Shown here piece after piece: positions 1 to 45,038 of a stretch of DNA of 45,038 nt. This stretch comes from Oscillospiraceae bacterium (lineage in GTDB: Bacteria > Bacillota > Clostridia > Oscillospirales > Oscillospiraceae). The DNA lies in assembly GCA_017624715.1 (NCBI GenBank), contig JAGAMN010000031.1, positions 1-45,038 of the forward strand. The letters run 5' to 3'. A program made the position numbers and the translations under genes. The notes under the pieces were generated by a model. The model saw only the letters and a program-made list of their open reading frames with translations. It had not been told where the DNA came from and did no database searches. Position 1 is the stretch's first letter, and every line of letters begins with the position of its first letter.

Positions 1-5
1 ATTTC

Positions 6-82
6 TGGGGTGGGTGATGGGACTCGAACCCCCAACGCCTGGAACCACAATCCAGTGCTCTGCCAATTGAACTACACCCACC
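6..82 (-). tRNA. tRNA-His (GTG)
   Basis: Read on the minus strand this folds as a cloverleaf: acceptor GTGGGTG pairs with CACCCAC, D-arm GTTC/GAGC, anticodon stem CTGGA/TCCAG enclosing loop TTGTGGT (anticodon GTG), T-loop TTCGAGT, and an encoded CCA. The additional 5' G (position 82) facing discriminator C is the histidine identity element. The T-stem has one weak pair. It is the first of three minus-strand tRNAs. Confidence 0.93.
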
Positions 83-101
83 ATATTCAGTTTGCTGACC
101 C

Positions 102-133
102 AACGTACTTTGTGGTACGCCAGGAGGGACTCG
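102..133. repeat. Partial copy of the tRNA-Arg 3' end (32-bp direct repeat)
   Basis: Positions 102-133 are identical to 234-265, which hold the downstream flank, CCA end and part of the T-arm of the adjacent tRNA-Arg. The copy stops inside the T-arm, so it cannot make a tRNA. The two copies are 132 bp apart. Between them is a perfect 21-bp inverted repeat at 139-159 (ATTTTTGCC/GGCAAAAAT, 3-base centre). I see no gene in 83-244. A scar of integration or excision at a tRNA 3' end is possible; local duplication is the alternative. Confidence 0.75.
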
Positions 134-244
134 TTTGCATTTTTGCCAAAGGCAAAAATTAAGGAGCGGCTCGTTCTAGCACTCGCCGGCAACGCTCGTC
201 CGCGTTGCATTTAATCGTTCGAGTCGGTGTTCTAACGTACTTTG

Positions 245-321
245 TGGTACGCCAGGAGGGACTCGAACCCCCGACCTACTGCTTAGAAGGCAGTTGCTCT
301 ATCCAGCTGAGCTACTGGCGC
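245..321 (-). tRNA. tRNA-Arg (TCT)
   Basis: Minus-strand cloverleaf with acceptor GCGCCAG/CTGGCGT (first pair G-T wobble), D-arm GCTC/GAGC, anticodon stem ACTGC/GCAGT with loop CTTCTAA (anticodon TCT), T-arm GGGGG-TTCGAGT-CCCTC, discriminator A and encoded CCA. Just beyond the 3' end a short inverted repeat, CGTAC/GTACG, could be a processing or stop signal. Its 3' end is duplicated at 102-133. Confidence 0.95.
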
Positions 322-328
322 ATTTCTA

Positions 329-402
329 TGGAGCGGGTGACGGGAATCGGACCCGCGTATCCAGCTTGGAAGGCTGGTGTTCTACCATTGAACTACACCC
401 GC
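329..402 (-). tRNA. tRNA-Gly (TCC)
   Basis: Minus-strand cloverleaf: acceptor GCGGGTG/CACCCGC, anticodon stem CCAGC/GCTGG with loop CTTCCAA (anticodon TCC), T-arm with TCCGATT-type loop, discriminator T and encoded CCA. It lies 7 bases upstream (in transcription sense) of tRNA-Arg, so the tRNAs are probably one transcript processed into parts. Confidence 0.95.
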
Positions 403-467
403 AGATCCCTTTCACCTAACGGTTTCAGCCATAGGATTTTAGCATAGGAAACCGCCGATGTCAAGGG

Positions 468-1325
468 TTATTTTTGCTTTTTGAAAAAGGCAGGGATTTT
501 TTCTAAGATTACTTCCGCCACAGCGCCTTCGCCGCAGGGACATACATTCTTGAACAGGTGGGCAATGTCGGCGTCCGAGGGACAGTAGGCGGCATCCGCG
601 CCCTGGAGCATAGGCAGGTCATTTTCCGCATCGCCCACGCAGACCAGGTACTTTTTACCCAGCTTTTTCTGCAGCGCCCGGGCGGCATTGAGCTTGCCGG
701 TGCCCTTGGCGTGGATATCCAAAATCCGGGCACAGGCGCGGAAAGTGTCCACCGCGTGGCCGTAATGGGTCTGGATATACTCGGTGACTTCGTCAAAAAG
801 CTTTGCCTCCCAGGGGGTGGTTTCGTACATGGAGGCCACGGTATTTTGCCGGAATTCGCCATAGACCGCGAATTTGATAAAGGGCTGGGGAACGGTGTCC
901 GGGGTGATATAGGACCAGTCGCAGCGGTTATTGTCGCAATAGCTTTCCCAACCGGGATTTTTCCGCAGCAAATGATGGCCCACGGTGCTTTGCACCTCCA
1001 CGTGGAGCAGAGGGAAGTGCGCCTGAATGTCGGTGAGGACTTCGGCGGGGTCCAGGGGTATGGGGACAACCCGGGTCAATTCTCCGTTGTCCACATCGTA
1101 GTCGGCAGAGCCGTTGTAGAGCAGCAACGGAGCGTTGACGGGTACTTTGCCAAAAATATTCCGTGCGGACATGGGAATACCCCGGCCGGTATTGACGGTG
1201 AATGCGCCGCCGTTTTCCATAAAATAGCGGATGGCTTCGATATTGCGCTGGGGCACGGTGGAATCCGGCCCGGTGAGGGTGCGGTCAAAATCCACGGTCA
1301 GTAAAACGTCAGAATAAATGCCCAT
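468..1325 (-). CDS. Cof-type HAD-IIB sugar-phosphatase-like hydrolase
   Basis: A 285-residue cytoplasmic phosphatase of the haloacid dehalogenase superfamily. Motif I is VDFDRTLTG near the N-terminus (nucleophile and acid/base Asp), the conserved Lys region is GTGKLNAARAL, and the C-terminal Mg-binding motif is VGDAENDLPML. A C2-type cap lies between, as in Cof/YidA proteins that dephosphorylate sugar phosphates, FMN-type molecules or cofactor precursors; the substrate cannot be told from sequence. The start chosen is the ATG at 1325, preceded by AAAGGAG seven bases upstream; an in-frame start at 1358 lacks a ribosome binding site and would run into the neighbouring repeat. Confidence 0.85.
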   Translation of the reverse strand: MGIYSDVLLTVDFDRTLTGPDSTVPQRNIEAIRYFMENGGAFTVNTGRGIPMSARNIFGKVPVNAPLLLYNGSADYDVDNGELTRVVPIPLDPAEVLTDIQAHFPLLHVEVQSTVGHHLLRKNPGWESYCDNNRCDWSYITPDTVPQPFIKFAVYGEFRQNTVASMYETTPWEAKLFDEVTEYIQTHYGHAVDTFRACARILDIHAKGTGKLNAARALQKKLGKKYLVCVGDAENDLPMLQGADAAYCPSDADIAHLFKNVCPCGEGAVAEVILEKIPAFFKKQK

Positions 1326-1353
1326 AATGGCTCCTTTTTGTGGTAAATTATCG

Positions 1354-1450
1354 GTCATTGCGAGGGAGCGTCAGCGACCGTGGCAATCTCCATAGTGTTT
1401 CTCCTATCCGGGGGATTGCCACACCAGTGTGCGCACTGGTTCGCAATGAC
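1354..1450. repeat. Palindromic intergenic element, GTCATTGCGA family
   Basis: A 97-bp element with perfect 10-bp terminal inverted repeats (GTCATTGCGA at 1354-1363, TCGCAATGAC at 1441-1450). Inside are a second inverted pair (GTGGCAATC / GGATTGCCAC) and a third hairpin, ACCAGTG-TGCG-CACTGGT. It contains no ORF and sits between the HAD gene and the pseudouridine synthase, so its transcript would fold into a multi-hairpin structure. It resembles non-autonomous dispersed elements of gut Clostridia. Confidence 0.8.
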
Positions 1451-1470
1451 AATTTTTGGAGGGCGTCTTA

Positions 1471-2376
1471 TCAACCCATTTTCTCCAGTTTTGCCAGTAC
1501 CTGTTTGAAATATTCCGGAAGTTCGGCAAAGACCATCACCGGATGTAAGTCCCGGGGGTGCTGGAAGCACAATGCGCCTGCGTGAAGGCACTGACTGTCC
1601 TGACCCAATTCCGGCTTTTTGTGGCCGTAGACCGTGTCGCCCAAAATGGGGTGGCCGATGTGGGCCATGTGGACGCGGATCTGGTGGGTGCGGCCGGTTT
1701 CCAATCGGCAGCGGACATGGGTATAGCCCCGGTAACGGGCAACCACTTCCCAGTGGGTCACAGCTTCCTTGGAATTGCGCTGGGTGACGCACATCTTCTT
1801 CCGGTCGCTGGGATGGCGGCCGATGGGGGCATCCACGGTGCCGCTATCCTCCCGGAAAGAGCCGCAGACGATGGCTTCGTAGGTTCGGGCCATGGTGTGA
1901 TCCTTCAGCTGGGAGGCCAGCATCCGGTGGGAAAAATCGTTTTTGGCCACCGCCAGCAGGCCGGAGGTGTCCTTGTCGATACGGTGGACAATACCCGGGC
2001 GCAGTTCGCCGTTGATGCCGGAAAGATCGTCACCCAATGCGTACAGCAGGCCGTTAACCAGGGTGTCATCCTGGTGGCCGGCGGCCGGGTGGACCACCAA
2101 ACCCTTGGGCTTGTTGATAACCACCACATCCTCGTCCTCGTAGACGATATCCAAGGCCATTTCCACCGGCTGGATGTCCACGGGCTTGGCCTCGGGAATG
2201 GTGACGCGGATCTCGTCATCCAAATTTAATTTGTCGTTTTTCTTGCCCGGTTTGCCATTACGCACCACGCAGCCCTCTTCAATGAGCTTTTGGGCGGCGC
2301 TGCGGGTCAGATCCGGAACGGACCGGGCCAAAAAGGCATCCAGCCGCTCCCCGGGCAGGTCGGCACGAAGGATCAT
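1471..2376 (-). CDS. rluD: RluA/RluD-family 23S rRNA pseudouridine synthase
   Basis: This 301-residue enzyme isomerises uridine to pseudouridine in RNA; RluD-type members act on helix 69 of 23S rRNA. An N-terminal S4 RNA-binding domain occupies about residues 1-60, followed by the catalytic domain with the signature HRIDKDTSGLL at 131-141, where Asp134 is the expected nucleophile. RTHQIRVHMAHIGHPILGD marks the conserved C-terminal motif. The ATG overlaps the lspA stop (ATGA), so the two are translationally coupled; lspA-rluD is a very common pair in Firmicutes. RluD versus another RluA-family specificity is inferred from the S4 domain and context. Confidence 0.9.
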   Translation of the reverse strand: MILRADLPGERLDAFLARSVPDLTRSAAQKLIEEGCVVRNGKPGKKNDKLNLDDEIRVTIPEAKPVDIQPVEMALDIVYEDEDVVVINKPKGLVVHPAAGHQDDTLVNGLLYALGDDLSGINGELRPGIVHRIDKDTSGLLAVAKNDFSHRMLASQLKDHTMARTYEAIVCGSFREDSGTVDAPIGRHPSDRKKMCVTQRNSKEAVTHWEVVARYRGYTHVRCRLETGRTHQIRVHMAHIGHPILGDTVYGHKKPELGQDSQCLHAGALCFQHPRDLHPVMVFAELPEYFKQVLAKLEKMG

Positions 2377-2849
2377 TTTTTCTCTTCCTTCCAGAATTCT
2401 TTGTTGAAGAACGCAATGTGGACCATCAGCAAAATGCAGCCACAGGTGATGAAAATATCTGCCACGTTAAAAACGGGGAATTTGATAAACTCGGTCTGGA
2501 ACATATCCACCACATAGCCCAAAACCACCCGGTCGATCATGTTGCCCAGTCCACCGCCGTAGACCGCAGCGATGCAAAAACGCTCAAATTTTGCAAAAGG
2601 CATGGGCTTTTTGAAGTATTCAAATACCAGCAGAGCGGTCAGCAGGATAAAAATCACCACGAACAGCCACTGCATGCCCTGCAGCATGGAAAAAGCGGCG
2701 CCGGTGTTCTGCACGTAGGTCAGCTTCATGATGCCGGGAACCAGGGGAGCTTGGCCGAACAAAGGAATATTGGACACGATCAGATATTTGACCAGTTGGT
2801 CTACGCCCACAATACCCAGGGTGAACAGCGACAAAAACAAAAATTGCAT
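2373..2849 (-). CDS. lspA: Lipoprotein signal peptidase (signal peptidase II)
   Basis: This 158-residue polytopic membrane aspartyl protease removes signal peptides from diacylglyceryl-prolipoproteins at the outer face of the membrane. Visible motifs are QNTGAAFS (47-54), GGGLGNMIDR (98-107), GYVVDM with catalytic Asp115, and FNVADI with the partner Asp131. Four hydrophobic segments fit the family topology. The start has GGAGG six bases upstream. It opens a two-gene unit with rluD and has its own promoter at 2885-2913. Likely substrates in this window are the OppA lipoprotein and the repeat-rich lipoprotein at 21467. Confidence 0.96.
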   Translation of the reverse strand: MQFLFLSLFTLGIVGVDQLVKYLIVSNIPLFGQAPLVPGIMKLTYVQNTGAAFSMLQGMQWLFVVIFILLTALLVFEYFKKPMPFAKFERFCIAAVYGGGLGNMIDRVVLGYVVDMFQTEFIKFPVFNVADIFITCGCILLMVHIAFFNKEFWKEEKK

Positions 2850-2884
2850 AAAAACCTCCGAATTTGCAGCTTACATGATGGTTT

Positions 2885-2913
2885 ATGATACCATGAAGCG
2901 AAAGGAAAGTCAA
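2885..2913 (-). promoter_or_regulatory. Promoter of lspA-rluD
   Basis: On the minus strand TTGACT (2908-2913) and TATCAT (2885-2890) are separated by exactly 17 bp. It is divergent from the promoter at 2935-2963 and shares with it the inverted sequence GCTTCATGGTA (spacer/-10) and TGCAATTTG (-35 region), giving nested inverted repeats at 2889-2899/2949-2959 and 2911-2919/2936-2944. Confidence 0.7.
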
Positions 2914-2934
2914 ATTGCAGTTGCGGTATTTATC

Positions 2935-2963
2935 TTGCAATTTGGTCAGCTTCATGGTAAAAT
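2935..2963 (+). promoter_or_regulatory. Promoter of the DUF2207 gene
   Basis: TTGCAA (2935-2940), a 17-bp spacer, and TAAAAT (2958-2963), 32 bases before the start codon of the DUF2207 protein. The spacer and -10 edge repeat, in mirror orientation, those of the lspA promoter. Confidence 0.65.
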
Positions 2964-2995
2964 GATGCTACTATTTATGAAAAGGAGGTGCCGCC

Positions 2996-4678
2996 ATGCG
3001 AAAGTTTTTGATTGTTTTAGTCTGCCTGTTTTCTTTGACCGTGACGGCATCCGCCGCCGGTACGGTAAGTCAATTGGAAAGCAATACCCGGATCGACACC
3101 GACGGAACCTGTGAAGTGACCTTGACCATGCAGCTGCGCATCGACAGCGGTGAAAGTGTTCCCGCATTTCCTATCCCGGAGGATGCAAAGGATGTGACCA
3201 TCAATGGCCGCAGCATCCGGGCTAAGAGCCAGGGGGGCTATCGGCATGTTGCGCTGTCGGAAGCCATTTCCGGTGCAGGTATCCATACGGTGACTATCCG
3301 GTATTCCCTGCCGGACAGCATTACTTTGGATAAAAAGGGCATTGCGTTCTTGAATTTGGAGCTGCTTTGCGGCTTTGTATATCCCATTGAGAATATGACC
3401 TTCGTAATCACCCTGCCCGGCGAACCGGAACACAATCCGGAGCTTTTCAGCACCTATTACCAGGAAACTGCGGATTCTCTGTTCGGCCTGACCATTGTGG
3501 GTAATGAGATCCGGGGTGTGAGCAATCAGCAGCTGAAGGATCGGGAAAGTTTGTCTATGACCATGGAGGTTTCTGAGGAATTGTTCCCCCAGTCTGTGGC
3601 CAAGCGCTGGAAGATGGGCACCGATGATATACTGATGATCGGCGTTGCGGTACTGGCGTTGACTTACTGGCTTGTGACTATGGGCAACCTGCCGCCGAAA
3701 CACAGCCGCCGCACTACACCGCCGGAGGGGCTGACTGCCGGTGAACTGGGCTGCTGCATCACCGCCCAGGGTGTGGACTTTACCATGATGGTGGTGTCCT
3801 GGGCCCAAATGGGCTACCTGCGAATCCACATGGAAGAAAACGGCCGGGTGCTGCTGAATAAGCGCATGGACATGGGCAACGAGCGCAGCGATTTTGAAGT
3901 CCGGTATTTTAAGACGTTATTCGGCAAACGGGATACGGTGGACGCTACGGGGCTTCACTATGCCCGGCTGTGCCGCAAGGCCGGCAAGGCAAGACCCGGC
4001 ATTCGGGATTATTACCAGCGACGTTCGGGAAATCCCTACATTTTTCGAGGTCTGTGCGCCGTCATGGGCCTGTTGGGCGGCGTTTCCTTGGGCATCTCCT
4101 TTGCCAATGATACCGTTTGGCAGGTGCTGCTGGCCATCCTGCTGGGCGGCATTTGCCTGGTGTTCTCCTGGGTGATCCAATCCGGCGCAGGCCAGATCCA
4201 TCTGCGCAGAAAATGGAATCTGTGGATGGGTCTGGGTGCCAGTTTGCTGTGGATACTGCTGGGCGTTTGGTCCAGAGAATGGAACGTGGCGCTGTTTTCC
4301 GTTCTGGGTCAGTGGGCTGCCGGTTTGGCTGCGTCCTACGGCGGTCGCAGAAGTGAGCCGGGACGGCAGTGTTTGTCCCAGATTTTGGGTTTGCGGCGGT
4401 TCTTGAGTAAGGTTTCCACGGCGGAATTGCAGCGGATTCTACAGGTCAATCCGGAGTATTATTACACCATGGCACCCTATGCCATGGCCCTGGGCGTGGA
4501 CGGTCATTTTGCCCGGCAGTTTGATAAGCTACAGCTGCCGGAATGCACCTATCTGACCACGGATACCGACGATCAGCCCGGTCCGAGAGAATGGAACCTG
4601 CTGCTGCGCGATGCGGTGGCGGCCATGGATGAGCGGCAAAAGCCGGCGATTTTAGAAAAGATTTTTGGTAAGAAATAA
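2996..4678 (+). CDS. DUF2207 domain-containing membrane protein
   Basis: A 560-residue membrane protein of unknown function. An N-terminal signal peptide (MRKFLIVLVCLFSLTVTASA) precedes an extracytoplasmic beta-rich region of about 190 residues typical of DUF2207, then a transmembrane segment near 214-232, a cytoplasmic region, and two further hydrophobic blocks around 350-390 and 400-430. The C-terminal part is cytoplasmic and charged. The ATG follows AAAGGAGG at good spacing. It stands alone between its own promoter and a strong terminator. The role of DUF2207 proteins is not established. Confidence 0.85.
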   Translation: MRKFLIVLVCLFSLTVTASAAGTVSQLESNTRIDTDGTCEVTLTMQLRIDSGESVPAFPIPEDAKDVTINGRSIRAKSQGGYRHVALSEAISGAGIHTVTIRYSLPDSITLDKKGIAFLNLELLCGFVYPIENMTFVITLPGEPEHNPELFSTYYQETADSLFGLTIVGNEIRGVSNQQLKDRESLSMTMEVSEELFPQSVAKRWKMGTDDILMIGVAVLALTYWLVTMGNLPPKHSRRTTPPEGLTAGELGCCITAQGVDFTMMVVSWAQMGYLRIHMEENGRVLLNKRMDMGNERSDFEVRYFKTLFGKRDTVDATGLHYARLCRKAGKARPGIRDYYQRRSGNPYIFRGLCAVMGLLGGVSLGISFANDTVWQVLLAILLGGICLVFSWVIQSGAGQIHLRRKWNLWMGLGASLLWILLGVWSREWNVALFSVLGQWAAGLAASYGGRRSEPGRQCLSQILGLRRFLSKVSTAELQRILQVNPEYYYTMAPYAMALGVDGHFARQFDKLQLPECTYLTTDTDDQPGPREWNLLLRDAVAAMDERQKPAILEKIFGKK

Positions 4679-4686
4679 ATACGAAG

Positions 4687-4714
4687 CCCCGGCAGGAAAC
4701 TGCCGGGGATTTGC
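4687..4714 (+). terminator. Intrinsic terminator after the DUF2207 gene
   Basis: CCCCGGCAG-GAAA-CTGCCGGGG (4687-4708), a 9-bp GC-rich stem with GAAA tetraloop, followed by ATTTGCTT. It begins nine bases after the stop codon. Confidence 0.8.
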
Positions 4715-4735
4715 TTATCATTTCATAAGAGCATA

Positions 4736-4973
4736 AAGGCTTCCCCCGGGGGGAAGCTGTCGCACAAATCGGCGCTTCGGAACCGATTTGGGTGACTGAT
4801 GAGGAATGCGGGCAAAAAAGATGCAAGCTTGTAAAAGTGTCAGACTTTGTAATGAGTAAGTTGTTAATAGGTCTGAAAATCTTACCGCATATTGATTAAT
4901 CTCCCGTATTCCTCATCCGTCTTCAAATTTGCATCTGCAAATTTGAATCCACCTTCCCCTCGGGGGAAGGCTT
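4736..4973. repeat. Long palindromic intergenic element, AAGGCTTCCCC family
   Basis: About 238 bp bounded by inverted ends (AAGGCTTCCCCC ... GGGGGAAGGCTT). Nested inside are a hairpin AAATCGG-cgcttcgga-CCGATTT, an inverted pair GACTGATGAGGAAT / ATTCCTCATCCGTC, and CAAATTTGCA-tc-TGCAAATTTG. The central 4805-4905 is AT-rich with no supported gene. The right half (CCTCATCCGTCTTCAAATTTGCA onward) recurs at 6882-6941. It ends three bases before the stop of the rqcH gene, so it forms that gene's 3' UTR. It looks like a non-autonomous mobile element. Confidence 0.8.
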
Positions 4974-4975
4974 AG

Positions 4976-6739
4976 TTACTGTTCCTTCTTTTCCGCGTTC
5001 AAAGGATCGACCACGATGTCGGGGTAGGGGTTGACGATGACGGTGCGGTAGGTATGGTAGATCACCATGCCCGGCTTACCTGCCGGGGTCTTTTTTACCT
5101 GCTTGACCGGGGTCACATCCACTGGGATGTTCTGACCGCCGGTGGCTTCGGCATAGTAGGCGGCCAACTGGGCGGCCTGGGTGACCGTATCGTCGGAAAC
5201 CGGCTTTCCGCCGCAGGCGATGATGACATGGCTGCCGTGAACCTTTTGGGCATGGAGCCAGATGTCGTCCCTCCGGGCCATCTTAAAGGTCAGTTCGTCA
5301 TTCTGTCGGTTGTTACGACCCACATAAATCGGCACGCCGTCGGTGGATTCGAACCGCATGGGCGGCAGCTTGGATTGCTTGATCCGCTTTTTTCCGGAAT
5401 CGGCCTTCACATAGCCGCCCTGCTGCAGTTCCTGGCGGATCTCCTCCAGTTCCTGCTCGCTGGCAGCCCGGTTCAGCTCGTCCAGAACGCTGAGCAGGTA
5501 GGTAAGCTCCGTTTCACCCAGCTCCAGCTGACGGGTCAGCTCTTTTTCGGCATTTTTCATCCGGGTGTAGTCCTTGTAGAACTTTGCTGCATTCTGTTGG
5601 GGAGACAGGGTGTTGGAAATTGGGATCTGGATGATCTTCATTTCCTCGTCGTAGAAATCCTCCGCTTCCAGGATGGTTTGTCCCTTTTGAATGCGGTGGA
5701 TATTGGCGGTGACGATGTCGCCTAACTGCCGCAGCCGCTCCCGGTCGAAGGTTTCCTGGAGTTCTTTTTCCTGGATGGCCATCTTTCGACGGAGCCGGGT
5801 GCACAGATTCTGCACGGTTTTGCGCAGACCCTGGCCCTTTTGCCGCAGGGCATCCTTCCGATCCCGGAGGGTGTAGTACATGTCGAGCAATGCGGAGAAG
5901 CTTTCCGCTTGCTGGCTGCTGCCATATTGACGAATGGGGCAGAAGGCAAATTGCTTGGGTGTGCCGTCGGCCTGGGCATAGTACCAGGGGGCGGGGTGGG
6001 TCAGATGCTCACGGAAAAACAGCTCCAACGCATTTGCGGTTTGGTCAACTCTGGTGGAGGTAAGCAGATCTGCTACCCGGGCATCCACATCTCCGGCGGC
6101 AAACAGAGCCGCTTCCCGGCAGATCAGGGGAGAAAGACCGCCTACTTGATCCATTAATCGGTCCGCCAACAGGTCTGCTCCCGACCAGGTCAGTAGGGTC
6201 ATGTAATCATCATAATCCCAATCCAGGGGGTTTGCTTTGGTTACCGGCTCGGGGAGCTGATAGTTCAGGCCCGGCAGGGCGGCTCGCTTGGCGCTTTCAT
6301 CCAGGCCAATGCGCCGCAGGCAATCGATGATCCGCCCTTCAGGGGACAGCAGGTAGAGGTTACAGGTGCGGCCCATCAGCTCTGCTACCAGCTTTTTTTG
6401 CACCATGTCGCCCATTTCGTCGATGCAATCAAAGGTAAAAATAGCGCAGCGCTCCATGCTCAGTTGGGAAATGTCCACCAGCCGTCCGCCGGACAGGTGC
6501 TTACGCAGAAGCATGCAGAACATAGGCGGTTCCGGGGGATTTTCCGGAGATGCGGTGGTCAGATGCAGTCGGGGAGCGGTGGGGTTGGCGGCAAAGAGGA
6601 GCTTTGCCCGGCCTTCCCGGTGCTTCAGGTGCAGCAGCACCGTATCCCGGCTGGGTTGGTGGATCTTTTCCACCCGGACATCCTGCAAAGCGCGGATTTC
6701 CTCCAGCACGCAGGTCAAATAAAACGCGTCAAATGCCAT
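4976..6739 (-). CDS. rqcH: Ribosome-associated quality control factor RqcH (NEMF/FbpA-like)
   Basis: A 587-residue NFACT-family protein. RqcH binds obstructed 50S subunits carrying peptidyl-tRNA and recruits tRNA-Ala to add C-terminal alanine tails that mark stalled products for proteolysis. The N-terminal NFACT-N domain is seen (MAFDAFYLTCVLEEIRAL; MGRTCNLYLLS near 125-135), followed by helix-hairpin and a long coiled coil about 300-440, then NFACT-R with DDIWLHAQKVHGSHVII and the basic stretch near the C-terminus. Older annotation calls such proteins fibronectin-binding. The start follows GGAGG. It is monocistronic and flanked by repeats on both sides. Confidence 0.92.
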   Translation of the reverse strand: MAFDAFYLTCVLEEIRALQDVRVEKIHQPSRDTVLLHLKHREGRAKLLFAANPTAPRLHLTTASPENPPEPPMFCMLLRKHLSGGRLVDISQLSMERCAIFTFDCIDEMGDMVQKKLVAELMGRTCNLYLLSPEGRIIDCLRRIGLDESAKRAALPGLNYQLPEPVTKANPLDWDYDDYMTLLTWSGADLLADRLMDQVGGLSPLICREAALFAAGDVDARVADLLTSTRVDQTANALELFFREHLTHPAPWYYAQADGTPKQFAFCPIRQYGSSQQAESFSALLDMYYTLRDRKDALRQKGQGLRKTVQNLCTRLRRKMAIQEKELQETFDRERLRQLGDIVTANIHRIQKGQTILEAEDFYDEEMKIIQIPISNTLSPQQNAAKFYKDYTRMKNAEKELTRQLELGETELTYLLSVLDELNRAASEQELEEIRQELQQGGYVKADSGKKRIKQSKLPPMRFESTDGVPIYVGRNNRQNDELTFKMARRDDIWLHAQKVHGSHVIIACGGKPVSDDTVTQAAQLAAYYAEATGGQNIPVDVTPVKQVKKTPAGKPGMVIYHTYRTVIVNPYPDIVVDPLNAEKKEQ

Positions 6740-6774
6740 AATGGCCTCCGATTTTTTGTAAGTTTAAAAGTGGT

Positions 6775-6877
6775 GTCATTCTGAGCGTAGCAGCCAAAGG
6801 CTGCGTAGTCGAAGAATCCGCATTATTGTCGGAAGTGGACGGATCCTTCGACTCGCCTGCGGCTCGCTCAGGATGAC
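6775..6877. repeat. Palindromic intergenic element, GTCATTCTGAGCG family, copy 1
   Basis: A 103-bp element with terminal inverted repeats GTCATTCTGAGCG / CGCTCAGGATGAC (one mismatch) and inner inverted pair GAAGAATCCG / CGGATCCTTC. A second copy is at 9137-9244. It lies upstream of rqcH. Confidence 0.85.
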
Positions 6878-6881
6878 AGGC

Positions 6882-6941
6882 CCTCATCCGTCTTCAAATT
6901 TGCACTGAAAATTTGAATACACCTTCCCCAAAAGGGAGGGC
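6882..6941. repeat. Half-copy of the AAGGCTTCCCC-family element
   Basis: The stretch matches the right half of the 4736-4973 element: CCTCATCCGTCTTCAAATTTGCA, then TGAAAATTTGAAT and CACCTTCCCC, ending two bases before the stop codon of the mini-RNase III gene. The left half is missing, so this is a truncated or composite copy joined directly to the GTCATTCTGAGCG element. Confidence 0.75.
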
Positions 6942-6942
6942 A

Positions 6943-7341
6943 TTATTCCACCATCAGGCCGAACAGTTCGTTGAGGCGGTCGGTGCGGCCTGCCAAATAC
7001 AACGCACCGAACAACGTTTCCAGGCCGGTGGCCTTGGCGTACTCCTGGGGGGTGGCGGACTTGGGGGCTGCATGGGAATGGGCATTTTTGCCCCGGCGGT
7101 AGTAGGCTGCTTCTTCTTCCGTCAGCACGGGGAGAATCTTCTCCACCAGCTTGGCCTGGGTAGGCGCTTTGACCAGCTCCACCGACTCCTTATGCAGCCG
7201 CTTTACGGTCTGACCGCCTTTGGCACACAGGTAAGCCCGGCACAGGATCTCGTACACGCCGTCACCGATGTGGGCAAGACCCAGATTGGAGATAGCATCG
7301 ATCTGCTGCTTTTCCATATGCATCTGAAAATAGTTTTCCAT
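6943..7341 (-). CDS. mrnC: Mini-ribonuclease III
   Basis: A 132-residue dimeric RNase III without the double-stranded-RNA-binding domain, which in Firmicutes matures 23S rRNA ends. The catalytic-domain hallmark HIGDGVYE (24-31, metal-binding Asp27) and the C-terminal GLETLFGALYLAG helix with the conserved acidic residue are both present; NAHSHAAPKSA is the typical basic loop. The ATG at 7341 is chosen because GAGG lies upstream and family members start there; an in-frame start at 7395 adds an unconserved leader. It is usually near cysS, which is absent here. Confidence 0.9.
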   Translation of the reverse strand: MENYFQMHMEKQQIDAISNLGLAHIGDGVYEILCRAYLCAKGGQTVKRLHKESVELVKAPTQAKLVEKILPVLTEEEAAYYRRGKNAHSHAAPKSATPQEYAKATGLETLFGALYLAGRTDRLNELFGLMVE

Positions 7342-7444
7342 ATTGGCCGTCCTCGATTCGGGTAGGATGTTTTCCTTACAATAACAGATTTTCAAGGAAA
7401 AGTAAAGTGGGCCGGCATTGTCGCCAGCCCGGGAAAGAGAAGAC

Positions 7445-7687
7445 TCAATATTTCAGAAACTTCCGCAGCTGGGCCTCTGCCCGGTGCAAGGTGCGGCAGA
7501 CGGTGCTCTTGTTCACCTGTCGCTCCGCGGCAATTTGCGGCATGGTCTTCTGCTGGAAATAGTAAGCAATGAGAATCTCCCGCTGACAAGGTGTCAGTTC
7601 CTCAAAAAGGACCCGATTTACCCGGCGCATCTGTACCTCGGGCGGAAGTCGCGGCCCTTGGTAGTTACTAAACGGTATATTTCCCAT
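7445..7687 (-). CDS. Sigma-70 region 4-like helix-turn-helix protein
   Basis: An 80-residue basic protein. The C-terminal 45 residues form a region 4-type helix-turn-helix (LTPCQREILIAYYFQQ, then MPQIAAERQVNKSTVCRTLHR), the motif that recognises -35 elements or operators. No region 2 is present, so it is not a full sigma factor. The ATG follows AAAGGGGGT. It overlaps the upstream coiled-coil gene by 20 bases and is the last gene of a three-gene cassette read away from an XRE repressor. The partner gene may supply the rest of a two-part transcription factor (inference). Confidence 0.75.
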   Translation of the reverse strand: MGNIPFSNYQGPRLPPEVQMRRVNRVLFEELTPCQREILIAYYFQQKTMPQIAAERQVNKSTVCRTLHRAEAQLRKFLKY

Positions 7688-7901
7688 TGCGGTAGTACCC
7701 CCTTTCGTAGTATCGGGCGGTGAGCTCTGCCAGCTCGTTCATTTGGGTCAGCATGGGGGTCAGCTCAGCGATGCGCCGCTTCAGGTGCCAACGCTCCTCC
7801 GGGTCGTCGGTTTCCCGTAGCTGTTGCCGCAGCTGTCGCAGGCGATTGCGCAGCGGTACGGCAGCGGCTTCGTAGTCCTTGCTCATTTCAAGAAGGGTCA
7901 T
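7668..7901 (-). CDS. Small coiled-coil protein of unknown function
   Basis: A 77-residue protein, almost entirely charged helix: YEAAAVPLRNRLRQLRQQLR and RWHLKRRIAELTPMLTQMNE form heptad-like repeats, ending in an aromatic tail YYERGYYRNGKY. I recognise no enzymatic domain. The ATG at 7901 lies inside the end of the zinc-ribbon gene (14-base overlap) and the stop lies 20 bases inside the next gene, so the three are almost certainly co-translated. It may dimerise with the downstream helix-turn-helix protein, by analogy with phage regulators that fuse a coiled coil to such a domain (inference). Confidence 0.65.
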   Translation of the reverse strand: MTLLEMSKDYEAAAVPLRNRLRQLRQQLRETDDPEERWHLKRRIAELTPMLTQMNELAELTARYYERGYYRNGKYTV

Positions 7902-8031
7902 GGCAGACTGCCTCGCACCGCGGGCAGTACAGACTGGGCTTGTACACCGCACCGCCACATTTGGGGCAGAAGCCAGCCGGTACTGCCGCCTGAGGATCTA
8001 TGTAGAGGGTAGGTTCGATCCTTGGATTCAT
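7888..8031 (-). CDS. 47-residue zinc-ribbon protein
   Basis: A short ORF encoding a protein that starts MNPRIEPTLYIDPQAAVP and carries CPKC and CPRC pairs 13 residues apart (GFCPKCGGAVYKP, YCPRCEAVC), a compact one-zinc ribbon. The start at 8031 has AGAGG nine bases upstream; two nearer ATG codons (in frame) lie too close to the ribosome binding site. It is the first gene after the promoter at 8126-8131 and overlaps the coiled-coil gene. Function unknown; nucleic-acid or protein contact is the usual role of such ribbons. Confidence 0.65.
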   Translation of the reverse strand: MNPRIEPTLYIDPQAAVPAGFCPKCGGAVYKPSLYCPRCEAVCHDPS

Positions 8032-8125
8032 GGGCATCATCCTCTCGTGTAAAAATTAGAATGCATTTTTTGTCGATTTTTTCTGTATTTTTCTCTGATT
8101 TTTACCAGCTATTTCCAGTTTCAAT

Positions 8126-8150
8126 ATTATACTACACGCTCCGTGTATAG
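8126..8150 (-). promoter_or_regulatory. Promoter with operator for the three-gene cassette
   Basis: The minus strand shows a perfect -10, TATAAT (8126-8131), directly abutting a perfect inverted repeat TACACG-CTC-CGTGTA (8133-8147). A protein bound there would block polymerase; the XRE repressor encoded divergently at 8236 is the obvious candidate. The -35 is weak, hinting that activity may depend on repressor release or an activator. Confidence 0.65.
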
Positions 8151-8235
8151 TCCGTCGAAATGTGTAGGACCAAAATTCTCCCAAATCTGCCACGGCATTG
8201 TGATATACTTGTCCCAACGAAAGGAGCGATGTAAT

Positions 8236-8577
8236 ATGCTCGGACCGAGAATTGCCGCATTGCGCCGCAGCGCAGGCCTCAGCCAGGGAGAGCTTGCCCG
8301 GCGGCTGCAGATCAGCCCCAGTGCGGTGGGAATGTATGAACAGGGAAGAAGAGAACCTTCGGCCCAGCTGCTGGTGGCCATAGCCCGGCAGTTCGGGGTG
8401 ACCACGGATTATCTGCTCACCGGAAAGGCCGCCACAGAGCAGGAAGAAGCGGTAGCCCATCAGGCGCTGTTGGACACCCTGCGTACGGCGGATCAACGGC
8501 TGGAAAAGCGGGACAAGCGACCCTTTTCCCGGGAGGAGCTGGCGGTGCTGATGACCGCTATGCTCCTGGAGGCTTGA
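8236..8577 (+). CDS. XRE-family transcriptional repressor
   Basis: A 113-residue DNA-binding protein. Residues 1-65 are a Cro/CI-type helix-turn-helix (RIAALRRSAGLSQGELARRL, then ISPSAVGMYEQGRREPSAQL) ending with the common DYLLTGK linker. The C-terminal 45 residues are helical and probably dimerise; there is no peptidase or metal-binding domain. The ATG at 8236 follows AAAGGAG; an upstream in-frame start at 8143 would place coding sequence across the operator. It is divergent from the zinc-ribbon cassette, which it likely represses (inference). Confidence 0.85.
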   Translation: MLGPRIAALRRSAGLSQGELARRLQISPSAVGMYEQGRREPSAQLLVAIARQFGVTTDYLLTGKAATEQEEAVAHQALLDTLRTADQRLEKRDKRPFSREELAVLMTAMLLEA

Positions 8578-8625
8578 CGGGAGGGCTTCCCTTGGGGTAT
8601 GATGTACCCAAAAGGAGGGAGAACC

Positions 8626-9105
8626 GTGGATCATCGGCAATTTATGGAAGAAGCGCTGGAATTGGCGCGGCAATCGGCTGCGGAGGGAGAAGTGCCCGTA
8701 GGCTGTGTGATCACCTGTAACGGGCAGATCGTAGGCCGGGGCCGGAACCGCCGGGAAACAGAAAAGACCGCCCTGGGTCATGCGGAGATCCAGGCCATCG
8801 AAGAGGCCTGTCGCAACTTGGGCGGCTGGCGGCTTTGGGAATGCACACTGTATGTCACGCTGGAGCCCTGCCCCATGTGTGCCGGCGCTATCATCAATGC
8901 CCGAATCCCGAATGTGGTGTTTGGTGCCTCCGATGATAAGTACGGTGCCTGCGGATCGGTGTGTGATCTGTTTTCTATGGCGTTTAATCACCATCCTACG
9001 GTGGAAAAGGGCGTTCTGGAAGAGGAAGCCGCTGCTTTGATGCAGGAATTTTTCCGGAATTTACGCATGGAGCTGCGCAGTCGCCCCAAGTGGAAACGAC
9101 CCTGA
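8626..9105 (+). CDS. tadA: tRNA-specific adenosine deaminase
   Basis: A 159-residue zinc enzyme that deaminates adenosine 34 to inosine in the anticodon of tRNA-Arg(ACG). Zinc-ligand and proton-shuttle residues are visible as GHAEIQA (His52, Glu54) and LEPCPMCAGAI (Cys82, Cys85). The start is taken as GTG at 8626, seven bases after AAAGGAGGG; ATG codons at 8599/8602 lie upstream of this ribosome binding site and would translate through it. Length is normal. It follows the XRE gene by 48 bases and may share its transcript. Confidence 0.95.
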   Translation: MDHRQFMEEALELARQSAAEGEVPVGCVITCNGQIVGRGRNRRETEKTALGHAEIQAIEEACRNLGGWRLWECTLYVTLEPCPMCAGAIINARIPNVVFGASDDKYGACGSVCDLFSMAFNHHPTVEKGVLEEEAAALMQEFFRNLRMELRSRPKWKRP

Positions 9106-9136
9106 AAATAGCGATGTCATTCAGTTAAGAAACCGT

Positions 9137-9244
9137 GTCATTCTGAGCGACCCCGAGGGAACCGAGGGGGAGCCGAAGAATCCGTAATCCGCAACAAGGA
9201 ACGGATCCTTCGACTTCAGGCTTGCGCCCTGCGCTCAGGATGAC
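9137..9244. repeat. Palindromic intergenic element, GTCATTCTGAGCG family, copy 2
   Basis: A 108-bp copy of the element at 6775-6877: ends GTCATTCTGAGCG / CGCTCAGGATGAC, inner GAAGAATCCG / CGGATCCTTCG. Only the inner spacer differs. It separates tadA from spoIIP. The remaining 9245-9340 shows no clear promoter for the vegetative sigma factor. Confidence 0.85.
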
Positions 9245-9340
9245 CTATGAACGGAATGACTTTGCCAAAAATGTGGGCGCTTTCTTCCGACAATTTATGC
9301 GCATAGCGACAGAACTCGACATTTTTTCGGGAGGAAGCCC

Positions 9341-10336
9341 ATGGATTATCAACGGCAAGCCCTGAAGATCGGCGCGGCGGCCATCGCCTTTGCGGTTCTT
9401 CTGCGGCTTTTTGGATTCGCATTTTCTGCCGCCCGGGACATGTTTCAGGAAACGCAATGGCTGTCCCTGGCGGTTTTTTTACAAACCGGTCGGGTGGTGC
9501 GCTACCCCCAAGTGGTGCAGCCCCAGCCGGAAGAAACAGAGCCCTCCGAACCCCAGCCCACTGTGCCAGAGGCGGAGCTTCCGGCGTTTTCTGAGGGGGA
9601 TTTGGCATCGGTAGGGCTGATCAATGACAGCGGCTACAAGGTAGACTTAAAACCGCTTCTGACCTCGGCGCTAAGCTGGGACTTGACCGACGGACAGCCT
9701 GCGGTACTGATCCTGCACACCCATGCAACGGAAAGCTATACACCCACCCAGGGGGCGCAGTATGAAGCCTCCGGTGATTACCGCACTCTGGATACACATT
9801 ATAATATGGTATCCATAGGAGAAGAGGTGGCTAGGATCCTGCGGGAAGGGGGCGTGGAAGTGATCCACGACAAATCCTTTCACGATTATCCGTCCTACAA
9901 CGGCTCATATAACGATGCCAGAAAAACCATTGCCCGGTATTTGGAAGACTATCCTTCCATTCGCATGGTACTGGATATCCACCGGGATGCGGCGGCTATG
10001 AGTAATGGCGGCCAGCTGAACACCTCCGCTACGGTAGGCGGTCAGCCATCGGCGCAGATCATGGTGGTGATCGGCACCGATGCTACCGGGAATCACCATC
10101 CCAACTGGCGGGAGAATTTGTCCCTGGCGCTGAAACTGTCTGCCCAACTGGAACGGGAAAACCCGGGCATTACCCGGCCCATCCATCTGCGGCCGGAGCG
10201 GTTTAATATGGACATGACCCCCGGAAGCCTCTTGATAGAGGTTGGTGCGGCAGGGGATACCCATGCAGAAGCCATGTTGGCGGCCAATGCCCTGGCCCGG
10301 TCGGTACTGGCTTTGGCCAGGGGGACATCACAGTAG
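9341..10336 (+). CDS. spoIIP: Stage II sporulation protein P
   Basis: A 331-residue membrane-anchored peptidoglycan amidase/endopeptidase that, with SpoIID and SpoIIM, thins septal wall and drives forespore engulfment. A single N-terminal anchor spans about 9-30; a Pro/Glu-rich linker (55-80) leads to the catalytic domain with LILHTHATESY (His126, His128) and VLDIHRDA (His214), the zinc-site motifs of SpoIIP. The start has GGGAGG upstream. In Bacillus it is made under sigma-E; I could not recognise that promoter here. The gene is strong evidence for a spore-former. Its last bases overlap the convergent DUF4363 gene. Confidence 0.95.
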   Translation: MDYQRQALKIGAAAIAFAVLLRLFGFAFSAARDMFQETQWLSLAVFLQTGRVVRYPQVVQPQPEETEPSEPQPTVPEAELPAFSEGDLASVGLINDSGYKVDLKPLLTSALSWDLTDGQPAVLILHTHATESYTPTQGAQYEASGDYRTLDTHYNMVSIGEEVARILREGGVEVIHDKSFHDYPSYNGSYNDARKTIARYLEDYPSIRMVLDIHRDAAAMSNGGQLNTSATVGGQPSAQIMVVIGTDATGNHHPNWRENLSLALKLSAQLERENPGITRPIHLRPERFNMDMTPGSLLIEVGAAGDTHAEAMLAANALARSVLALARGTSQ

Positions 10337-10705
10337 ATTCCACCAGTAGGGGCTGTGGCTTTCTTCCAGCATATTGCAGATATTGGCGATGCGCAGGCAC
10401 ACCGCGGCGAATTCCTCGGTATCTTCGTTGCTTTGGCACAGAGATAACTGGTCAAACAGACTTTCGATTTCTTCCAGCGGCTCGTGATCGACCAAAGCGG
10501 CGATCCAGTGCTGGTGCTGTGTCCAGGACGCGCTTGCGGATTCGGCCAGGGAAGTTGCGCCCTGCCAATCGGTTTTACACAGGCCCGCCGCTTTTTCCAA
10601 TCGGTTGGCAAGATCACCGTGAACATGCTGCATGACCATGGCGGCACCGATGCCGATGCCCAAAAGCACCGCTAAAACGGCGATGCCTGCCCATAGCTTT
10701 TTCAT
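10328..10705 (-). CDS. DUF4363-like membrane-anchored protein
   Basis: A 125-residue protein with an N-terminal transmembrane helix (LWAGIAVLAVLLGIGIGAAM) and a helical outer domain with WTQHQHWIAALVDHEPLEEI, typical of the DUF4363 proteins found beside yetF (DUF421) genes in Clostridia. Function is unknown. The ATG at 10705 overlaps the yetF stop (ATGA), showing coupling. Its 3' end overlaps spoIIP by nine bases on the other strand, so the two transcripts are partly complementary. Confidence 0.75.
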   Translation of the reverse strand: MKKLWAGIAVLAVLLGIGIGAAMVMQHVHGDLANRLEKAAGLCKTDWQGATSLAESASASWTQHQHWIAALVDHEPLEEIESLFDQLSLCQSNEDTEEFAAVCLRIANICNMLEESHSPYWWNLL

Positions 10706-11379
10706 TTGGCGGTCTCCTTTCGCAGAAAGTAGATGTGATCGCCTCTGTCGACTGTCAAAAGCCAGGTTTCGGCAACGGTTGCCTCCTGTTGCTGCAAAAC
10801 CTTGTCGAGCCATGCCCGGTCTTTGCCGGCAACAGCCAAATTATGGGGATATACCTGCCCGTCGCCGATGATGGTGATGGGCAGGTATTGCTTTTCTACG
10901 GAAATGGATGCTTCCTTGGCGGTGGCGGGCCGGTGCTGAGGGTAGGGGAAGACGGATAAATTGCCGTCCGTCTCCAAAATGGCAAACTGGACAGTGTTTA
11001 GATCCAGAATGTCCTTTTCCCGGAGGTGGCCGGTGAGTTCGTCCAGGGTCACCCGGGTGCGGCGCAGGTTTTCCTGGAGTATGTGGCCGTTTTCGATGAG
11101 GATCACCGGCTTGCCGCAAAGCAGACGGCGAAAACGGATGCTGGCCATGGAAAGGGCAGTGAGGATAAATTCTACCCCTAAAATGGTGATCATAGGCACA
11201 AGACCGGAATGCAAAGGTACGCCCTCATCCTGCATGGGGATAGAGGCTAAATTGGCTACCAGCATGGTGACCACAAATTCCGAAGCCTCCATTTGTCCGA
11301 TTTGCCGTTTACCCATGAGCCGAATGATGGCGATCAGCACCAAATACAGCACGATGGTACGGATATAGGATAGAAGCAC
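10702..11379 (-). CDS. DUF421 (YetF/YrbG-like) membrane protein
   Basis: A 225-residue protein with an N-terminal membrane part of three helices (LSYIRTIVLYLVLIAIIRLM, the ASEFVVTMLVANLASIP segment, and VPMITILGVEFILTALSM) and a cytoplasmic C-terminal YetF domain of two tandem folds (LRRTRVTLDELTGHLREKDI; NLSVFPYPQHRPAT). The family occurs widely in spore-formers; some members are linked to spore membrane proteins, but activity is not known. The start is a GTG at 11379 preceded by GGGGAG. It is coupled to the DUF4363 gene. Confidence 0.85.
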   Translation of the reverse strand: MLLSYIRTIVLYLVLIAIIRLMGKRQIGQMEASEFVVTMLVANLASIPMQDEGVPLHSGLVPMITILGVEFILTALSMASIRFRRLLCGKPVILIENGHILQENLRRTRVTLDELTGHLREKDILDLNTVQFAILETDGNLSVFPYPQHRPATAKEASISVEKQYLPITIIGDGQVYPHNLAVAGKDRAWLDKVLQQQEATVAETWLLTVDRGDHIYFLRKETAK

Positions 11380-11691
11380 AAAATCTCCCCTTTGGCGTTT
11401 TTGTTAGGATTGCCCAAAAATGGGAGTCTATACAAAAGCTGGCTGTGCCGGTGACGATACATTAATATAATATAGAAAAACGACAAAATTCCGGTTTGTC
11501 CGCCACTGGCAAACATGCTGATAAGGAACCCCGGGGGTTTCGTTGTAGCAGAAAGATTGTGTTTCCTTGTGTGGACGGTTGTTTTTCTTGGGTGGAATTG
11601 GCAAATTGTTAAATTTCTATTGCGAACTGCCCAAAAACAGAGGTAATCGAGGAGGATGTTTGGGTAAATCGTATAAAAAATTAAAAAGAAA

Positions 11692-11720
11692 TTGACATTG
11701 ATACCGCAAAAGGGTAAAAT
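11692..11720 (+). promoter_or_regulatory. Promoter of the opp operon
   Basis: TTGACA (11692-11697), exact 17-bp spacer, TAAAAT (11715-11720), leaving a leader of about 68 bases to oppA. Upstream 11380-11691 holds no gene I can support; it is AT-rich on its right side and contains the short palindrome AACCCCGGGGGTT near 11527. No binding site of a known regulator is evident. Confidence 0.85.
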
Positions 11721-11795
11721 ATACCCATGTTTATCCACCCGGGTTGGGCAATTGTCCACCGTGTGCGTAAATAAAATGTTTAGGAGGAAAAGAAA

Positions 11796-14249
11796 ATGAA
11801 GAAGATTCTCGCAATCGTTCTGGCAGTCATGATGATCATGACCGTTTTTGCTGGCTGCCAGGAACAGCAGGCTTCCGGTGCTATCACCTACACTTATAAC
11901 TATGCTATGAGTGAGTTCCCCACCGTTTGGAGCCCCCACACCTACCAGACTGCTACTGACGGTGAAATTACCGACTACATCAGCACTGGTTTCTACGCAT
12001 TCGACTACAACGAGACTAAGGATGGCTACAAGGTCGTGCCTCACATGACCACCGACGAGCATCCCGTTGACGTTACTTCTCAGTACGTTGGCAAGTACGG
12101 TGTTGCTGAAGGCGACAAGGCTAAGGTTTACATCATCAACCTGCGCGACGACCTGAAGTGGGAAGACGGCAGCAAGATCACTGCTCACGACTTTGTTGAG
12201 TCCGCTAAGCTGCTGCTGAACCCCGAGGCTGACAACTACCGCGCTGACTCCCTGTACTCCGGCAACATGATCATCGTCAATGCCATGCTGTACGCAAAGC
12301 AGGGCTCCTTCGTTGAGAAGCAGGACAACAACCTGTCTCCCGTTCGTTGGACTCTGGCTGACTTCACCAAGGGCGAGGACGGCATCTACCGCACTCCTCA
12401 GGGTGAGAAGGTCTACATCGGTACCAACATCGCTCTGGACTGGCTGGGCGGCGACCACCTGGCCGATTACGTCAACGATTACGGTGCTGCTTACTTCGAT
12501 ACCACCACTTGGGCTGACCTGACCGCTAAGGAAGAGGTCTTCACCAAGAACGACAAGGACGAAGTCACCTCCGCCGGTGTTCCCCTGACTGATGAGAACC
12601 TGGCTCTGTTCGTTCCCGTTATCGCTAACAACCCCAACTGGGGCGAGTCCGCTGACAACGCACCTGACTACTTCGTTTACGACTACACCTACGGCGATAT
12701 GAAGTGGGAAGATGTCGGTGTCTTTGCTCTGGATGACACCAAGCTGTGCATCGCTCTGGAGTCCGAGCTGGAAGGCTTCTACCTGAAGTACTCCCTGACT
12801 TCCTCCTGGCTGGTTCACGTTCCCACCTACAAGGCATGTGAGTCCACTGTTGACGGTGTTTACACCAACACCTACTGCACCACCGCTGACAACACCATGT
12901 CCTACGGTCCTTACAAGCTGACCTACTTCGAGAAGGATAAGCAGTTCAAGCTGACCAAGAACGAGCACTACTTCGACCTGTCCGAGGGTACCTACCAGAC
13001 CACCGACATCGTCGTTGACCACATCAAGGAAGCTTCCGGCCGTCTGGAAGCCTTCAACAAGGGCCTGCTGGACAGCTATGGCCTGACCAAGGAAGACATG
13101 GAAGACTACTCCCTGTCTGACCACTGCTACTACTCCACCGGCGACTCCACCTTCGCTATGACCTTCAACCCCGACTTCGATGCTCTGAAGACTGCTCAGG
13201 CTAACGCCGGCGAGAATGTCAACAAGACCATTCTGACTCTGATCGAGTTCCGTCAGGCTATGTCCTTCGCTATGGACCGCGCTAAGTTCTGCCTGGCTAC
13301 CTCTCCTCTGAATGCTCCCGCATTCGGTCTGTACTCCTCCCTGATCGTTTCCGATCCCGAGGCTGGTACTGCTTACCGCACCACCGATGTCGCTAAGAAC
13401 GTTCTGGCTCAGTTCTGGGGCGTTGCTAACGAGTACGGCGAAGGCAAGCTGTATGCAAACATCGACGAGGCTATCGCTTCCATCACCGGTTACAACCTGA
13501 CCAAGGCTAAGCAGCTGTTCGATGCCGCTTACGACAAGGCCATCCAGCAGGGTCTGATGGATGCTGACGACAAGGTCGTTATCATGGTTGGTACTCCCAA
13601 CAACACCTCCACCTTCTACAACAACGGTTACGAGTTCATCGTGAACAACTACACCGAGGCTGTTAAGGGCACCAAGCTGGAAGGCAAGCTGGAGTTCACC
13701 CGTGACGACACCCTGGGCAATGCTTTCTCCGATGCTCTGAAGAACAACACCGTCGACATGCTGTTCGGCGTGGGCTGGACCGGTTCCGCTCTGGATCCCT
13801 ACGGCCTGATGGAAGCTTACGTTAAGCCTTCCTACCAGTACGACGATTCCACCGACTTCACCAAGATCAACTGCACCATCAAGATCAACGGCGTTGACTA
13901 CACCACCAACGTGTGGAACTGGTACGAGATCATGGCTGGCAAGAAGCACACCATCACTGCTGCTGACGGCTCTTCCATCGAGTTCTCCTGCGGTACTGCT
14001 GACAACAACCCCGAGGTTCGTCTGGAGATCCTGGGCGCTCTGGAAGGCGCAGTTCTGCTGAACTACAACTTCGTGCCTCTGATGGACGACGCTGGCGCTA
14101 ACCTGAAGGGTATGCAGGTCAACTACTACACTGAGAATTACATCTTCGGTATGGGCTTCGGTGGCCTGAAGTACTACACCTACAACTACACCGATGCTGA
14201 GTGGACTTCCTATGTTAACGCACAGGACGGCACCCTGAACTACAAGTAA
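11796..14249 (+). CDS. oppA: Oligopeptide ABC transporter substrate-binding lipoprotein (enlarged)
   Basis: An 817-residue extracytoplasmic solute-binding protein of the peptide (SBP_bac_5) family. The signal peptide ends in a lipobox VFAGC (Cys21), so it is tethered to the membrane. The family's early motif region (LRDDLKWEDGSKITAHDFVE, about 113-132) and the later FRQAMSFAMDR block are clear. At 817 residues it is 200-250 longer than typical OppA; extra aromatic and Asp/Asn-rich segments lie between these blocks. GGAGG precedes the ATG. Codon use (GCT, GTT, CGT, CTG) is that of a highly expressed gene and differs from the housekeeping genes to its left. Confidence 0.93.
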   Translation: MKKILAIVLAVMMIMTVFAGCQEQQASGAITYTYNYAMSEFPTVWSPHTYQTATDGEITDYISTGFYAFDYNETKDGYKVVPHMTTDEHPVDVTSQYVGKYGVAEGDKAKVYIINLRDDLKWEDGSKITAHDFVESAKLLLNPEADNYRADSLYSGNMIIVNAMLYAKQGSFVEKQDNNLSPVRWTLADFTKGEDGIYRTPQGEKVYIGTNIALDWLGGDHLADYVNDYGAAYFDTTTWADLTAKEEVFTKNDKDEVTSAGVPLTDENLALFVPVIANNPNWGESADNAPDYFVYDYTYGDMKWEDVGVFALDDTKLCIALESELEGFYLKYSLTSSWLVHVPTYKACESTVDGVYTNTYCTTADNTMSYGPYKLTYFEKDKQFKLTKNEHYFDLSEGTYQTTDIVVDHIKEASGRLEAFNKGLLDSYGLTKEDMEDYSLSDHCYYSTGDSTFAMTFNPDFDALKTAQANAGENVNKTILTLIEFRQAMSFAMDRAKFCLATSPLNAPAFGLYSSLIVSDPEAGTAYRTTDVAKNVLAQFWGVANEYGEGKLYANIDEAIASITGYNLTKAKQLFDAAYDKAIQQGLMDADDKVVIMVGTPNNTSTFYNNGYEFIVNNYTEAVKGTKLEGKLEFTRDDTLGNAFSDALKNNTVDMLFGVGWTGSALDPYGLMEAYVKPSYQYDDSTDFTKINCTIKINGVDYTTNVWNWYEIMAGKKHTITAADGSSIEFSCGTADNNPEVRLEILGALEGAVLLNYNFVPLMDDAGANLKGMQVNYYTENYIFGMGFGGLKYYTYNYTDAEWTSYVNAQDGTLNYK

Positions 14250-14282
14250 TCGGTAGTTAGCTGAATAATTCCCAATACAAAG

Positions 14283-14314
14283 TCTGGAACAGGGGCTTTT
14301 GCCCCTGTTCCAGA
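14283..14314 (+). terminator. Strong hairpin after oppA (partial terminator or 3' stabiliser)
   Basis: TCTGGAACAGGGGC-TTTT-GCCCCTGTTCCAGA, a perfect 14-bp stem with a 4-base loop, 33 bases after the oppA stop. No U-run follows, so it is more likely a block to 3' exonucleases that raises binding-protein mRNA above permease mRNA, as in many opp operons, than a full terminator. Confidence 0.7.
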
Positions 14315-14589
14315 TACTGCGCTTATTATAGTTTTCTCTGGACATACTAATCCTGCCGAAAAGAGGGCATTTGCCCCCGGCCAGGCAGGCGATCCGGCCC
14401 GAAAATTGCAATTTTCGGGCATCATGAGACCGGTCGTCGTGGCAGGCGCATTTTGCGTCATGCCGAAAAGTGCTTCTGCCACGGCTACTGTTCTCTGGCT
14501 TTCCCAAAGGAGAGCGGGACGGGGCATAAACTGCCGAAAGGCGGTTTCCGGCCGGAACTAAAGAATCTCTTGTAAGGAGGAAAAATACT
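14315..14589 (+). other. Structured spacer between oppA and oppB
   Basis: No gene is supported here. It contains a perfect 22-bp palindrome CCCGAAAATTG/CAATTTTCGGG (14398-14419), the hairpin-prone GCCGAAAGGCGGTTTCCGGCCGG near 14533-14555 and AGAGGGCATTTGCCCCC near 14362. Base composition is richer in GC than the opp genes. The end carries the oppB ribosome binding site TAAGGAGG. I see no vegetative promoter. Confidence 0.5.
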
Positions 14590-15567
14590 ATGTATACGCT
14601 GAAATATACAGCAAAGCGTTTACTGTTTATGATCTTCACCTTCCTGATTATCATTTCTGCATGCTTTATCCTGGTTCGCTTGCTGCCGAATGTGCCTGCA
14701 CAGCAGTTTGGCAAAGATATGGACCTGGTCTTAAAGAGCCGCTATCGCCAGGGCTTGGTGGATGAGAAGGGTAACGAAATCCCGCTTCTGGTGCAGTACT
14801 TTAACTTCTTCCGGAAAACGCTGATCGGTGGCGACTGGGGTATCAGCGAGAAGCTGTACTTCGGCCAGGACTGCTTTGGTGTGTTCCTGGAAAAGCTACC
14901 CAACACCATCCTGGTCAACGCATATTCTTCCTTGCTGGCAGTGCCTCTGGGCCTGATGCTGGGTATTTATGCCGCTCTGAAGAAGAACAAGTGGCAGGAC
15001 CACGCAATCTCCACCGGTGTTATGATTTTGGTTTCCGTGCCCAGCTATGTGTACGCCTTCCTGATCCAGTACTACCTGTGCTATAAGCTGGACCTGTTCC
15101 CCCTGCATATGCGCGGCGGCGGTGAATACTTCACCTGGGCAACCTTCAGAAGTATGCTGCCCGCGGTGATCTCCCTGTCCTTGAGCTCCATTGCCGGTTA
15201 TGCACGTTTCACCCGTGCGGAGCTGACTGAGGTGTTGACCAGCGATTATCTGCTGCTGGCAAGAACCAAGGGTCTGACCCGTGCGCAGACCACCACTCGC
15301 CACGCGCTGCGTAATGCCATGGTGCCCATCTTCCCCTCCATTTTGACGGAGGTCATTGCGGTGCTCAGCGGCAGCTTGATCATTGAGAGTATTTTCGAGG
15401 TTCCCGGTGTGGGTCCTCTGTACACGGAATCCATTACCACTCTGGACTATAACTTCTTCCTGCTGCTGTCTGCGTTCTATACGCTGATCGGCTTGACTGC
15501 AGGTATCGTTATGGACTTGAGCTACGGTGTTATCGATCCGAGAATCAGAATGGGGTCTAAGAAATGA
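14590..15567 (+). CDS. oppB: Oligopeptide ABC transporter permease OppB
   Basis: A 325-residue inner-membrane permease with six predicted helices. The N-terminal helix (LLFMIFTFLIIISACFILVR) is followed by the outer GDWGIS loop characteristic of OppB/DppB, and the cytoplasmic EAA loop lies near 210-235 (ARTKGLTRAQTTTRHALRNA). ESIFEVPGVGPLYTESI is the usual late motif. Length is normal, in contrast to its partners. The stop overlaps the oppC start. Confidence 0.95.
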   Translation: MYTLKYTAKRLLFMIFTFLIIISACFILVRLLPNVPAQQFGKDMDLVLKSRYRQGLVDEKGNEIPLLVQYFNFFRKTLIGGDWGISEKLYFGQDCFGVFLEKLPNTILVNAYSSLLAVPLGLMLGIYAALKKNKWQDHAISTGVMILVSVPSYVYAFLIQYYLCYKLDLFPLHMRGGGEYFTWATFRSMLPAVISLSLSSIAGYARFTRAELTEVLTSDYLLLARTKGLTRAQTTTRHALRNAMVPIFPSILTEVIAVLSGSLIIESIFEVPGVGPLYTESITTLDYNFFLLLSAFYTLIGLTAGIVMDLSYGVIDPRIRMGSKK

Positions 15568-17138
15568 TGAAAGAAAATAATATTCCCAAGATTCCCGCCG
15601 ATAAGTTCCGGTTTGTCGGCGATGAGATCCGCTTGCACGACCAAAAAATGGACACCAAGCAGATCAGCTATTTCCGAGATGCATTTAACCGTTTCTGCAA
15701 GAATAAGAGTTCCGTTACCGCAGCGATTATTATTATGCTGCTGGTTCTGTACGCTATTTTTGTGCCCATGTTCTGCCAGACTCCCTACTCTCTGGCACTG
15801 ACGGATACCGACTACCTGATGTACGGCAAGCTGCTGCCCCGCAATCAGCTGTGTGTAGATCTGGGTTGGGATTTCTGGGACGGTTTTAAGGACAGAAAAG
15901 ACATCACCAAGCCTGCTTACGATCAGGTTCGTGCTGTTGCTGAGGAGACCGGCCTGGAAGTCATGAAGAATGTGGAGCAGGTCGGCACCAACGAAAAGGG
16001 TGTTCCTGTTTACAATATTCGTGTGGATTCCTATATCTACAACGGTAGTGACGGCGCTTACACCTATATGACTTTGACCGAAGAGCAGTACAAGAGCATG
16101 CAGGCCTGGCAGAATGAGACTGGCATTCAGCTCATTTATCCTGCAGTTGATGACACCAAGCTGTCTCAAAAGAATAAGCTCAATGCCGATATTTGGTACG
16201 AAGCCAACGATAAGGGCGTGCCCAAGGTTGATAAGAACGACAACTTTGTGGATATCTATAAGCAGATCGGTAACGATGGAAGCTACAATTCTTTGCGTAT
16301 TGAAGGCGACCCCGGTATTGACAATCCCAATGCGGAAGACCGTTACCGGTATGCCTCCATCACCGGCGATTCCAGCGCCATTTCCTATAAGTGCCGCGTG
16401 CTGAAGTATGCCTACTTCCAGTACAAGTACGGCTTTGAGCCTTCCTTCCTGTTCGGTACTACCGCTATGGGTCAGGATATGCTGACCAGACTGGCTTCCG
16501 CTGCCCGGTTCAGCTTGCTGCTGGCTGTCTGTGTTTCCGCCATTAACCTGTTCATCGGCGCTATCTACGGTGCTATCGAGGGTTACTACGGCGGCGCCAT
16601 CGATATGCTGATGGAGCGCTTCACCGACATCCTGGCCAGAATCCCCTTCATGGTTGTAGCCACCTTGTTCCAGCTGCACTTGGCGAAACGGGTCGGACCG
16701 GTTATCTCGCTGCTGTTTGCCTTCGTGCTGACGGGCTGGATCGGTATGGCATCCACTGTCCGTATGCAGTTCTACCGCTTTAAGGGTCAGGAATATGTTC
16801 TGGCATCCCGTGTTCTGGGCGCCAGCGACTGGCGGATCATGTTCCGTCATATTTTCCCCAACTCTCTGGGTACCATTGTCACCAGCTCCGTTCTGGTGAT
16901 TCCCGGTGTTATCTTCTCCGAGTCCAGCCTGACTTATCTGGGCATCGTGAACCTGGATAGCTCTACTATGACCTCTGTGGGTACTATGCTGGCAAACGGC
17001 AGACAGTTCCTGCAGGACTTCCCCCATGTTATCTTCTTCCCGGCAATCTTTATTTCCTTGCTGATGATCTCCTTCAACCTCTTCGGCAACGGCTTGCGGG
17101 ATGCCTTCAATCCTTCTTTGAGAGGAGCTGACGACTAA
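15564..17138 (+). CDS. oppC: Oligopeptide ABC transporter permease OppC with large outer insertion
   Basis: A 524-residue permease, about 200 residues longer than usual. After a cytoplasmic N-terminus and the first helix (about 50-70, TAAIIIMLLVLYAIFVPMF) comes a soluble region of some 220 residues before the family motif FLFGTTAMGQDMLTRL (295-310), where normal OppC has about 30. The insertion is rich in Tyr, Asp and Lys, has no hydrophobic span, and by topology lies outside the cell, facing OppA. The core permease with the EAA loop (RVLGASDWRIMFRHIFPNSL) is intact. ATG overlaps the oppB stop. Confidence 0.92.
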   Translation: MMKENNIPKIPADKFRFVGDEIRLHDQKMDTKQISYFRDAFNRFCKNKSSVTAAIIIMLLVLYAIFVPMFCQTPYSLALTDTDYLMYGKLLPRNQLCVDLGWDFWDGFKDRKDITKPAYDQVRAVAEETGLEVMKNVEQVGTNEKGVPVYNIRVDSYIYNGSDGAYTYMTLTEEQYKSMQAWQNETGIQLIYPAVDDTKLSQKNKLNADIWYEANDKGVPKVDKNDNFVDIYKQIGNDGSYNSLRIEGDPGIDNPNAEDRYRYASITGDSSAISYKCRVLKYAYFQYKYGFEPSFLFGTTAMGQDMLTRLASAARFSLLLAVCVSAINLFIGAIYGAIEGYYGGAIDMLMERFTDILARIPFMVVATLFQLHLAKRVGPVISLLFAFVLTGWIGMASTVRMQFYRFKGQEYVLASRVLGASDWRIMFRHIFPNSLGTIVTSSVLVIPGVIFSESSLTYLGIVNLDSSTMTSVGTMLANGRQFLQDFPHVIFFPAIFISLLMISFNLFGNGLRDAFNPSLRGADD

Positions 17139-19294
17139 TGGCTATCAATTTGGAAGTGAATAACCTGCGGATCTCCTTCCGCACCAATAACGGTAAAGTC
17201 CAGGCCGTCCGCGACATCTCCTTTAAGCTGGAGCAGGGCAAGACCCTGGCTATCGTTGGTGAATCCGGTTCCGGTAAGTCTGTTACCTCTAAGGCAATTC
17301 TGGGCATTCTGGCCGGTAACTCCATCATTGAGGGTGGCGAGATCATTTTCGACGGTCGTGACCTGCTGAAGATCGACGAAGAAGAAATGTATCGGATTCG
17401 TGGCGATAAGATCGCCATGATCTTCCAGGACCCTCTGTCCTCTCTAAACCCCATCGTTAAGATCGGTAAGCAGATCACAGAGGCTATGCTGCTGAAGAAC
17501 AAGGCCAGCCGCCGTGAGTCCCGTAAGGATTTTAACAGCCTGCTGGCACTGCTGCAGGCACAGATGATCGCTGACTGCGGCGCTTCTTCCGAGGCTCGGA
17601 TCAAGGAGCTGACCAGCACCTTCAACAGTTTCTGCGTTGAGGCCAACAAGCTGGAGAATGCGTATAACCATGCTGCCAACACCGTGGCTGATCTGCTCAC
17701 CGATGTAGAAGACGTGCAGTTCAAGGCCAGCAAGAATCAGAAGCTGGACGGCAAGGCTCTGCTGCGGGAGTATGCCAATAAGCTGAAGACCATTAAGGAG
17801 CCCTTCTTTACTGCAAAGTTTACCGAGCGCATGGCTGCGGTTTCTGCCGAGCTGCTCGCTGCCCGTAAATATACTGCTGAAAAGAATGCCCTGGGTCTGC
17901 CTGAGTCTGTTCTGAATGCAATCACGCAGCTGGAAAACCTGCTGCGGGATATGCAGGAGCAGCCCCGTCCCAACTTCTTCCGAATTGGCTTCTATGCTAT
18001 GAAGCATCCCGGCGAGGATCTGACCGGTCGGGATATGGACAAGCTGAACGAGGAAGCGCTGGCTTATCTGAATGAGAACTTCATGAATGAGTTTATTGCT
18101 CTGCAGGAGCGTGGCGTGGCTTACTCTCACCGCCAGTCTGTGGATAAGAAGAAGCTGGTTCTGGAGGCTCTGAAGGAAGGTAAAGCATACTTTAGCGGCG
18201 AACTGAAATCTGCCGGTGCAATGAAGTATGCCAAGAGCCTGGCTGACCTGGTGGATGCGTCCATTGACCGGTTGGAGATCGTGAAGGATGGCGTTGCCTA
18301 CACCTTCCGCACCAGCTTAAACTCCGCTATCAGCCGCTATTTTGCAGCTGTTGCATTCAATCCCAAGGAAGAGGCTCGGTTTGAGCGTCAGACTAAGAAG
18401 CATGATGCTTTGGTTGCCAAGGGCAAGAATGTGGAATGGAAGGTCGTTCCCAAGTCCCTGCATGACCTGGATGCACTGAAAAACCAGATCGTTTCCGTCC
18501 TGGAGCGTCTGGAGAAGAAGTACCAGGATGATGTGGTCGCCACAGTAGATTACCACCAGCGCTGCATTGAGATCATCGACTACCTGAAGGAAAAGGCTTC
18601 CAAGGTCGTCTACAAGGTTACCAAGGCTATGGCTAAGGAACGCGCCATCAAGCTGATGGAAGAGGTGGGTATCAGCGAAGCCCGTATGCGCTTCAACCAG
18701 TATCCCTTTGAGTTCTCCGGCGGTATGCGTCAGCGTATCGTTATCGCCATTGCTCTGTCTGCTGACCCCGAGGTTCTGATCTGTGACGAGCCCACCACCG
18801 CTTTGGACGTGACTATTCAGGCACAGATCCTGGAGCTGATCAACAAGCTGAAGAACGAGCGTAACCTGTCCGTTATTTTCATTACCCACGACCTGGGCGT
18901 TGTGGCAAACATGGCTGACGATATTGCCGTTATGTACGCCGGCAAGATCATCGAGTACGGTACTGCCGACGATGTTTTCTACGATCCCAGACATCCTTAC
19001 ACCTGGGCGCTGCTGTCCGCTATGCCGGACCTGGATACCAAGGAGAAGCTGGACGCCATCCCCGGTACACCCCCCGATATGCGTTATCCCCCCGCGGGCG
19101 ACGCTTTCGCGCTGCGTAACAAGTATGCTATGCAGATCGACTTTGAGCAGCAGCCTCCCATGTTCGAGATTTCCGAGACCCACAGAGCAGCAACCTGGCT
19201 GCTCCACCCCGATGCACCCAAGGTGGAAATCCCCAAGGCCATCACCGACCGCATCGCCAGAATGAAGAAGGCAGGAGGTGCCGAAAATGGCTGA
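17138..19294 (+). CDS. oppD: Oligopeptide ABC transporter ATPase OppD with about 370-residue insertion
   Basis: A 718-residue ATP-binding subunit, twice the usual length. All ABC motifs are present: Walker A GESGSGKS (41-48), Q-loop FQDPLSSLNP (Gln97), signature FSGGMRQR (526-533), Walker B VLICDEP (Asp550, Glu551) and H-loop THDL (His584), with the C-terminal Opp motif RHPYTWALLSAMP. Between Q-loop and signature lie about 430 residues instead of about 55. The additional block (roughly 121-495) is charged and helix-rich, with no second ATPase and no membrane span. It would project from the helical subdomain next to the permease coupling helix. The reading frame is continuous. The first base overlaps the oppC stop. 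Confidence 0.9.
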   Translation: MAINLEVNNLRISFRTNNGKVQAVRDISFKLEQGKTLAIVGESGSGKSVTSKAILGILAGNSIIEGGEIIFDGRDLLKIDEEEMYRIRGDKIAMIFQDPLSSLNPIVKIGKQITEAMLLKNKASRRESRKDFNSLLALLQAQMIADCGASSEARIKELTSTFNSFCVEANKLENAYNHAANTVADLLTDVEDVQFKASKNQKLDGKALLREYANKLKTIKEPFFTAKFTERMAAVSAELLAARKYTAEKNALGLPESVLNAITQLENLLRDMQEQPRPNFFRIGFYAMKHPGEDLTGRDMDKLNEEALAYLNENFMNEFIALQERGVAYSHRQSVDKKKLVLEALKEGKAYFSGELKSAGAMKYAKSLADLVDASIDRLEIVKDGVAYTFRTSLNSAISRYFAAVAFNPKEEARFERQTKKHDALVAKGKNVEWKVVPKSLHDLDALKNQIVSVLERLEKKYQDDVVATVDYHQRCIEIIDYLKEKASKVVYKVTKAMAKERAIKLMEEVGISEARMRFNQYPFEFSGGMRQRIVIAIALSADPEVLICDEPTTALDVTIQAQILELINKLKNERNLSVIFITHDLGVVANMADDIAVMYAGKIIEYGTADDVFYDPRHPYTWALLSAMPDLDTKEKLDAIPGTPPDMRYPPAGDAFALRNKYAMQIDFEQQPPMFEISETHRAATWLLHPDAPKVEIPKAITDRIARMKKAGGAENG

Positions 19295-20357
19295 GAACAA
19301 TCGTGAAGTTCTGCTGAAAGTAGAAAACCTCTGCCAGTACTTCGGCAGAACCAAGGCCGTTGACGATGTGAGCTTTGAGGTCTACAAGGGCGAGGTTTTC
19401 GGCCTGGTTGGCGAGTCCGGCTGCGGCAAGACCACTACCGGCCGTTCCATCATTAAGCTGTACGACATCACCTCCGGCAGCATTTACTACAAGGGCCGCC
19501 GGATCGCTGCCGGCACCAAGTCCTTTAAGAATGAGATCGCAGCCAAGAAGAAGGAGATCCGTGAGCTGTCCAAGAGCGGCAGCCCAGATGCTTCTGAAAA
19601 GATCGCTGCCTGCAAGGAGCGAATTGCTGAGCTGAGCCGTGAAATCGTGGCAGCAAAGGCAGATCACAAGAAGGCCGGTATCGTTACCGACATTCAGATG
19701 ATCTTCCAGGATCCCATTTCCTCCCTGGACGGCCGTATGACCGTTAAGGAAATCATTGCCGAGGGTCTGGTGATCCAGGGCATGAAGGATAAGAAGCTCA
19801 TTGAGGAGAAGGTTTACCAGATTCTGGAGACTGTTGGCCTGGTTCGTGAACACGCCGGCCGTTATCCCCACGAGTTCTCCGGCGGTCAGCGCCAGCGTAT
19901 CGGTATTGCCCGGGCGATCATCATGAACCCCGAGCTGCTGATTGCTGACGAGCCCATCTCCGCTCTGGACGTTTCCATTCAGGCTCAGGTTATCAACCTG
20001 CTCAATGAGCTGCGGGATACCCTGGATCTGACGGTGCTGTTCATCGCCCACGACCTGTCCGTTGTTAAGTATTTCTCCGACCGCATCGGTGTTATGTACT
20101 ACGGCCACCTGGTGGAGCTGGCTTCTTCCGATGAGTTGTTTGCGCACCCCACACACCCCTACACCAAGTCCTTGCTGTCTGCAATTCCTCTGCCCGATCC
20201 CCATCTGGAGAAGAAGCGCGAGCGTATTCAGTACAATCCTCTGGCTGAGCACGACTACTCTGTGGAGGAGCCTACTCTTCGGGAAATCACGCCCGGTCAC
20301 TTTGTTCGCTGCAACTCTGTGGAAGAGCAGAAGTACAGAGAGGAAATGGGCCTGTGA
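19287..20357 (+). CDS. oppF: Oligopeptide ABC transporter ATPase OppF with coiled-coil insertion
   Basis: A 356-residue ATP-binding subunit with Walker A GESGCGKT (42-49), Q-loop MIFQDPISSLDG (Gln141), signature FSGGQRQRIGIARA, Walker B LLIADEPISALD and the late Opp motif HPYTKSLLSAIP. About 55-60 residues (74-132, KKKEIRELSKSG ... CKERIAELSREIVAAKADHKK) are added before the Q-loop and look like a helical hairpin or coiled coil; this is a different site from the OppD insertion. The ATG at 19287 follows GGAGG; a GTG nine bases earlier is too close to that site. It overlaps the end of oppD. Confidence 0.92.
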   Translation: MAENNREVLLKVENLCQYFGRTKAVDDVSFEVYKGEVFGLVGESGCGKTTTGRSIIKLYDITSGSIYYKGRRIAAGTKSFKNEIAAKKKEIRELSKSGSPDASEKIAACKERIAELSREIVAAKADHKKAGIVTDIQMIFQDPISSLDGRMTVKEIIAEGLVIQGMKDKKLIEEKVYQILETVGLVREHAGRYPHEFSGGQRQRIGIARAIIMNPELLIADEPISALDVSIQAQVINLLNELRDTLDLTVLFIAHDLSVVKYFSDRIGVMYYGHLVELASSDELFAHPTHPYTKSLLSAIPLPDPHLEKKRERIQYNPLAEHDYSVEEPTLREITPGHFVRCNSVEEQKYREEMGL

Positions 20358-20770
20358 GCAAGGAAGCCAAGATCCGTCTGCTGAAGTACGGTGCTTCCGC
20401 ACTGATCTGCGCGGCCATTGTGGTAGGATACGCACTGGGCGAGAATGTTGCTGAACAGGAACTGGTGAATGTGTACCGCATTTTAAGCGACGCATTTACC
20501 CTGCCGGCTCTGCTGTTCCTGTTCTCCGGGGCGTTGGTTTGGCTTTCCAACCAGGGCTCGTTGGACGCCATTGGCTATCTGCTGACAGCTGTGGTGCGAT
20601 TCATTATCCCCGGCGGCAGACTGACCCACGAAAAATACGGCGACTATGTTGCACGGCGGCGTGAGAAGAACGTCACCGGCTACGGTTTCCTGTTCATCGT
20701 CGGCTTGGCCTGCATGGTAGGCGCTTTGGTGTTCACCTGGCTTTATTTCCAACTTCACGGACCTATCTGA
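20354..20770 (+). CDS. DUF3899-like membrane protein
   Basis: A 138-residue protein with three to four hydrophobic helices (YGASALICAAIVVGYALG; TLPALLFLFSGALVWLS; YGFLFIVGLACMVGALVFTW) and the loop GSLDAIGYLLTAVVRF that is typical of DUF3899. Start taken as GTG at 20354, overlapping the oppF stop (GTGA), so it is the last cistron of the opp operon. Its role is unknown; the location suggests a link to the transporter, but such linkage may be accidental. Confidence 0.75.
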   Translation: MSKEAKIRLLKYGASALICAAIVVGYALGENVAEQELVNVYRILSDAFTLPALLFLFSGALVWLSNQGSLDAIGYLLTAVVRFIIPGGRLTHEKYGDYVARRREKNVTGYGFLFIVGLACMVGALVFTWLYFQLHGPI

Positions 20771-20777
20771 TACAATA

Positions 20778-20810
20778 AAACCCACGGTGGGCATTTCCCA
20801 CCGTGGGTTT
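20778..20810 (+). terminator. Terminator of the opp operon (bidirectional)
   Basis: AAACCCACGGTGGG-CATTT-CCCACCGTGGGTTT, a perfect 14-bp stem followed by TGCTTATTTTG, eight bases after the DUF3899 stop. The minus-strand reading (ending AAACCC...TTTTATTG) would also stop the small gene that ends at 20829. Confidence 0.9.
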
Positions 20811-20828
20811 GCTTATTTTGTGAGAGCG

Positions 20829-21110
20829 TCAATCAGAATGCGCAGTGGATTGCTGCCCGTAGCGAAACATTTTAATACCAAGGTTTTTGCTGATTAACAG
20901 CAATGATTGGAAAATTATTTCCACATCATCATCTTCATCTACAACACCTAATCGATCACATAATCGTTGATATGCGTTGTAAGCGTTGCTATATAGTTCC
21001 ATACAAGGCGCGCCATCGGCAAAAGCGTTTTCAATGCCAGGTGCACCCAAACCCGGAATATAGGCTCCAATTAAAGTATGGTAAACATATTCTGCGTAGT
21101 CCTGATGCAT
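20829..21110 (-). CDS. 93-residue acidic protein of unknown function
   Basis: A soluble protein with no recognised domain, beginning MHQDYAEYVYHTLIGAYIPG and containing an acidic turn DRLGVVDEDDDVEIIFQSLL followed by a basic/aromatic tail MFRYG. I believe it is real because of a strong ribosome binding site (GGAGGGG, seven bases before ATG) and a consensus promoter directly upstream. It is divergent from a ribbon-helix-helix gene, an arrangement seen in regulator or toxin-antitoxin pairs, but I see no toxin fold. AT content is higher than its neighbours, which hints at acquisition. Confidence 0.65.
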   Translation of the reverse strand: MHQDYAEYVYHTLIGAYIPGLGAPGIENAFADGAPCMELYSNAYNAYQRLCDRLGVVDEDDDVEIIFQSLLLISKNLGIKMFRYGQQSTAHSD

Positions 21111-21136
21111 AATAATACCCCTCCGACGATATACAT

Positions 21137-21165
21137 AGTATACCTAATATATCTAGAAATGTCAA
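21137..21165 (-). promoter_or_regulatory. Promoter of the 93-residue gene with GTATAC sites
   Basis: Minus strand TTGACA (21160-21165), 17-bp spacer, TATACT (21137-21142). The hexamer palindrome GTATAC occurs at 21138-21143, 21175-21180 and 21184-21189, overlapping this -10 and the start region of the divergent ribbon-helix-helix gene; that protein may bind them (inference). Confidence 0.75.
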
Positions 21166-21199
21166 CAAAGCAAGGTATACAATGTATACGGGTGATATT

Positions 21200-21364
21200 A
21201 TGAAGAAAACAGAGTTTATAACATTCAGAACAAATGCGCAAACAAAAGCAATTCTGGAAAGAGTTGCAGAAGAGAAGAAGTGGTCTATTTCTCAATTATC
21301 TGCTGAGATTATTCAGCAATGGATTGAGGATAATGGCCTACAAACAGAAAGCACAGAGGATTAA
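21200..21364 (+). CDS. Ribbon-helix-helix (Arc/CopG-like) DNA-binding protein
   Basis: A 54-residue protein, MKKTEFITFRTNAQTKAILE then VAEEKKWSISQLSAEIIQQW: one beta strand followed by two helices, the pattern of Arc/CopG repressors and many antitoxins. Start at 21200 is preferred: it has GGGTGAT upstream, and the ATG at 21182 sits within GTATAC sites that may hold the promoter. It is divergent from the 93-residue gene and followed by a strong terminator, so it is a single-gene unit. Autoregulation through GTATAC is plausible. Confidence 0.7.
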   Translation: MKKTEFITFRTNAQTKAILERVAEEKKWSISQLSAEIIQQWIEDNGLQTESTED

Positions 21365-21365
21365 A

Positions 21366-21393
21366 GCGTGCCGGAAAAACGGCACGCCCTTTT
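21366..21393 (+). terminator. Terminator of the ribbon-helix-helix gene
   Basis: GCGTGCCG-GAAAAA-CGGCACGC followed by CCTTTTTC; the stem starts two bases after the stop codon. Confidence 0.9.
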
Positions 21394-21407
21394 TCTGCCC
21401 GGAGAAA

Positions 21408-21436
21408 TTGACAATTGGCGGGCAATCGGCTACAAT
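21408..21436 (+). promoter_or_regulatory. Promoter of the lipoprotein-capA unit
   Basis: TTGACA (21408-21413), 17-bp spacer, TACAAT (21431-21436), 30 bases before the lipoprotein start. Confidence 0.85.
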
Positions 21437-21466
21437 AGCAATATCTTGTCTTTAAGGATGTACAGA

Positions 21467-22618
21467 ATGAAACAGATATTAAGCTTATTACTGATCCTGG
21501 CCATGCTGCTGTGTGGCTGCACCCAGGTCATTCCGCAGGAAAACCCTGGAATCGAAGTGCCTCCGTCTTCGTTTGTAACGGAACCGTCTTCGGAGCCTGC
21601 TACAGAACCCTCTACGGAACCTGTTACAGAGCCCTCTTCGGAACCTGTTACGGAGCCTTCTACGGAACCGGTTACGGAGCCCTCGGAAGAGCCTTCGACA
21701 GAGCCGCCCACACAACCGGCAACCCAGCCATCGGAGCCTCCGGTAACAGAGCCATCGGTTCCGGAACCGCCTGTTACTCAGCCTACGGAGCCGATTCCGG
21801 AAACAGACCCCTATGTGGGTGTGACCAAGGCGGAATTTTACGCCAACTATACCCCGGCGACCAACTACATGGACGCCTACTACCGCTCCCAACACGGTTT
21901 CCTGTCCGGTTCTTTGGAAGTTCCCGGTCAGTATGCCACCGATTCCGGCTACCGGCCCATGGAGGGCAACAAGTACCTGCGCAACACCAAGGCAATGTAC
22001 TTAGATAACGGCAATACATACGTTGTTGTGGATGCTTACGGCAGCGAAGTGATGCGCATCTACAAAGACGGCGGCTATATCACTTTGGAAGAAGTGGCGG
22101 CCTATATGTACGCCTTTGGCGGTCAGGAAGGCCGCTTCCCTGCAAATTACACTTCCGCCAAGAAAACAAAGCCCACAAGCAGTATTTGGGGCGAGTATCT
22201 GCGGGTGAATCACTCCTACTTCTCCGGTGATACCAGCAGGTATCCCTACGAGCCGGAGCTGCCCAATATTTCCGGCTGTGGCGGTCAGCTGCAGTATTAT
22301 GAGCTGGACATCGGCACAACCGGAACCACCACTCCCGGCTATGCGCCCAAGCCCTATAATAACGGCACAAAAATCGAACGGGGCGCTGCCCGAATCGTCT
22401 ATGCCCGGCAGGACCTGAACCGTAACGGCAGTTACGAGCAGGATGAAATTTATGTATTCTACACCCATAATCACTACAATGATTTCCGGGAATACTTGAA
22501 TTACTACGGCGGTTGGGGTGAGATGTTCGGTAACGAAACCGGTGGCGGTGAATATAGCAGTAAATACAATTGTAACCCCACGCCCTACGTGCCTACGGCA
22601 TACAAGGACTTTTTCTGA
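21467..22618 (+). CDS. Lipoprotein with Ser/Thr-Glu-Pro repeat linker
   Basis: A 383-residue secreted lipoprotein. The signal peptide [18 protein letters not shown] gives lipidated Cys18. Residues about 35-115 are a low-complexity linker of [12 protein letters not shown] units (roughly 15 copies), likely an extended wall-spanning stalk. The C-terminal 260 residues form a Tyr/Gly-rich globular domain I do not recognise; [20 protein letters not shown] and [20 protein letters not shown] resemble the ribonuclease/barnase-like secreted domain ends seen in Firmicutes, but that is a weak guess. ATG at 21467 is nine bases after AAGG; an ATG at 21458 is too close. It is 21 bases upstream of capA. Confidence 0.8.
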
Positions 22619-22639
22619 TAACCAAAACGGAGGACAACC

Positions 22640-23947
22640 ATGGCTCTGAACGACGAAGAACTGAATAGACGCCGGGAAGAGCGTAAACAGGAAAAAGCGT
22701 TTCTGGACAAGCAGATGCGCCTGCTAAAGCTCGGGGCGATCATCACCGCTGCGGTGATGGTGCTTTGCTGCGCTGCGGTGCTGATCACCAGCGGTATGGT
22801 GAAGCCCCAGCAGCCTTCGCCGCCGCAAATGCAAGTTCCTGAGACTACCGAGCCTTCTGTACCCACCGAGCCGCCGGTTACCGAACCGCCTAAGCCGGCA
22901 ATTCCGGATACGGTGATCCATTACCTGGCCGGTGGCGATGTAAATGTAACGGACAAGGTGGTAGCCGCCGGACAGGGGGTCAGCGGTTACGACTATACCC
23001 AGCTGTTTTTGGATTTGGCCGGAGTTATGTCCGGTAGTCATCTGACTTCTGTGAATTTTGAGGGCAATATCTATAGCGACAACTACGGTTCTGCTACGGT
23101 CAGCGCGCCTCCACAGTTGTTGACAGCGCTGCGCAATGCCGGTGTGGATATTGTACAGACTGCCAATTCCTATACCAACCACAATGGCCTGCGGGGAATG
23201 AAAGCCACTCTGGACGAAATCCGCAATGCGGGCATGGAACCGGTGGGTTCTTTTGCGAACCAGGCAGAATTCGACAGAACCCGGGGCTTTATTATCCGGG
23301 AAGTGGAGGGCATCAAGATCGCTGTGGTGGCTTTCACCAAGGGCATGAACGGCATGGGCCTGCCTGAGGACAGCAAAAACTGTGTTAATCTGCTCTACAC
23401 CGACTATTCCAGCACCTATCAAAAGGTGGATTCTGAGGGTATTTCCAAGATTTTGCGGAATATTTCCTATGAGCAGCCGGATGTGACCATTGCGCTGGTC
23501 CATTGGGGCAGCGAATACAACGACAACATCAGCAAGACCCAGAATCAGATCCAGGAGCTCCTGCTCAGCGGTGGTGTGGATGCCATTATCGGCACACATC
23601 CTCACTATGTGCAGAAAATCACCCAGGATGCATCCGGCCGTGTGGTGGCCTACTCCTTGGGCGATCTGCTGGGGGACGGCGAAAAACCCGGCACAGATTA
23701 TTCCGTGCTGTTGGATTTGGAGATTACCAAGGACGGCGAGACCGGCGCGGTGAGCATTACCGGTTATGATTACATTCCGGTATTTTATGCCGATGAACGG
23801 GAAAACGGCGGAACGGTGCGGCTTCTGCGGATTCGGGAGGCTATAGCGGCCTACGAGAATAATTTCCTGGACAGAGTGTCTGCAGAAACCTACGAGGCCA
23901 TGAAAACAGCTCTGGAGCGAATCGAGACCAGAGTCAAGGGAGAATAA
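22640..23947 (+). CDS. CapA-family metallophosphatase-like protein
   Basis: A 435-residue protein: cytoplasmic basic N-terminus, one transmembrane helix (about 33-54), a Pro/Thr/Glu linker (55-90), then an outer PGA_cap domain. Metal-site motifs of this metallophosphatase superfamily are YLAGGDVNVT, VNFEGNIYSD, ANSYTNHNG, VHWGSEYN and GTHPHYVQ. Relatives include CapA/PgsA of poly-gamma-glutamate synthesis, but no capB/capC homologue is here, so a role in capsule synthesis should not be assumed; wall or glycan hydrolysis is equally possible. Start follows GGAGG. It forms a two-gene unit with the lipoprotein, and both carry similar TEP-type linkers. Confidence 0.88.
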   Translation: MALNDEELNRRREERKQEKAFLDKQMRLLKLGAIITAAVMVLCCAAVLITSGMVKPQQPSPPQMQVPETTEPSVPTEPPVTEPPKPAIPDTVIHYLAGGDVNVTDKVVAAGQGVSGYDYTQLFLDLAGVMSGSHLTSVNFEGNIYSDNYGSATVSAPPQLLTALRNAGVDIVQTANSYTNHNGLRGMKATLDEIRNAGMEPVGSFANQAEFDRTRGFIIREVEGIKIAVVAFTKGMNGMGLPEDSKNCVNLLYTDYSSTYQKVDSEGISKILRNISYEQPDVTIALVHWGSEYNDNISKTQNQIQELLLSGGVDAIIGTHPHYVQKITQDASGRVVAYSLGDLLGDGEKPGTDYSVLLDLEITKDGETGAVSITGYDYIPVFYADERENGGTVRLLRIREAIAAYENNFLDRVSAETYEAMKTALERIETRVKGE

Positions 23948-24001
23948 GGCTTCTCCTTGTGGAGAAGGCTCTTCGCTTTCCAACTTTCAATTCACAACAA
24001 A

Positions 24002-24037
24002 AACAGCGTGTGCTTTTGCTTTTGCACACGCTGTTTT
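24002..24037. terminator. Bidirectional terminator between capA and the glp operon
   Basis: AACAGCGTGTGC-ttttgctttt-GCACACGCTGTTTT, 12-bp stem with T-runs on both sides, between two convergent genes. A smaller palindrome of the AAGGCTTCTCC type lies at 23947-23971. Confidence 0.85.
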
Positions 24038-24038
24038 G

Positions 24039-24848
24039 TTACATTTTTTGAAGTTCTGCCAGGATCTCTGCGCCGCTTTCCAGCACCAGGTGGGGCTTTA
24101 CATCGGACTCGGCCAAGGTCTGCAGAGTGGACTCACCGGAGAGCACCAGCACGCCGGTGCAGCCGGCGTTGATGCCGGAACGCACATCGGTGTAGATCCG
24201 GTCGCCGACAACGGCAGTTTCCTCCGGCTTGTAGCCCAGTTTCGCCATGGCCAGCTGGGGCATCAGGGGACTGGGCTTGCCGATAACGATCGGCTCCTTT
24301 CCGGTGGCATTCTTGATGCCGATGCACACGCTGCCGCAATCCGGCACACTGCCAAACTCCGTGGGGCATACCAGGTCGGGGTTGGTGGCAATGTAGGGGA
24401 GTTCAGGACGGGTCAGCAGCAGGTAGCTCACATCGTGGAGCTTCTGGAAGGTCAGCTCGGTGTCAAAACCCATGACGATGCATTCGACCTTGTCGAGATC
24501 GGTGGTGACGGTGAAGCCTTCGCTTTCCAGTTCCGCAACCAGAGAACGGGTGCCGCAGACATAAAGGGTCTTGCCGGGGTGATTCTGCTTTAAGTAGAAG
24601 GCAGTGGCCTGGGAGGAGGTCATAAAGTCCTCCCGAGTGGCGGCAATGCCCAGCTTTTCCAGCTTTTTCACATAATCAGCAACACTCTTGGAGGAGTTGT
24701 TGGTCATGAACAGGTACGTTCCGCCGGTGCGGCGAATTTCGCTCAGCAGCTCGGTGGTGAAATCGTACAGCCGGTCGCCCAGGTACAAGGTGCCATCCAT
24801 GTCGAACAGGTACAGCTTGGTGCTGTTTACCAGGTTTTTTACATCCAT
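24039..24848 (-). CDS. HAD-IIA (NagD-like) phosphatase
   Basis: A 269-residue haloacid dehalogenase phosphatase with C2 cap. Motif I is LFDMDGTLYLGD, motif II FMTNNSS, motif III GKPSPLMPQLA and motif IV VVGDRIYTDVRSG. The family includes NagD, AraL and phosphoglycolate/glycerol-3-phosphate phosphatases. Its position as the last gene of a glycerol-3-phosphate operon makes glycerol-3-phosphate or a related triose/glycerol phosphate the first substrate to consider (inference). The ATG at 24848 has GAGG six bases upstream; a TTG-led extension is less likely. It lies eight bases after the DUF1667 stop. Confidence 0.88.
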   Translation of the reverse strand: MDVKNLVNSTKLYLFDMDGTLYLGDRLYDFTTELLSEIRRTGGTYLFMTNNSSKSVADYVKKLEKLGIAATREDFMTSSQATAFYLKQNHPGKTLYVCGTRSLVAELESEGFTVTTDLDKVECIVMGFDTELTFQKLHDVSYLLLTRPELPYIATNPDLVCPTEFGSVPDCGSVCIGIKNATGKEPIVIGKPSPLMPQLAMAKLGYKPEETAVVGDRIYTDVRSGINAGCTGVLVLSGESTLQTLAESDVKPHLVLESGAEILAELQKM

Positions 24849-24856
24849 GAGGCACC

Positions 24857-25204
24857 TCAATCCACAGCCTTGGTGATGACGACTTCTGTGCCAAACACAT
24901 CGGTCAGTACCACCTGACCGATGGAAACGGGAGCTTCTACAGCGGTTTTCCGTAGCAGAGCCATCACGTCCATCATTTTGCCCTTGGGCACAGGTGCGGC
25001 GGTCTTCACGGAAACCATGGTATCCTTCCGGTTACTTACCCGGACGGTGGAGGTAACGGTACGGACAGGGTTAGTGCACTCGTCAATGGCGTATTTTTCG
25101 CCCTTGGGGCAGGTAAAACCGGTGACGACCAGCTTGCCTGCCTCTTCCTTAACGGTCATAGGGCAGCCACGGGGGCAGATGATACAGGTAATATTTCTTT
25201 CCAT
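24857..25204 (-). CDS. DUF1667 iron-sulfur-type protein
   Basis: A 115-residue protein with an N-terminal cysteine set, CIICPRGCPMTV and GFTCPKGEKYA, consistent with a metal or Fe-S site, and a C-terminal beta-rich half. DUF1667 proteins are regularly encoded after anaerobic glycerol-3-phosphate dehydrogenase and a second FAD protein in Clostridia and Thermotogae, and are thought to be a third subunit passing electrons on. The ATG overlaps the stop of the preceding gene by one base, supporting a complex. Confidence 0.85.
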   Translation of the reverse strand: MERNITCIICPRGCPMTVKEEAGKLVVTGFTCPKGEKYAIDECTNPVRTVTSTVRVSNRKDTMVSVKTAAPVPKGKMMDVMALLRKTAVEAPVSIGQVVLTDVFGTEVVITKAVD

Positions 25205-26448
25205 TACAGTTCCTCCAATGCGACCACGATGGGCTCAGTGACGTTCTCCAGCATGTTTGCCTTGACTGTGATCTTCTCCATCTCACCGGGAGCAGCTTTC
25301 AGCCGCTTGGCAACGGCCAGGACCTGGTCACCGGCAGTGACAGTAAACTTGACCTTGCCGAAGGGCTGGGTCACCCGCAGGAACAGGGATACATCATTGC
25401 CGGTCTTGCGGACATTCTGGGGAATGACATAGCGGACGCCGTTGCCGGGCTTGGTGGGAATGGCTTCGCCGCTGGCAGCGCCGTTCAGGATCAACTCGGC
25501 AGCACCGATACCGGCACGCTCCGCTTCCTCGGAAACATAGTCAACCAGGTCATGAACCTGCAGAACATTGCCGCAGGCGAAGATGCCGGGGATCTGGGTC
25601 TGGCAGATATCATCAACCAAAGCACCGTTGGTGATGGGGTCCATGGGAATGCCGCAGGCACGGGTCAGCTCGTTTTCGGGAATCAGGCCGACGGACAGCA
25701 GCAGGGTGTCGCAGGGAATATAGCGCTTGGTTTCCTCGATAGGCTGGCGGCGCTCGTCCACCTGGGCGATGGTCACGCCTTCCAGACGCTTTTCACCGTG
25801 GATCTGTGCAACGGTGGTGCTTAAGTACAGGGGAATACCGAAGTCTTCCAGGCACTGGACGATGTTACGGGTCAGACCGCCGGAGTAGGGCATCAGCTCG
25901 CAGACGGCTTCTACCTTTGCGCCTTCCAGGCTCATACGGCGGGCCATGATCAGGCCGATGTCGCCGGAGCCCAGGATAACGACCTTCTTACCTACCATAT
26001 AGCCTTCGCAGTTCATCAGCTTCTGGGCAGTGCCGGCAGAATACACGCCGGCGGGACGGCTGCCGCAAATATTCAGCGCGCCGCGGCTGCGTTCACGGCA
26101 GCCCATGGCCAAGATCACAGCGTCGGCCTGGAACTTCAGAATGCCCTGACGGCTCTGAGCGGTGACCACCTTGTCGGGAGAAACATGGGTAACGGTGGCT
26201 TCGTAGTAGACCTTGATGCCCCGCTCCATGACTTTCTTTTCGTAAACGGCTGCGTACTCCGGGCCGGTGAGCTCCTGGCCCAGCTTGTGCAGGCCGAAGC
26301 CATTGTGGATGCACTGCATCAGAATGCCGCCCAGGTGGGGCTCTCGATCCAGGATCACCACATCGGTGACGCCCCGGTCATAGGCCGCGATGGCAGCTGC
26401 CATACCGGCAGGGCCGCCGCCAACAACGATAATTGCGTGTTTTTCCAT
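25204..26448 (-). CDS. FAD-dependent pyridine-nucleotide-type oxidoreductase (glp subunit)
   Basis: A 414-residue flavoprotein with an N-terminal FAD Rossmann motif (VVGGGPAGMAAAIAAYDRG), a second dinucleotide fold (ILGSGDIGLIMARRMSLEG, about 150-170) and a C-terminal FAD-contact block (IFACGNVLQVHDLVDYVSEE). MQCIHNGFGL carries a conserved Cys near residue 47. In the anaerobic glycerol-3-phosphate dehydrogenase clusters of Clostridia this protein accompanies GlpA and DUF1667, probably transferring electrons to NAD(P) or a ferredoxin. The ATG lies one base after the glpA stop; a GTG nine bases upstream is possible. Confidence 0.88.
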   Translation of the reverse strand: MEKHAIIVVGGGPAGMAAAIAAYDRGVTDVVILDREPHLGGILMQCIHNGFGLHKLGQELTGPEYAAVYEKKVMERGIKVYYEATVTHVSPDKVVTAQSRQGILKFQADAVILAMGCRERSRGALNICGSRPAGVYSAGTAQKLMNCEGYMVGKKVVILGSGDIGLIMARRMSLEGAKVEAVCELMPYSGGLTRNIVQCLEDFGIPLYLSTTVAQIHGEKRLEGVTIAQVDERRQPIEETKRYIPCDTLLLSVGLIPENELTRACGIPMDPITNGALVDDICQTQIPGIFACGNVLQVHDLVDYVSEEAERAGIGAAELILNGAASGEAIPTKPGNGVRYVIPQNVRKTGNDVSLFLRVTQPFGKVKFTVTAGDQVLAVAKRLKAAPGEMEKITVKANMLENVTEPIVVALEEL

Positions 26449-26449
26449 A

Positions 26450-27889
26450 TTATTCACCGATCCTTCCTGTCAGCATGTAGCTGTCGCCGCCGCTCTTAGT
26501 GACGGTTTCCATGGGGATGCCCAGTTCTTCAGCGATCAGGGCCATGACATAGGGGCCGCAGAAACCGCCTTGGCAGCGACCCATACCACCGCGGGTGCGG
26601 CGCTTGACACCGTCAATGTCCCATGCGCCGGGATTCTGGCGGATGGCATTGCGAATTTCACCCTCGCTGACGGTCTCGCAGCGGCAGACGATCTTGCCGA
26701 AGTCGGGATTTTCCTGGATGTAGGCGTTCTTTTCGTCGTCGGTCATTTCCCGGAAGGCGTGAGGATTTGCACGGTTGCCGTTCCAATTTGCCTTTTCGGT
26801 CAGGATCAGGCCGGCCTTGTTCAGCAGATCAACTGCATAACGAGCGATGGCCACACAGCAGGTCAGGCCGGGGGAGTCAATGGCGGCCACATGGACGAAG
26901 CCGGGGGCCTTTTTGGACTCTTCAATGATGAAATCGCCGCCCTTTTCGGAGGAACGAACACCGGTAAAGGAGGTAATGACCTGGCGGAAGTTCACGGAAG
27001 GAACGCTCTTGGCGGCCAGCCGCTGGACCTGCTCCAGACCTGCAGGAGTGGTGTCCCGGCTCTCGGGAGTTTCGACCTTTAGGGCGGTGGGGCCAGTGAG
27101 CAGGTTGCCGTCGACGGTGGGGGATACCAGGATGCCCTTGCCTTCTTCGGAGGGAACCTGGAAGATGGTGTGGCTGACACGGCTGCCTTCGGTCTTATCC
27201 AGCAGGATGTATTCGCCGGCACGGGGGATGATGGTGAAGTGATCGTCACCAACCATGGCAGCGATCTTGTCGGAGTAGCCGCCGGCGCAGTTTAGGACAT
27301 ACTTACCGGTGACAGTTTCACCCTTTGCGGAGGTAACGGTGTAGCCGCTGCCGTTCTTCTCAATGGCGGAAACGGCAAAATTGCGCTTCAGTGCCACGCC
27401 GTTGTCCATGGCGTTACCCACGGCGGCGATGGTCAGATCGTAGGGGCAGATGATGCCGGCGTTGGTCACATGCAGAGCGCTGGTGATGGCAGTGGACAGG
27501 TTGGGTTCGATGGCCCGGGCTTCATCGCCGGTAAGGATCTTCAGACCGGGGATGTTGTTGATTTGACCCCGCTCATACAGTTCCTTTACGGCCGGATCTT
27601 CCTTCTCACCGAAGGCGCAGACCATAGAGCCGTTATGCAGGCAGGGAACATGAAGCTGCTGGGCGGCCTCGTAGAGCATTTCCACACCCACAGTGTTCAG
27701 CTTAGCCTTCAGAGTGCCGGGCTCCGGGTCATAGCCGCCGTGGACGATGCCGCTGTTGGCGCGGCTTGCGCCGGTAGCCACATCGTTTTCCTTTTCCAGC
27801 AGGCAGACGGACAGGTCATACCGGGAAAGCTCCCGGGCTGCCATGCCGCCGACCACGCCAGCGCCGATGATGATGACATCAAAATTCAT
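26450..27889 (-). CDS. glpA: Anaerobic glycerol-3-phosphate dehydrogenase-like flavoprotein
   Basis: A 479-residue protein oxidising sn-glycerol-3-phosphate to dihydroxyacetone phosphate. The DAO-type FAD domain (IIIGAGVVGGMAARELSRYD; GASRANSGIVHGGYD) covers about 1-370. The C-terminal BFD-like [2Fe-2S] domain has CRCETVSEGEI and GMGRCQGGFCGPYV, giving four Cys ligands, as in GlpA of anaerobic enzymes. It has a consensus RBS-like AAAGGA and is preceded by a terminator-type leader hairpin that GlpP should control. Related 2-hydroxyglutarate oxidases share the fold, but GlpP next door favours the glycerol phosphate role. Confidence 0.9.
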   Translation of the reverse strand: MNFDVIIIGAGVVGGMAARELSRYDLSVCLLEKENDVATGASRANSGIVHGGYDPEPGTLKAKLNTVGVEMLYEAAQQLHVPCLHNGSMVCAFGEKEDPAVKELYERGQINNIPGLKILTGDEARAIEPNLSTAITSALHVTNAGIICPYDLTIAAVGNAMDNGVALKRNFAVSAIEKNGSGYTVTSAKGETVTGKYVLNCAGGYSDKIAAMVGDDHFTIIPRAGEYILLDKTEGSRVSHTIFQVPSEEGKGILVSPTVDGNLLTGPTALKVETPESRDTTPAGLEQVQRLAAKSVPSVNFRQVITSFTGVRSSEKGGDFIIEESKKAPGFVHVAAIDSPGLTCCVAIARYAVDLLNKAGLILTEKANWNGNRANPHAFREMTDDEKNAYIQENPDFGKIVCRCETVSEGEIRNAIRQNPGAWDIDGVKRRTRGGMGRCQGGFCGPYVMALIAEELGIPMETVTKSGGDSYMLTGRIGE

Positions 27890-27921
27890 GGTTTCAAGTC
27901 CTTTCCAAATTATGTAAAATT

Positions 27922-27981
27922 AAAAAAGAGAAACGCAAAAGGAAGACATCTATTTCAATGTCCTTCTTTTCCGTTTCTCTT
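27922..27981 (-). terminator. Leader attenuator, predicted target of GlpP
   Basis: On the minus strand AAGAGAAACGGAAAAGAAGG... pairs with its complement across an 8-base loop (arms 27958-27981 and 27926-27949, 24 positions with three mismatches), followed by a run of T residues (27922-27927). It lies between glpP and glpA, 32 bases before the glpA start. GlpP is known to bind such leaders in the presence of glycerol-3-phosphate and allow read-through. Confidence 0.8.
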
Positions 27982-28007
27982 AATCTCCAACGGTAATTAT
28001 TTGGTTA

Positions 28008-28568
28008 TTACAGTTCCCACAAGTGGGGAGAGCCAGTGGAAATGGCGGTGGCGCCGCTGCTTAGTGCGGCGGTGATCTCCGCCTTGGTCTCAATGAGACC
28101 GCCGGCAATGACGGGTATGGAGCCTGAAGAAAAACGGCGAATGGCCTTGGGCAGTACGCCGGGCATGATCTCCATAAAGTGAGGGTTGGTGTTTTTCAGC
28201 ATTTCGTGAATGCTGTCCAAGCCCTGAGAATCCAGAGCGAAGAAACGCTGGATGGTCAGCAGACCCAAATCCTTGGCAGACCGGATGATCTGGGCTTTGG
28301 TGCTTAAGATGCCGTCCACACCACAGTTTGCCAAATACTGCAAGCCTGTTTTGTCACGGCCGATGCCTTCGGCCAAGTCCATGTGGACAAAAATAGCCTT
28401 ACCGGCATCGTGGGCCTGGGTAACCTTTTGCGCCACGGTCAGCAGGTCCGTTTCCAAACAGAAGAGAACCTCTGCCGGAGATTGCAGGGCGGTTTTCCAG
28501 GTGCTTTCCCGGACAGCGGCAATAATGGGGCAGTCTTCCAGTCGGTTTATCAGTTCACTGGCGCGCAT
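28008..28568 (-). CDS. glpP: Glycerol-3-phosphate responsive antiterminator GlpP
   Basis: A 186-residue TIM-barrel-like RNA-binding regulator. Family marks include CPIIAAVRE, VHMDLAEGIGRDKTG, VDGILSTKAQIIRSA, QRFFALDSQGLDSI, EIMPGV and PVIAGGLIETKAEI, which form the glycerol-3-phosphate pocket. When bound to ligand, GlpP binds leader RNA and prevents termination of glp genes. The ATG at 28568 follows AGGAGTGG; the upstream codons at 28589 precede that site. It is transcribed from a consensus promoter and sits directly before the attenuated glpA operon, so it may also regulate in cis. Confidence 0.95.
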   Translation of the reverse strand: MRASELINRLEDCPIIAAVRESTWKTALQSPAEVLFCLETDLLTVAQKVTQAHDAGKAIFVHMDLAEGIGRDKTGLQYLANCGVDGILSTKAQIIRSAKDLGLLTIQRFFALDSQGLDSIHEMLKNTNPHFMEIMPGVLPKAIRRFSSGSIPVIAGGLIETKAEITAALSSGATAISTGSPHLWEL

Positions 28569-28597
28569 AAGACCACTCCTATCCATCATATAAAATG

Positions 28598-28626
28598 ATT
28601 TTACTGCATTTACAGGGGATTGTCAA
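28598..28626 (-). promoter_or_regulatory. Promoter of glpP
   Basis: Minus strand TTGACA (28621-28626), 17-bp spacer, TAAAAT (28598-28603). Confidence 0.85.
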
Positions 28627-28642
28627 GGAAGAATTCGGATAA

Positions 28643-28675
28643 AACAAGGGCAGATGCATTGCATCTGCCCTTGTT
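28643..28675 (-). terminator. Terminator of the Hdr-Flx-fumarate operon
   Basis: AACAAGGGCAGATGC-ATT-GCATCTGCCCTTGTT, a perfect 15-bp stem; on the minus strand it is followed by TTATCC. It begins about six bases after the last gene and immediately precedes the glpP promoter. Confidence 0.85.
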
Positions 28676-28680
28676 ATGTA

Positions 28681-29001
28681 TCAGTTGGCAGCGGCTTCCC
28701 GTTCCTTATCCAGCTTTACATTGCGGAAGTAAAGAATCATATCAATGGTGATCTCGATAAAGTTCAGGAAATAGAAGGCCCAGGCCAGGAAGAAGATAAA
28801 GCCGGTGCTGCCGTTGGCGAACTTGATGAAATTCTTGGCGATACCGAAAATATAACCGATCCAAATAAAAATCTCAAACTGCAGGGATTTGCCCTTGGCG
28901 GTGCGGGATTTCCAGGACTTGTATACGGACAGGGGCCAGCTCAAACCGAAGCAGACGATCATAACGGCTTCGCAAATTTCAGCGATCATTTCAGGATTCA
29001 T
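28681..29001 (-). CDS. Small three-helix PQ-loop-like membrane protein
   Basis: A 106-residue protein with three predicted transmembrane helices (about 5-22, 41-60, 68-92). The first loop, SWPLSVYKSWKSRTAKGKSL, resembles the PQ-loop of SemiSWEET-type half transporters. Function unknown. It is the last gene of the twelve-gene operon, two bases after the fumarase beta gene, so a link to C4-dicarboxylate handling or to anchoring the redox complex at the membrane is possible (inference). Confidence 0.8.
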   Translation of the reverse strand: MNPEMIAEICEAVMIVCFGLSWPLSVYKSWKSRTAKGKSLQFEIFIWIGYIFGIAKNFIKFANGSTGFIFFLAWAFYFLNFIEITIDMILYFRNVKLDKEREAAAN

Positions 29002-29003
29002 AA

Positions 29004-29573
29004 TTACAGTCCTCTCTTATTTTGTTTGGCCAGATATTCCGCGCGGCCGGTTTCATACAGGTTATTGCCCTCGCTGTCGATGATGACCACCAAAGGCATA
29101 TCCTCCACATAGAGCTTGCGCAGAGCTTCTGCGCCCAGGTCTTCATAGGCGATGAGCTCGCACTTTTTGATGCACTTGGCCAGCAGTGCACCGGCGCCGC
29201 CGATAGCACCGAAATACACGCCGCTGTGCTTTTTCATGGCTTCCACGACCTCGGGCAGTCTTGCACCCTTGCCGATCATACCACGAGCACCAACGGACAT
29301 CATGGTGGGGGCGTAGGCATCCATACGGCCGGAGGTGGTAGGACCGGCAGAGCCGATGACCTGGCCGGGCTTGGCAGGGGTGGGACCTACATAGTAGATG
29401 GTGGCGTCGGTAGGGTCAAAGGGCAGTTCCTCGCCCCGGGCCAAAGCCTCGCACATCCGCTTATGGCCGGCATCCCGGGAGGTGTAGATGGTGCCGGTGA
29501 GCAGGACACTGTCGCCGGCATTGAGGGTCTTCGCCAGTTCCTCGGTCAGAGGGAGGGTGATTCTCTTTTCCAT
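29004..29573 (-). CDS. fumB: Fumarate hydratase class I, beta subunit
   Basis: A 189-residue subunit of the oxygen-sensitive [4Fe-4S] fumarase, matching the C-terminal half of one-chain enzymes. GSAGPTTSGRMDAYAP and MIGKGARLP are the substrate-binding family motifs; EDLGAEALRKLYVED is near the C-terminus. Start follows the alpha stop directly. Tartrate dehydratase TtdB is a close relative; context with fumarate reductase favours fumarase. The symbol refers to the beta subunit, not to E. coli FumB. Confidence 0.9.
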   Translation of the reverse strand: MEKRITLPLTEELAKTLNAGDSVLLTGTIYTSRDAGHKRMCEALARGEELPFDPTDATIYYVGPTPAKPGQVIGSAGPTTSGRMDAYAPTMMSVGARGMIGKGARLPEVVEAMKKHSGVYFGAIGGAGALLAKCIKKCELIAYEDLGAEALRKLYVEDMPLVVIIDSEGNNLYETGRAEYLAKQNKRGL

Positions 29574-30416
29574 TTACAGCACCTCCGTCTTATGCCGGGT
29601 CACATGGCAGTTGATGTTGATGGCGCAGGGCATACCGGCAATGTGGGTGGGCAGGGTTTCGATGTTCAGGCCGATAGCGGTGGTTTTGCCGCCGAAGCCC
29701 TGAGGGCCGATGCCCAGAGCATTGACCTTCTCCAGCATCTCGTCTTCCAGCTCTGCGTAAAAAGGATCGGGATGGTGGGTATCCAGGGGGCGCATGATGG
29801 CCTTCTTGGCAAGGAGCGCTGCCTTGTCGAAAGTGCCGCCGATGCCCACGCCGATGACCATGGGAGGACAGGGGTTAGGGCCGGCATTTTCCACCGTTTC
29901 CAGAATAAAATCCTTGATGCCCTGGAGGCCTGCAGAGGGTTTGAACATCCGGATGGCGCTCATGTTCTCACTGCCAAAGCCCTTGGGGCCCACGGTGATC
30001 TTTACCTGGTCACCGGGGACAATTTCGGTGTAGAGCATAGCAGGGGTATTGTCGCCGGTGTTGCCACGGCGGACAGGGTCGCCCACCACGGACTTGCGAA
30101 GGTAGCCCTTGTCATAGCCACGGCGGACGCCTTCATCCACAGCCAGCCGTAGGTCACCGCCCACAAAGTGGACATCCTGGCCAATCTCCAGGAATACGCA
30201 GGCCATACCGGTATCCTGGCAGATGGGAACATTCTCCCGGTCGGCAATATTGTAGTTTTCGATGATATTGTCCAGCACACCCTTGGCGATTTCGCCGTCC
30301 TCGCAGGCGCGGCAGCGCTCGATGGCGCATTTTACATCGCCGGGCAGGTGGTTGTTGGCTTCAATGCACAGCCGTTCCACCACATCAGTGATCCGGCTGA
30401 CTTCAATTTCTCTCAT
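29574..30416 (-). CDS. fumA: Fumarate hydratase class I, alpha subunit
   Basis: A 280-residue subunit carrying the [4Fe-4S] cluster that catalyses malate/fumarate interconversion. Likely cluster ligands are in PICQDTGMACVF (Cys), NPCPPMVIGVGIGG (Cys) and INCHVTRHKTEVL (Cys). RRGNTGDNTPAM is another family motif. It abuts the beta gene without a gap and follows the fumarate reductase flavoprotein by six bases, suggesting that malate is dehydrated for immediate reduction. The tartrate dehydratase alternative applies to it too. Confidence 0.92.
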   Translation of the reverse strand: MREIEVSRITDVVERLCIEANNHLPGDVKCAIERCRACEDGEIAKGVLDNIIENYNIADRENVPICQDTGMACVFLEIGQDVHFVGGDLRLAVDEGVRRGYDKGYLRKSVVGDPVRRGNTGDNTPAMLYTEIVPGDQVKITVGPKGFGSENMSAIRMFKPSAGLQGIKDFILETVENAGPNPCPPMVIGVGIGGTFDKAALLAKKAIMRPLDTHHPDPFYAELEDEMLEKVNALGIGPQGFGGKTTAIGLNIETLPTHIAGMPCAININCHVTRHKTEVL

Positions 30417-30422
30417 GGCTTA

Positions 30423-32021
30423 TTACCTCTCGTGGCGGGCGTACTTGGGCAGCAGCAGGGGGGATACGCCCTCTTCTGCACAGCCGGCTTCCTTCAGCAT
30501 CTCGGCGTAGGCGTAGATGTGATCCAGGTTGGGAGTGCCCAGTTCTACTTCCTTGGCCTTGGCAGCAGCAGCCTTACCGGCGTTGCGGCCGAAGACGATA
30601 ATGTCCAGCAAAGAGTTGCCCATCAGTCGGTTACGGCCATGAATACCGCCGACGGCTTCGCCGGCAACCAGCAGGTTGGGGATAGCCTTGGTAAAGCCCT
30701 CACCGCCGATTTCCAGGCCGCCGTTCTGATAGTGCAGCGTGGGGTAGACCAAAATGGGAACTTTTCTCATATCAATGCCATAGTTCAGGTACATACGCAG
30801 CATGGCGGGGATGCGCTTTTCGATGGTGCCTTCGCCATGGATCATTTCGATCATGGGCGTATCCAGCCAAACGCCGCTGCCCAAGGGGGTATCCACGCCC
30901 TTGCCGTTGGCACATTCACGAATGATGGCAGATGCGGAAACATCTCTCGTTTCCAGAGGATGTGCATAAGCCTCGCCATCCTTGTTGACCAGCATAGCAC
31001 CGATGGAACGGACCTTTTCGGTAACCAGCGCGCCAAAGATCTGGCTGGGATAAGCAACACCGGTGGGGTGGTACTGGATGGTATCCTGATACAGCAGAGG
31101 CGCGCCGGCGCGGTAGCCCAGAATCAGGCCGTCGGCGGTGGCACCGTAGTGGTTGGAGGTGGGGAAGTTCTGATAGTGCAGACGGCCTGCACCGCCGGTG
31201 GCGATGATGACAGTCTTTGCTTTGGCAACCAGGTAGTCACCGGTTTCCATGTTCAGCAGCACAGCGCCGGCAACCTGGCCCTTTTCGTCCTTTAAAAGTT
31301 CCACAGCGGAGGTAAATTCCACAACGGGAATCTTCCGGTTCAGCACCTCGTCACGGACGGTACGCATGATCTCTGCGCCGGAGTAGTCCTTGCAGGCGTG
31401 CATACGCTTCCGGGAAGTGCCGCCGCCGTGGGTGGTGACCATCCGGCCGTCCTCGTCCTTGTCGAACATGACGCCCAGCTTGTTCAGCCAGCGAATGGCA
31501 TCGGGGGCTTCCATAACCAGCCGCCGCAGCAGCTCGGGACGTGCAGCGAAGTGACCGCCGCCGAAAGCGTCCAGATAATGCTGAACGGGAGAATCGTTTT
31601 CCTTATCGGCAGCCTGGATGCCGCCCTCGGCCATCATGGTGTTGGCATCGCCAATACGCAGCTTGGTGACCACCATGACATTGGCACCGGCTTCGTGGGC
31701 CTCAATGGCAGCCGAAGCGCCTGCGCCGCCACCGCCGATGACCAGGACGTCCACATCGTAGTCGATCTTGGTCAGGTCGATATTTTCGTTCAGCAGACGG
31801 CTGTTGGAGTGGATCAGGTCGGTCAGCTCCACAGGGGCTTTCTGACCCTTGTTGGGGCCGATTTTGATTTCCTTAAAGCCTTCGGGGCGATAGTCCGGGT
31901 GGTAGGCTTTCAGCAGCTCGCTCTTTTCCTCAGCGGTCATGCGGCGGGGTTCCGTGCCCATGCGCTCGGCACGGGTGGCCTCTACCTTCTTAATGGATTC
32001 CAGCATAGATTCCGTAAACAT
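30423..32021 (-). CDS. Soluble fumarate reductase-type flavoprotein (FrdA/TfrA-like)
   Basis: A 532-residue flavoprotein of the succinate dehydrogenase/fumarate reductase family. An N-terminal extension of about 85 residues precedes the FAD fold VLVIGGGGAGASAAIEAHEA. Active-site motifs: MMAEGGIQAA, QYHPTG, the proton-donor Arg region ETRDVSASAIIREC, and GGIHGRNRLMGNSLLD. The His that covalently holds FAD in membrane enzymes (RSHT in E. coli) is Asn here (GDANTMMAEGG), so FAD is probably bound non-covalently. With no membrane anchor genes present it is likely cytoplasmic, like thiol:fumarate reductase TfrA. It lies 12 bases after the iron-sulfur gene. Confidence 0.85.
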   Translation of the reverse strand: MFTESMLESIKKVEATRAERMGTEPRRMTAEEKSELLKAYHPDYRPEGFKEIKIGPNKGQKAPVELTDLIHSNSRLLNENIDLTKIDYDVDVLVIGGGGAGASAAIEAHEAGANVMVVTKLRIGDANTMMAEGGIQAADKENDSPVQHYLDAFGGGHFAARPELLRRLVMEAPDAIRWLNKLGVMFDKDEDGRMVTTHGGGTSRKRMHACKDYSGAEIMRTVRDEVLNRKIPVVEFTSAVELLKDEKGQVAGAVLLNMETGDYLVAKAKTVIIATGGAGRLHYQNFPTSNHYGATADGLILGYRAGAPLLYQDTIQYHPTGVAYPSQIFGALVTEKVRSIGAMLVNKDGEAYAHPLETRDVSASAIIRECANGKGVDTPLGSGVWLDTPMIEMIHGEGTIEKRIPAMLRMYLNYGIDMRKVPILVYPTLHYQNGGLEIGGEGFTKAIPNLLVAGEAVGGIHGRNRLMGNSLLDIIVFGRNAGKAAAAKAKEVELGTPNLDHIYAYAEMLKEAGCAEEGVSPLLLPKYARHER

Positions 32022-32033
32022 AGTAACCCCTCC

Positions 32034-32717
32034 TTACTTTTCGATATCCCGGTGGTTGTACAGCTCCTGCATCTCGGAGATGGGCTTTTGCATAATGGCT
32101 TCGATCAGCTCGTCATATGCGCCGGAGTTGATCTCGGCCACCCGGTTCTCCAGATGTTCAGACTTGGGAGCAATATACTTGCCGGTGAGGCGGCGAGCCA
32201 ACAGGCCCACCATGGGGTGGCTGATACCGGCGGGGCAGCGGACGGAGCAGCAGCCGCAACCGACGCAGTCGAAGCTTTCTTCCGCGCACTTTTCGAATTC
32301 GCCGCGCTGAGCGTAGGCAATGTACTGCATGACATTCAGGCTCTGGGTGCAGGCCTTGGTGCAGGCATTGCAGCCGATGCAGGCATAAATTTCGGGGTAC
32401 AGCTCCATCATCACCCGCTGATCGGCCTTCAGACCCTCAATGTCATAGGTCCGCTTGTCGGTGGGGAAGAAGGGGATGGAAGCCACATACATACCCTCCT
32501 GAACCTGGGTCTGGCAGGCCAGGCAGGTTTTCAGTTCATTGCTGCCCTTGATGCGGTAGATGGTGGCGCAAGCACCGCAGAAGCCGTGGCGGCAGCCGCA
32601 GCCCCGGGTGAGGGTATAACCGGCATATTCCATGGCGGTCATGATGGTCAGATCGCCGGGTACGGAATATCTTTTGCCGAAAAAGTAGACATTTACCATA
32701 TTTTCCATAATTGGCAT
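32034..32717 (-). CDS. Fumarate reductase-type iron-sulfur subunit (TfrB-like N-terminal part)
   Basis: A 227-residue electron carrier. The N-terminal plant-type [2Fe-2S] domain is marked by GCGCRHGFCGAC and LKTCLACQ; two C-terminal 4Fe-4S sets are CIGCNACTKACTQ and CVGCGCCSVRCPAG. It resembles the first two-thirds of TfrB but lacks the CCG (HdrB-like) domains of that protein; an HdrB is encoded separately in the same operon. The start is ambiguous: AAGGAGG lies 3 bases before ATG 32717 and 12 before ATG 32708. It should connect the flavoprotein to the Hdr/Flx proteins. Confidence 0.85.
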   Translation of the reverse strand: MPIMENMVNVYFFGKRYSVPGDLTIMTAMEYAGYTLTRGCGCRHGFCGACATIYRIKGSNELKTCLACQTQVQEGMYVASIPFFPTDKRTYDIEGLKADQRVMMELYPEIYACIGCNACTKACTQSLNVMQYIAYAQRGEFEKCAEESFDCVGCGCCSVRCPAGISHPMVGLLARRLTGKYIAPKSEHLENRVAEINSGAYDELIEAIMQKPISEMQELYNHRDIEK

Positions 32718-32725
32718 CGTCCTCC

Positions 32726-33583
32726 TTAGTATTCGTTGGGAAGTTCGTCGATTTCGTCGAAGCGGAACACCGGGCCGTCCTTGCAGACGTACTTAGTGCC
32801 GATGTTGCAGCGGCCGCATTTGCCAACGCCGCACTTCATCCGCAGTTCCAGGGTGGTGTAGACCTGCTCATTGCTAAAGCCCAGTTCCTTCAGGCCTTGC
32901 AGGCAGAATTTGATCATGATGGGAGGTCCGCAGAGCAGAGCCACCTTATTGGTGTCGAAATTCAGCTCCTTCAAATAGCTGGGGACAAAGCCAACATGGC
33001 CGTCCCAGCCTTCCTGCTCCCGGTCGATGGTCAGGTGCACATTGACACCGGGGGCCTTGGACCAGACTTCCTCGATCTCCTTGCGCTGCACCAGGTCGTC
33101 GGCGCTGCGAGAGCCATAGAGAATATCCACGGTGCCGTAGTTTTCCCGATTGTCCAGCACATAGTTGATAACGCTACGCAGGGGCGCAAGGCCGATGCCG
33201 CCGGCGATGAACAAAAGATTTTGTCCCTTCAGGGCGGTTTCCACCGGGAAGTGGTTGCCGTAAGGGCCGCGGACCAGAATTTCATCGCCTACCTGCAGGG
33301 TGTGCAGCTGATCGGTCAGCTGGCCGCAGCGCTTGATGGAGAATTCCTGATACTCTTTGTTGGTGGGGGAGGAGGTGATGGAGAACATGGCCTCGCTGAC
33401 ACCGGGCAGGCACACCATAGCGCACTGGCCGGGCATATGCTCAAAGAGCTTGCCGCCACCGGGGGCATTGACCCGAAAGGTCTTGACATCGGGGGTTTCC
33501 TCCCGGATGTCGGTAATGATGCCAACCTGAGGAATCAGGGTGTCCCGCATATAGCCGGGATTACAAGTACATTCGTGCATCAT
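32726..33583 (-). CDS. flxA: FlxA-like NAD(H)-FAD oxidoreductase subunit
   Basis: A 285-residue ferredoxin-NADP reductase-type flavoprotein: FAD-binding barrel with MFSITSS and PFGN-type loop (RGPYGNHFP), NAD-binding domain (GGIGLAPLRSVINY; LLCGPPIMIKF), and C-terminal [2Fe-2S] cysteines CGVGKCGRCNIG ... CKDG. The same family contains dihydroorotate dehydrogenase PyrK, sulfite reductase AsrB and sulfhydrogenase gamma; the three neighbours identify it as FlxA, the NADH entry point of FlxABCD-HdrABC. ATG overlaps the preceding gene by four bases. Confidence 0.85.
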   Translation of the reverse strand: MMHECTCNPGYMRDTLIPQVGIITDIREETPDVKTFRVNAPGGGKLFEHMPGQCAMVCLPGVSEAMFSITSSPTNKEYQEFSIKRCGQLTDQLHTLQVGDEILVRGPYGNHFPVETALKGQNLLFIAGGIGLAPLRSVINYVLDNRENYGTVDILYGSRSADDLVQRKEIEEVWSKAPGVNVHLTIDREQEGWDGHVGFVPSYLKELNFDTNKVALLCGPPIMIKFCLQGLKELGFSNEQVYTTLELRMKCGVGKCGRCNIGTKYVCKDGPVFRFDEIDELPNEY

Positions 33584-34605
33584 TTACCCTCCTTTTCGAA
33601 GGCCTTGATGACCTTGACGATGTTTAAGTGAGTGGGGCATTTATCCACGCACCGGCCGCAGCCAACGCAGGAGAACATACCACCGTTGTTGGCAGGGAAG
33701 TAGGCCAGCTTATGCATAAAGCGCTGGCGGAACCGCTGCATCTGGCTGGTACGGTTGTTTCCGTGGGCCATCATGGTAAAGTCGGAGTACATACAGCTGT
33801 CCCAGCAGCGAAGCCGCTGAACGCCAGAGCCGGTATTGTAGTCCTTAATGTCGTAGCACTGGCAGGTGGGGCACACAAAGGTGCAGGTGCCACAGGCCAG
33901 GCAGGGCTTATACAGCTGCTCCCACAGGGGAGAGTCGAACTTGGTCTTGGCGGCTTCCGCACCCCAGCCGTCCAGGGACAGGTCCTTCAGGGGGAGCTTT
34001 TCCTGGATAGCACGGATGGATGCCTTGGCTTCTTCCACGGCCTTTTCGTCAGTGCTTTCCAGCAGGGAAGATACAGCAGCGGTGAGGGCTTCGCCCTTTT
34101 CCGTCTTAGGCAGCCAGTAGAGATACTCACCTGCAAACCAGGTAGCTACGTCCCCCTCGGGGTTAGCACAGTCGATGCCGAAAGCATGGCAGAAGCAGGA
34201 GGTGTCCGGCTTGCTGCAAGCAAGGGAAACGATGGTGCCATGCTCGCGGCGGGCGGCGTAGTAGCTGTCCACCGGGTCGGACAGGAATACCTGATCCAGC
34301 ACGGCAAGGCCCCGGACATCGCAGGCCTTCATACCGAAGACCACGAAATCCTTATCTTCCAGCTCCGCAGCGGTGACGGACAGTTTGCCGTCGGTGCGGT
34401 TGCAGGAGTAGAGGTTCTCGCTCTGGGGGAAGAAGATGTCCTTACCGGAACGGACGGTCTTCAAAGTGTCCAGGTCCACATTGGCATCTTCGGACCAGGC
34501 GTCAAAATTGGTCTTACCGGCGGTGTTCACCGGCAGATACAGGTCGCCCTTGGCAGCGATGGCAGCCAGCAGGGAAGGAATGTCAGTTTTTGCAATACGG
34601 TACAT
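33580..34605 (-). CDS. flxB: FlxB-like 4Fe-4S dicluster protein (AsrA/HydB type)
   Basis: A 341-residue electron-transfer protein. The N-terminal 220 residues are the sulfite reductase A/hydrogenase beta-type domain (KACDVRGLAVLDQVFL; IVSLACSKPDTSCFC), followed by two ferredoxin motifs: CLACGTCTFVCPTCQC and CVGCGRCVDKCPTH. It overlaps flxA by four bases. In Flx systems it is one of two ferredoxin-like subunits relaying electrons from FlxA to FlxD/HdrA; the order of letters B/C among the two here is my assignment. Confidence 0.8.
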   Translation of the reverse strand: MYRIAKTDIPSLLAAIAAKGDLYLPVNTAGKTNFDAWSEDANVDLDTLKTVRSGKDIFFPQSENLYSCNRTDGKLSVTAAELEDKDFVVFGMKACDVRGLAVLDQVFLSDPVDSYYAARREHGTIVSLACSKPDTSCFCHAFGIDCANPEGDVATWFAGEYLYWLPKTEKGEALTAAVSSLLESTDEKAVEEAKASIRAIQEKLPLKDLSLDGWGAEAAKTKFDSPLWEQLYKPCLACGTCTFVCPTCQCYDIKDYNTGSGVQRLRCWDSCMYSDFTMMAHGNNRTSQMQRFRQRFMHKLAYFPANNGGMFSCVGCGRCVDKCPTHLNIVKVIKAFEKEGK

Positions 34606-34609
34606 ATCC

Positions 34610-35572
34610 TTACCCCCTTCCTACGCCGGGCTCGGCATCGTCTGCACGGAAGCTGGTCAGGGGGGCGGCAGCATCGATGTCCGCACCGGCCTGGTACTCG
34701 CCGTACAGGCTGTTGATATCCTTGATAAACTTGCGGTTAAACAGGTGCAGCGGAATACCCTGGGGGCAGACGCGGCTGCATTCACCGCAGTCGGTGCACC
34801 GGCCTGCCACATGGAAGGCGCGGATGATATGGAACATTTTTTCCTCGAAAGAGGTGGTGTTTGCTTTCTGTGCGGAGTCGAATTTGGTAGAATCGAAGAC
34901 ACACTTGCGGCAGGAGCAGGCGGGGCATACATTCCGGCAGGCGTTGCAGCGGATGCACTTGCTCAGCTCAGCCTGGAAGAAGGCAAATTTTTCCTCGGGG
35001 CTCATGGCTTCAATCTTTGCAATCTCGGCAAAGCGGTCGGCATCGCAGGTGTCAATGCTGTCGCCCAGCAGTTCGTCGTAAATCTTGTGCTCCTTGCCCT
35101 TGCAGACATGGCAGCGCTCCAGCATGGCATCCTTGTAGGCAATTTCCTTGTCGCCGTAAAGGGTGTGAACGGTGAGGGTTTCGCTGCAGTCGGGATAGCC
35201 GGCGCCGTCGACAGACAGAATGCCCTCGGCATCGATGTTTTCGATCTTCAGCTTGCCCTTGCAGCCCACACCGATGATGTAGGCCTTCTCCCGATTGATC
35301 CGATGCTCCTTGATCAGCTGGTTAAAGCTGTAAGAATCGCAGGGCTTCAGGAAAACCAGGGTCTTGCCGTCGAGCTTGGAGGCTTCGATCATGTACTTAC
35401 TGAGGTTTGCGCCGCAGAAGCCGTTGTAGATGAAATTGGCTTCCAAGTCTTCGGTAGTAGCGAAGAAGGCAGGCTCTACGTCCCAATCATTCTCGCCTTT
35501 GCGCCAACCCAGCACCCGGACGACTTCGCCGCTTTCCAGCAGGGATTTGGCTCTATGGATCAATTCTTGCAT
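34610..35572 (-). CDS. flxC: FlxC-like 4Fe-4S dicluster protein (FrhB-like N-terminus)
   Basis: A 320-residue protein. The N-terminal half resembles coenzyme F420 hydrogenase beta-type domains (FCGANLSKYMIEASKLDG; FLKPCDSYSFNQLIKEH), and the middle and end carry CIRCNACRNVCPACSCRKC and CTDCGECSRVCPQG, two cubane cluster motifs. CHVCKGKEHKIYD may bind another metal. It is four bases upstream of flxB and overlaps flxD by 13 bases. Such proteins also occur in formate dehydrogenase and hydrogenase modules, but the gene set fits FlxABCD. Confidence 0.8.
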   Translation of the reverse strand: MQELIHRAKSLLESGEVVRVLGWRKGENDWDVEPAFFATTEDLEANFIYNGFCGANLSKYMIEASKLDGKTLVFLKPCDSYSFNQLIKEHRINREKAYIIGVGCKGKLKIENIDAEGILSVDGAGYPDCSETLTVHTLYGDKEIAYKDAMLERCHVCKGKEHKIYDELLGDSIDTCDADRFAEIAKIEAMSPEEKFAFFQAELSKCIRCNACRNVCPACSCRKCVFDSTKFDSAQKANTTSFEEKMFHIIRAFHVAGRCTDCGECSRVCPQGIPLHLFNRKFIKDINSLYGEYQAGADIDAAAPLTSFRADDAEPGVGRG

Positions 35573-35997
35573 CGCAAATCCCCCAATCTTACGCTCGGTC
35601 CGAGAGACCGGACTTTTTCAACAAAGCTGTTCATGGTTTCCGAGAACTTCACGCCCTCAGCGGCGGATACCCATTCGACCCGGGTACGGCCGTTTTCTAC
35701 GCCCAGGTAGTCCAGCATGCTAAACAGCAGGGTCATCCGGCGACGGGCGTAGTAGTTGCCGGTGGAGTAGTGGCAGTCGCCGGGGTGGCAGCCGCACATG
35801 ATCACGCCGTCAGCGCCCTTTTCAAAGGCACGGAGGATGAACATGGGGTTAACACGGCAGGAGCAGGGTACCTTGATGATCTTTACGTCAGCAGGGTAAG
35901 CCAAGCGGCTGGAGCCGGCCAGGTCTGCGCCGGCGTAGCTGCACCAGTTGCAGCAGAAGGCCACAATTTTCGGTTTCCAATTTTCAGTTACCGGCAT
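35560..35997 (-). CDS. flxD: MvhD/FlxD-family [2Fe-2S] adaptor
   Basis: A 145-residue protein of the hydrogenase delta-subunit (MvhD) family, which passes electrons from an input module to HdrA. Cys motifs are FCCNWCSYAGADLAG, VPCSCRVNPMFILRAF and MCGCHPGDCHYSTGNYYARRR, all typical. The ATG at 35997 follows GGAGG; upstream codons belong to the HdrA reading overlap. It overlaps hdrA by ten bases and flxC by thirteen, so stoichiometric translation is likely. Confidence 0.92.
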   Translation of the reverse strand: MPVTENWKPKIVAFCCNWCSYAGADLAGSSRLAYPADVKIIKVPCSCRVNPMFILRAFEKGADGVIMCGCHPGDCHYSTGNYYARRRMTLLFSMLDYLGVENGRTRVEWVSAAEGVKFSETMNSFVEKVRSLGPSVRLGDLRCKN

Positions 35998-37976
35998 ATT
36001 GCATCCACCTCCGCAAGAATTTGTCTGTTCGAGAAGCCCTGCAGGTCCATGGCACCGCTGGGGCAGGTGACGGTACAAGCACCGCAGCCCTGGCACAAAG
36101 CACCGTTGACCACCGCGATACGGCGGGTCTCCCGGATGCCGTGGTCATTGACCAGCTTGTCTTCGTAGGAAATTGCACCGTAGGGGCACACATTGGCACA
36201 CTGAGAGCAGCCGTTACACAGCAGCTCGTCGGATTTTGCGGTGCAGGGGTTGGTTTTCAGTTTATCCTTAGCCAGCAGGCCGATGACCTTCACCGCTGCC
36301 GCACCGGCCTGGGCGACAGTTTCGGGAATGTCCTTGGGACCCTGGCACACACCGGACAGGAACACACCGGCGGTGGGAGATTCCACAGGCCGCAGCTTGG
36401 GGTGTGCCTCGGTGAGGAAGTTATTGGTATCGATGGAGGCGGTGAGCATGGTGGCGATTTTGCGCACATCGGCATTGGGCTCGATGGCGGTGGCCAGAAC
36501 CACCATATCTGCCTTCTTCAGGATCTGCTTGCCTTCCAACAGGTCAACGCCCTGGACCAGCAGGCTGCCGTCGGCCTGGGGAGCAACCTTGCCCACCTGA
36601 CCCTTGATGTAGTTGACACCGTAATCCTCCACAGCCCGGCGGTAGAATTCGTCGAAATTCTTACCGGGAGTACGGACATCAATGTAGAACACGGTCACGT
36701 TGGTGTCCGGGTACTTATCCCGAATCAGCATGGCGTGCTTGGCAGTGTACATGCAGCAGATCTTGGAGCAGTAGGGCTTGCCCCGATCATCAGAGCAGCG
36801 ACTGCCCACACACTGGATGAACACGATCTCCTTGGGCGCTTTGCCGTCGGACAGGCGCTCCAGGTGACCCTTGGTGGGGCCTGCGGCATTCATGATGCGC
36901 TCCAGCTCCAGGGAGGTGATCACATCCTTGCTTTCGTTGTAAGCATATTCGCCGTACTTATCCAGCTTGATGGTATCGAAACCGGTAGCCACAACAATAG
37001 CGCCGTACTTTTCGGTGACGATCTCGTCCTTCTGTGTGTAATCGATGGCACCGGCCTGGCAAAACTTTTCGCAGATGCCGCACTTGCCGGTCTTCATCTT
37101 AATGCAGTTGGCGGCATCGATGACAGGCACATTAGGAATGGCCTGAGCGAAGGGGGTGTAGATGGCACTGCGGGTGTTCAGGCCGCGGTTAAATTCGTTC
37201 AAAGGCTTCTTGGAGGGGCACTTTTCCTGGCAGATGCCGCAGCCGGTGCACTTGTCCATGTTGACATACCGGGCCTTCTTGCGGATATCTACGGTGAAGT
37301 TACCAACGAAGCCGGAAACCTTTTCCACTTCGGAATAAGTATGGATGGTGATATTTTCGTGAGCAGCAGCTTCCACCATCTTGGGGGTCAGAATACAGGC
37401 AGAGCAGTCCAGGGTGGGGAAGGTCTTATCCAGCTGGCTCATACGGCCACCGATGGAGGGGGTCTTCTCCACGATGTCTACCTTATAGCCTGCATCGGCT
37501 ATGTCCAGCGCGGTCTGGATACCGGCGATGCCGCCGCCGATGACCAGGGCCCGCTTGGTGACCAGGCTTTCGCCCTGCTGCAGCGGTGCGTTCAGGTGGA
37601 CCTTGGCAACGGCAGCACGCATCAAAATGGTAGCCTTTTCGGTGGCCTCTGCCATGTCCTTGTGGATCCAGGAGCAGTGCTCACGAATGTTGGCGATCTC
37701 CACCATGTAGGGGTTGATACCGGCTCTTTCCGCAGCCTTGCGGAAGGTGGCCTCGTGCATCCGGGGGGAGCAGGAGCAAACTACGATGCCGGTCAGGTTC
37801 TTTTCTTTGACTGCAGCGGCGATCCGGGACTGACCGGCCTCACTGCACATATAGGGATAGTCTTCTGCGTGGACGACGCCCTGCTCGCGCAGAGCCATCT
37901 CCACCACTTTCTTTACGTCTACCGTTGCGGCAATATTACTGCCGCAGTGACAGACAAAAACACCGATTCTTTGCAT
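35988..37976 (-). CDS. hdrA: HdrA, electron-bifurcating FAD subunit
   Basis: A 662-residue flavo-iron-sulfur protein. Order: N-terminal Cys-containing domain (VFVCHCGSNIAATVD; VVCSCSPRMHE), thioredoxin-reductase-like FAD domain (VIGGGIAGIQTALDIADAG; FPTLDCSACILTPKM), inserted ferredoxin with CTGCGICQEKCPSKKP and CGICEKFCQAGAI, and two C-terminal clusters CNGCSQCANVCP and CQGCGACTVTCPSG. HdrA splits electron pairs between a high- and low-potential acceptor in methanogens and several bacteria. The full cysteine set suggests an active bifurcating type. Six bases after hdrC. Confidence 0.95.
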   Translation of the reverse strand: MQRIGVFVCHCGSNIAATVDVKKVVEMALREQGVVHAEDYPYMCSEAGQSRIAAAVKEKNLTGIVVCSCSPRMHEATFRKAAERAGINPYMVEIANIREHCSWIHKDMAEATEKATILMRAAVAKVHLNAPLQQGESLVTKRALVIGGGIAGIQTALDIADAGYKVDIVEKTPSIGGRMSQLDKTFPTLDCSACILTPKMVEAAAHENITIHTYSEVEKVSGFVGNFTVDIRKKARYVNMDKCTGCGICQEKCPSKKPLNEFNRGLNTRSAIYTPFAQAIPNVPVIDAANCIKMKTGKCGICEKFCQAGAIDYTQKDEIVTEKYGAIVVATGFDTIKLDKYGEYAYNESKDVITSLELERIMNAAGPTKGHLERLSDGKAPKEIVFIQCVGSRCSDDRGKPYCSKICCMYTAKHAMLIRDKYPDTNVTVFYIDVRTPGKNFDEFYRRAVEDYGVNYIKGQVGKVAPQADGSLLVQGVDLLEGKQILKKADMVVLATAIEPNADVRKIATMLTASIDTNNFLTEAHPKLRPVESPTAGVFLSGVCQGPKDIPETVAQAGAAAVKVIGLLAKDKLKTNPCTAKSDELLCNGCSQCANVCPYGAISYEDKLVNDHGIRETRRIAVVNGALCQGCGACTVTCPSGAMDLQGFSNRQILAEVDAICR

Positions 37977-37982
37977 GGCAGT

Positions 37983-38363
37983 TTACCTCCGGTACTTTCT
38001 GAATGCGCTCATCAGCAGCTGCTGGGGTGTTTCCTCGTCCAACAGGGCTGGGATCTCATCGGGGGACAGCAATTGCTGACCGCGGCTGCGGACGAATACC
38101 TGCCGGGCGGCATCAATCAGCTGGCCGGGCTTGACACCCCGGGGGCAGCGCTCCACGCAGGCAAAGCAGCTCAGGCACTTCTCCAAAGACTTGCTCTGCA
38201 TCAGTGCTTCAATGTTCTCGTTCTGCACATAGCTGACGAACAGGTGGGGCGGAATGTCCATGTTTTCAAAATTGGGACAGGAGGCGGAGCACTTGCCGCA
38301 CTTCATGCATTTTAAGGGATTGACGCCGCTGATTTCCTTGATTTGCTGTACTTGCTTGTTCAT
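37983..38363 (-). CDS. hdrC: HdrC, 4Fe-4S electron-transfer subunit
   Basis: A 126-residue two-cluster ferredoxin-like protein connecting HdrA to HdrB. Motifs: CMKCGKCSASCPNFENMDI and CLSCFACVERCPRGV. It shares one base with the hdrB stop codon (TGATG) and is six bases ahead of hdrA. Length is about 50 residues less than HdrC of methanogens but the helices framing the clusters remain. Confidence 0.93.
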   Translation of the reverse strand: MNKQVQQIKEISGVNPLKCMKCGKCSASCPNFENMDIPPHLFVSYVQNENIEALMQSKSLEKCLSCFACVERCPRGVKPGQLIDAARQVFVRSRGQQLLSPDEIPALLDEETPQQLLMSAFRKYRR

Positions 38364-39145
38364 CAGGCATCCTCCTTTACACCCAAGGCTTCCGCCAGAA
38401 GCTCTGTGAAGTAGACAATGGGCAGCTGGCTATTCTTGGTCAGGTTAAACTTGCACAGGGGGCAGGCGGTGACCAGGCAATCGGCACCGAAGCTTTCGGC
38501 ACTGGTTGCGATCCGGTTGCACATATTGGTTGCACCCTGAGGATCTTTCAGACTGATGTAACCGCCGCAGCACTCGTTGCGGTAGGGGTAGACCACCGGC
38601 TCAGCGCCCAGGGCTCGGATAAAGTCCTCCAAAATGGTGGGATTCTCCGGATCGTCAAAGGCCATGACACCGCTGGGGCGCAGCAGCAGGCAGCCGTAAT
38701 ATGCGCCGATCTTTTTGCCGGTGAGGGGATTGACCACCTTCTTCTTTAGCTCGGCAAAGCCCACCTTGTCCCGGAGGACTTCCAGGAAGTGGAGAACCTC
38801 GGTTTCACCCTTATAGGGTTCGGCAAGGCCCATGTAGTTGTTGGCACGGGTCTGAATGTCGGGGACATTCGCCATATCGTCGTTGACCCGCTTCATCACA
38901 TGGTGGCAGGCAGAACACACGGTAACCAGGCTCTGCTGCTTTTCCTTTGCTTCGTTGAGGGCCCGGACGCAGGATAGCTTGGATGCGATCTCGTCGGTGC
39001 CCAGGGGGTATACACCGCCGCAGCACTGCCAGTTATCAAGCTCTTCAAGCACGAAACCCAGAGCCTCAGCAGAGGCTCTGGCATAACGGTCCAGATCTTT
39101 GGCTTTGGTACGCAGGGTGCAGCCGGGATAGTAGCTGTATTTCAT
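38363..39145 (-). CDS. hdrB: HdrB, CCG-domain catalytic subunit
   Basis: A 260-residue protein with two cysteine-rich CCG domains that in methanogens hold non-cubane [4Fe-4S] clusters where the CoM-S-S-CoB disulfide is reduced. First set: YYPGC, WQCCGGVYP, CSACH; second: YYGC, NECCGGYISL, ACPLCKFNL. All cysteines are present, so clusters can form. Bacteria lack CoM/CoB, so the natural acceptor must be different: another disulfide or, here, possibly the fumarate reductase. ATG at 39145 follows GGAGG. It is the first gene of the operon; no clear promoter lies between it and the upstream dehydrogenase. Confidence 0.93.
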   Translation of the reverse strand: MKYSYYPGCTLRTKAKDLDRYARASAEALGFVLEELDNWQCCGGVYPLGTDEIASKLSCVRALNEAKEKQQSLVTVCSACHHVMKRVNDDMANVPDIQTRANNYMGLAEPYKGETEVLHFLEVLRDKVGFAELKKKVVNPLTGKKIGAYYGCLLLRPSGVMAFDDPENPTILEDFIRALGAEPVVYPYRNECCGGYISLKDPQGATNMCNRIATSAESFGADCLVTACPLCKFNLTKNSQLPIVYFTELLAEALGVKEDA

Positions 39146-39202
39146 ATGGATTCCTCCATTCGATAAGAGTTCAAATTCGCAATGAGTGTGTTGTAGTCTA
39201 AG

Positions 39203-39295
39203 GCCCCCTTGCCTAAAGGGGGCTGTCTGCAAAGCAGATTGGGGGATATGTTCCTCCACCGCTTCGCGGTCCCCCTCCCTCTAGGCGAGGGAGGC
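39203..39295. repeat. Palindromic intergenic element between hdrB and the dehydrogenase
   Basis: About 93 bp of three hairpins: CCCCCTT-gcct-AAAGGGGG, an inner CCGC-ttc-GCGG, and CTCCCTC-taggc-GAGGGAG, with GGGGGCTGTC after the first stem, a feature shared with the elements at 4736 and (inverted) 43804. It lies just after the stop of the dehydrogenase gene. Confidence 0.75.
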
Positions 39296-39298
39296 ATT

Positions 39299-40240
39299 TT
39301 AAATATCCAGCTGGGCGATGACAGTCTTCAGTGCGTTGGCGCTGAGGCGCATCTTTTCCTCTTCCTCAGCTGTCAGCTTGACAGGCACTTTGCCGCGGAC
39401 ACCGTTGGGGCCGATGACGGTCATGGCACTCAGGCATACATCCTCCACGCCATATTCGCCGTGCATCAAGGAAGACACAGTGGCAAAGGAATCGTAGGCG
39501 GCGGTGAGCTTCTTCAAAATCTTCATGACGGACACGCTGACTGCATAGAAGGTAGCGCCCTTCTTGGCAATGATCTCGCCGCCGGACTTTTGGACATATT
39601 TCAGAGTGTCTTCCTTGTTCAGAGGTTCGATGCCTTTGCCTGCCATCAGTTCTTCGTACAGATCCAGGTCGCAGCCGGAAACAGAGGCCAGGGACCAGGG
39701 AATGAAGCTGGTGTCGCCGTGCTCACCGAAGACATATGCGTGGATGTTGTTCTGGGCGATCTTGAAATGGTCAGAAAGATCGTAGCGCAGACGGGAGGTA
39801 TCCAGAATGGTGCCGGAGCCCAGGATCTGGCTCTCGGGCAGACCGGAGATCTTGGTGAATACATAGGTCATTACGTCCACGGGGTTGGCAACAATGACGT
39901 ACAGCGCGTTGGGAGCGTACTTAACGATCTCAGGGGTGATGGACTTGAGGATGTTTACGTTGGTCTGAGCCAAGTCGATCCGGGTCTGGCCTGGCTTGCG
40001 GCCTACGCCGGAGGTAATGATGACGATGTCGGAGCCTGCGGCATCGGCATAGTCACCGGCGATGACGGAAATGGGCTCACGGAAGCTGGTGCCCTGGACG
40101 ATATCCATGACCTCGCCTTCGACCTTGTTCTTGTTGATGTCGATCAGAACGATCTCGGAAGCCACATCATCCAGAGAAAGGGTGTAGGCGATGGTTGCGC
40201 CGACGTTGCCGGCACCGATGACGGTAATTTTTCTGCTCAT
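39299..40240 (-). CDS. LDH/MDH-family dehydrogenase, malate specificity suspected
   Basis: A 313-residue NAD-dependent 2-hydroxyacid dehydrogenase. NAD fold VIGAGNVGATIAYTLSL; catalytic Asp/Arg region NPVDVMTYVFTK and SRLRYDLS; catalytic His in GEHGDTSFIPWS. Overall it is most like L-lactate dehydrogenase, but the mobile-loop residue equivalent to Gln102 is Arg (GVGRKPGQTRIDL where LDH has QKPGETRLDL). Gln102 to Arg is the classic change that turns LDH into malate dehydrogenase. Residues elsewhere (GATFYAV) are LDH-like, so activity must be tested. Good RBS (AGGAGG) and own promoter. It precedes the Hdr-Flx-fumarate operon on the same strand. Confidence 0.85.
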   Translation of the reverse strand: MSRKITVIGAGNVGATIAYTLSLDDVASEIVLIDINKNKVEGEVMDIVQGTSFREPISVIAGDYADAAGSDIVIITSGVGRKPGQTRIDLAQTNVNILKSITPEIVKYAPNALYVIVANPVDVMTYVFTKISGLPESQILGSGTILDTSRLRYDLSDHFKIAQNNIHAYVFGEHGDTSFIPWSLASVSGCDLDLYEELMAGKGIEPLNKEDTLKYVQKSGGEIIAKKGATFYAVSVSVMKILKKLTAAYDSFATVSSLMHGEYGVEDVCLSAMTVIGPNGVRGKVPVKLTAEEEEKMRLSANALKTVIAQLDI

Positions 40241-40317
40241 AGCGAAAACCTCCTAAATATGTGAATAGGGAATCTGTTTCGGTAGTCTGGTATCGATAAT
40301 TTTTTCTCGATAAGCAC

Positions 40318-40346
40318 ATTATACGGGATATGGGCAAAAAAATCAA
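40318..40346 (-). promoter_or_regulatory. Promoter of the LDH/MDH-family gene
   Basis: Minus strand TTGATT (40341-40346), 17-bp spacer, TATAAT (40318-40323). The 77-base leader holds a direct repeat TTATCGA (twice, 13 bp apart). No clear Rex-type site was found. Transcription may run on into hdrB. Confidence 0.8.
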
Positions 40347-40398
40347 CAGGTGAGAGCAGGAAATGATATCCAAAATCACAGCATAATTTCGCCGTGCT

Positions 40399-40415
40399 TT
40401 ATACAATATGTATAA
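40399..40415. promoter_or_regulatory. 17-bp palindrome between divergent genes
   Basis: TTATACA-ATA-TGTATAA, perfect 7-bp arms, between the promoters of the dehydrogenase and nrdG. It could be an operator for either side; no regulator can be named. Confidence 0.4.
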
Positions 40416-40433
40416 TAACAAATAAATTGTCAG

Positions 40434-40462
40434 TTGGCAATCTGCAATGGGTATGTTATAAT
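40434..40462 (+). promoter_or_regulatory. Promoter of nrdG
   Basis: TTGGCA (40434-40439), 17-bp spacer, TATAAT (40457-40462), 28 bases before the nrdG start. Confidence 0.75.
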
Positions 40463-40490
40463 AAAAAAAACGGAAGAAGGAGATATCTCC

Positions 40491-41201
40491 ATGAAGATTG
40501 TCGGATTGCAGAAAATGACCTTGCTGGATTATCCGGGCAAAGTGGCCTGCACGGTGTTTTTGGGCGGCTGTAATTTCCGCTGTCCCTTTTGCCACAACAG
40601 TGAGCTTTTGGACGGAACAGCGGAATCCGTGATGGATCAGCAGGAGCTGCTAAGCTTCCTGGAAAAGCGGAAAGGGCTTTTGGACGGTGTATGTGTCACC
40701 GGCGGTGAGCCTACCCTGCAGAAAGATCTGCCGCAACTGCTATTTGCGATAAAAGCTTTGGGCTATGCCGTGAAGCTGGATACCAACGGCTACCGACCGG
40801 AGGTTCTGAAAGAACTGGTAGGGCAGGGACTGGTGGATTATGTGGCCATGGATGTAAAGAACAGCCCCCGGCGTTATGCCGAAACTGCCGGCCTGCCGGG
40901 TCTGGATATTACCCGGATCGAGGAGAGCCTTGCCTTCCTGCTGTCCGGCGCAGTGGATTATGAGCTGCGTACGACCGTGGCCGTCCCCCTGCACGACGAT
41001 CAGGCGATGAATGAGATTCGGCAGTGGCTGGAAAAGATTTCCTCAAACCACAAAGCCCGGCGGTTTTTTATACAGCCTTTTGTGGATCGGGATACGGTGA
41101 TGTTCGCCGGCCTGAAGACACCGGAAAAGCCGGAATTAGTGGGTTTTCAAGGGGTTTTGGCGCATTGTGCCGAACAAGTGTCCATTCGTGGCAATACATA
41201 A
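40491..41201 (+). CDS. nrdG: Anaerobic ribonucleotide reductase activating protein
   Basis: A 236-residue radical SAM enzyme that makes the glycyl radical in NrdD. The cluster motif is CNFRCPFCHN (Cys-x3-Cys-x2-Cys) near residue 30, followed by the SAM-contact GGEPTL. Length and N-terminus (MKIVGLQKMTLLDYPGK) match the NrdG subfamily found in Clostridia and Thermotogae rather than the short E. coli form. ATG at 40491 follows AAGGAG; an upstream frame extension crosses the promoter. Separated from nrdD by a regulated promoter, so the two are transcribed partly independently. Confidence 0.93.
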   Translation: MKIVGLQKMTLLDYPGKVACTVFLGGCNFRCPFCHNSELLDGTAESVMDQQELLSFLEKRKGLLDGVCVTGGEPTLQKDLPQLLFAIKALGYAVKLDTNGYRPEVLKELVGQGLVDYVAMDVKNSPRRYAETAGLPGLDITRIEESLAFLLSGAVDYELRTTVAVPLHDDQAMNEIRQWLEKISSNHKARRFFIQPFVDRDTVMFAGLKTPEKPELVGFQGVLAHCAEQVSIRGNT

Positions 41202-41205
41202 TAAA

Positions 41206-41254
41206 CCACAATATATAGTGTCTAACCATAAAAAATAATCGCAATATATGGAAT
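41206..41254 (+). promoter_or_regulatory. Tandem NrdR boxes upstream of nrdD
   Basis: Two 16-bp sites with cores CAATATATAG (box 41206-41221, CCACAATATATAGTGT) and CAATATATGG (box 41239-41254) match the NrdR consensus acaCwAtATaTwgtgt; the first is close to perfect. They are 33 bp apart, about three helical turns, the normal NrdR arrangement, and lie directly before the -35. NrdR represses RNR genes when dATP is high. Confidence 0.85.
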
Positions 41255-41261
41255 TTAGTGG

Positions 41262-41290
41262 TTGACATTGGAAATAAAGAGCGGTATAAT
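41262..41290 (+). promoter_or_regulatory. Consensus promoter of nrdD
   Basis: TTGACA (41262-41267), exact 17-bp spacer, TATAAT (41285-41290): a perfect housekeeping promoter, placed just after the NrdR boxes. Confidence 0.95.
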
Positions 41291-41335
41291 ACAGGCACTG
41301 TCGCGTTTTTCAGGCTGCGACAATGCCTGTATTAT
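41286..41335 (+). promoter_or_regulatory. Long inverted repeat spanning nrdD -10 and 5' leader
   Basis: ATAATACAGGCACTGTCGC (41286-41304) and GCGACAATGCCTGTATTAT (41317-41335) pair with one mismatch around a 12-base loop. Because the arms begin in the -10, only about the inner 13 pairs would be in RNA; these form a stable 5' hairpin ahead of the ribosome binding site. It may stabilise mRNA or regulate initiation. Confidence 0.7.
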
Positions 41336-41368
41336 TTGTTGCTATATTGAAAGAGGGGAGAAACGACT

Positions 41369-43750
41369 ATGTACCGTGTTGCAAAAAGAGACGGCGGCAC
41401 TGTTGAATTTGAGATTTCCAAGATCAGCGCCGCCATGGTTAAGGCCTTTGAGGCTGTGAACAGACAATATCATCCCAGCGTGATCAACCTGCTGGCACTG
41501 CAGGTCACCGCAGATTTTGATATGAAGATCAAGGACGGCGTGATCTCTGTGGAAGACATCCAGGACTCCGTGGAGCGGGTGCTGTCCGATGCCGGCTATG
41601 CAGATGTTGCCAAGGCTTACATCCTGTACCGTAAGCAGCGTGAGAAGATCCGCAATGTCAATTCCGCTCTGCTCAACTACAAGGACCTGGTGGACAACTA
41701 TCTGAAGATCAATGACTGGCGCGTGAAGGAAAACTCCACCGTTACCTATTCTGTCGGCGGTCTGATCCTTTCCAACTCCGGCGCCATCACTGCCAACTAC
41801 TGGCTCAGCGAGATCTACGACCAGGAAATCGCCGAGGCGCACCGCAGCGCTGCTCTGCACCTGCATGACCTGTCCATGCTTACCGGTTACTGCGCCGGTT
41901 GGAGCTTGAAGCAGCTGATCCAGGAAGGCCTGGGCGGTGTTGTGGGCAAGATCACTTCTTCTCCTGCGTCCCACCTGTCCACTCTGTGCAATCAGATGGT
42001 CAACTTTCTGGGCATTATGCAGAATGAATGGGCCGGTGCTCAGGCGTTCTCTTCTTTCGACACCTATCTTGCTCCCTTCGTCAAGGTGGACAACCTGAGT
42101 CAGAAGGAAGTCAAGCAGTGCGTGCAGTCTTTCATCTACGGCGTGAATACCCCCTCCCGTTGGGGTACCCAGGCTCCCTTCTCCAATATTACACTGGACT
42201 GGACCTGCCCGGCTGACCTGAAGGATCTGCCTGCCATCGTTGGCGGCAAGGAGATGGACTTCACCTACGGCGACTGCAAGAAGGAAATGGACATGGTCAA
42301 CAAGGCCTTCATCGAGATTATGATCGAGGGCGACGCCAATGGCCGCGGCTTCCAGTACCCCATTCCCACCTACTCCATCACCCGTGACTTTGACTGGAGC
42401 GAGACTGAGAATAACAAGCTCCTGTTTGAAATGACCGCCAAGTACGGTACTCCCTATTTCTCCAACTACATCAATTCCGATATGGAGCCTTCCGATGTCC
42501 GCTCCATGTGCTGCCGTCTGCGTCTGGACCTGCGTGAGCTGCGCAAAAAGTCCGGCGGCTTCTTCGGCAGCGGCGAGTCTACCGGTTCTATCGGTGTTGT
42601 TACTATCAACCTGCCCCGGATCGCATATCTGGCAGAGGACGAGGCTGATTTCTATGCCCGTCTGGACAAGCTGATGGATATTGCTGCACGGAGCTTGAAG
42701 ATCAAGCGCACCGTCATCACCCAGCTGATGGAAAACGGTCTGTATCCCTACACCAAGCGGTACCTTGGCACCTTTGGCAACCACTTCTCCACCATCGGCC
42801 TGATCGGTATGAATGAGGTGGGTCTGAACGCCAAGTGGCTGCGTAAGGACCTGACCAATAAGGAAACCCAGGAGTTTGCCAAGGAAGTTCTGGACCATAT
42901 GCGTGAGCGCCTCAGCGATTACCAGGAGCAGTACGGCGATCTGTACAACCTGGAGGCTACCCCTGCTGAGTCCACTACTTACCGTTTCGCTAAGCACGAT
43001 AAGGAAAAGTATCCCGACATCATCACCGCCAACGAGAACGGCACTCCCTACTACACCAACTCCTCCCACCTGCCTGTTGGCTACACTGAGGATATCTTCT
43101 CCGCTCTGGAGATCCAGGACGATCTGCAGACCCGCTACACCTCCGGTACCGTGTTCCACGGCTTCCTGGGTGAGAAGCTGCCCGACTGGAAGGCCGCGGC
43201 TGCCCTGGTCAAGAAGATCGCAGAGAACCACAAGCTGCCCTACTACACCCTAAGCCCCACCTATTCTGTCTGTGCTGACCACGGCTATATCTCCGGCGAG
43301 CACTTCAACTGCCCCATCTGCGGCAAGAAGGCCGAGGTTTACAGCCGCATCACCGGCTACTACCGTCCTGTGCAGAACTGGAACGACGGCAAGAGCCAGG
43401 AGTACAAGGACCGCAAGGTTTATAACATCGGCACATCTGTTCCCAAGGAAAAGGAAGCTGCTCCCGTAGTGAAAGAAGAAGCGAAGTGCTGCTGCGAAGA
43501 GCCTAAGACTGAGGTCGTTTCCGGCGCAAAGGCTATCCTCTTCAGCCGTGTGACCTGCCCCAACTGCCGCGTGGCTGAGCAGCTGCTTAATAAGGCCGGT
43601 GTGGCTTACGAGAAGCTGATCGCCGACGAGAATGTAGAGCTGTGCAAGGCCTACGGTGTGAAGGGCGCACCCACCCTGGTGATCACCGACGGTGAAAACT
43701 TCAACAGTTATTACAGCGTACCGGAGATCAAGAAGTATCTGGCAAAATAA
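41369..43750 (+). CDS. nrdD: Class III ribonucleotide reductase with fused thioredoxin-like domain
   Basis: A 793-residue oxygen-sensitive enzyme reducing NTPs to dNTPs. N-terminal ATP-cone (3-95; YRVAKRDGGTVEFEISKISA) for allostery; ten-stranded barrel with GVNTPSRWGTQAPFSN and SMCCRLRLDL (radical-site Cys); Zn-binding C635, C648/C651 region and glycyl-radical loop SRITGYYRP with Gly663. Normal NrdD ends near 700. Here a linker with KCCCEEP (Cys707-709) leads to a thioredoxin/glutaredoxin-like domain (about 715-793) with CPNC at 730-733 and the cis-Pro GAPTLVI. This suggests a redoxin-dependent, NrdD2-like enzyme rather than a formate-dependent one. RBS GAGGGGAG. Codon use indicates high expression. 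Confidence 0.95.
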   Translation: MYRVAKRDGGTVEFEISKISAAMVKAFEAVNRQYHPSVINLLALQVTADFDMKIKDGVISVEDIQDSVERVLSDAGYADVAKAYILYRKQREKIRNVNSALLNYKDLVDNYLKINDWRVKENSTVTYSVGGLILSNSGAITANYWLSEIYDQEIAEAHRSAALHLHDLSMLTGYCAGWSLKQLIQEGLGGVVGKITSSPASHLSTLCNQMVNFLGIMQNEWAGAQAFSSFDTYLAPFVKVDNLSQKEVKQCVQSFIYGVNTPSRWGTQAPFSNITLDWTCPADLKDLPAIVGGKEMDFTYGDCKKEMDMVNKAFIEIMIEGDANGRGFQYPIPTYSITRDFDWSETENNKLLFEMTAKYGTPYFSNYINSDMEPSDVRSMCCRLRLDLRELRKKSGGFFGSGESTGSIGVVTINLPRIAYLAEDEADFYARLDKLMDIAARSLKIKRTVITQLMENGLYPYTKRYLGTFGNHFSTIGLIGMNEVGLNAKWLRKDLTNKETQEFAKEVLDHMRERLSDYQEQYGDLYNLEATPAESTTYRFAKHDKEKYPDIITANENGTPYYTNSSHLPVGYTEDIFSALEIQDDLQTRYTSGTVFHGFLGEKLPDWKAAAALVKKIAENHKLPYYTLSPTYSVCADHGYISGEHFNCPICGKKAEVYSRITGYYRPVQNWNDGKSQEYKDRKVYNIGTSVPKEKEAAPVVKEEAKCCCEEPKTEVVSGAKAILFSRVTCPNCRVAEQLLNKAGVAYEKLIADENVELCKAYGVKGAPTLVITDGENFNSYYSVPEIKKYLAK

Positions 43751-43756
43751 AAACCA

Positions 43757-43782
43757 TAGGGCCGGGCATCCGCCCGGCCCTA
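43757..43782 (+). terminator. GC-rich hairpin after nrdD
   Basis: TAGGGCCGGGC-ATCC-GCCCGGCCCTA, an 11-bp stem, seven bases after the stop. Only AAATATG follows, with no U-run, so termination may be incomplete and trxB may be reached by read-through. Confidence 0.6.
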
Positions 43783-43803
43783 AATATGTGCAAGCCATGC
43801 CTC

Positions 43804-43918
43804 GCCTCCCTCTCTGAGGGAGGTGGATCGCCGCAAGGCGAGACGAAGGGAGTAAAGAAACTCCCCCAGTCAAATTGCCTAAGTTCGGCAATTTGACAGC
43901 CCCCGCAAAGAGGGGGGC
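43804..43918. repeat. Palindromic intergenic element between nrdD and trxB
   Basis: About 115 bp with hairpins CCTCCCTC-tct-GAGGGAGG, CGCCGCAAGGCG, GTCAAATTGCC-taagtt-GGCAATTTGAC and GCCCCC-gcaaaga-GGGGGGC. Read in reverse it has the same order of modules as the element at 39203-39295. Confidence 0.75.
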
Positions 43919-43952
43919 AAGAATCACAAAACAGCAGGAAGGAAACGCCTTT

Positions 43953-44870
43953 ATGTATGATATGATCGTTGTAGGCGGCGGCCCTGCAGGCCTGACCGCT
44001 GCCATTTATGCTCTCCGTGCCGGCAGAACCGTGCTGGTCATCGAAAAAAGCGGCTTTGGCGGACAGATCGCTTTCTCTCCCAAAGTGGAGAATATTCCCG
44101 GCACCATCCAGATCAGCGGCAGTGAATTTGCCGATAAGCTCACCGACCAGGTCATGAATCTGGGGGCGGATGTGGAGCTGGAGACCGTTACCGGTGTGGA
44201 AAAATTGGGTGACATCAAGCGGGTCACCACGGAAGAGGGCAGCGTGTACGAAGCCAAGACGGTGGTTCTGGCGGTGGGTGTCAAGCACCGCACTTTGGGC
44301 CTGCCCGGTGAGGAAGACCTGATTGGCAAGGGTATCTCCTTCTGCGCGGTCTGCGACGGTGCATTCTATGCAGGACAGGAGGTTGCCATGATCGGCGGCG
44401 GCAACTCTGCCATGCAGGAAGCCCTGCTGCTGAGCGATGTGTGCAAGCAGGTGACAATCGTGCAGAATCTGGCGGATTTCACTGGCGAAAAGAAGCTGGC
44501 TCAGGCGCTGGCCACCAAGGACAATGTCCGGGTGTTGTTCAGCACCGTGGTTACCGGCTATATCCAGGAAAACGGCGCGCTGACCGGCTTAAAGCTGCGC
44601 AGCGAAGTGGACGGCACGGAGCAGGAACTGCGCGTTGACGGTGCATTTTTGGCCGTTGGACTGATGCCCGAGAACGATGCTTTTGCCCATCTGTGCGGTC
44701 TGAATGCCTGGGGCTATTTTGATGTGGGCGAGGATTGTGCCACCGCGACGCCCGGCATCTATGTGGCCGGCGATTGCCGGAGCAAGACTGTCCGGCAGGT
44801 GACCACTGCCGCGGGCGACGGTGCCATCGCTGCCACCAATGCCTGCCGCTATCTGCAGGCGATGGAATAA
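43953..44870 (+). CDS. trxB: Thioredoxin reductase
   Basis: A 305-residue NADPH-type flavoprotein. FAD motif VVGGGPAGLTAAIYALRAG; NADPH domain with MIGGGNSAMQEALLL; redox pair CAVC at 131-134 (FCAVCDGAFY); C-terminal FAD contact GIYVAGDCRSKTVRQVTTAAGDG. The start at 43953 follows AGGAAGG; the frame extends upstream through the repeat without a usable site. Its place after nrdD, whose C-terminus is a thioredoxin-like domain, suggests that it recharges NrdD directly (inference). Confidence 0.95.
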   Translation: MYDMIVVGGGPAGLTAAIYALRAGRTVLVIEKSGFGGQIAFSPKVENIPGTIQISGSEFADKLTDQVMNLGADVELETVTGVEKLGDIKRVTTEEGSVYEAKTVVLAVGVKHRTLGLPGEEDLIGKGISFCAVCDGAFYAGQEVAMIGGGNSAMQEALLLSDVCKQVTIVQNLADFTGEKKLAQALATKDNVRVLFSTVVTGYIQENGALTGLKLRSEVDGTEQELRVDGAFLAVGLMPENDAFAHLCGLNAWGYFDVGEDCATATPGIYVAGDCRSKTVRQVTTAAGDGAIAATNACRYLQAME

Positions 44871-44911
44871 ACAAAACCCCACCTCGCTTTGAGGTGGTGA
44901 AGGTGTAAACT

Positions 44912-44956
44912 AAAGGTAGACATACGGAAAAGAACCCGTGTGTCTACCTTTTCTTT
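44912..44956 (+). terminator. Terminator downstream of trxB
   Basis: AAAGGTAGACATACGG-aaaagaac-CCGTGTGTCTACCTTT, 16-bp stem with one G-T pair, followed by TCTTT. A smaller hairpin, CCACCTC-gcttt-GAGGTGG (44879-44897), precedes it. Confidence 0.85.
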
Positions 44957-44988
44957 ATGCTAAAATCAGAGTAACAGGGGGTGAAGAA

Positions 44989-45038
44989 ATGAGAAAAGGC
45001 CAAAGAAAACGAGTATTGACAAAGGAACAAAAACTTGA
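44989..45038 (+). CDS. Start of a small or truncated gene at the window edge
   Basis: ATG at 44989 follows AGGGGGTG at good spacing and reads MRKGQRKRVLTKEQKL up to the last complete codon. The basic KEQKL start resembles the N-termini of some transposase or helix-turn-helix proteins, but 16 residues are not enough to say. The gene continues beyond the window. Confidence 0.45.
   Translation, partial: MRKGQRKRVLTKEQKL

Follow-up and report, generated by a model that had tools for sequence, protein, structure and literature searches.

A conserved Hdr-Flx-Frd operon of Clostridia that may encode a soluble, electron-bifurcating NADH:fumarate reductase

The close packing of hdr, flx, frd and fum genes in a single operon raises the question of whether their products act together as a soluble enzyme that reduces fumarate with NADH and, by flavin-based bifurcation, ferredoxin as well. 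The operon lies in a window (the whole stretch of DNA analyzed) of 45,038 nt, which is one entire contig of the source genome (2.27 Mb, 85.9% complete). According to open reading frames and domain calls, twelve genes, all on the minus strand, follow one another in the order hdrB-hdrC-hdrA-flxD-flxC-flxB-flxA-frdB-frdA-fumA-fumB-membrane protein, the successive junctions, counted from hdrB/hdrC down to the small membrane gene, measuring −1, 6, −10, −13, 4, −4, 8, 12, 6, 0, and 2 bp. The original prediction of twelve tightly spaced minus-strand genes agrees with these data, all frames being found where it had placed them with junctions of −13 to +12 bp, and the gene identities and order it assigned were borne out by domain and profile matches. 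The single terminator foreseen at the operon end corresponds to a strong intrinsic terminator at about 28641..28675 (minus strand; 15-bp stem, z = −7.8), the same structure being absent from the output of a simple terminator scan. A sigma-70-like promoter, recognized by consensus match only (TTGATT-17-TATAAT; 40318..40346, minus strand), lies 5′ of the upstream gene mdh, and the 153-bp spacer between mdh and hdrB holds a hairpin without a T-run. The most likely start of HdrB is the ATG at 39145, preceded by GGAGG, the start of the longest frame at 39259 being disfavored, and FlxD most likely starts at the ATG at 35997.

The first seven genes, contiguous at this locus, encode the seven subunits of a FlxABCD-HdrABC set. 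On the minus strand, like all genes described below, hdrB (38363..39145) encodes a 260-aa subunit with two CCG domains (PF02754, two stretches), hdrC (37983..38363) a 126-aa 2x[4Fe-4S] subunit with a 4Fe-4S dicluster match, whose 8 Cys are invariant in 66 of 66 sequences, and hdrA (35988..37976) the 662-aa FAD/Fe-S subunit carrying the putative bifurcating flavin. HdrA aligns end to end (residues 3-660) with methanogen HdrA (5odc_A, E = 3.4e-204), and this alignment and the conserved Cys indicate that its FAD and Fe-S regions resemble those of bifurcating HdrA. They are followed by flxD (35560..35997), encoding an FlpD/MvhD-type linker (PF02662, 182.6 bits), flxC (34610..35572), a 4Fe-4S protein assigned from Fer4_8, position and conservation, flxB (33580..34605), another 4Fe-4S protein (Fer4_22; sulfhydrogenase beta 9nez_B, E = 2e-45), and flxA (32726..33583), an NAD(H)-binding flavoprotein with a DHODB-type cluster (PF00175, PF00970, PF10418). 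For the FlxABCD-HdrABC of Desulfovibrio vulgaris, NADH/ferredoxin bifurcation was reportedly proposed by Ramos et al. in 2015, and DsrC is said to be its interaction partner, so that a small disulfide protein would be a documented partner elsewhere. As far as the descriptions available go, the two sets share the seven subunits and the proposed bifurcation, whereas they differ in the second acceptor, thought to be DsrC in D. vulgaris, and in the linkage to frdBA and the C4 branch seen here. The reported Flx-Hdr interaction with DsrC counts against the fumarate-reducing complex proposed below.

The neighboring frdB (32034..32717) encodes a 227-aa Fe-S subunit (2Fe-2S + 2x4Fe-4S) matching SdhB/TfrB models weakly and giving, in profile comparison with the PDB, largely partial ferredoxin-type and weak SdhB matches. 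The product of frdA (30423..32021) is a 532-aa fumarate reductase-type flavoprotein (PF00890) with SdhA/FrdA as its closest PDB relatives. Among 129 FrdA sequences, near-duplicates included, the motifs HPTG and TRDV occur in 124 each, NRLMGNSLLD in 123 and LHYQxGG in 122; these we take to be the catalytic His/Arg motifs of fumarate reductase flavoproteins, and they are present here. No FrdC/FrdD membrane-anchor genes lie beside frdAB, whose neighbors are flxA and fumA.

The remaining genes extend the set toward a C4 branch. The alpha and beta subunits of a class I fumarase are encoded by fumA (29574..30416; PF05681, NF004885 above cut-off) and fumB (29004..29573; PF05683). A fumarase, of either class I or class II, is present in 67 of 75 wide loci, the two classes never together (FumC was confirmed by Pfam in 2 loci), and the two classes replace each other in the operon; within the range tested, 8 of the 75 loci have no fumarase and 16 no mdh. 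The mdh gene (39299..40240) encodes a 313-aa LDH-like malate dehydrogenase (PF00056/PF02866) that exceeds the L-lactate dehydrogenase cut-off of TIGR01771 (324.6 vs. 303.55). However, an Arg, presumably the malate-type specificity residue, stands at the position of LDH Gln102 and recurs in all 78 homologues of distinct loci (75 by pattern, 3 by eye), so that automatic annotation is likely misleading, and the upstream same-strand dehydrogenase had probably been rightly predicted as malate-type. The last gene (28681..29001) encodes a 106-aa membrane protein without Pfam or NCBIfam match, considered a candidate C4-dicarboxylate exporter because a SucE-like (AAEx) gene occupies its operon slot in many relatives; among 19 homologues just 2 matched a PQ-loop profile (best E = 0.0015), and the protein of this locus did not. 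Both genes co-occur in 1 of 90 loci (L185), which rules out their strict mutual exclusion, the 106-aa gene is replaced in L032, and in four further loci its homologue lies on the opposite strand.

If these genes form a functional unit, they would be expected to stay together across genomes. All 94 distinct loci that could be evaluated had the nine-gene core whole, Blautia luti (locus L071) and B. wexlerae being among its carriers, and the anticipated fixed order was identical in 93 of them; in 31 truncated loci every gene expected in the flank was present, and along each fetched locus the genes ran on without a break as far as the contig extended. Within the class (n = 291 genomes) FrdB was detected in 40 genomes, HdrA in 43 and both in 39 (Fisher p = 1e-42), leaving one genome with FrdB alone and four with HdrA alone, one of which has a contig cut inside flxA, one another gene set, and two no more than partial matches within frames of 1162 aa. 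Taken across genomes, these data speak for Hdr-Flx-Frd as a dedicated module. The idea that the Hdr-Flx and fumarate genes belong together stood in the class, where 39 of 40 FrdB genomes hold HdrA, whereas in the wider phylum hdrB is not near frdBA in 17 of 39 loci. A rule that FrdB always has HdrB is broken by these loci, and in 5 of the 39 hdrC-hdrB accompany frdBA with no hdrA/flx in the stretch (one contig being only 3.8 kb); on both counts FrdBA can have other donors. The low identities of hdrB, hdrC, flxB and flxC in L033-L036 were also considered as a sign of a mosaic operon origin, which was rejected because identities vary from gene to gene in much the same way among the Blautia loci, as with ordinary rate differences.

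We consider it probable that the operon encodes a soluble, electron-bifurcating NADH:fumarate reductase with ferredoxin as its second acceptor, and that this enzyme serves a reductive C4 fermentation branch. In this branch the malate dehydrogenase would convert oxaloacetate to malate and the fumarase malate to fumarate, which a soluble FlxABCD-HdrABC-FrdBA complex would then reduce. Through flavin-based bifurcation, NADH would serve this complex as donor for fumarate and ferredoxin at once (2 NADH + fumarate + Fd(ox) → 2 NAD+ + succinate + Fd(red, two electrons)). Electrons would pass from NADH to the FAD of FlxA, through the Fe-S clusters of FlxB, FlxC and FlxD and on to the HdrA FAD as branch point, from which one electron would reach ferredoxin through the HdrA clusters and the other would travel via HdrC and the CCG clusters of HdrB to FrdB and finally reduce fumarate at the FAD of FrdA. 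Export of the succinate may fall to an operon-encoded transporter, i.e., the 106-aa protein here and the SucE-like AAEx protein in many relatives. We infer NADH-driven bifurcation to fumarate and ferredoxin from the homology of the subunits, and complex formation, direct HdrB-to-FrdB transfer, direction and transporter role are likewise inferences.

The contact between the two halves of such a complex is suggested by HdrB. In a tree with a comparison group of 12 HdrB from Flx-Hdr clusters of FrdB-less genomes (the D. vulgaris proteins being outside this set), a 100/100 branch separated 42 of 43 rows from FrdB genomes from the comparison HdrB, and a second tree set 41 HdrB of FrdB genomes against 11; the HdrB of L158 groups with non-Frd HdrB. 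As this separate clade spans five genomic contexts, HdrB is the likely link to FrdB. The nearest NCBIfam model of FrdA is TfrA of the methanogen thiol:fumarate reductase (337.3 bits, far below the cut-off of 718), and FrdB, HdrC and HdrB match TfrB model positions 19-180, 123-217 and 382-484, respectively, as if TfrB had been split. Unlike in methanogen TfrAB, however, all three score far below the Tfr cut-offs, FrdB carries no CCG domain, and an NADH and bifurcation module is added. A wider reading, which we hold tentatively, is that HdrC-HdrB-FrdB-FrdA may be a standard head for fumarate reduction, built as a split TfrB-like wire whose HdrB CCG clusters would pass electrons to FrdB with no disulfide broken. 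Different inputs would plug into this head, namely NADH-Flx bifurcation in the Clostridia of the gut and a double-HdrA/FlpD set in another family, while a third family has no HdrA adjacent. The operon would then complete a route that leads from oxaloacetate to exported succinate without a quinone and whose fumarase and exporter cassettes can be exchanged, the 106-aa exporter being one such cassette.

The same genes could also encode a plain NADH:fumarate reductase that does not bifurcate, HdrA serving there as an electron relay and no more. This finds a parallel in the purified Moorella MetVF-HdrABC-MvhD complex, for which the text available reports no ferredoxin reduction (PMC8578096), and in one theoretical B. 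luti model that depicts a plain NADH-dependent fumarate reductase (PMC12773636). Nonetheless, HdrA is full length and has its cluster-binding regions, 29 of its 32 Cys being invariant across all 65 sequences compared, and downhill transfer would not require so large a complex, which makes this reading unlikely. Quite improbable, too, are two enzymes joined by a diffusible thiol, with Flx-Hdr reducing a disulfide and FrdBA using the thiol as the methanogen thiol:fumarate reductase does. The invariance of all ten CCG cysteines of HdrB (66 of 66 sequences) fits disulfide chemistry, the kinship of FrdA with TfrA points the same way, and the parts available of two papers mention transfer to ferredoxin “(and thiols)” (PMC7282089) and name DsrC as the likely Flx-Hdr acceptor in D. 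vulgaris (PMC10920352). However, Pfam and NCBIfam profiles detect no CCG domain in FrdB, whose frames span 225-320 aa across 39 phylum loci vs. the 488 positions of TfrB, so that FrdBA would have no thiol-oxidizing site of its own, and both the separate HdrB clade and the five loci with hdrC-hdrB beside frdBA and no nearby hdrA/flx speak against a thiol link.

Bifurcating enzymes are reversible in principle, so the complex might also run backward, oxidizing succinate with reduced ferredoxin (confurcation). In FrdA, however, Asn replaces the covalent-FAD His in 127 of the 129 sequences (the other 2 being unreadable), and enzymes without this His tend to oxidize succinate poorly. The SucE-like exporter gene within the operon of many relatives, and the excretion of succinate described for the carrier B. 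luti in the text available (PMC12773636), add to making this direction very improbable. A quinol-linked SdhABE-type fumarate reductase with HdrB as SdhE-like membrane-bound subunit can be almost dismissed, since HdrB does score slightly higher with the NCBIfam SdhE than with the HdrB model (143.8 vs. 132.1 bits, as do 4 of 6 further Frd-type HdrB) and the distant frdBA of L142 adjoins a cytochrome b561-like protein, but no evaluable locus of the group lacks HdrA or flx, and among 26 carriers, some with incomplete genomes, MenD above cut-off was found in none and the futalosine-type MqnA/D family in 2, weakly though over cut-off. Sub-cut-off MenD matches in 17 of the 26 were read as related thiamine enzymes, and the fermentation seems to need no quinone. 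SdhE membership of HdrB was rejected (143.8 bits vs. a cut-off of 500), the scores being merely suggestive. The likeness to SdhABE and 8-methylmenaquinol:fumarate reductase lies in the combination of flavoprotein, Fe-S protein and ten-cysteine CCG subunit, whereas here the carriers show no clear quinone-pathway marker and HdrB belongs to the Hdr-Flx set.

The preferred reading, bifurcation from NADH to fumarate and ferredoxin, has precedents. While the original prediction knew of no characterized complex of this composition, and none was found, the central idea has been proposed at least twice before, to judge from the text available of PMC7282089 and PMC6315080; no report was found in the literature of its being tested in vitro. 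For Pseudoclostridium thermosuccinogenes, the 2020 paper (PMC7282089, which cites for this idea a 2019 preprint, 10.20944/preprints201912.0288.v1) proposes bifurcation to fumarate and describes in the parts available a “succinate operon” of one fumarase, seven Flx-Hdr and two fumarate reductase genes and one hypothetical gene, possibly a succinate transporter, upregulated about 4-fold under CO2 limitation, with significance not reached for all subunits. Going by its figure legend, fumarase, Flx-Hdr, fumarate reductase and membrane protein genes cluster there as here, whereas here, with mdh upstream, class I FumAB follow frdA in place of one fumarase gene preceding Flx-Hdr, and the membrane protein gene is of the 106-aa type; a sister type, mdh-fumC-hdrBCA-flxDCBA-frdBA (L182 and L204), is closer to the published layout. 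The second proposal (PMC6315080, 2019) concerns reverse-TCA clusters of tubeworm symbionts and Thioflavicoccus, in which flxABCD-hdrABC are interspersed with korABCD and tfrAB, and its authors suggest that Flx-Hdr forms a complex with a TfrAB-type fumarate reductase and shuttles electrons directly to it. By description, Flx-Hdr stands there too beside a thiol:fumarate-reductase-like enzyme, but these are carbon-fixing gammaproteobacteria with a 2-oxoglutarate:ferredoxin oxidoreductase in the cluster. In B. luti, succinate formation, viologen-linked fumarate reductase activity and an frdAB transcript have been described (PMC12773636), the words Flx and Hdr being absent from the main text available. 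The present analysis adds the conservation of the core, the co-occurrence of FrdB and HdrA, the HdrB clade, the MDH Arg, and the fumarase and exporter swaps.

Should the proposal be true, succinate formation in many Clostridia of the gut, including relatives of Blautia, Dorea and Mediterraneibacter, would be coupled to reduced ferredoxin and thereby to ATP or H2 where Rnf or hydrogenase is present, fumarate would join the terminal acceptors of Hdr-type bifurcation, and fumarate use by fermenters without a clear quinone pathway would be explained. The use of reduced ferredoxin does not appear to be uniform, as RnfC exceeded the cut-off in just 15 of 26 carriers and was not found over it in the source genome (85.9% complete). 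Control of the operon by Rex was rejected, no Rex-type site above chance being present in the window. In L189, one relative that was inspected, a Rex-like gene is found upstream of the operon.

The operon described in the original prediction is correct: ORF and profile checks found its thirteen genes to be genuine ORFs of the predicted families and positions, and the twelve-gene run on the minus strand (28681-39145), comprising a nine-gene core (hdrB, hdrC, hdrA, flxD, flxC, flxB, flxA, frdB and frdA), fumA, fumB and the gene for a 106-aa membrane protein, is nearly contiguous (junctions of -13 to +12 bp) and closed by a single strong intrinsic terminator. The upstream dehydrogenase gene (mdh, 39299-40240) is separated from hdrB by a 153 bp gap with a hairpin inside, and its product scores above the NCBIfam L-lactate dehydrogenase cut-off. 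A change from Gln to Arg at residue 102 separates lactate from malate enzymes, and Arg occupies the discriminating position in the window dehydrogenase and in 78 of 78 homologues from the distinct fetched loci (75 by pattern, 3 by eye). Divergent from the operon, the plus strand carries a radical-SAM gene (40434-41201) and the gene for the anaerobic ribonucleotide reductase NrdD (41369-43750), which has an ATP-cone and, at its C-terminus, a glutaredoxin-like stretch (PF00462, 22.7 bits vs. a cut-off of 22.9). Just downstream of the terminator (25204-28589), the minus strand encodes FAD oxidoreductases, one of them with a BFD domain, and a glycerol-3-phosphate antiterminator. In another genome, a Rex-like redox regulator gene (PF06971 and PF02629; L189:13569-14456, minus strand) stands directly upstream of an mdh-fumC-hdr operon.

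FrdB is a sharp marker, scoring at least 355 bits in 12 of 150 same-family genomes (the source genome included), with the next listed match at 34.9. A one-per-species genome scan returned at least 584 relatives, the best 80 of which were retained; most of these 80 have record titles that name Lachnospiraceae, Oscillospiraceae or Clostridia, and many come from gut samples. Together with 50 loci from the class and family, and after removal of 5 near-duplicates, they gave 125 distinct loci, a sample uneven because the 80 were chosen by FrdB similarity; the class set of 291 genomes is more even. All nine core genes lie on one strand in 94 of 94 loci with sufficient flank, and the window order is kept in 93; the exception is L218 (frdBA-hdrBCA-flxDCBA). 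At the 31 truncated loci, each gene expected within the available flank was present.

Within the class set FrdB occurs in 40 genomes, HdrA (E <= 1e-100) in 43 and both in 39. The sole FrdB-only genome is 75% complete; the four with HdrA only comprise one with a contig cut inside flxA and one with a different gene set (L230, L231), and two with only partial HdrA matches inside 1162-aa frames. Routine separation of the Hdr-Flx and fumarate genes in related genomes, which had been named as evidence against a joint system, is not seen in the class (39 of 40 FrdB genomes have HdrA), but 17 of 39 phylum FrdB loci, some with less than 3 kb on one side, have no nearby hdrB. Among 398 genomes of the wider phylum HdrA (E <= 1e-60) is commoner than FrdB (143 vs. 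39); many of these HdrA matches contain a single in-frame TGA, perhaps encoding selenocysteine, and the window HdrA has none.

The 39 phylum loci, some on short contigs, reveal a modular arrangement. A full Hdr-Flx set is present in 6 (the window and five others, four of those rearranged), and HdrA-like and FlpD genes in 10, with hdrC and hdrB in 8 of these and the other two contig-cut. At L147 a 1073-aa double HdrA-like protein (11999-15220) is encoded between hdrCBA and FlpD-frdBA, with similar spacing in more loci of that family, and may provide the same fumarate reductase with a different bifurcating input. One locus, L158, encodes a 1489-aa GltD/HdrA-like protein (11971-16440) clustered with hdrA, hdrC, hdrB, FlpD and frdBA, which suggests an NADPH-linked version. 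In five loci (L157, L159, L166, L171 and L176; L171 spans only 3.8 kb) hdrC-hdrB adjoins frdB-frdA with no hdrA or flx in the available stretch; a DctM transporter gene lies close to the L157 cluster. Annotated neighbours in the 17 hdrB-less loci include malic enzyme (L156), FMN-binding proteins (L148, L160) and a cytochrome b561-like protein (L142), and 4 of the 17 genomes (G518, G498, G333, G383) have a separate hdrBCA-flxD-C-B(-A) cluster elsewhere (L242-L245).

HdrB follows FrdB in its phylogeny. In a tree of 55 chosen sequences, 43 from FrdB genomes and 12 from Flx-Hdr clusters of FrdB-less genomes, a branch with 100/100 support places 42 of the 43 on one side, including four unlinked HdrB and four of the hdrC-hdrB-frdBA type, and the 12 plus that of L158 on the other; without three long-branch rows the split was 41 vs. 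11, again at 100/100. The model of SdhE, the CCG subunit of SdhABE, outscores the HdrB model for the window protein and 4 of 6 Frd-type HdrB, and the HdrB model is higher in 4 of 4 others, a modest shift. FrdB, HdrC and HdrB align one after another along the model of TfrB, from thiol:fumarate reductase. Judging from these sequence comparisons, HdrC-HdrB would pass electrons to FrdB, in the role that the CCG portion has in TfrB or SdhE. Alternatively, HdrB may perform disulfide chemistry, as all ten CCG cysteines are retained in 66 of 66 HdrB sequences. DsrC is a reported partner of D. vulgaris Flx-Hdr in the available text of PMC10920352.

We consider a bifurcating NADH:fumarate reductase the likely mechanism. 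The FrdA active-site motifs for fumarate/succinate are retained in 122-124 of 129 sequences, and the position of the covalent-FAD His is Asn in 127 of 129, a substitution that favours the reductive direction. Across the 26 operon carriers checked, menaquinone markers were absent or weak, PEP carboxykinase (ATP) was present in 13, including the source genome, and RnfC above the cut-off in 15, though not in the source genome (85.9% complete). With potentials of -320 mV for NADH, +33 mV for fumarate and about -450 mV for ferredoxin, the bifurcated reaction is energetically feasible, since about 40 kJ/mol is released.

Such a kind of system has been proposed previously. The core of the original prediction is already in print, because an earlier description of the P. 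thermosuccinogenes system, which we count as prior art, appears in the accessible part of PMC7282089, and that of PMC6315080 reports that in tubeworm symbionts and Thioflavicoccus the reverse-TCA clusters have flxABCD-hdrABC interspersed with korABCD and tfrAB, and suggests that a complex passes electrons straight on to thiol:fumarate reductase; proof of the idea was not found in these portions. Blautia luti, a succinate producer, shows both viologen-linked fumarate reductase activity and frdAB transcripts (PMC12773636, in part), and its locus L071 holds the nine-gene core, although the words Flx and Hdr are absent from the main text of that article. Further statements of the Flx-Hdr and fumarate reductase combination were not found in the accessible portions of PMC2680327, PMC5861303, PMC8578096, PMC9044749, PMC9751042, PMC10504309 and PMC10920352; nor did the literature search, with subscription journals mostly outside it, find in print the wide occurrence and constant gene order of the system in gut Clostridia, the FrdB-following HdrB clade or the exchangeable fumarase and exporter slots.

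As for these slots, mdh lies within its expected range in 59 of the 75 loci that have wide flanks, and a fumarase is present in 67 of the 75, of class I behind frdA in 56 and of class II between mdh and hdrB in 11 (Pfam-verified in L182 and L219), and never both. Rechecking all 90 distinct loci with sufficient downstream flank, we found in the exporter slot a SucE-like gene in 54, the 106-aa gene in 11, a DUF1275 gene in 7 and none of the three in 20; the SucE-like protein belonged to PF06826 in 3 of 3 cases tested, the family DUF1275 was verified on one fragment, and C. glutamicum SucE is described as an AAEx-family succinate exporter in the available text of PMC7419537. SucE-like and 106-aa genes co-occur only in L185 (the latter about 3.8 kb further on; Fisher p = 3e-4), and 106-aa and DUF1275 genes only in L043. 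The close relative L032 has a DNA identity of 85-90% to the window across 24038-42714, without alignment at 28629-29038, which holds the 106-aa gene; because L032 has a SucE-like gene in its place, the 106-aa protein is a candidate succinate exporter. On the opposite strand, L083, L104 and L105 encode homologues of this protein with 34-37% identity, and L186 encodes one with 58%. Those of L083 (18707-19729) and L105 (16672-17676) extend into a soluble region of about 230 residues, which we take to resemble a GDSL-type hydrolase.
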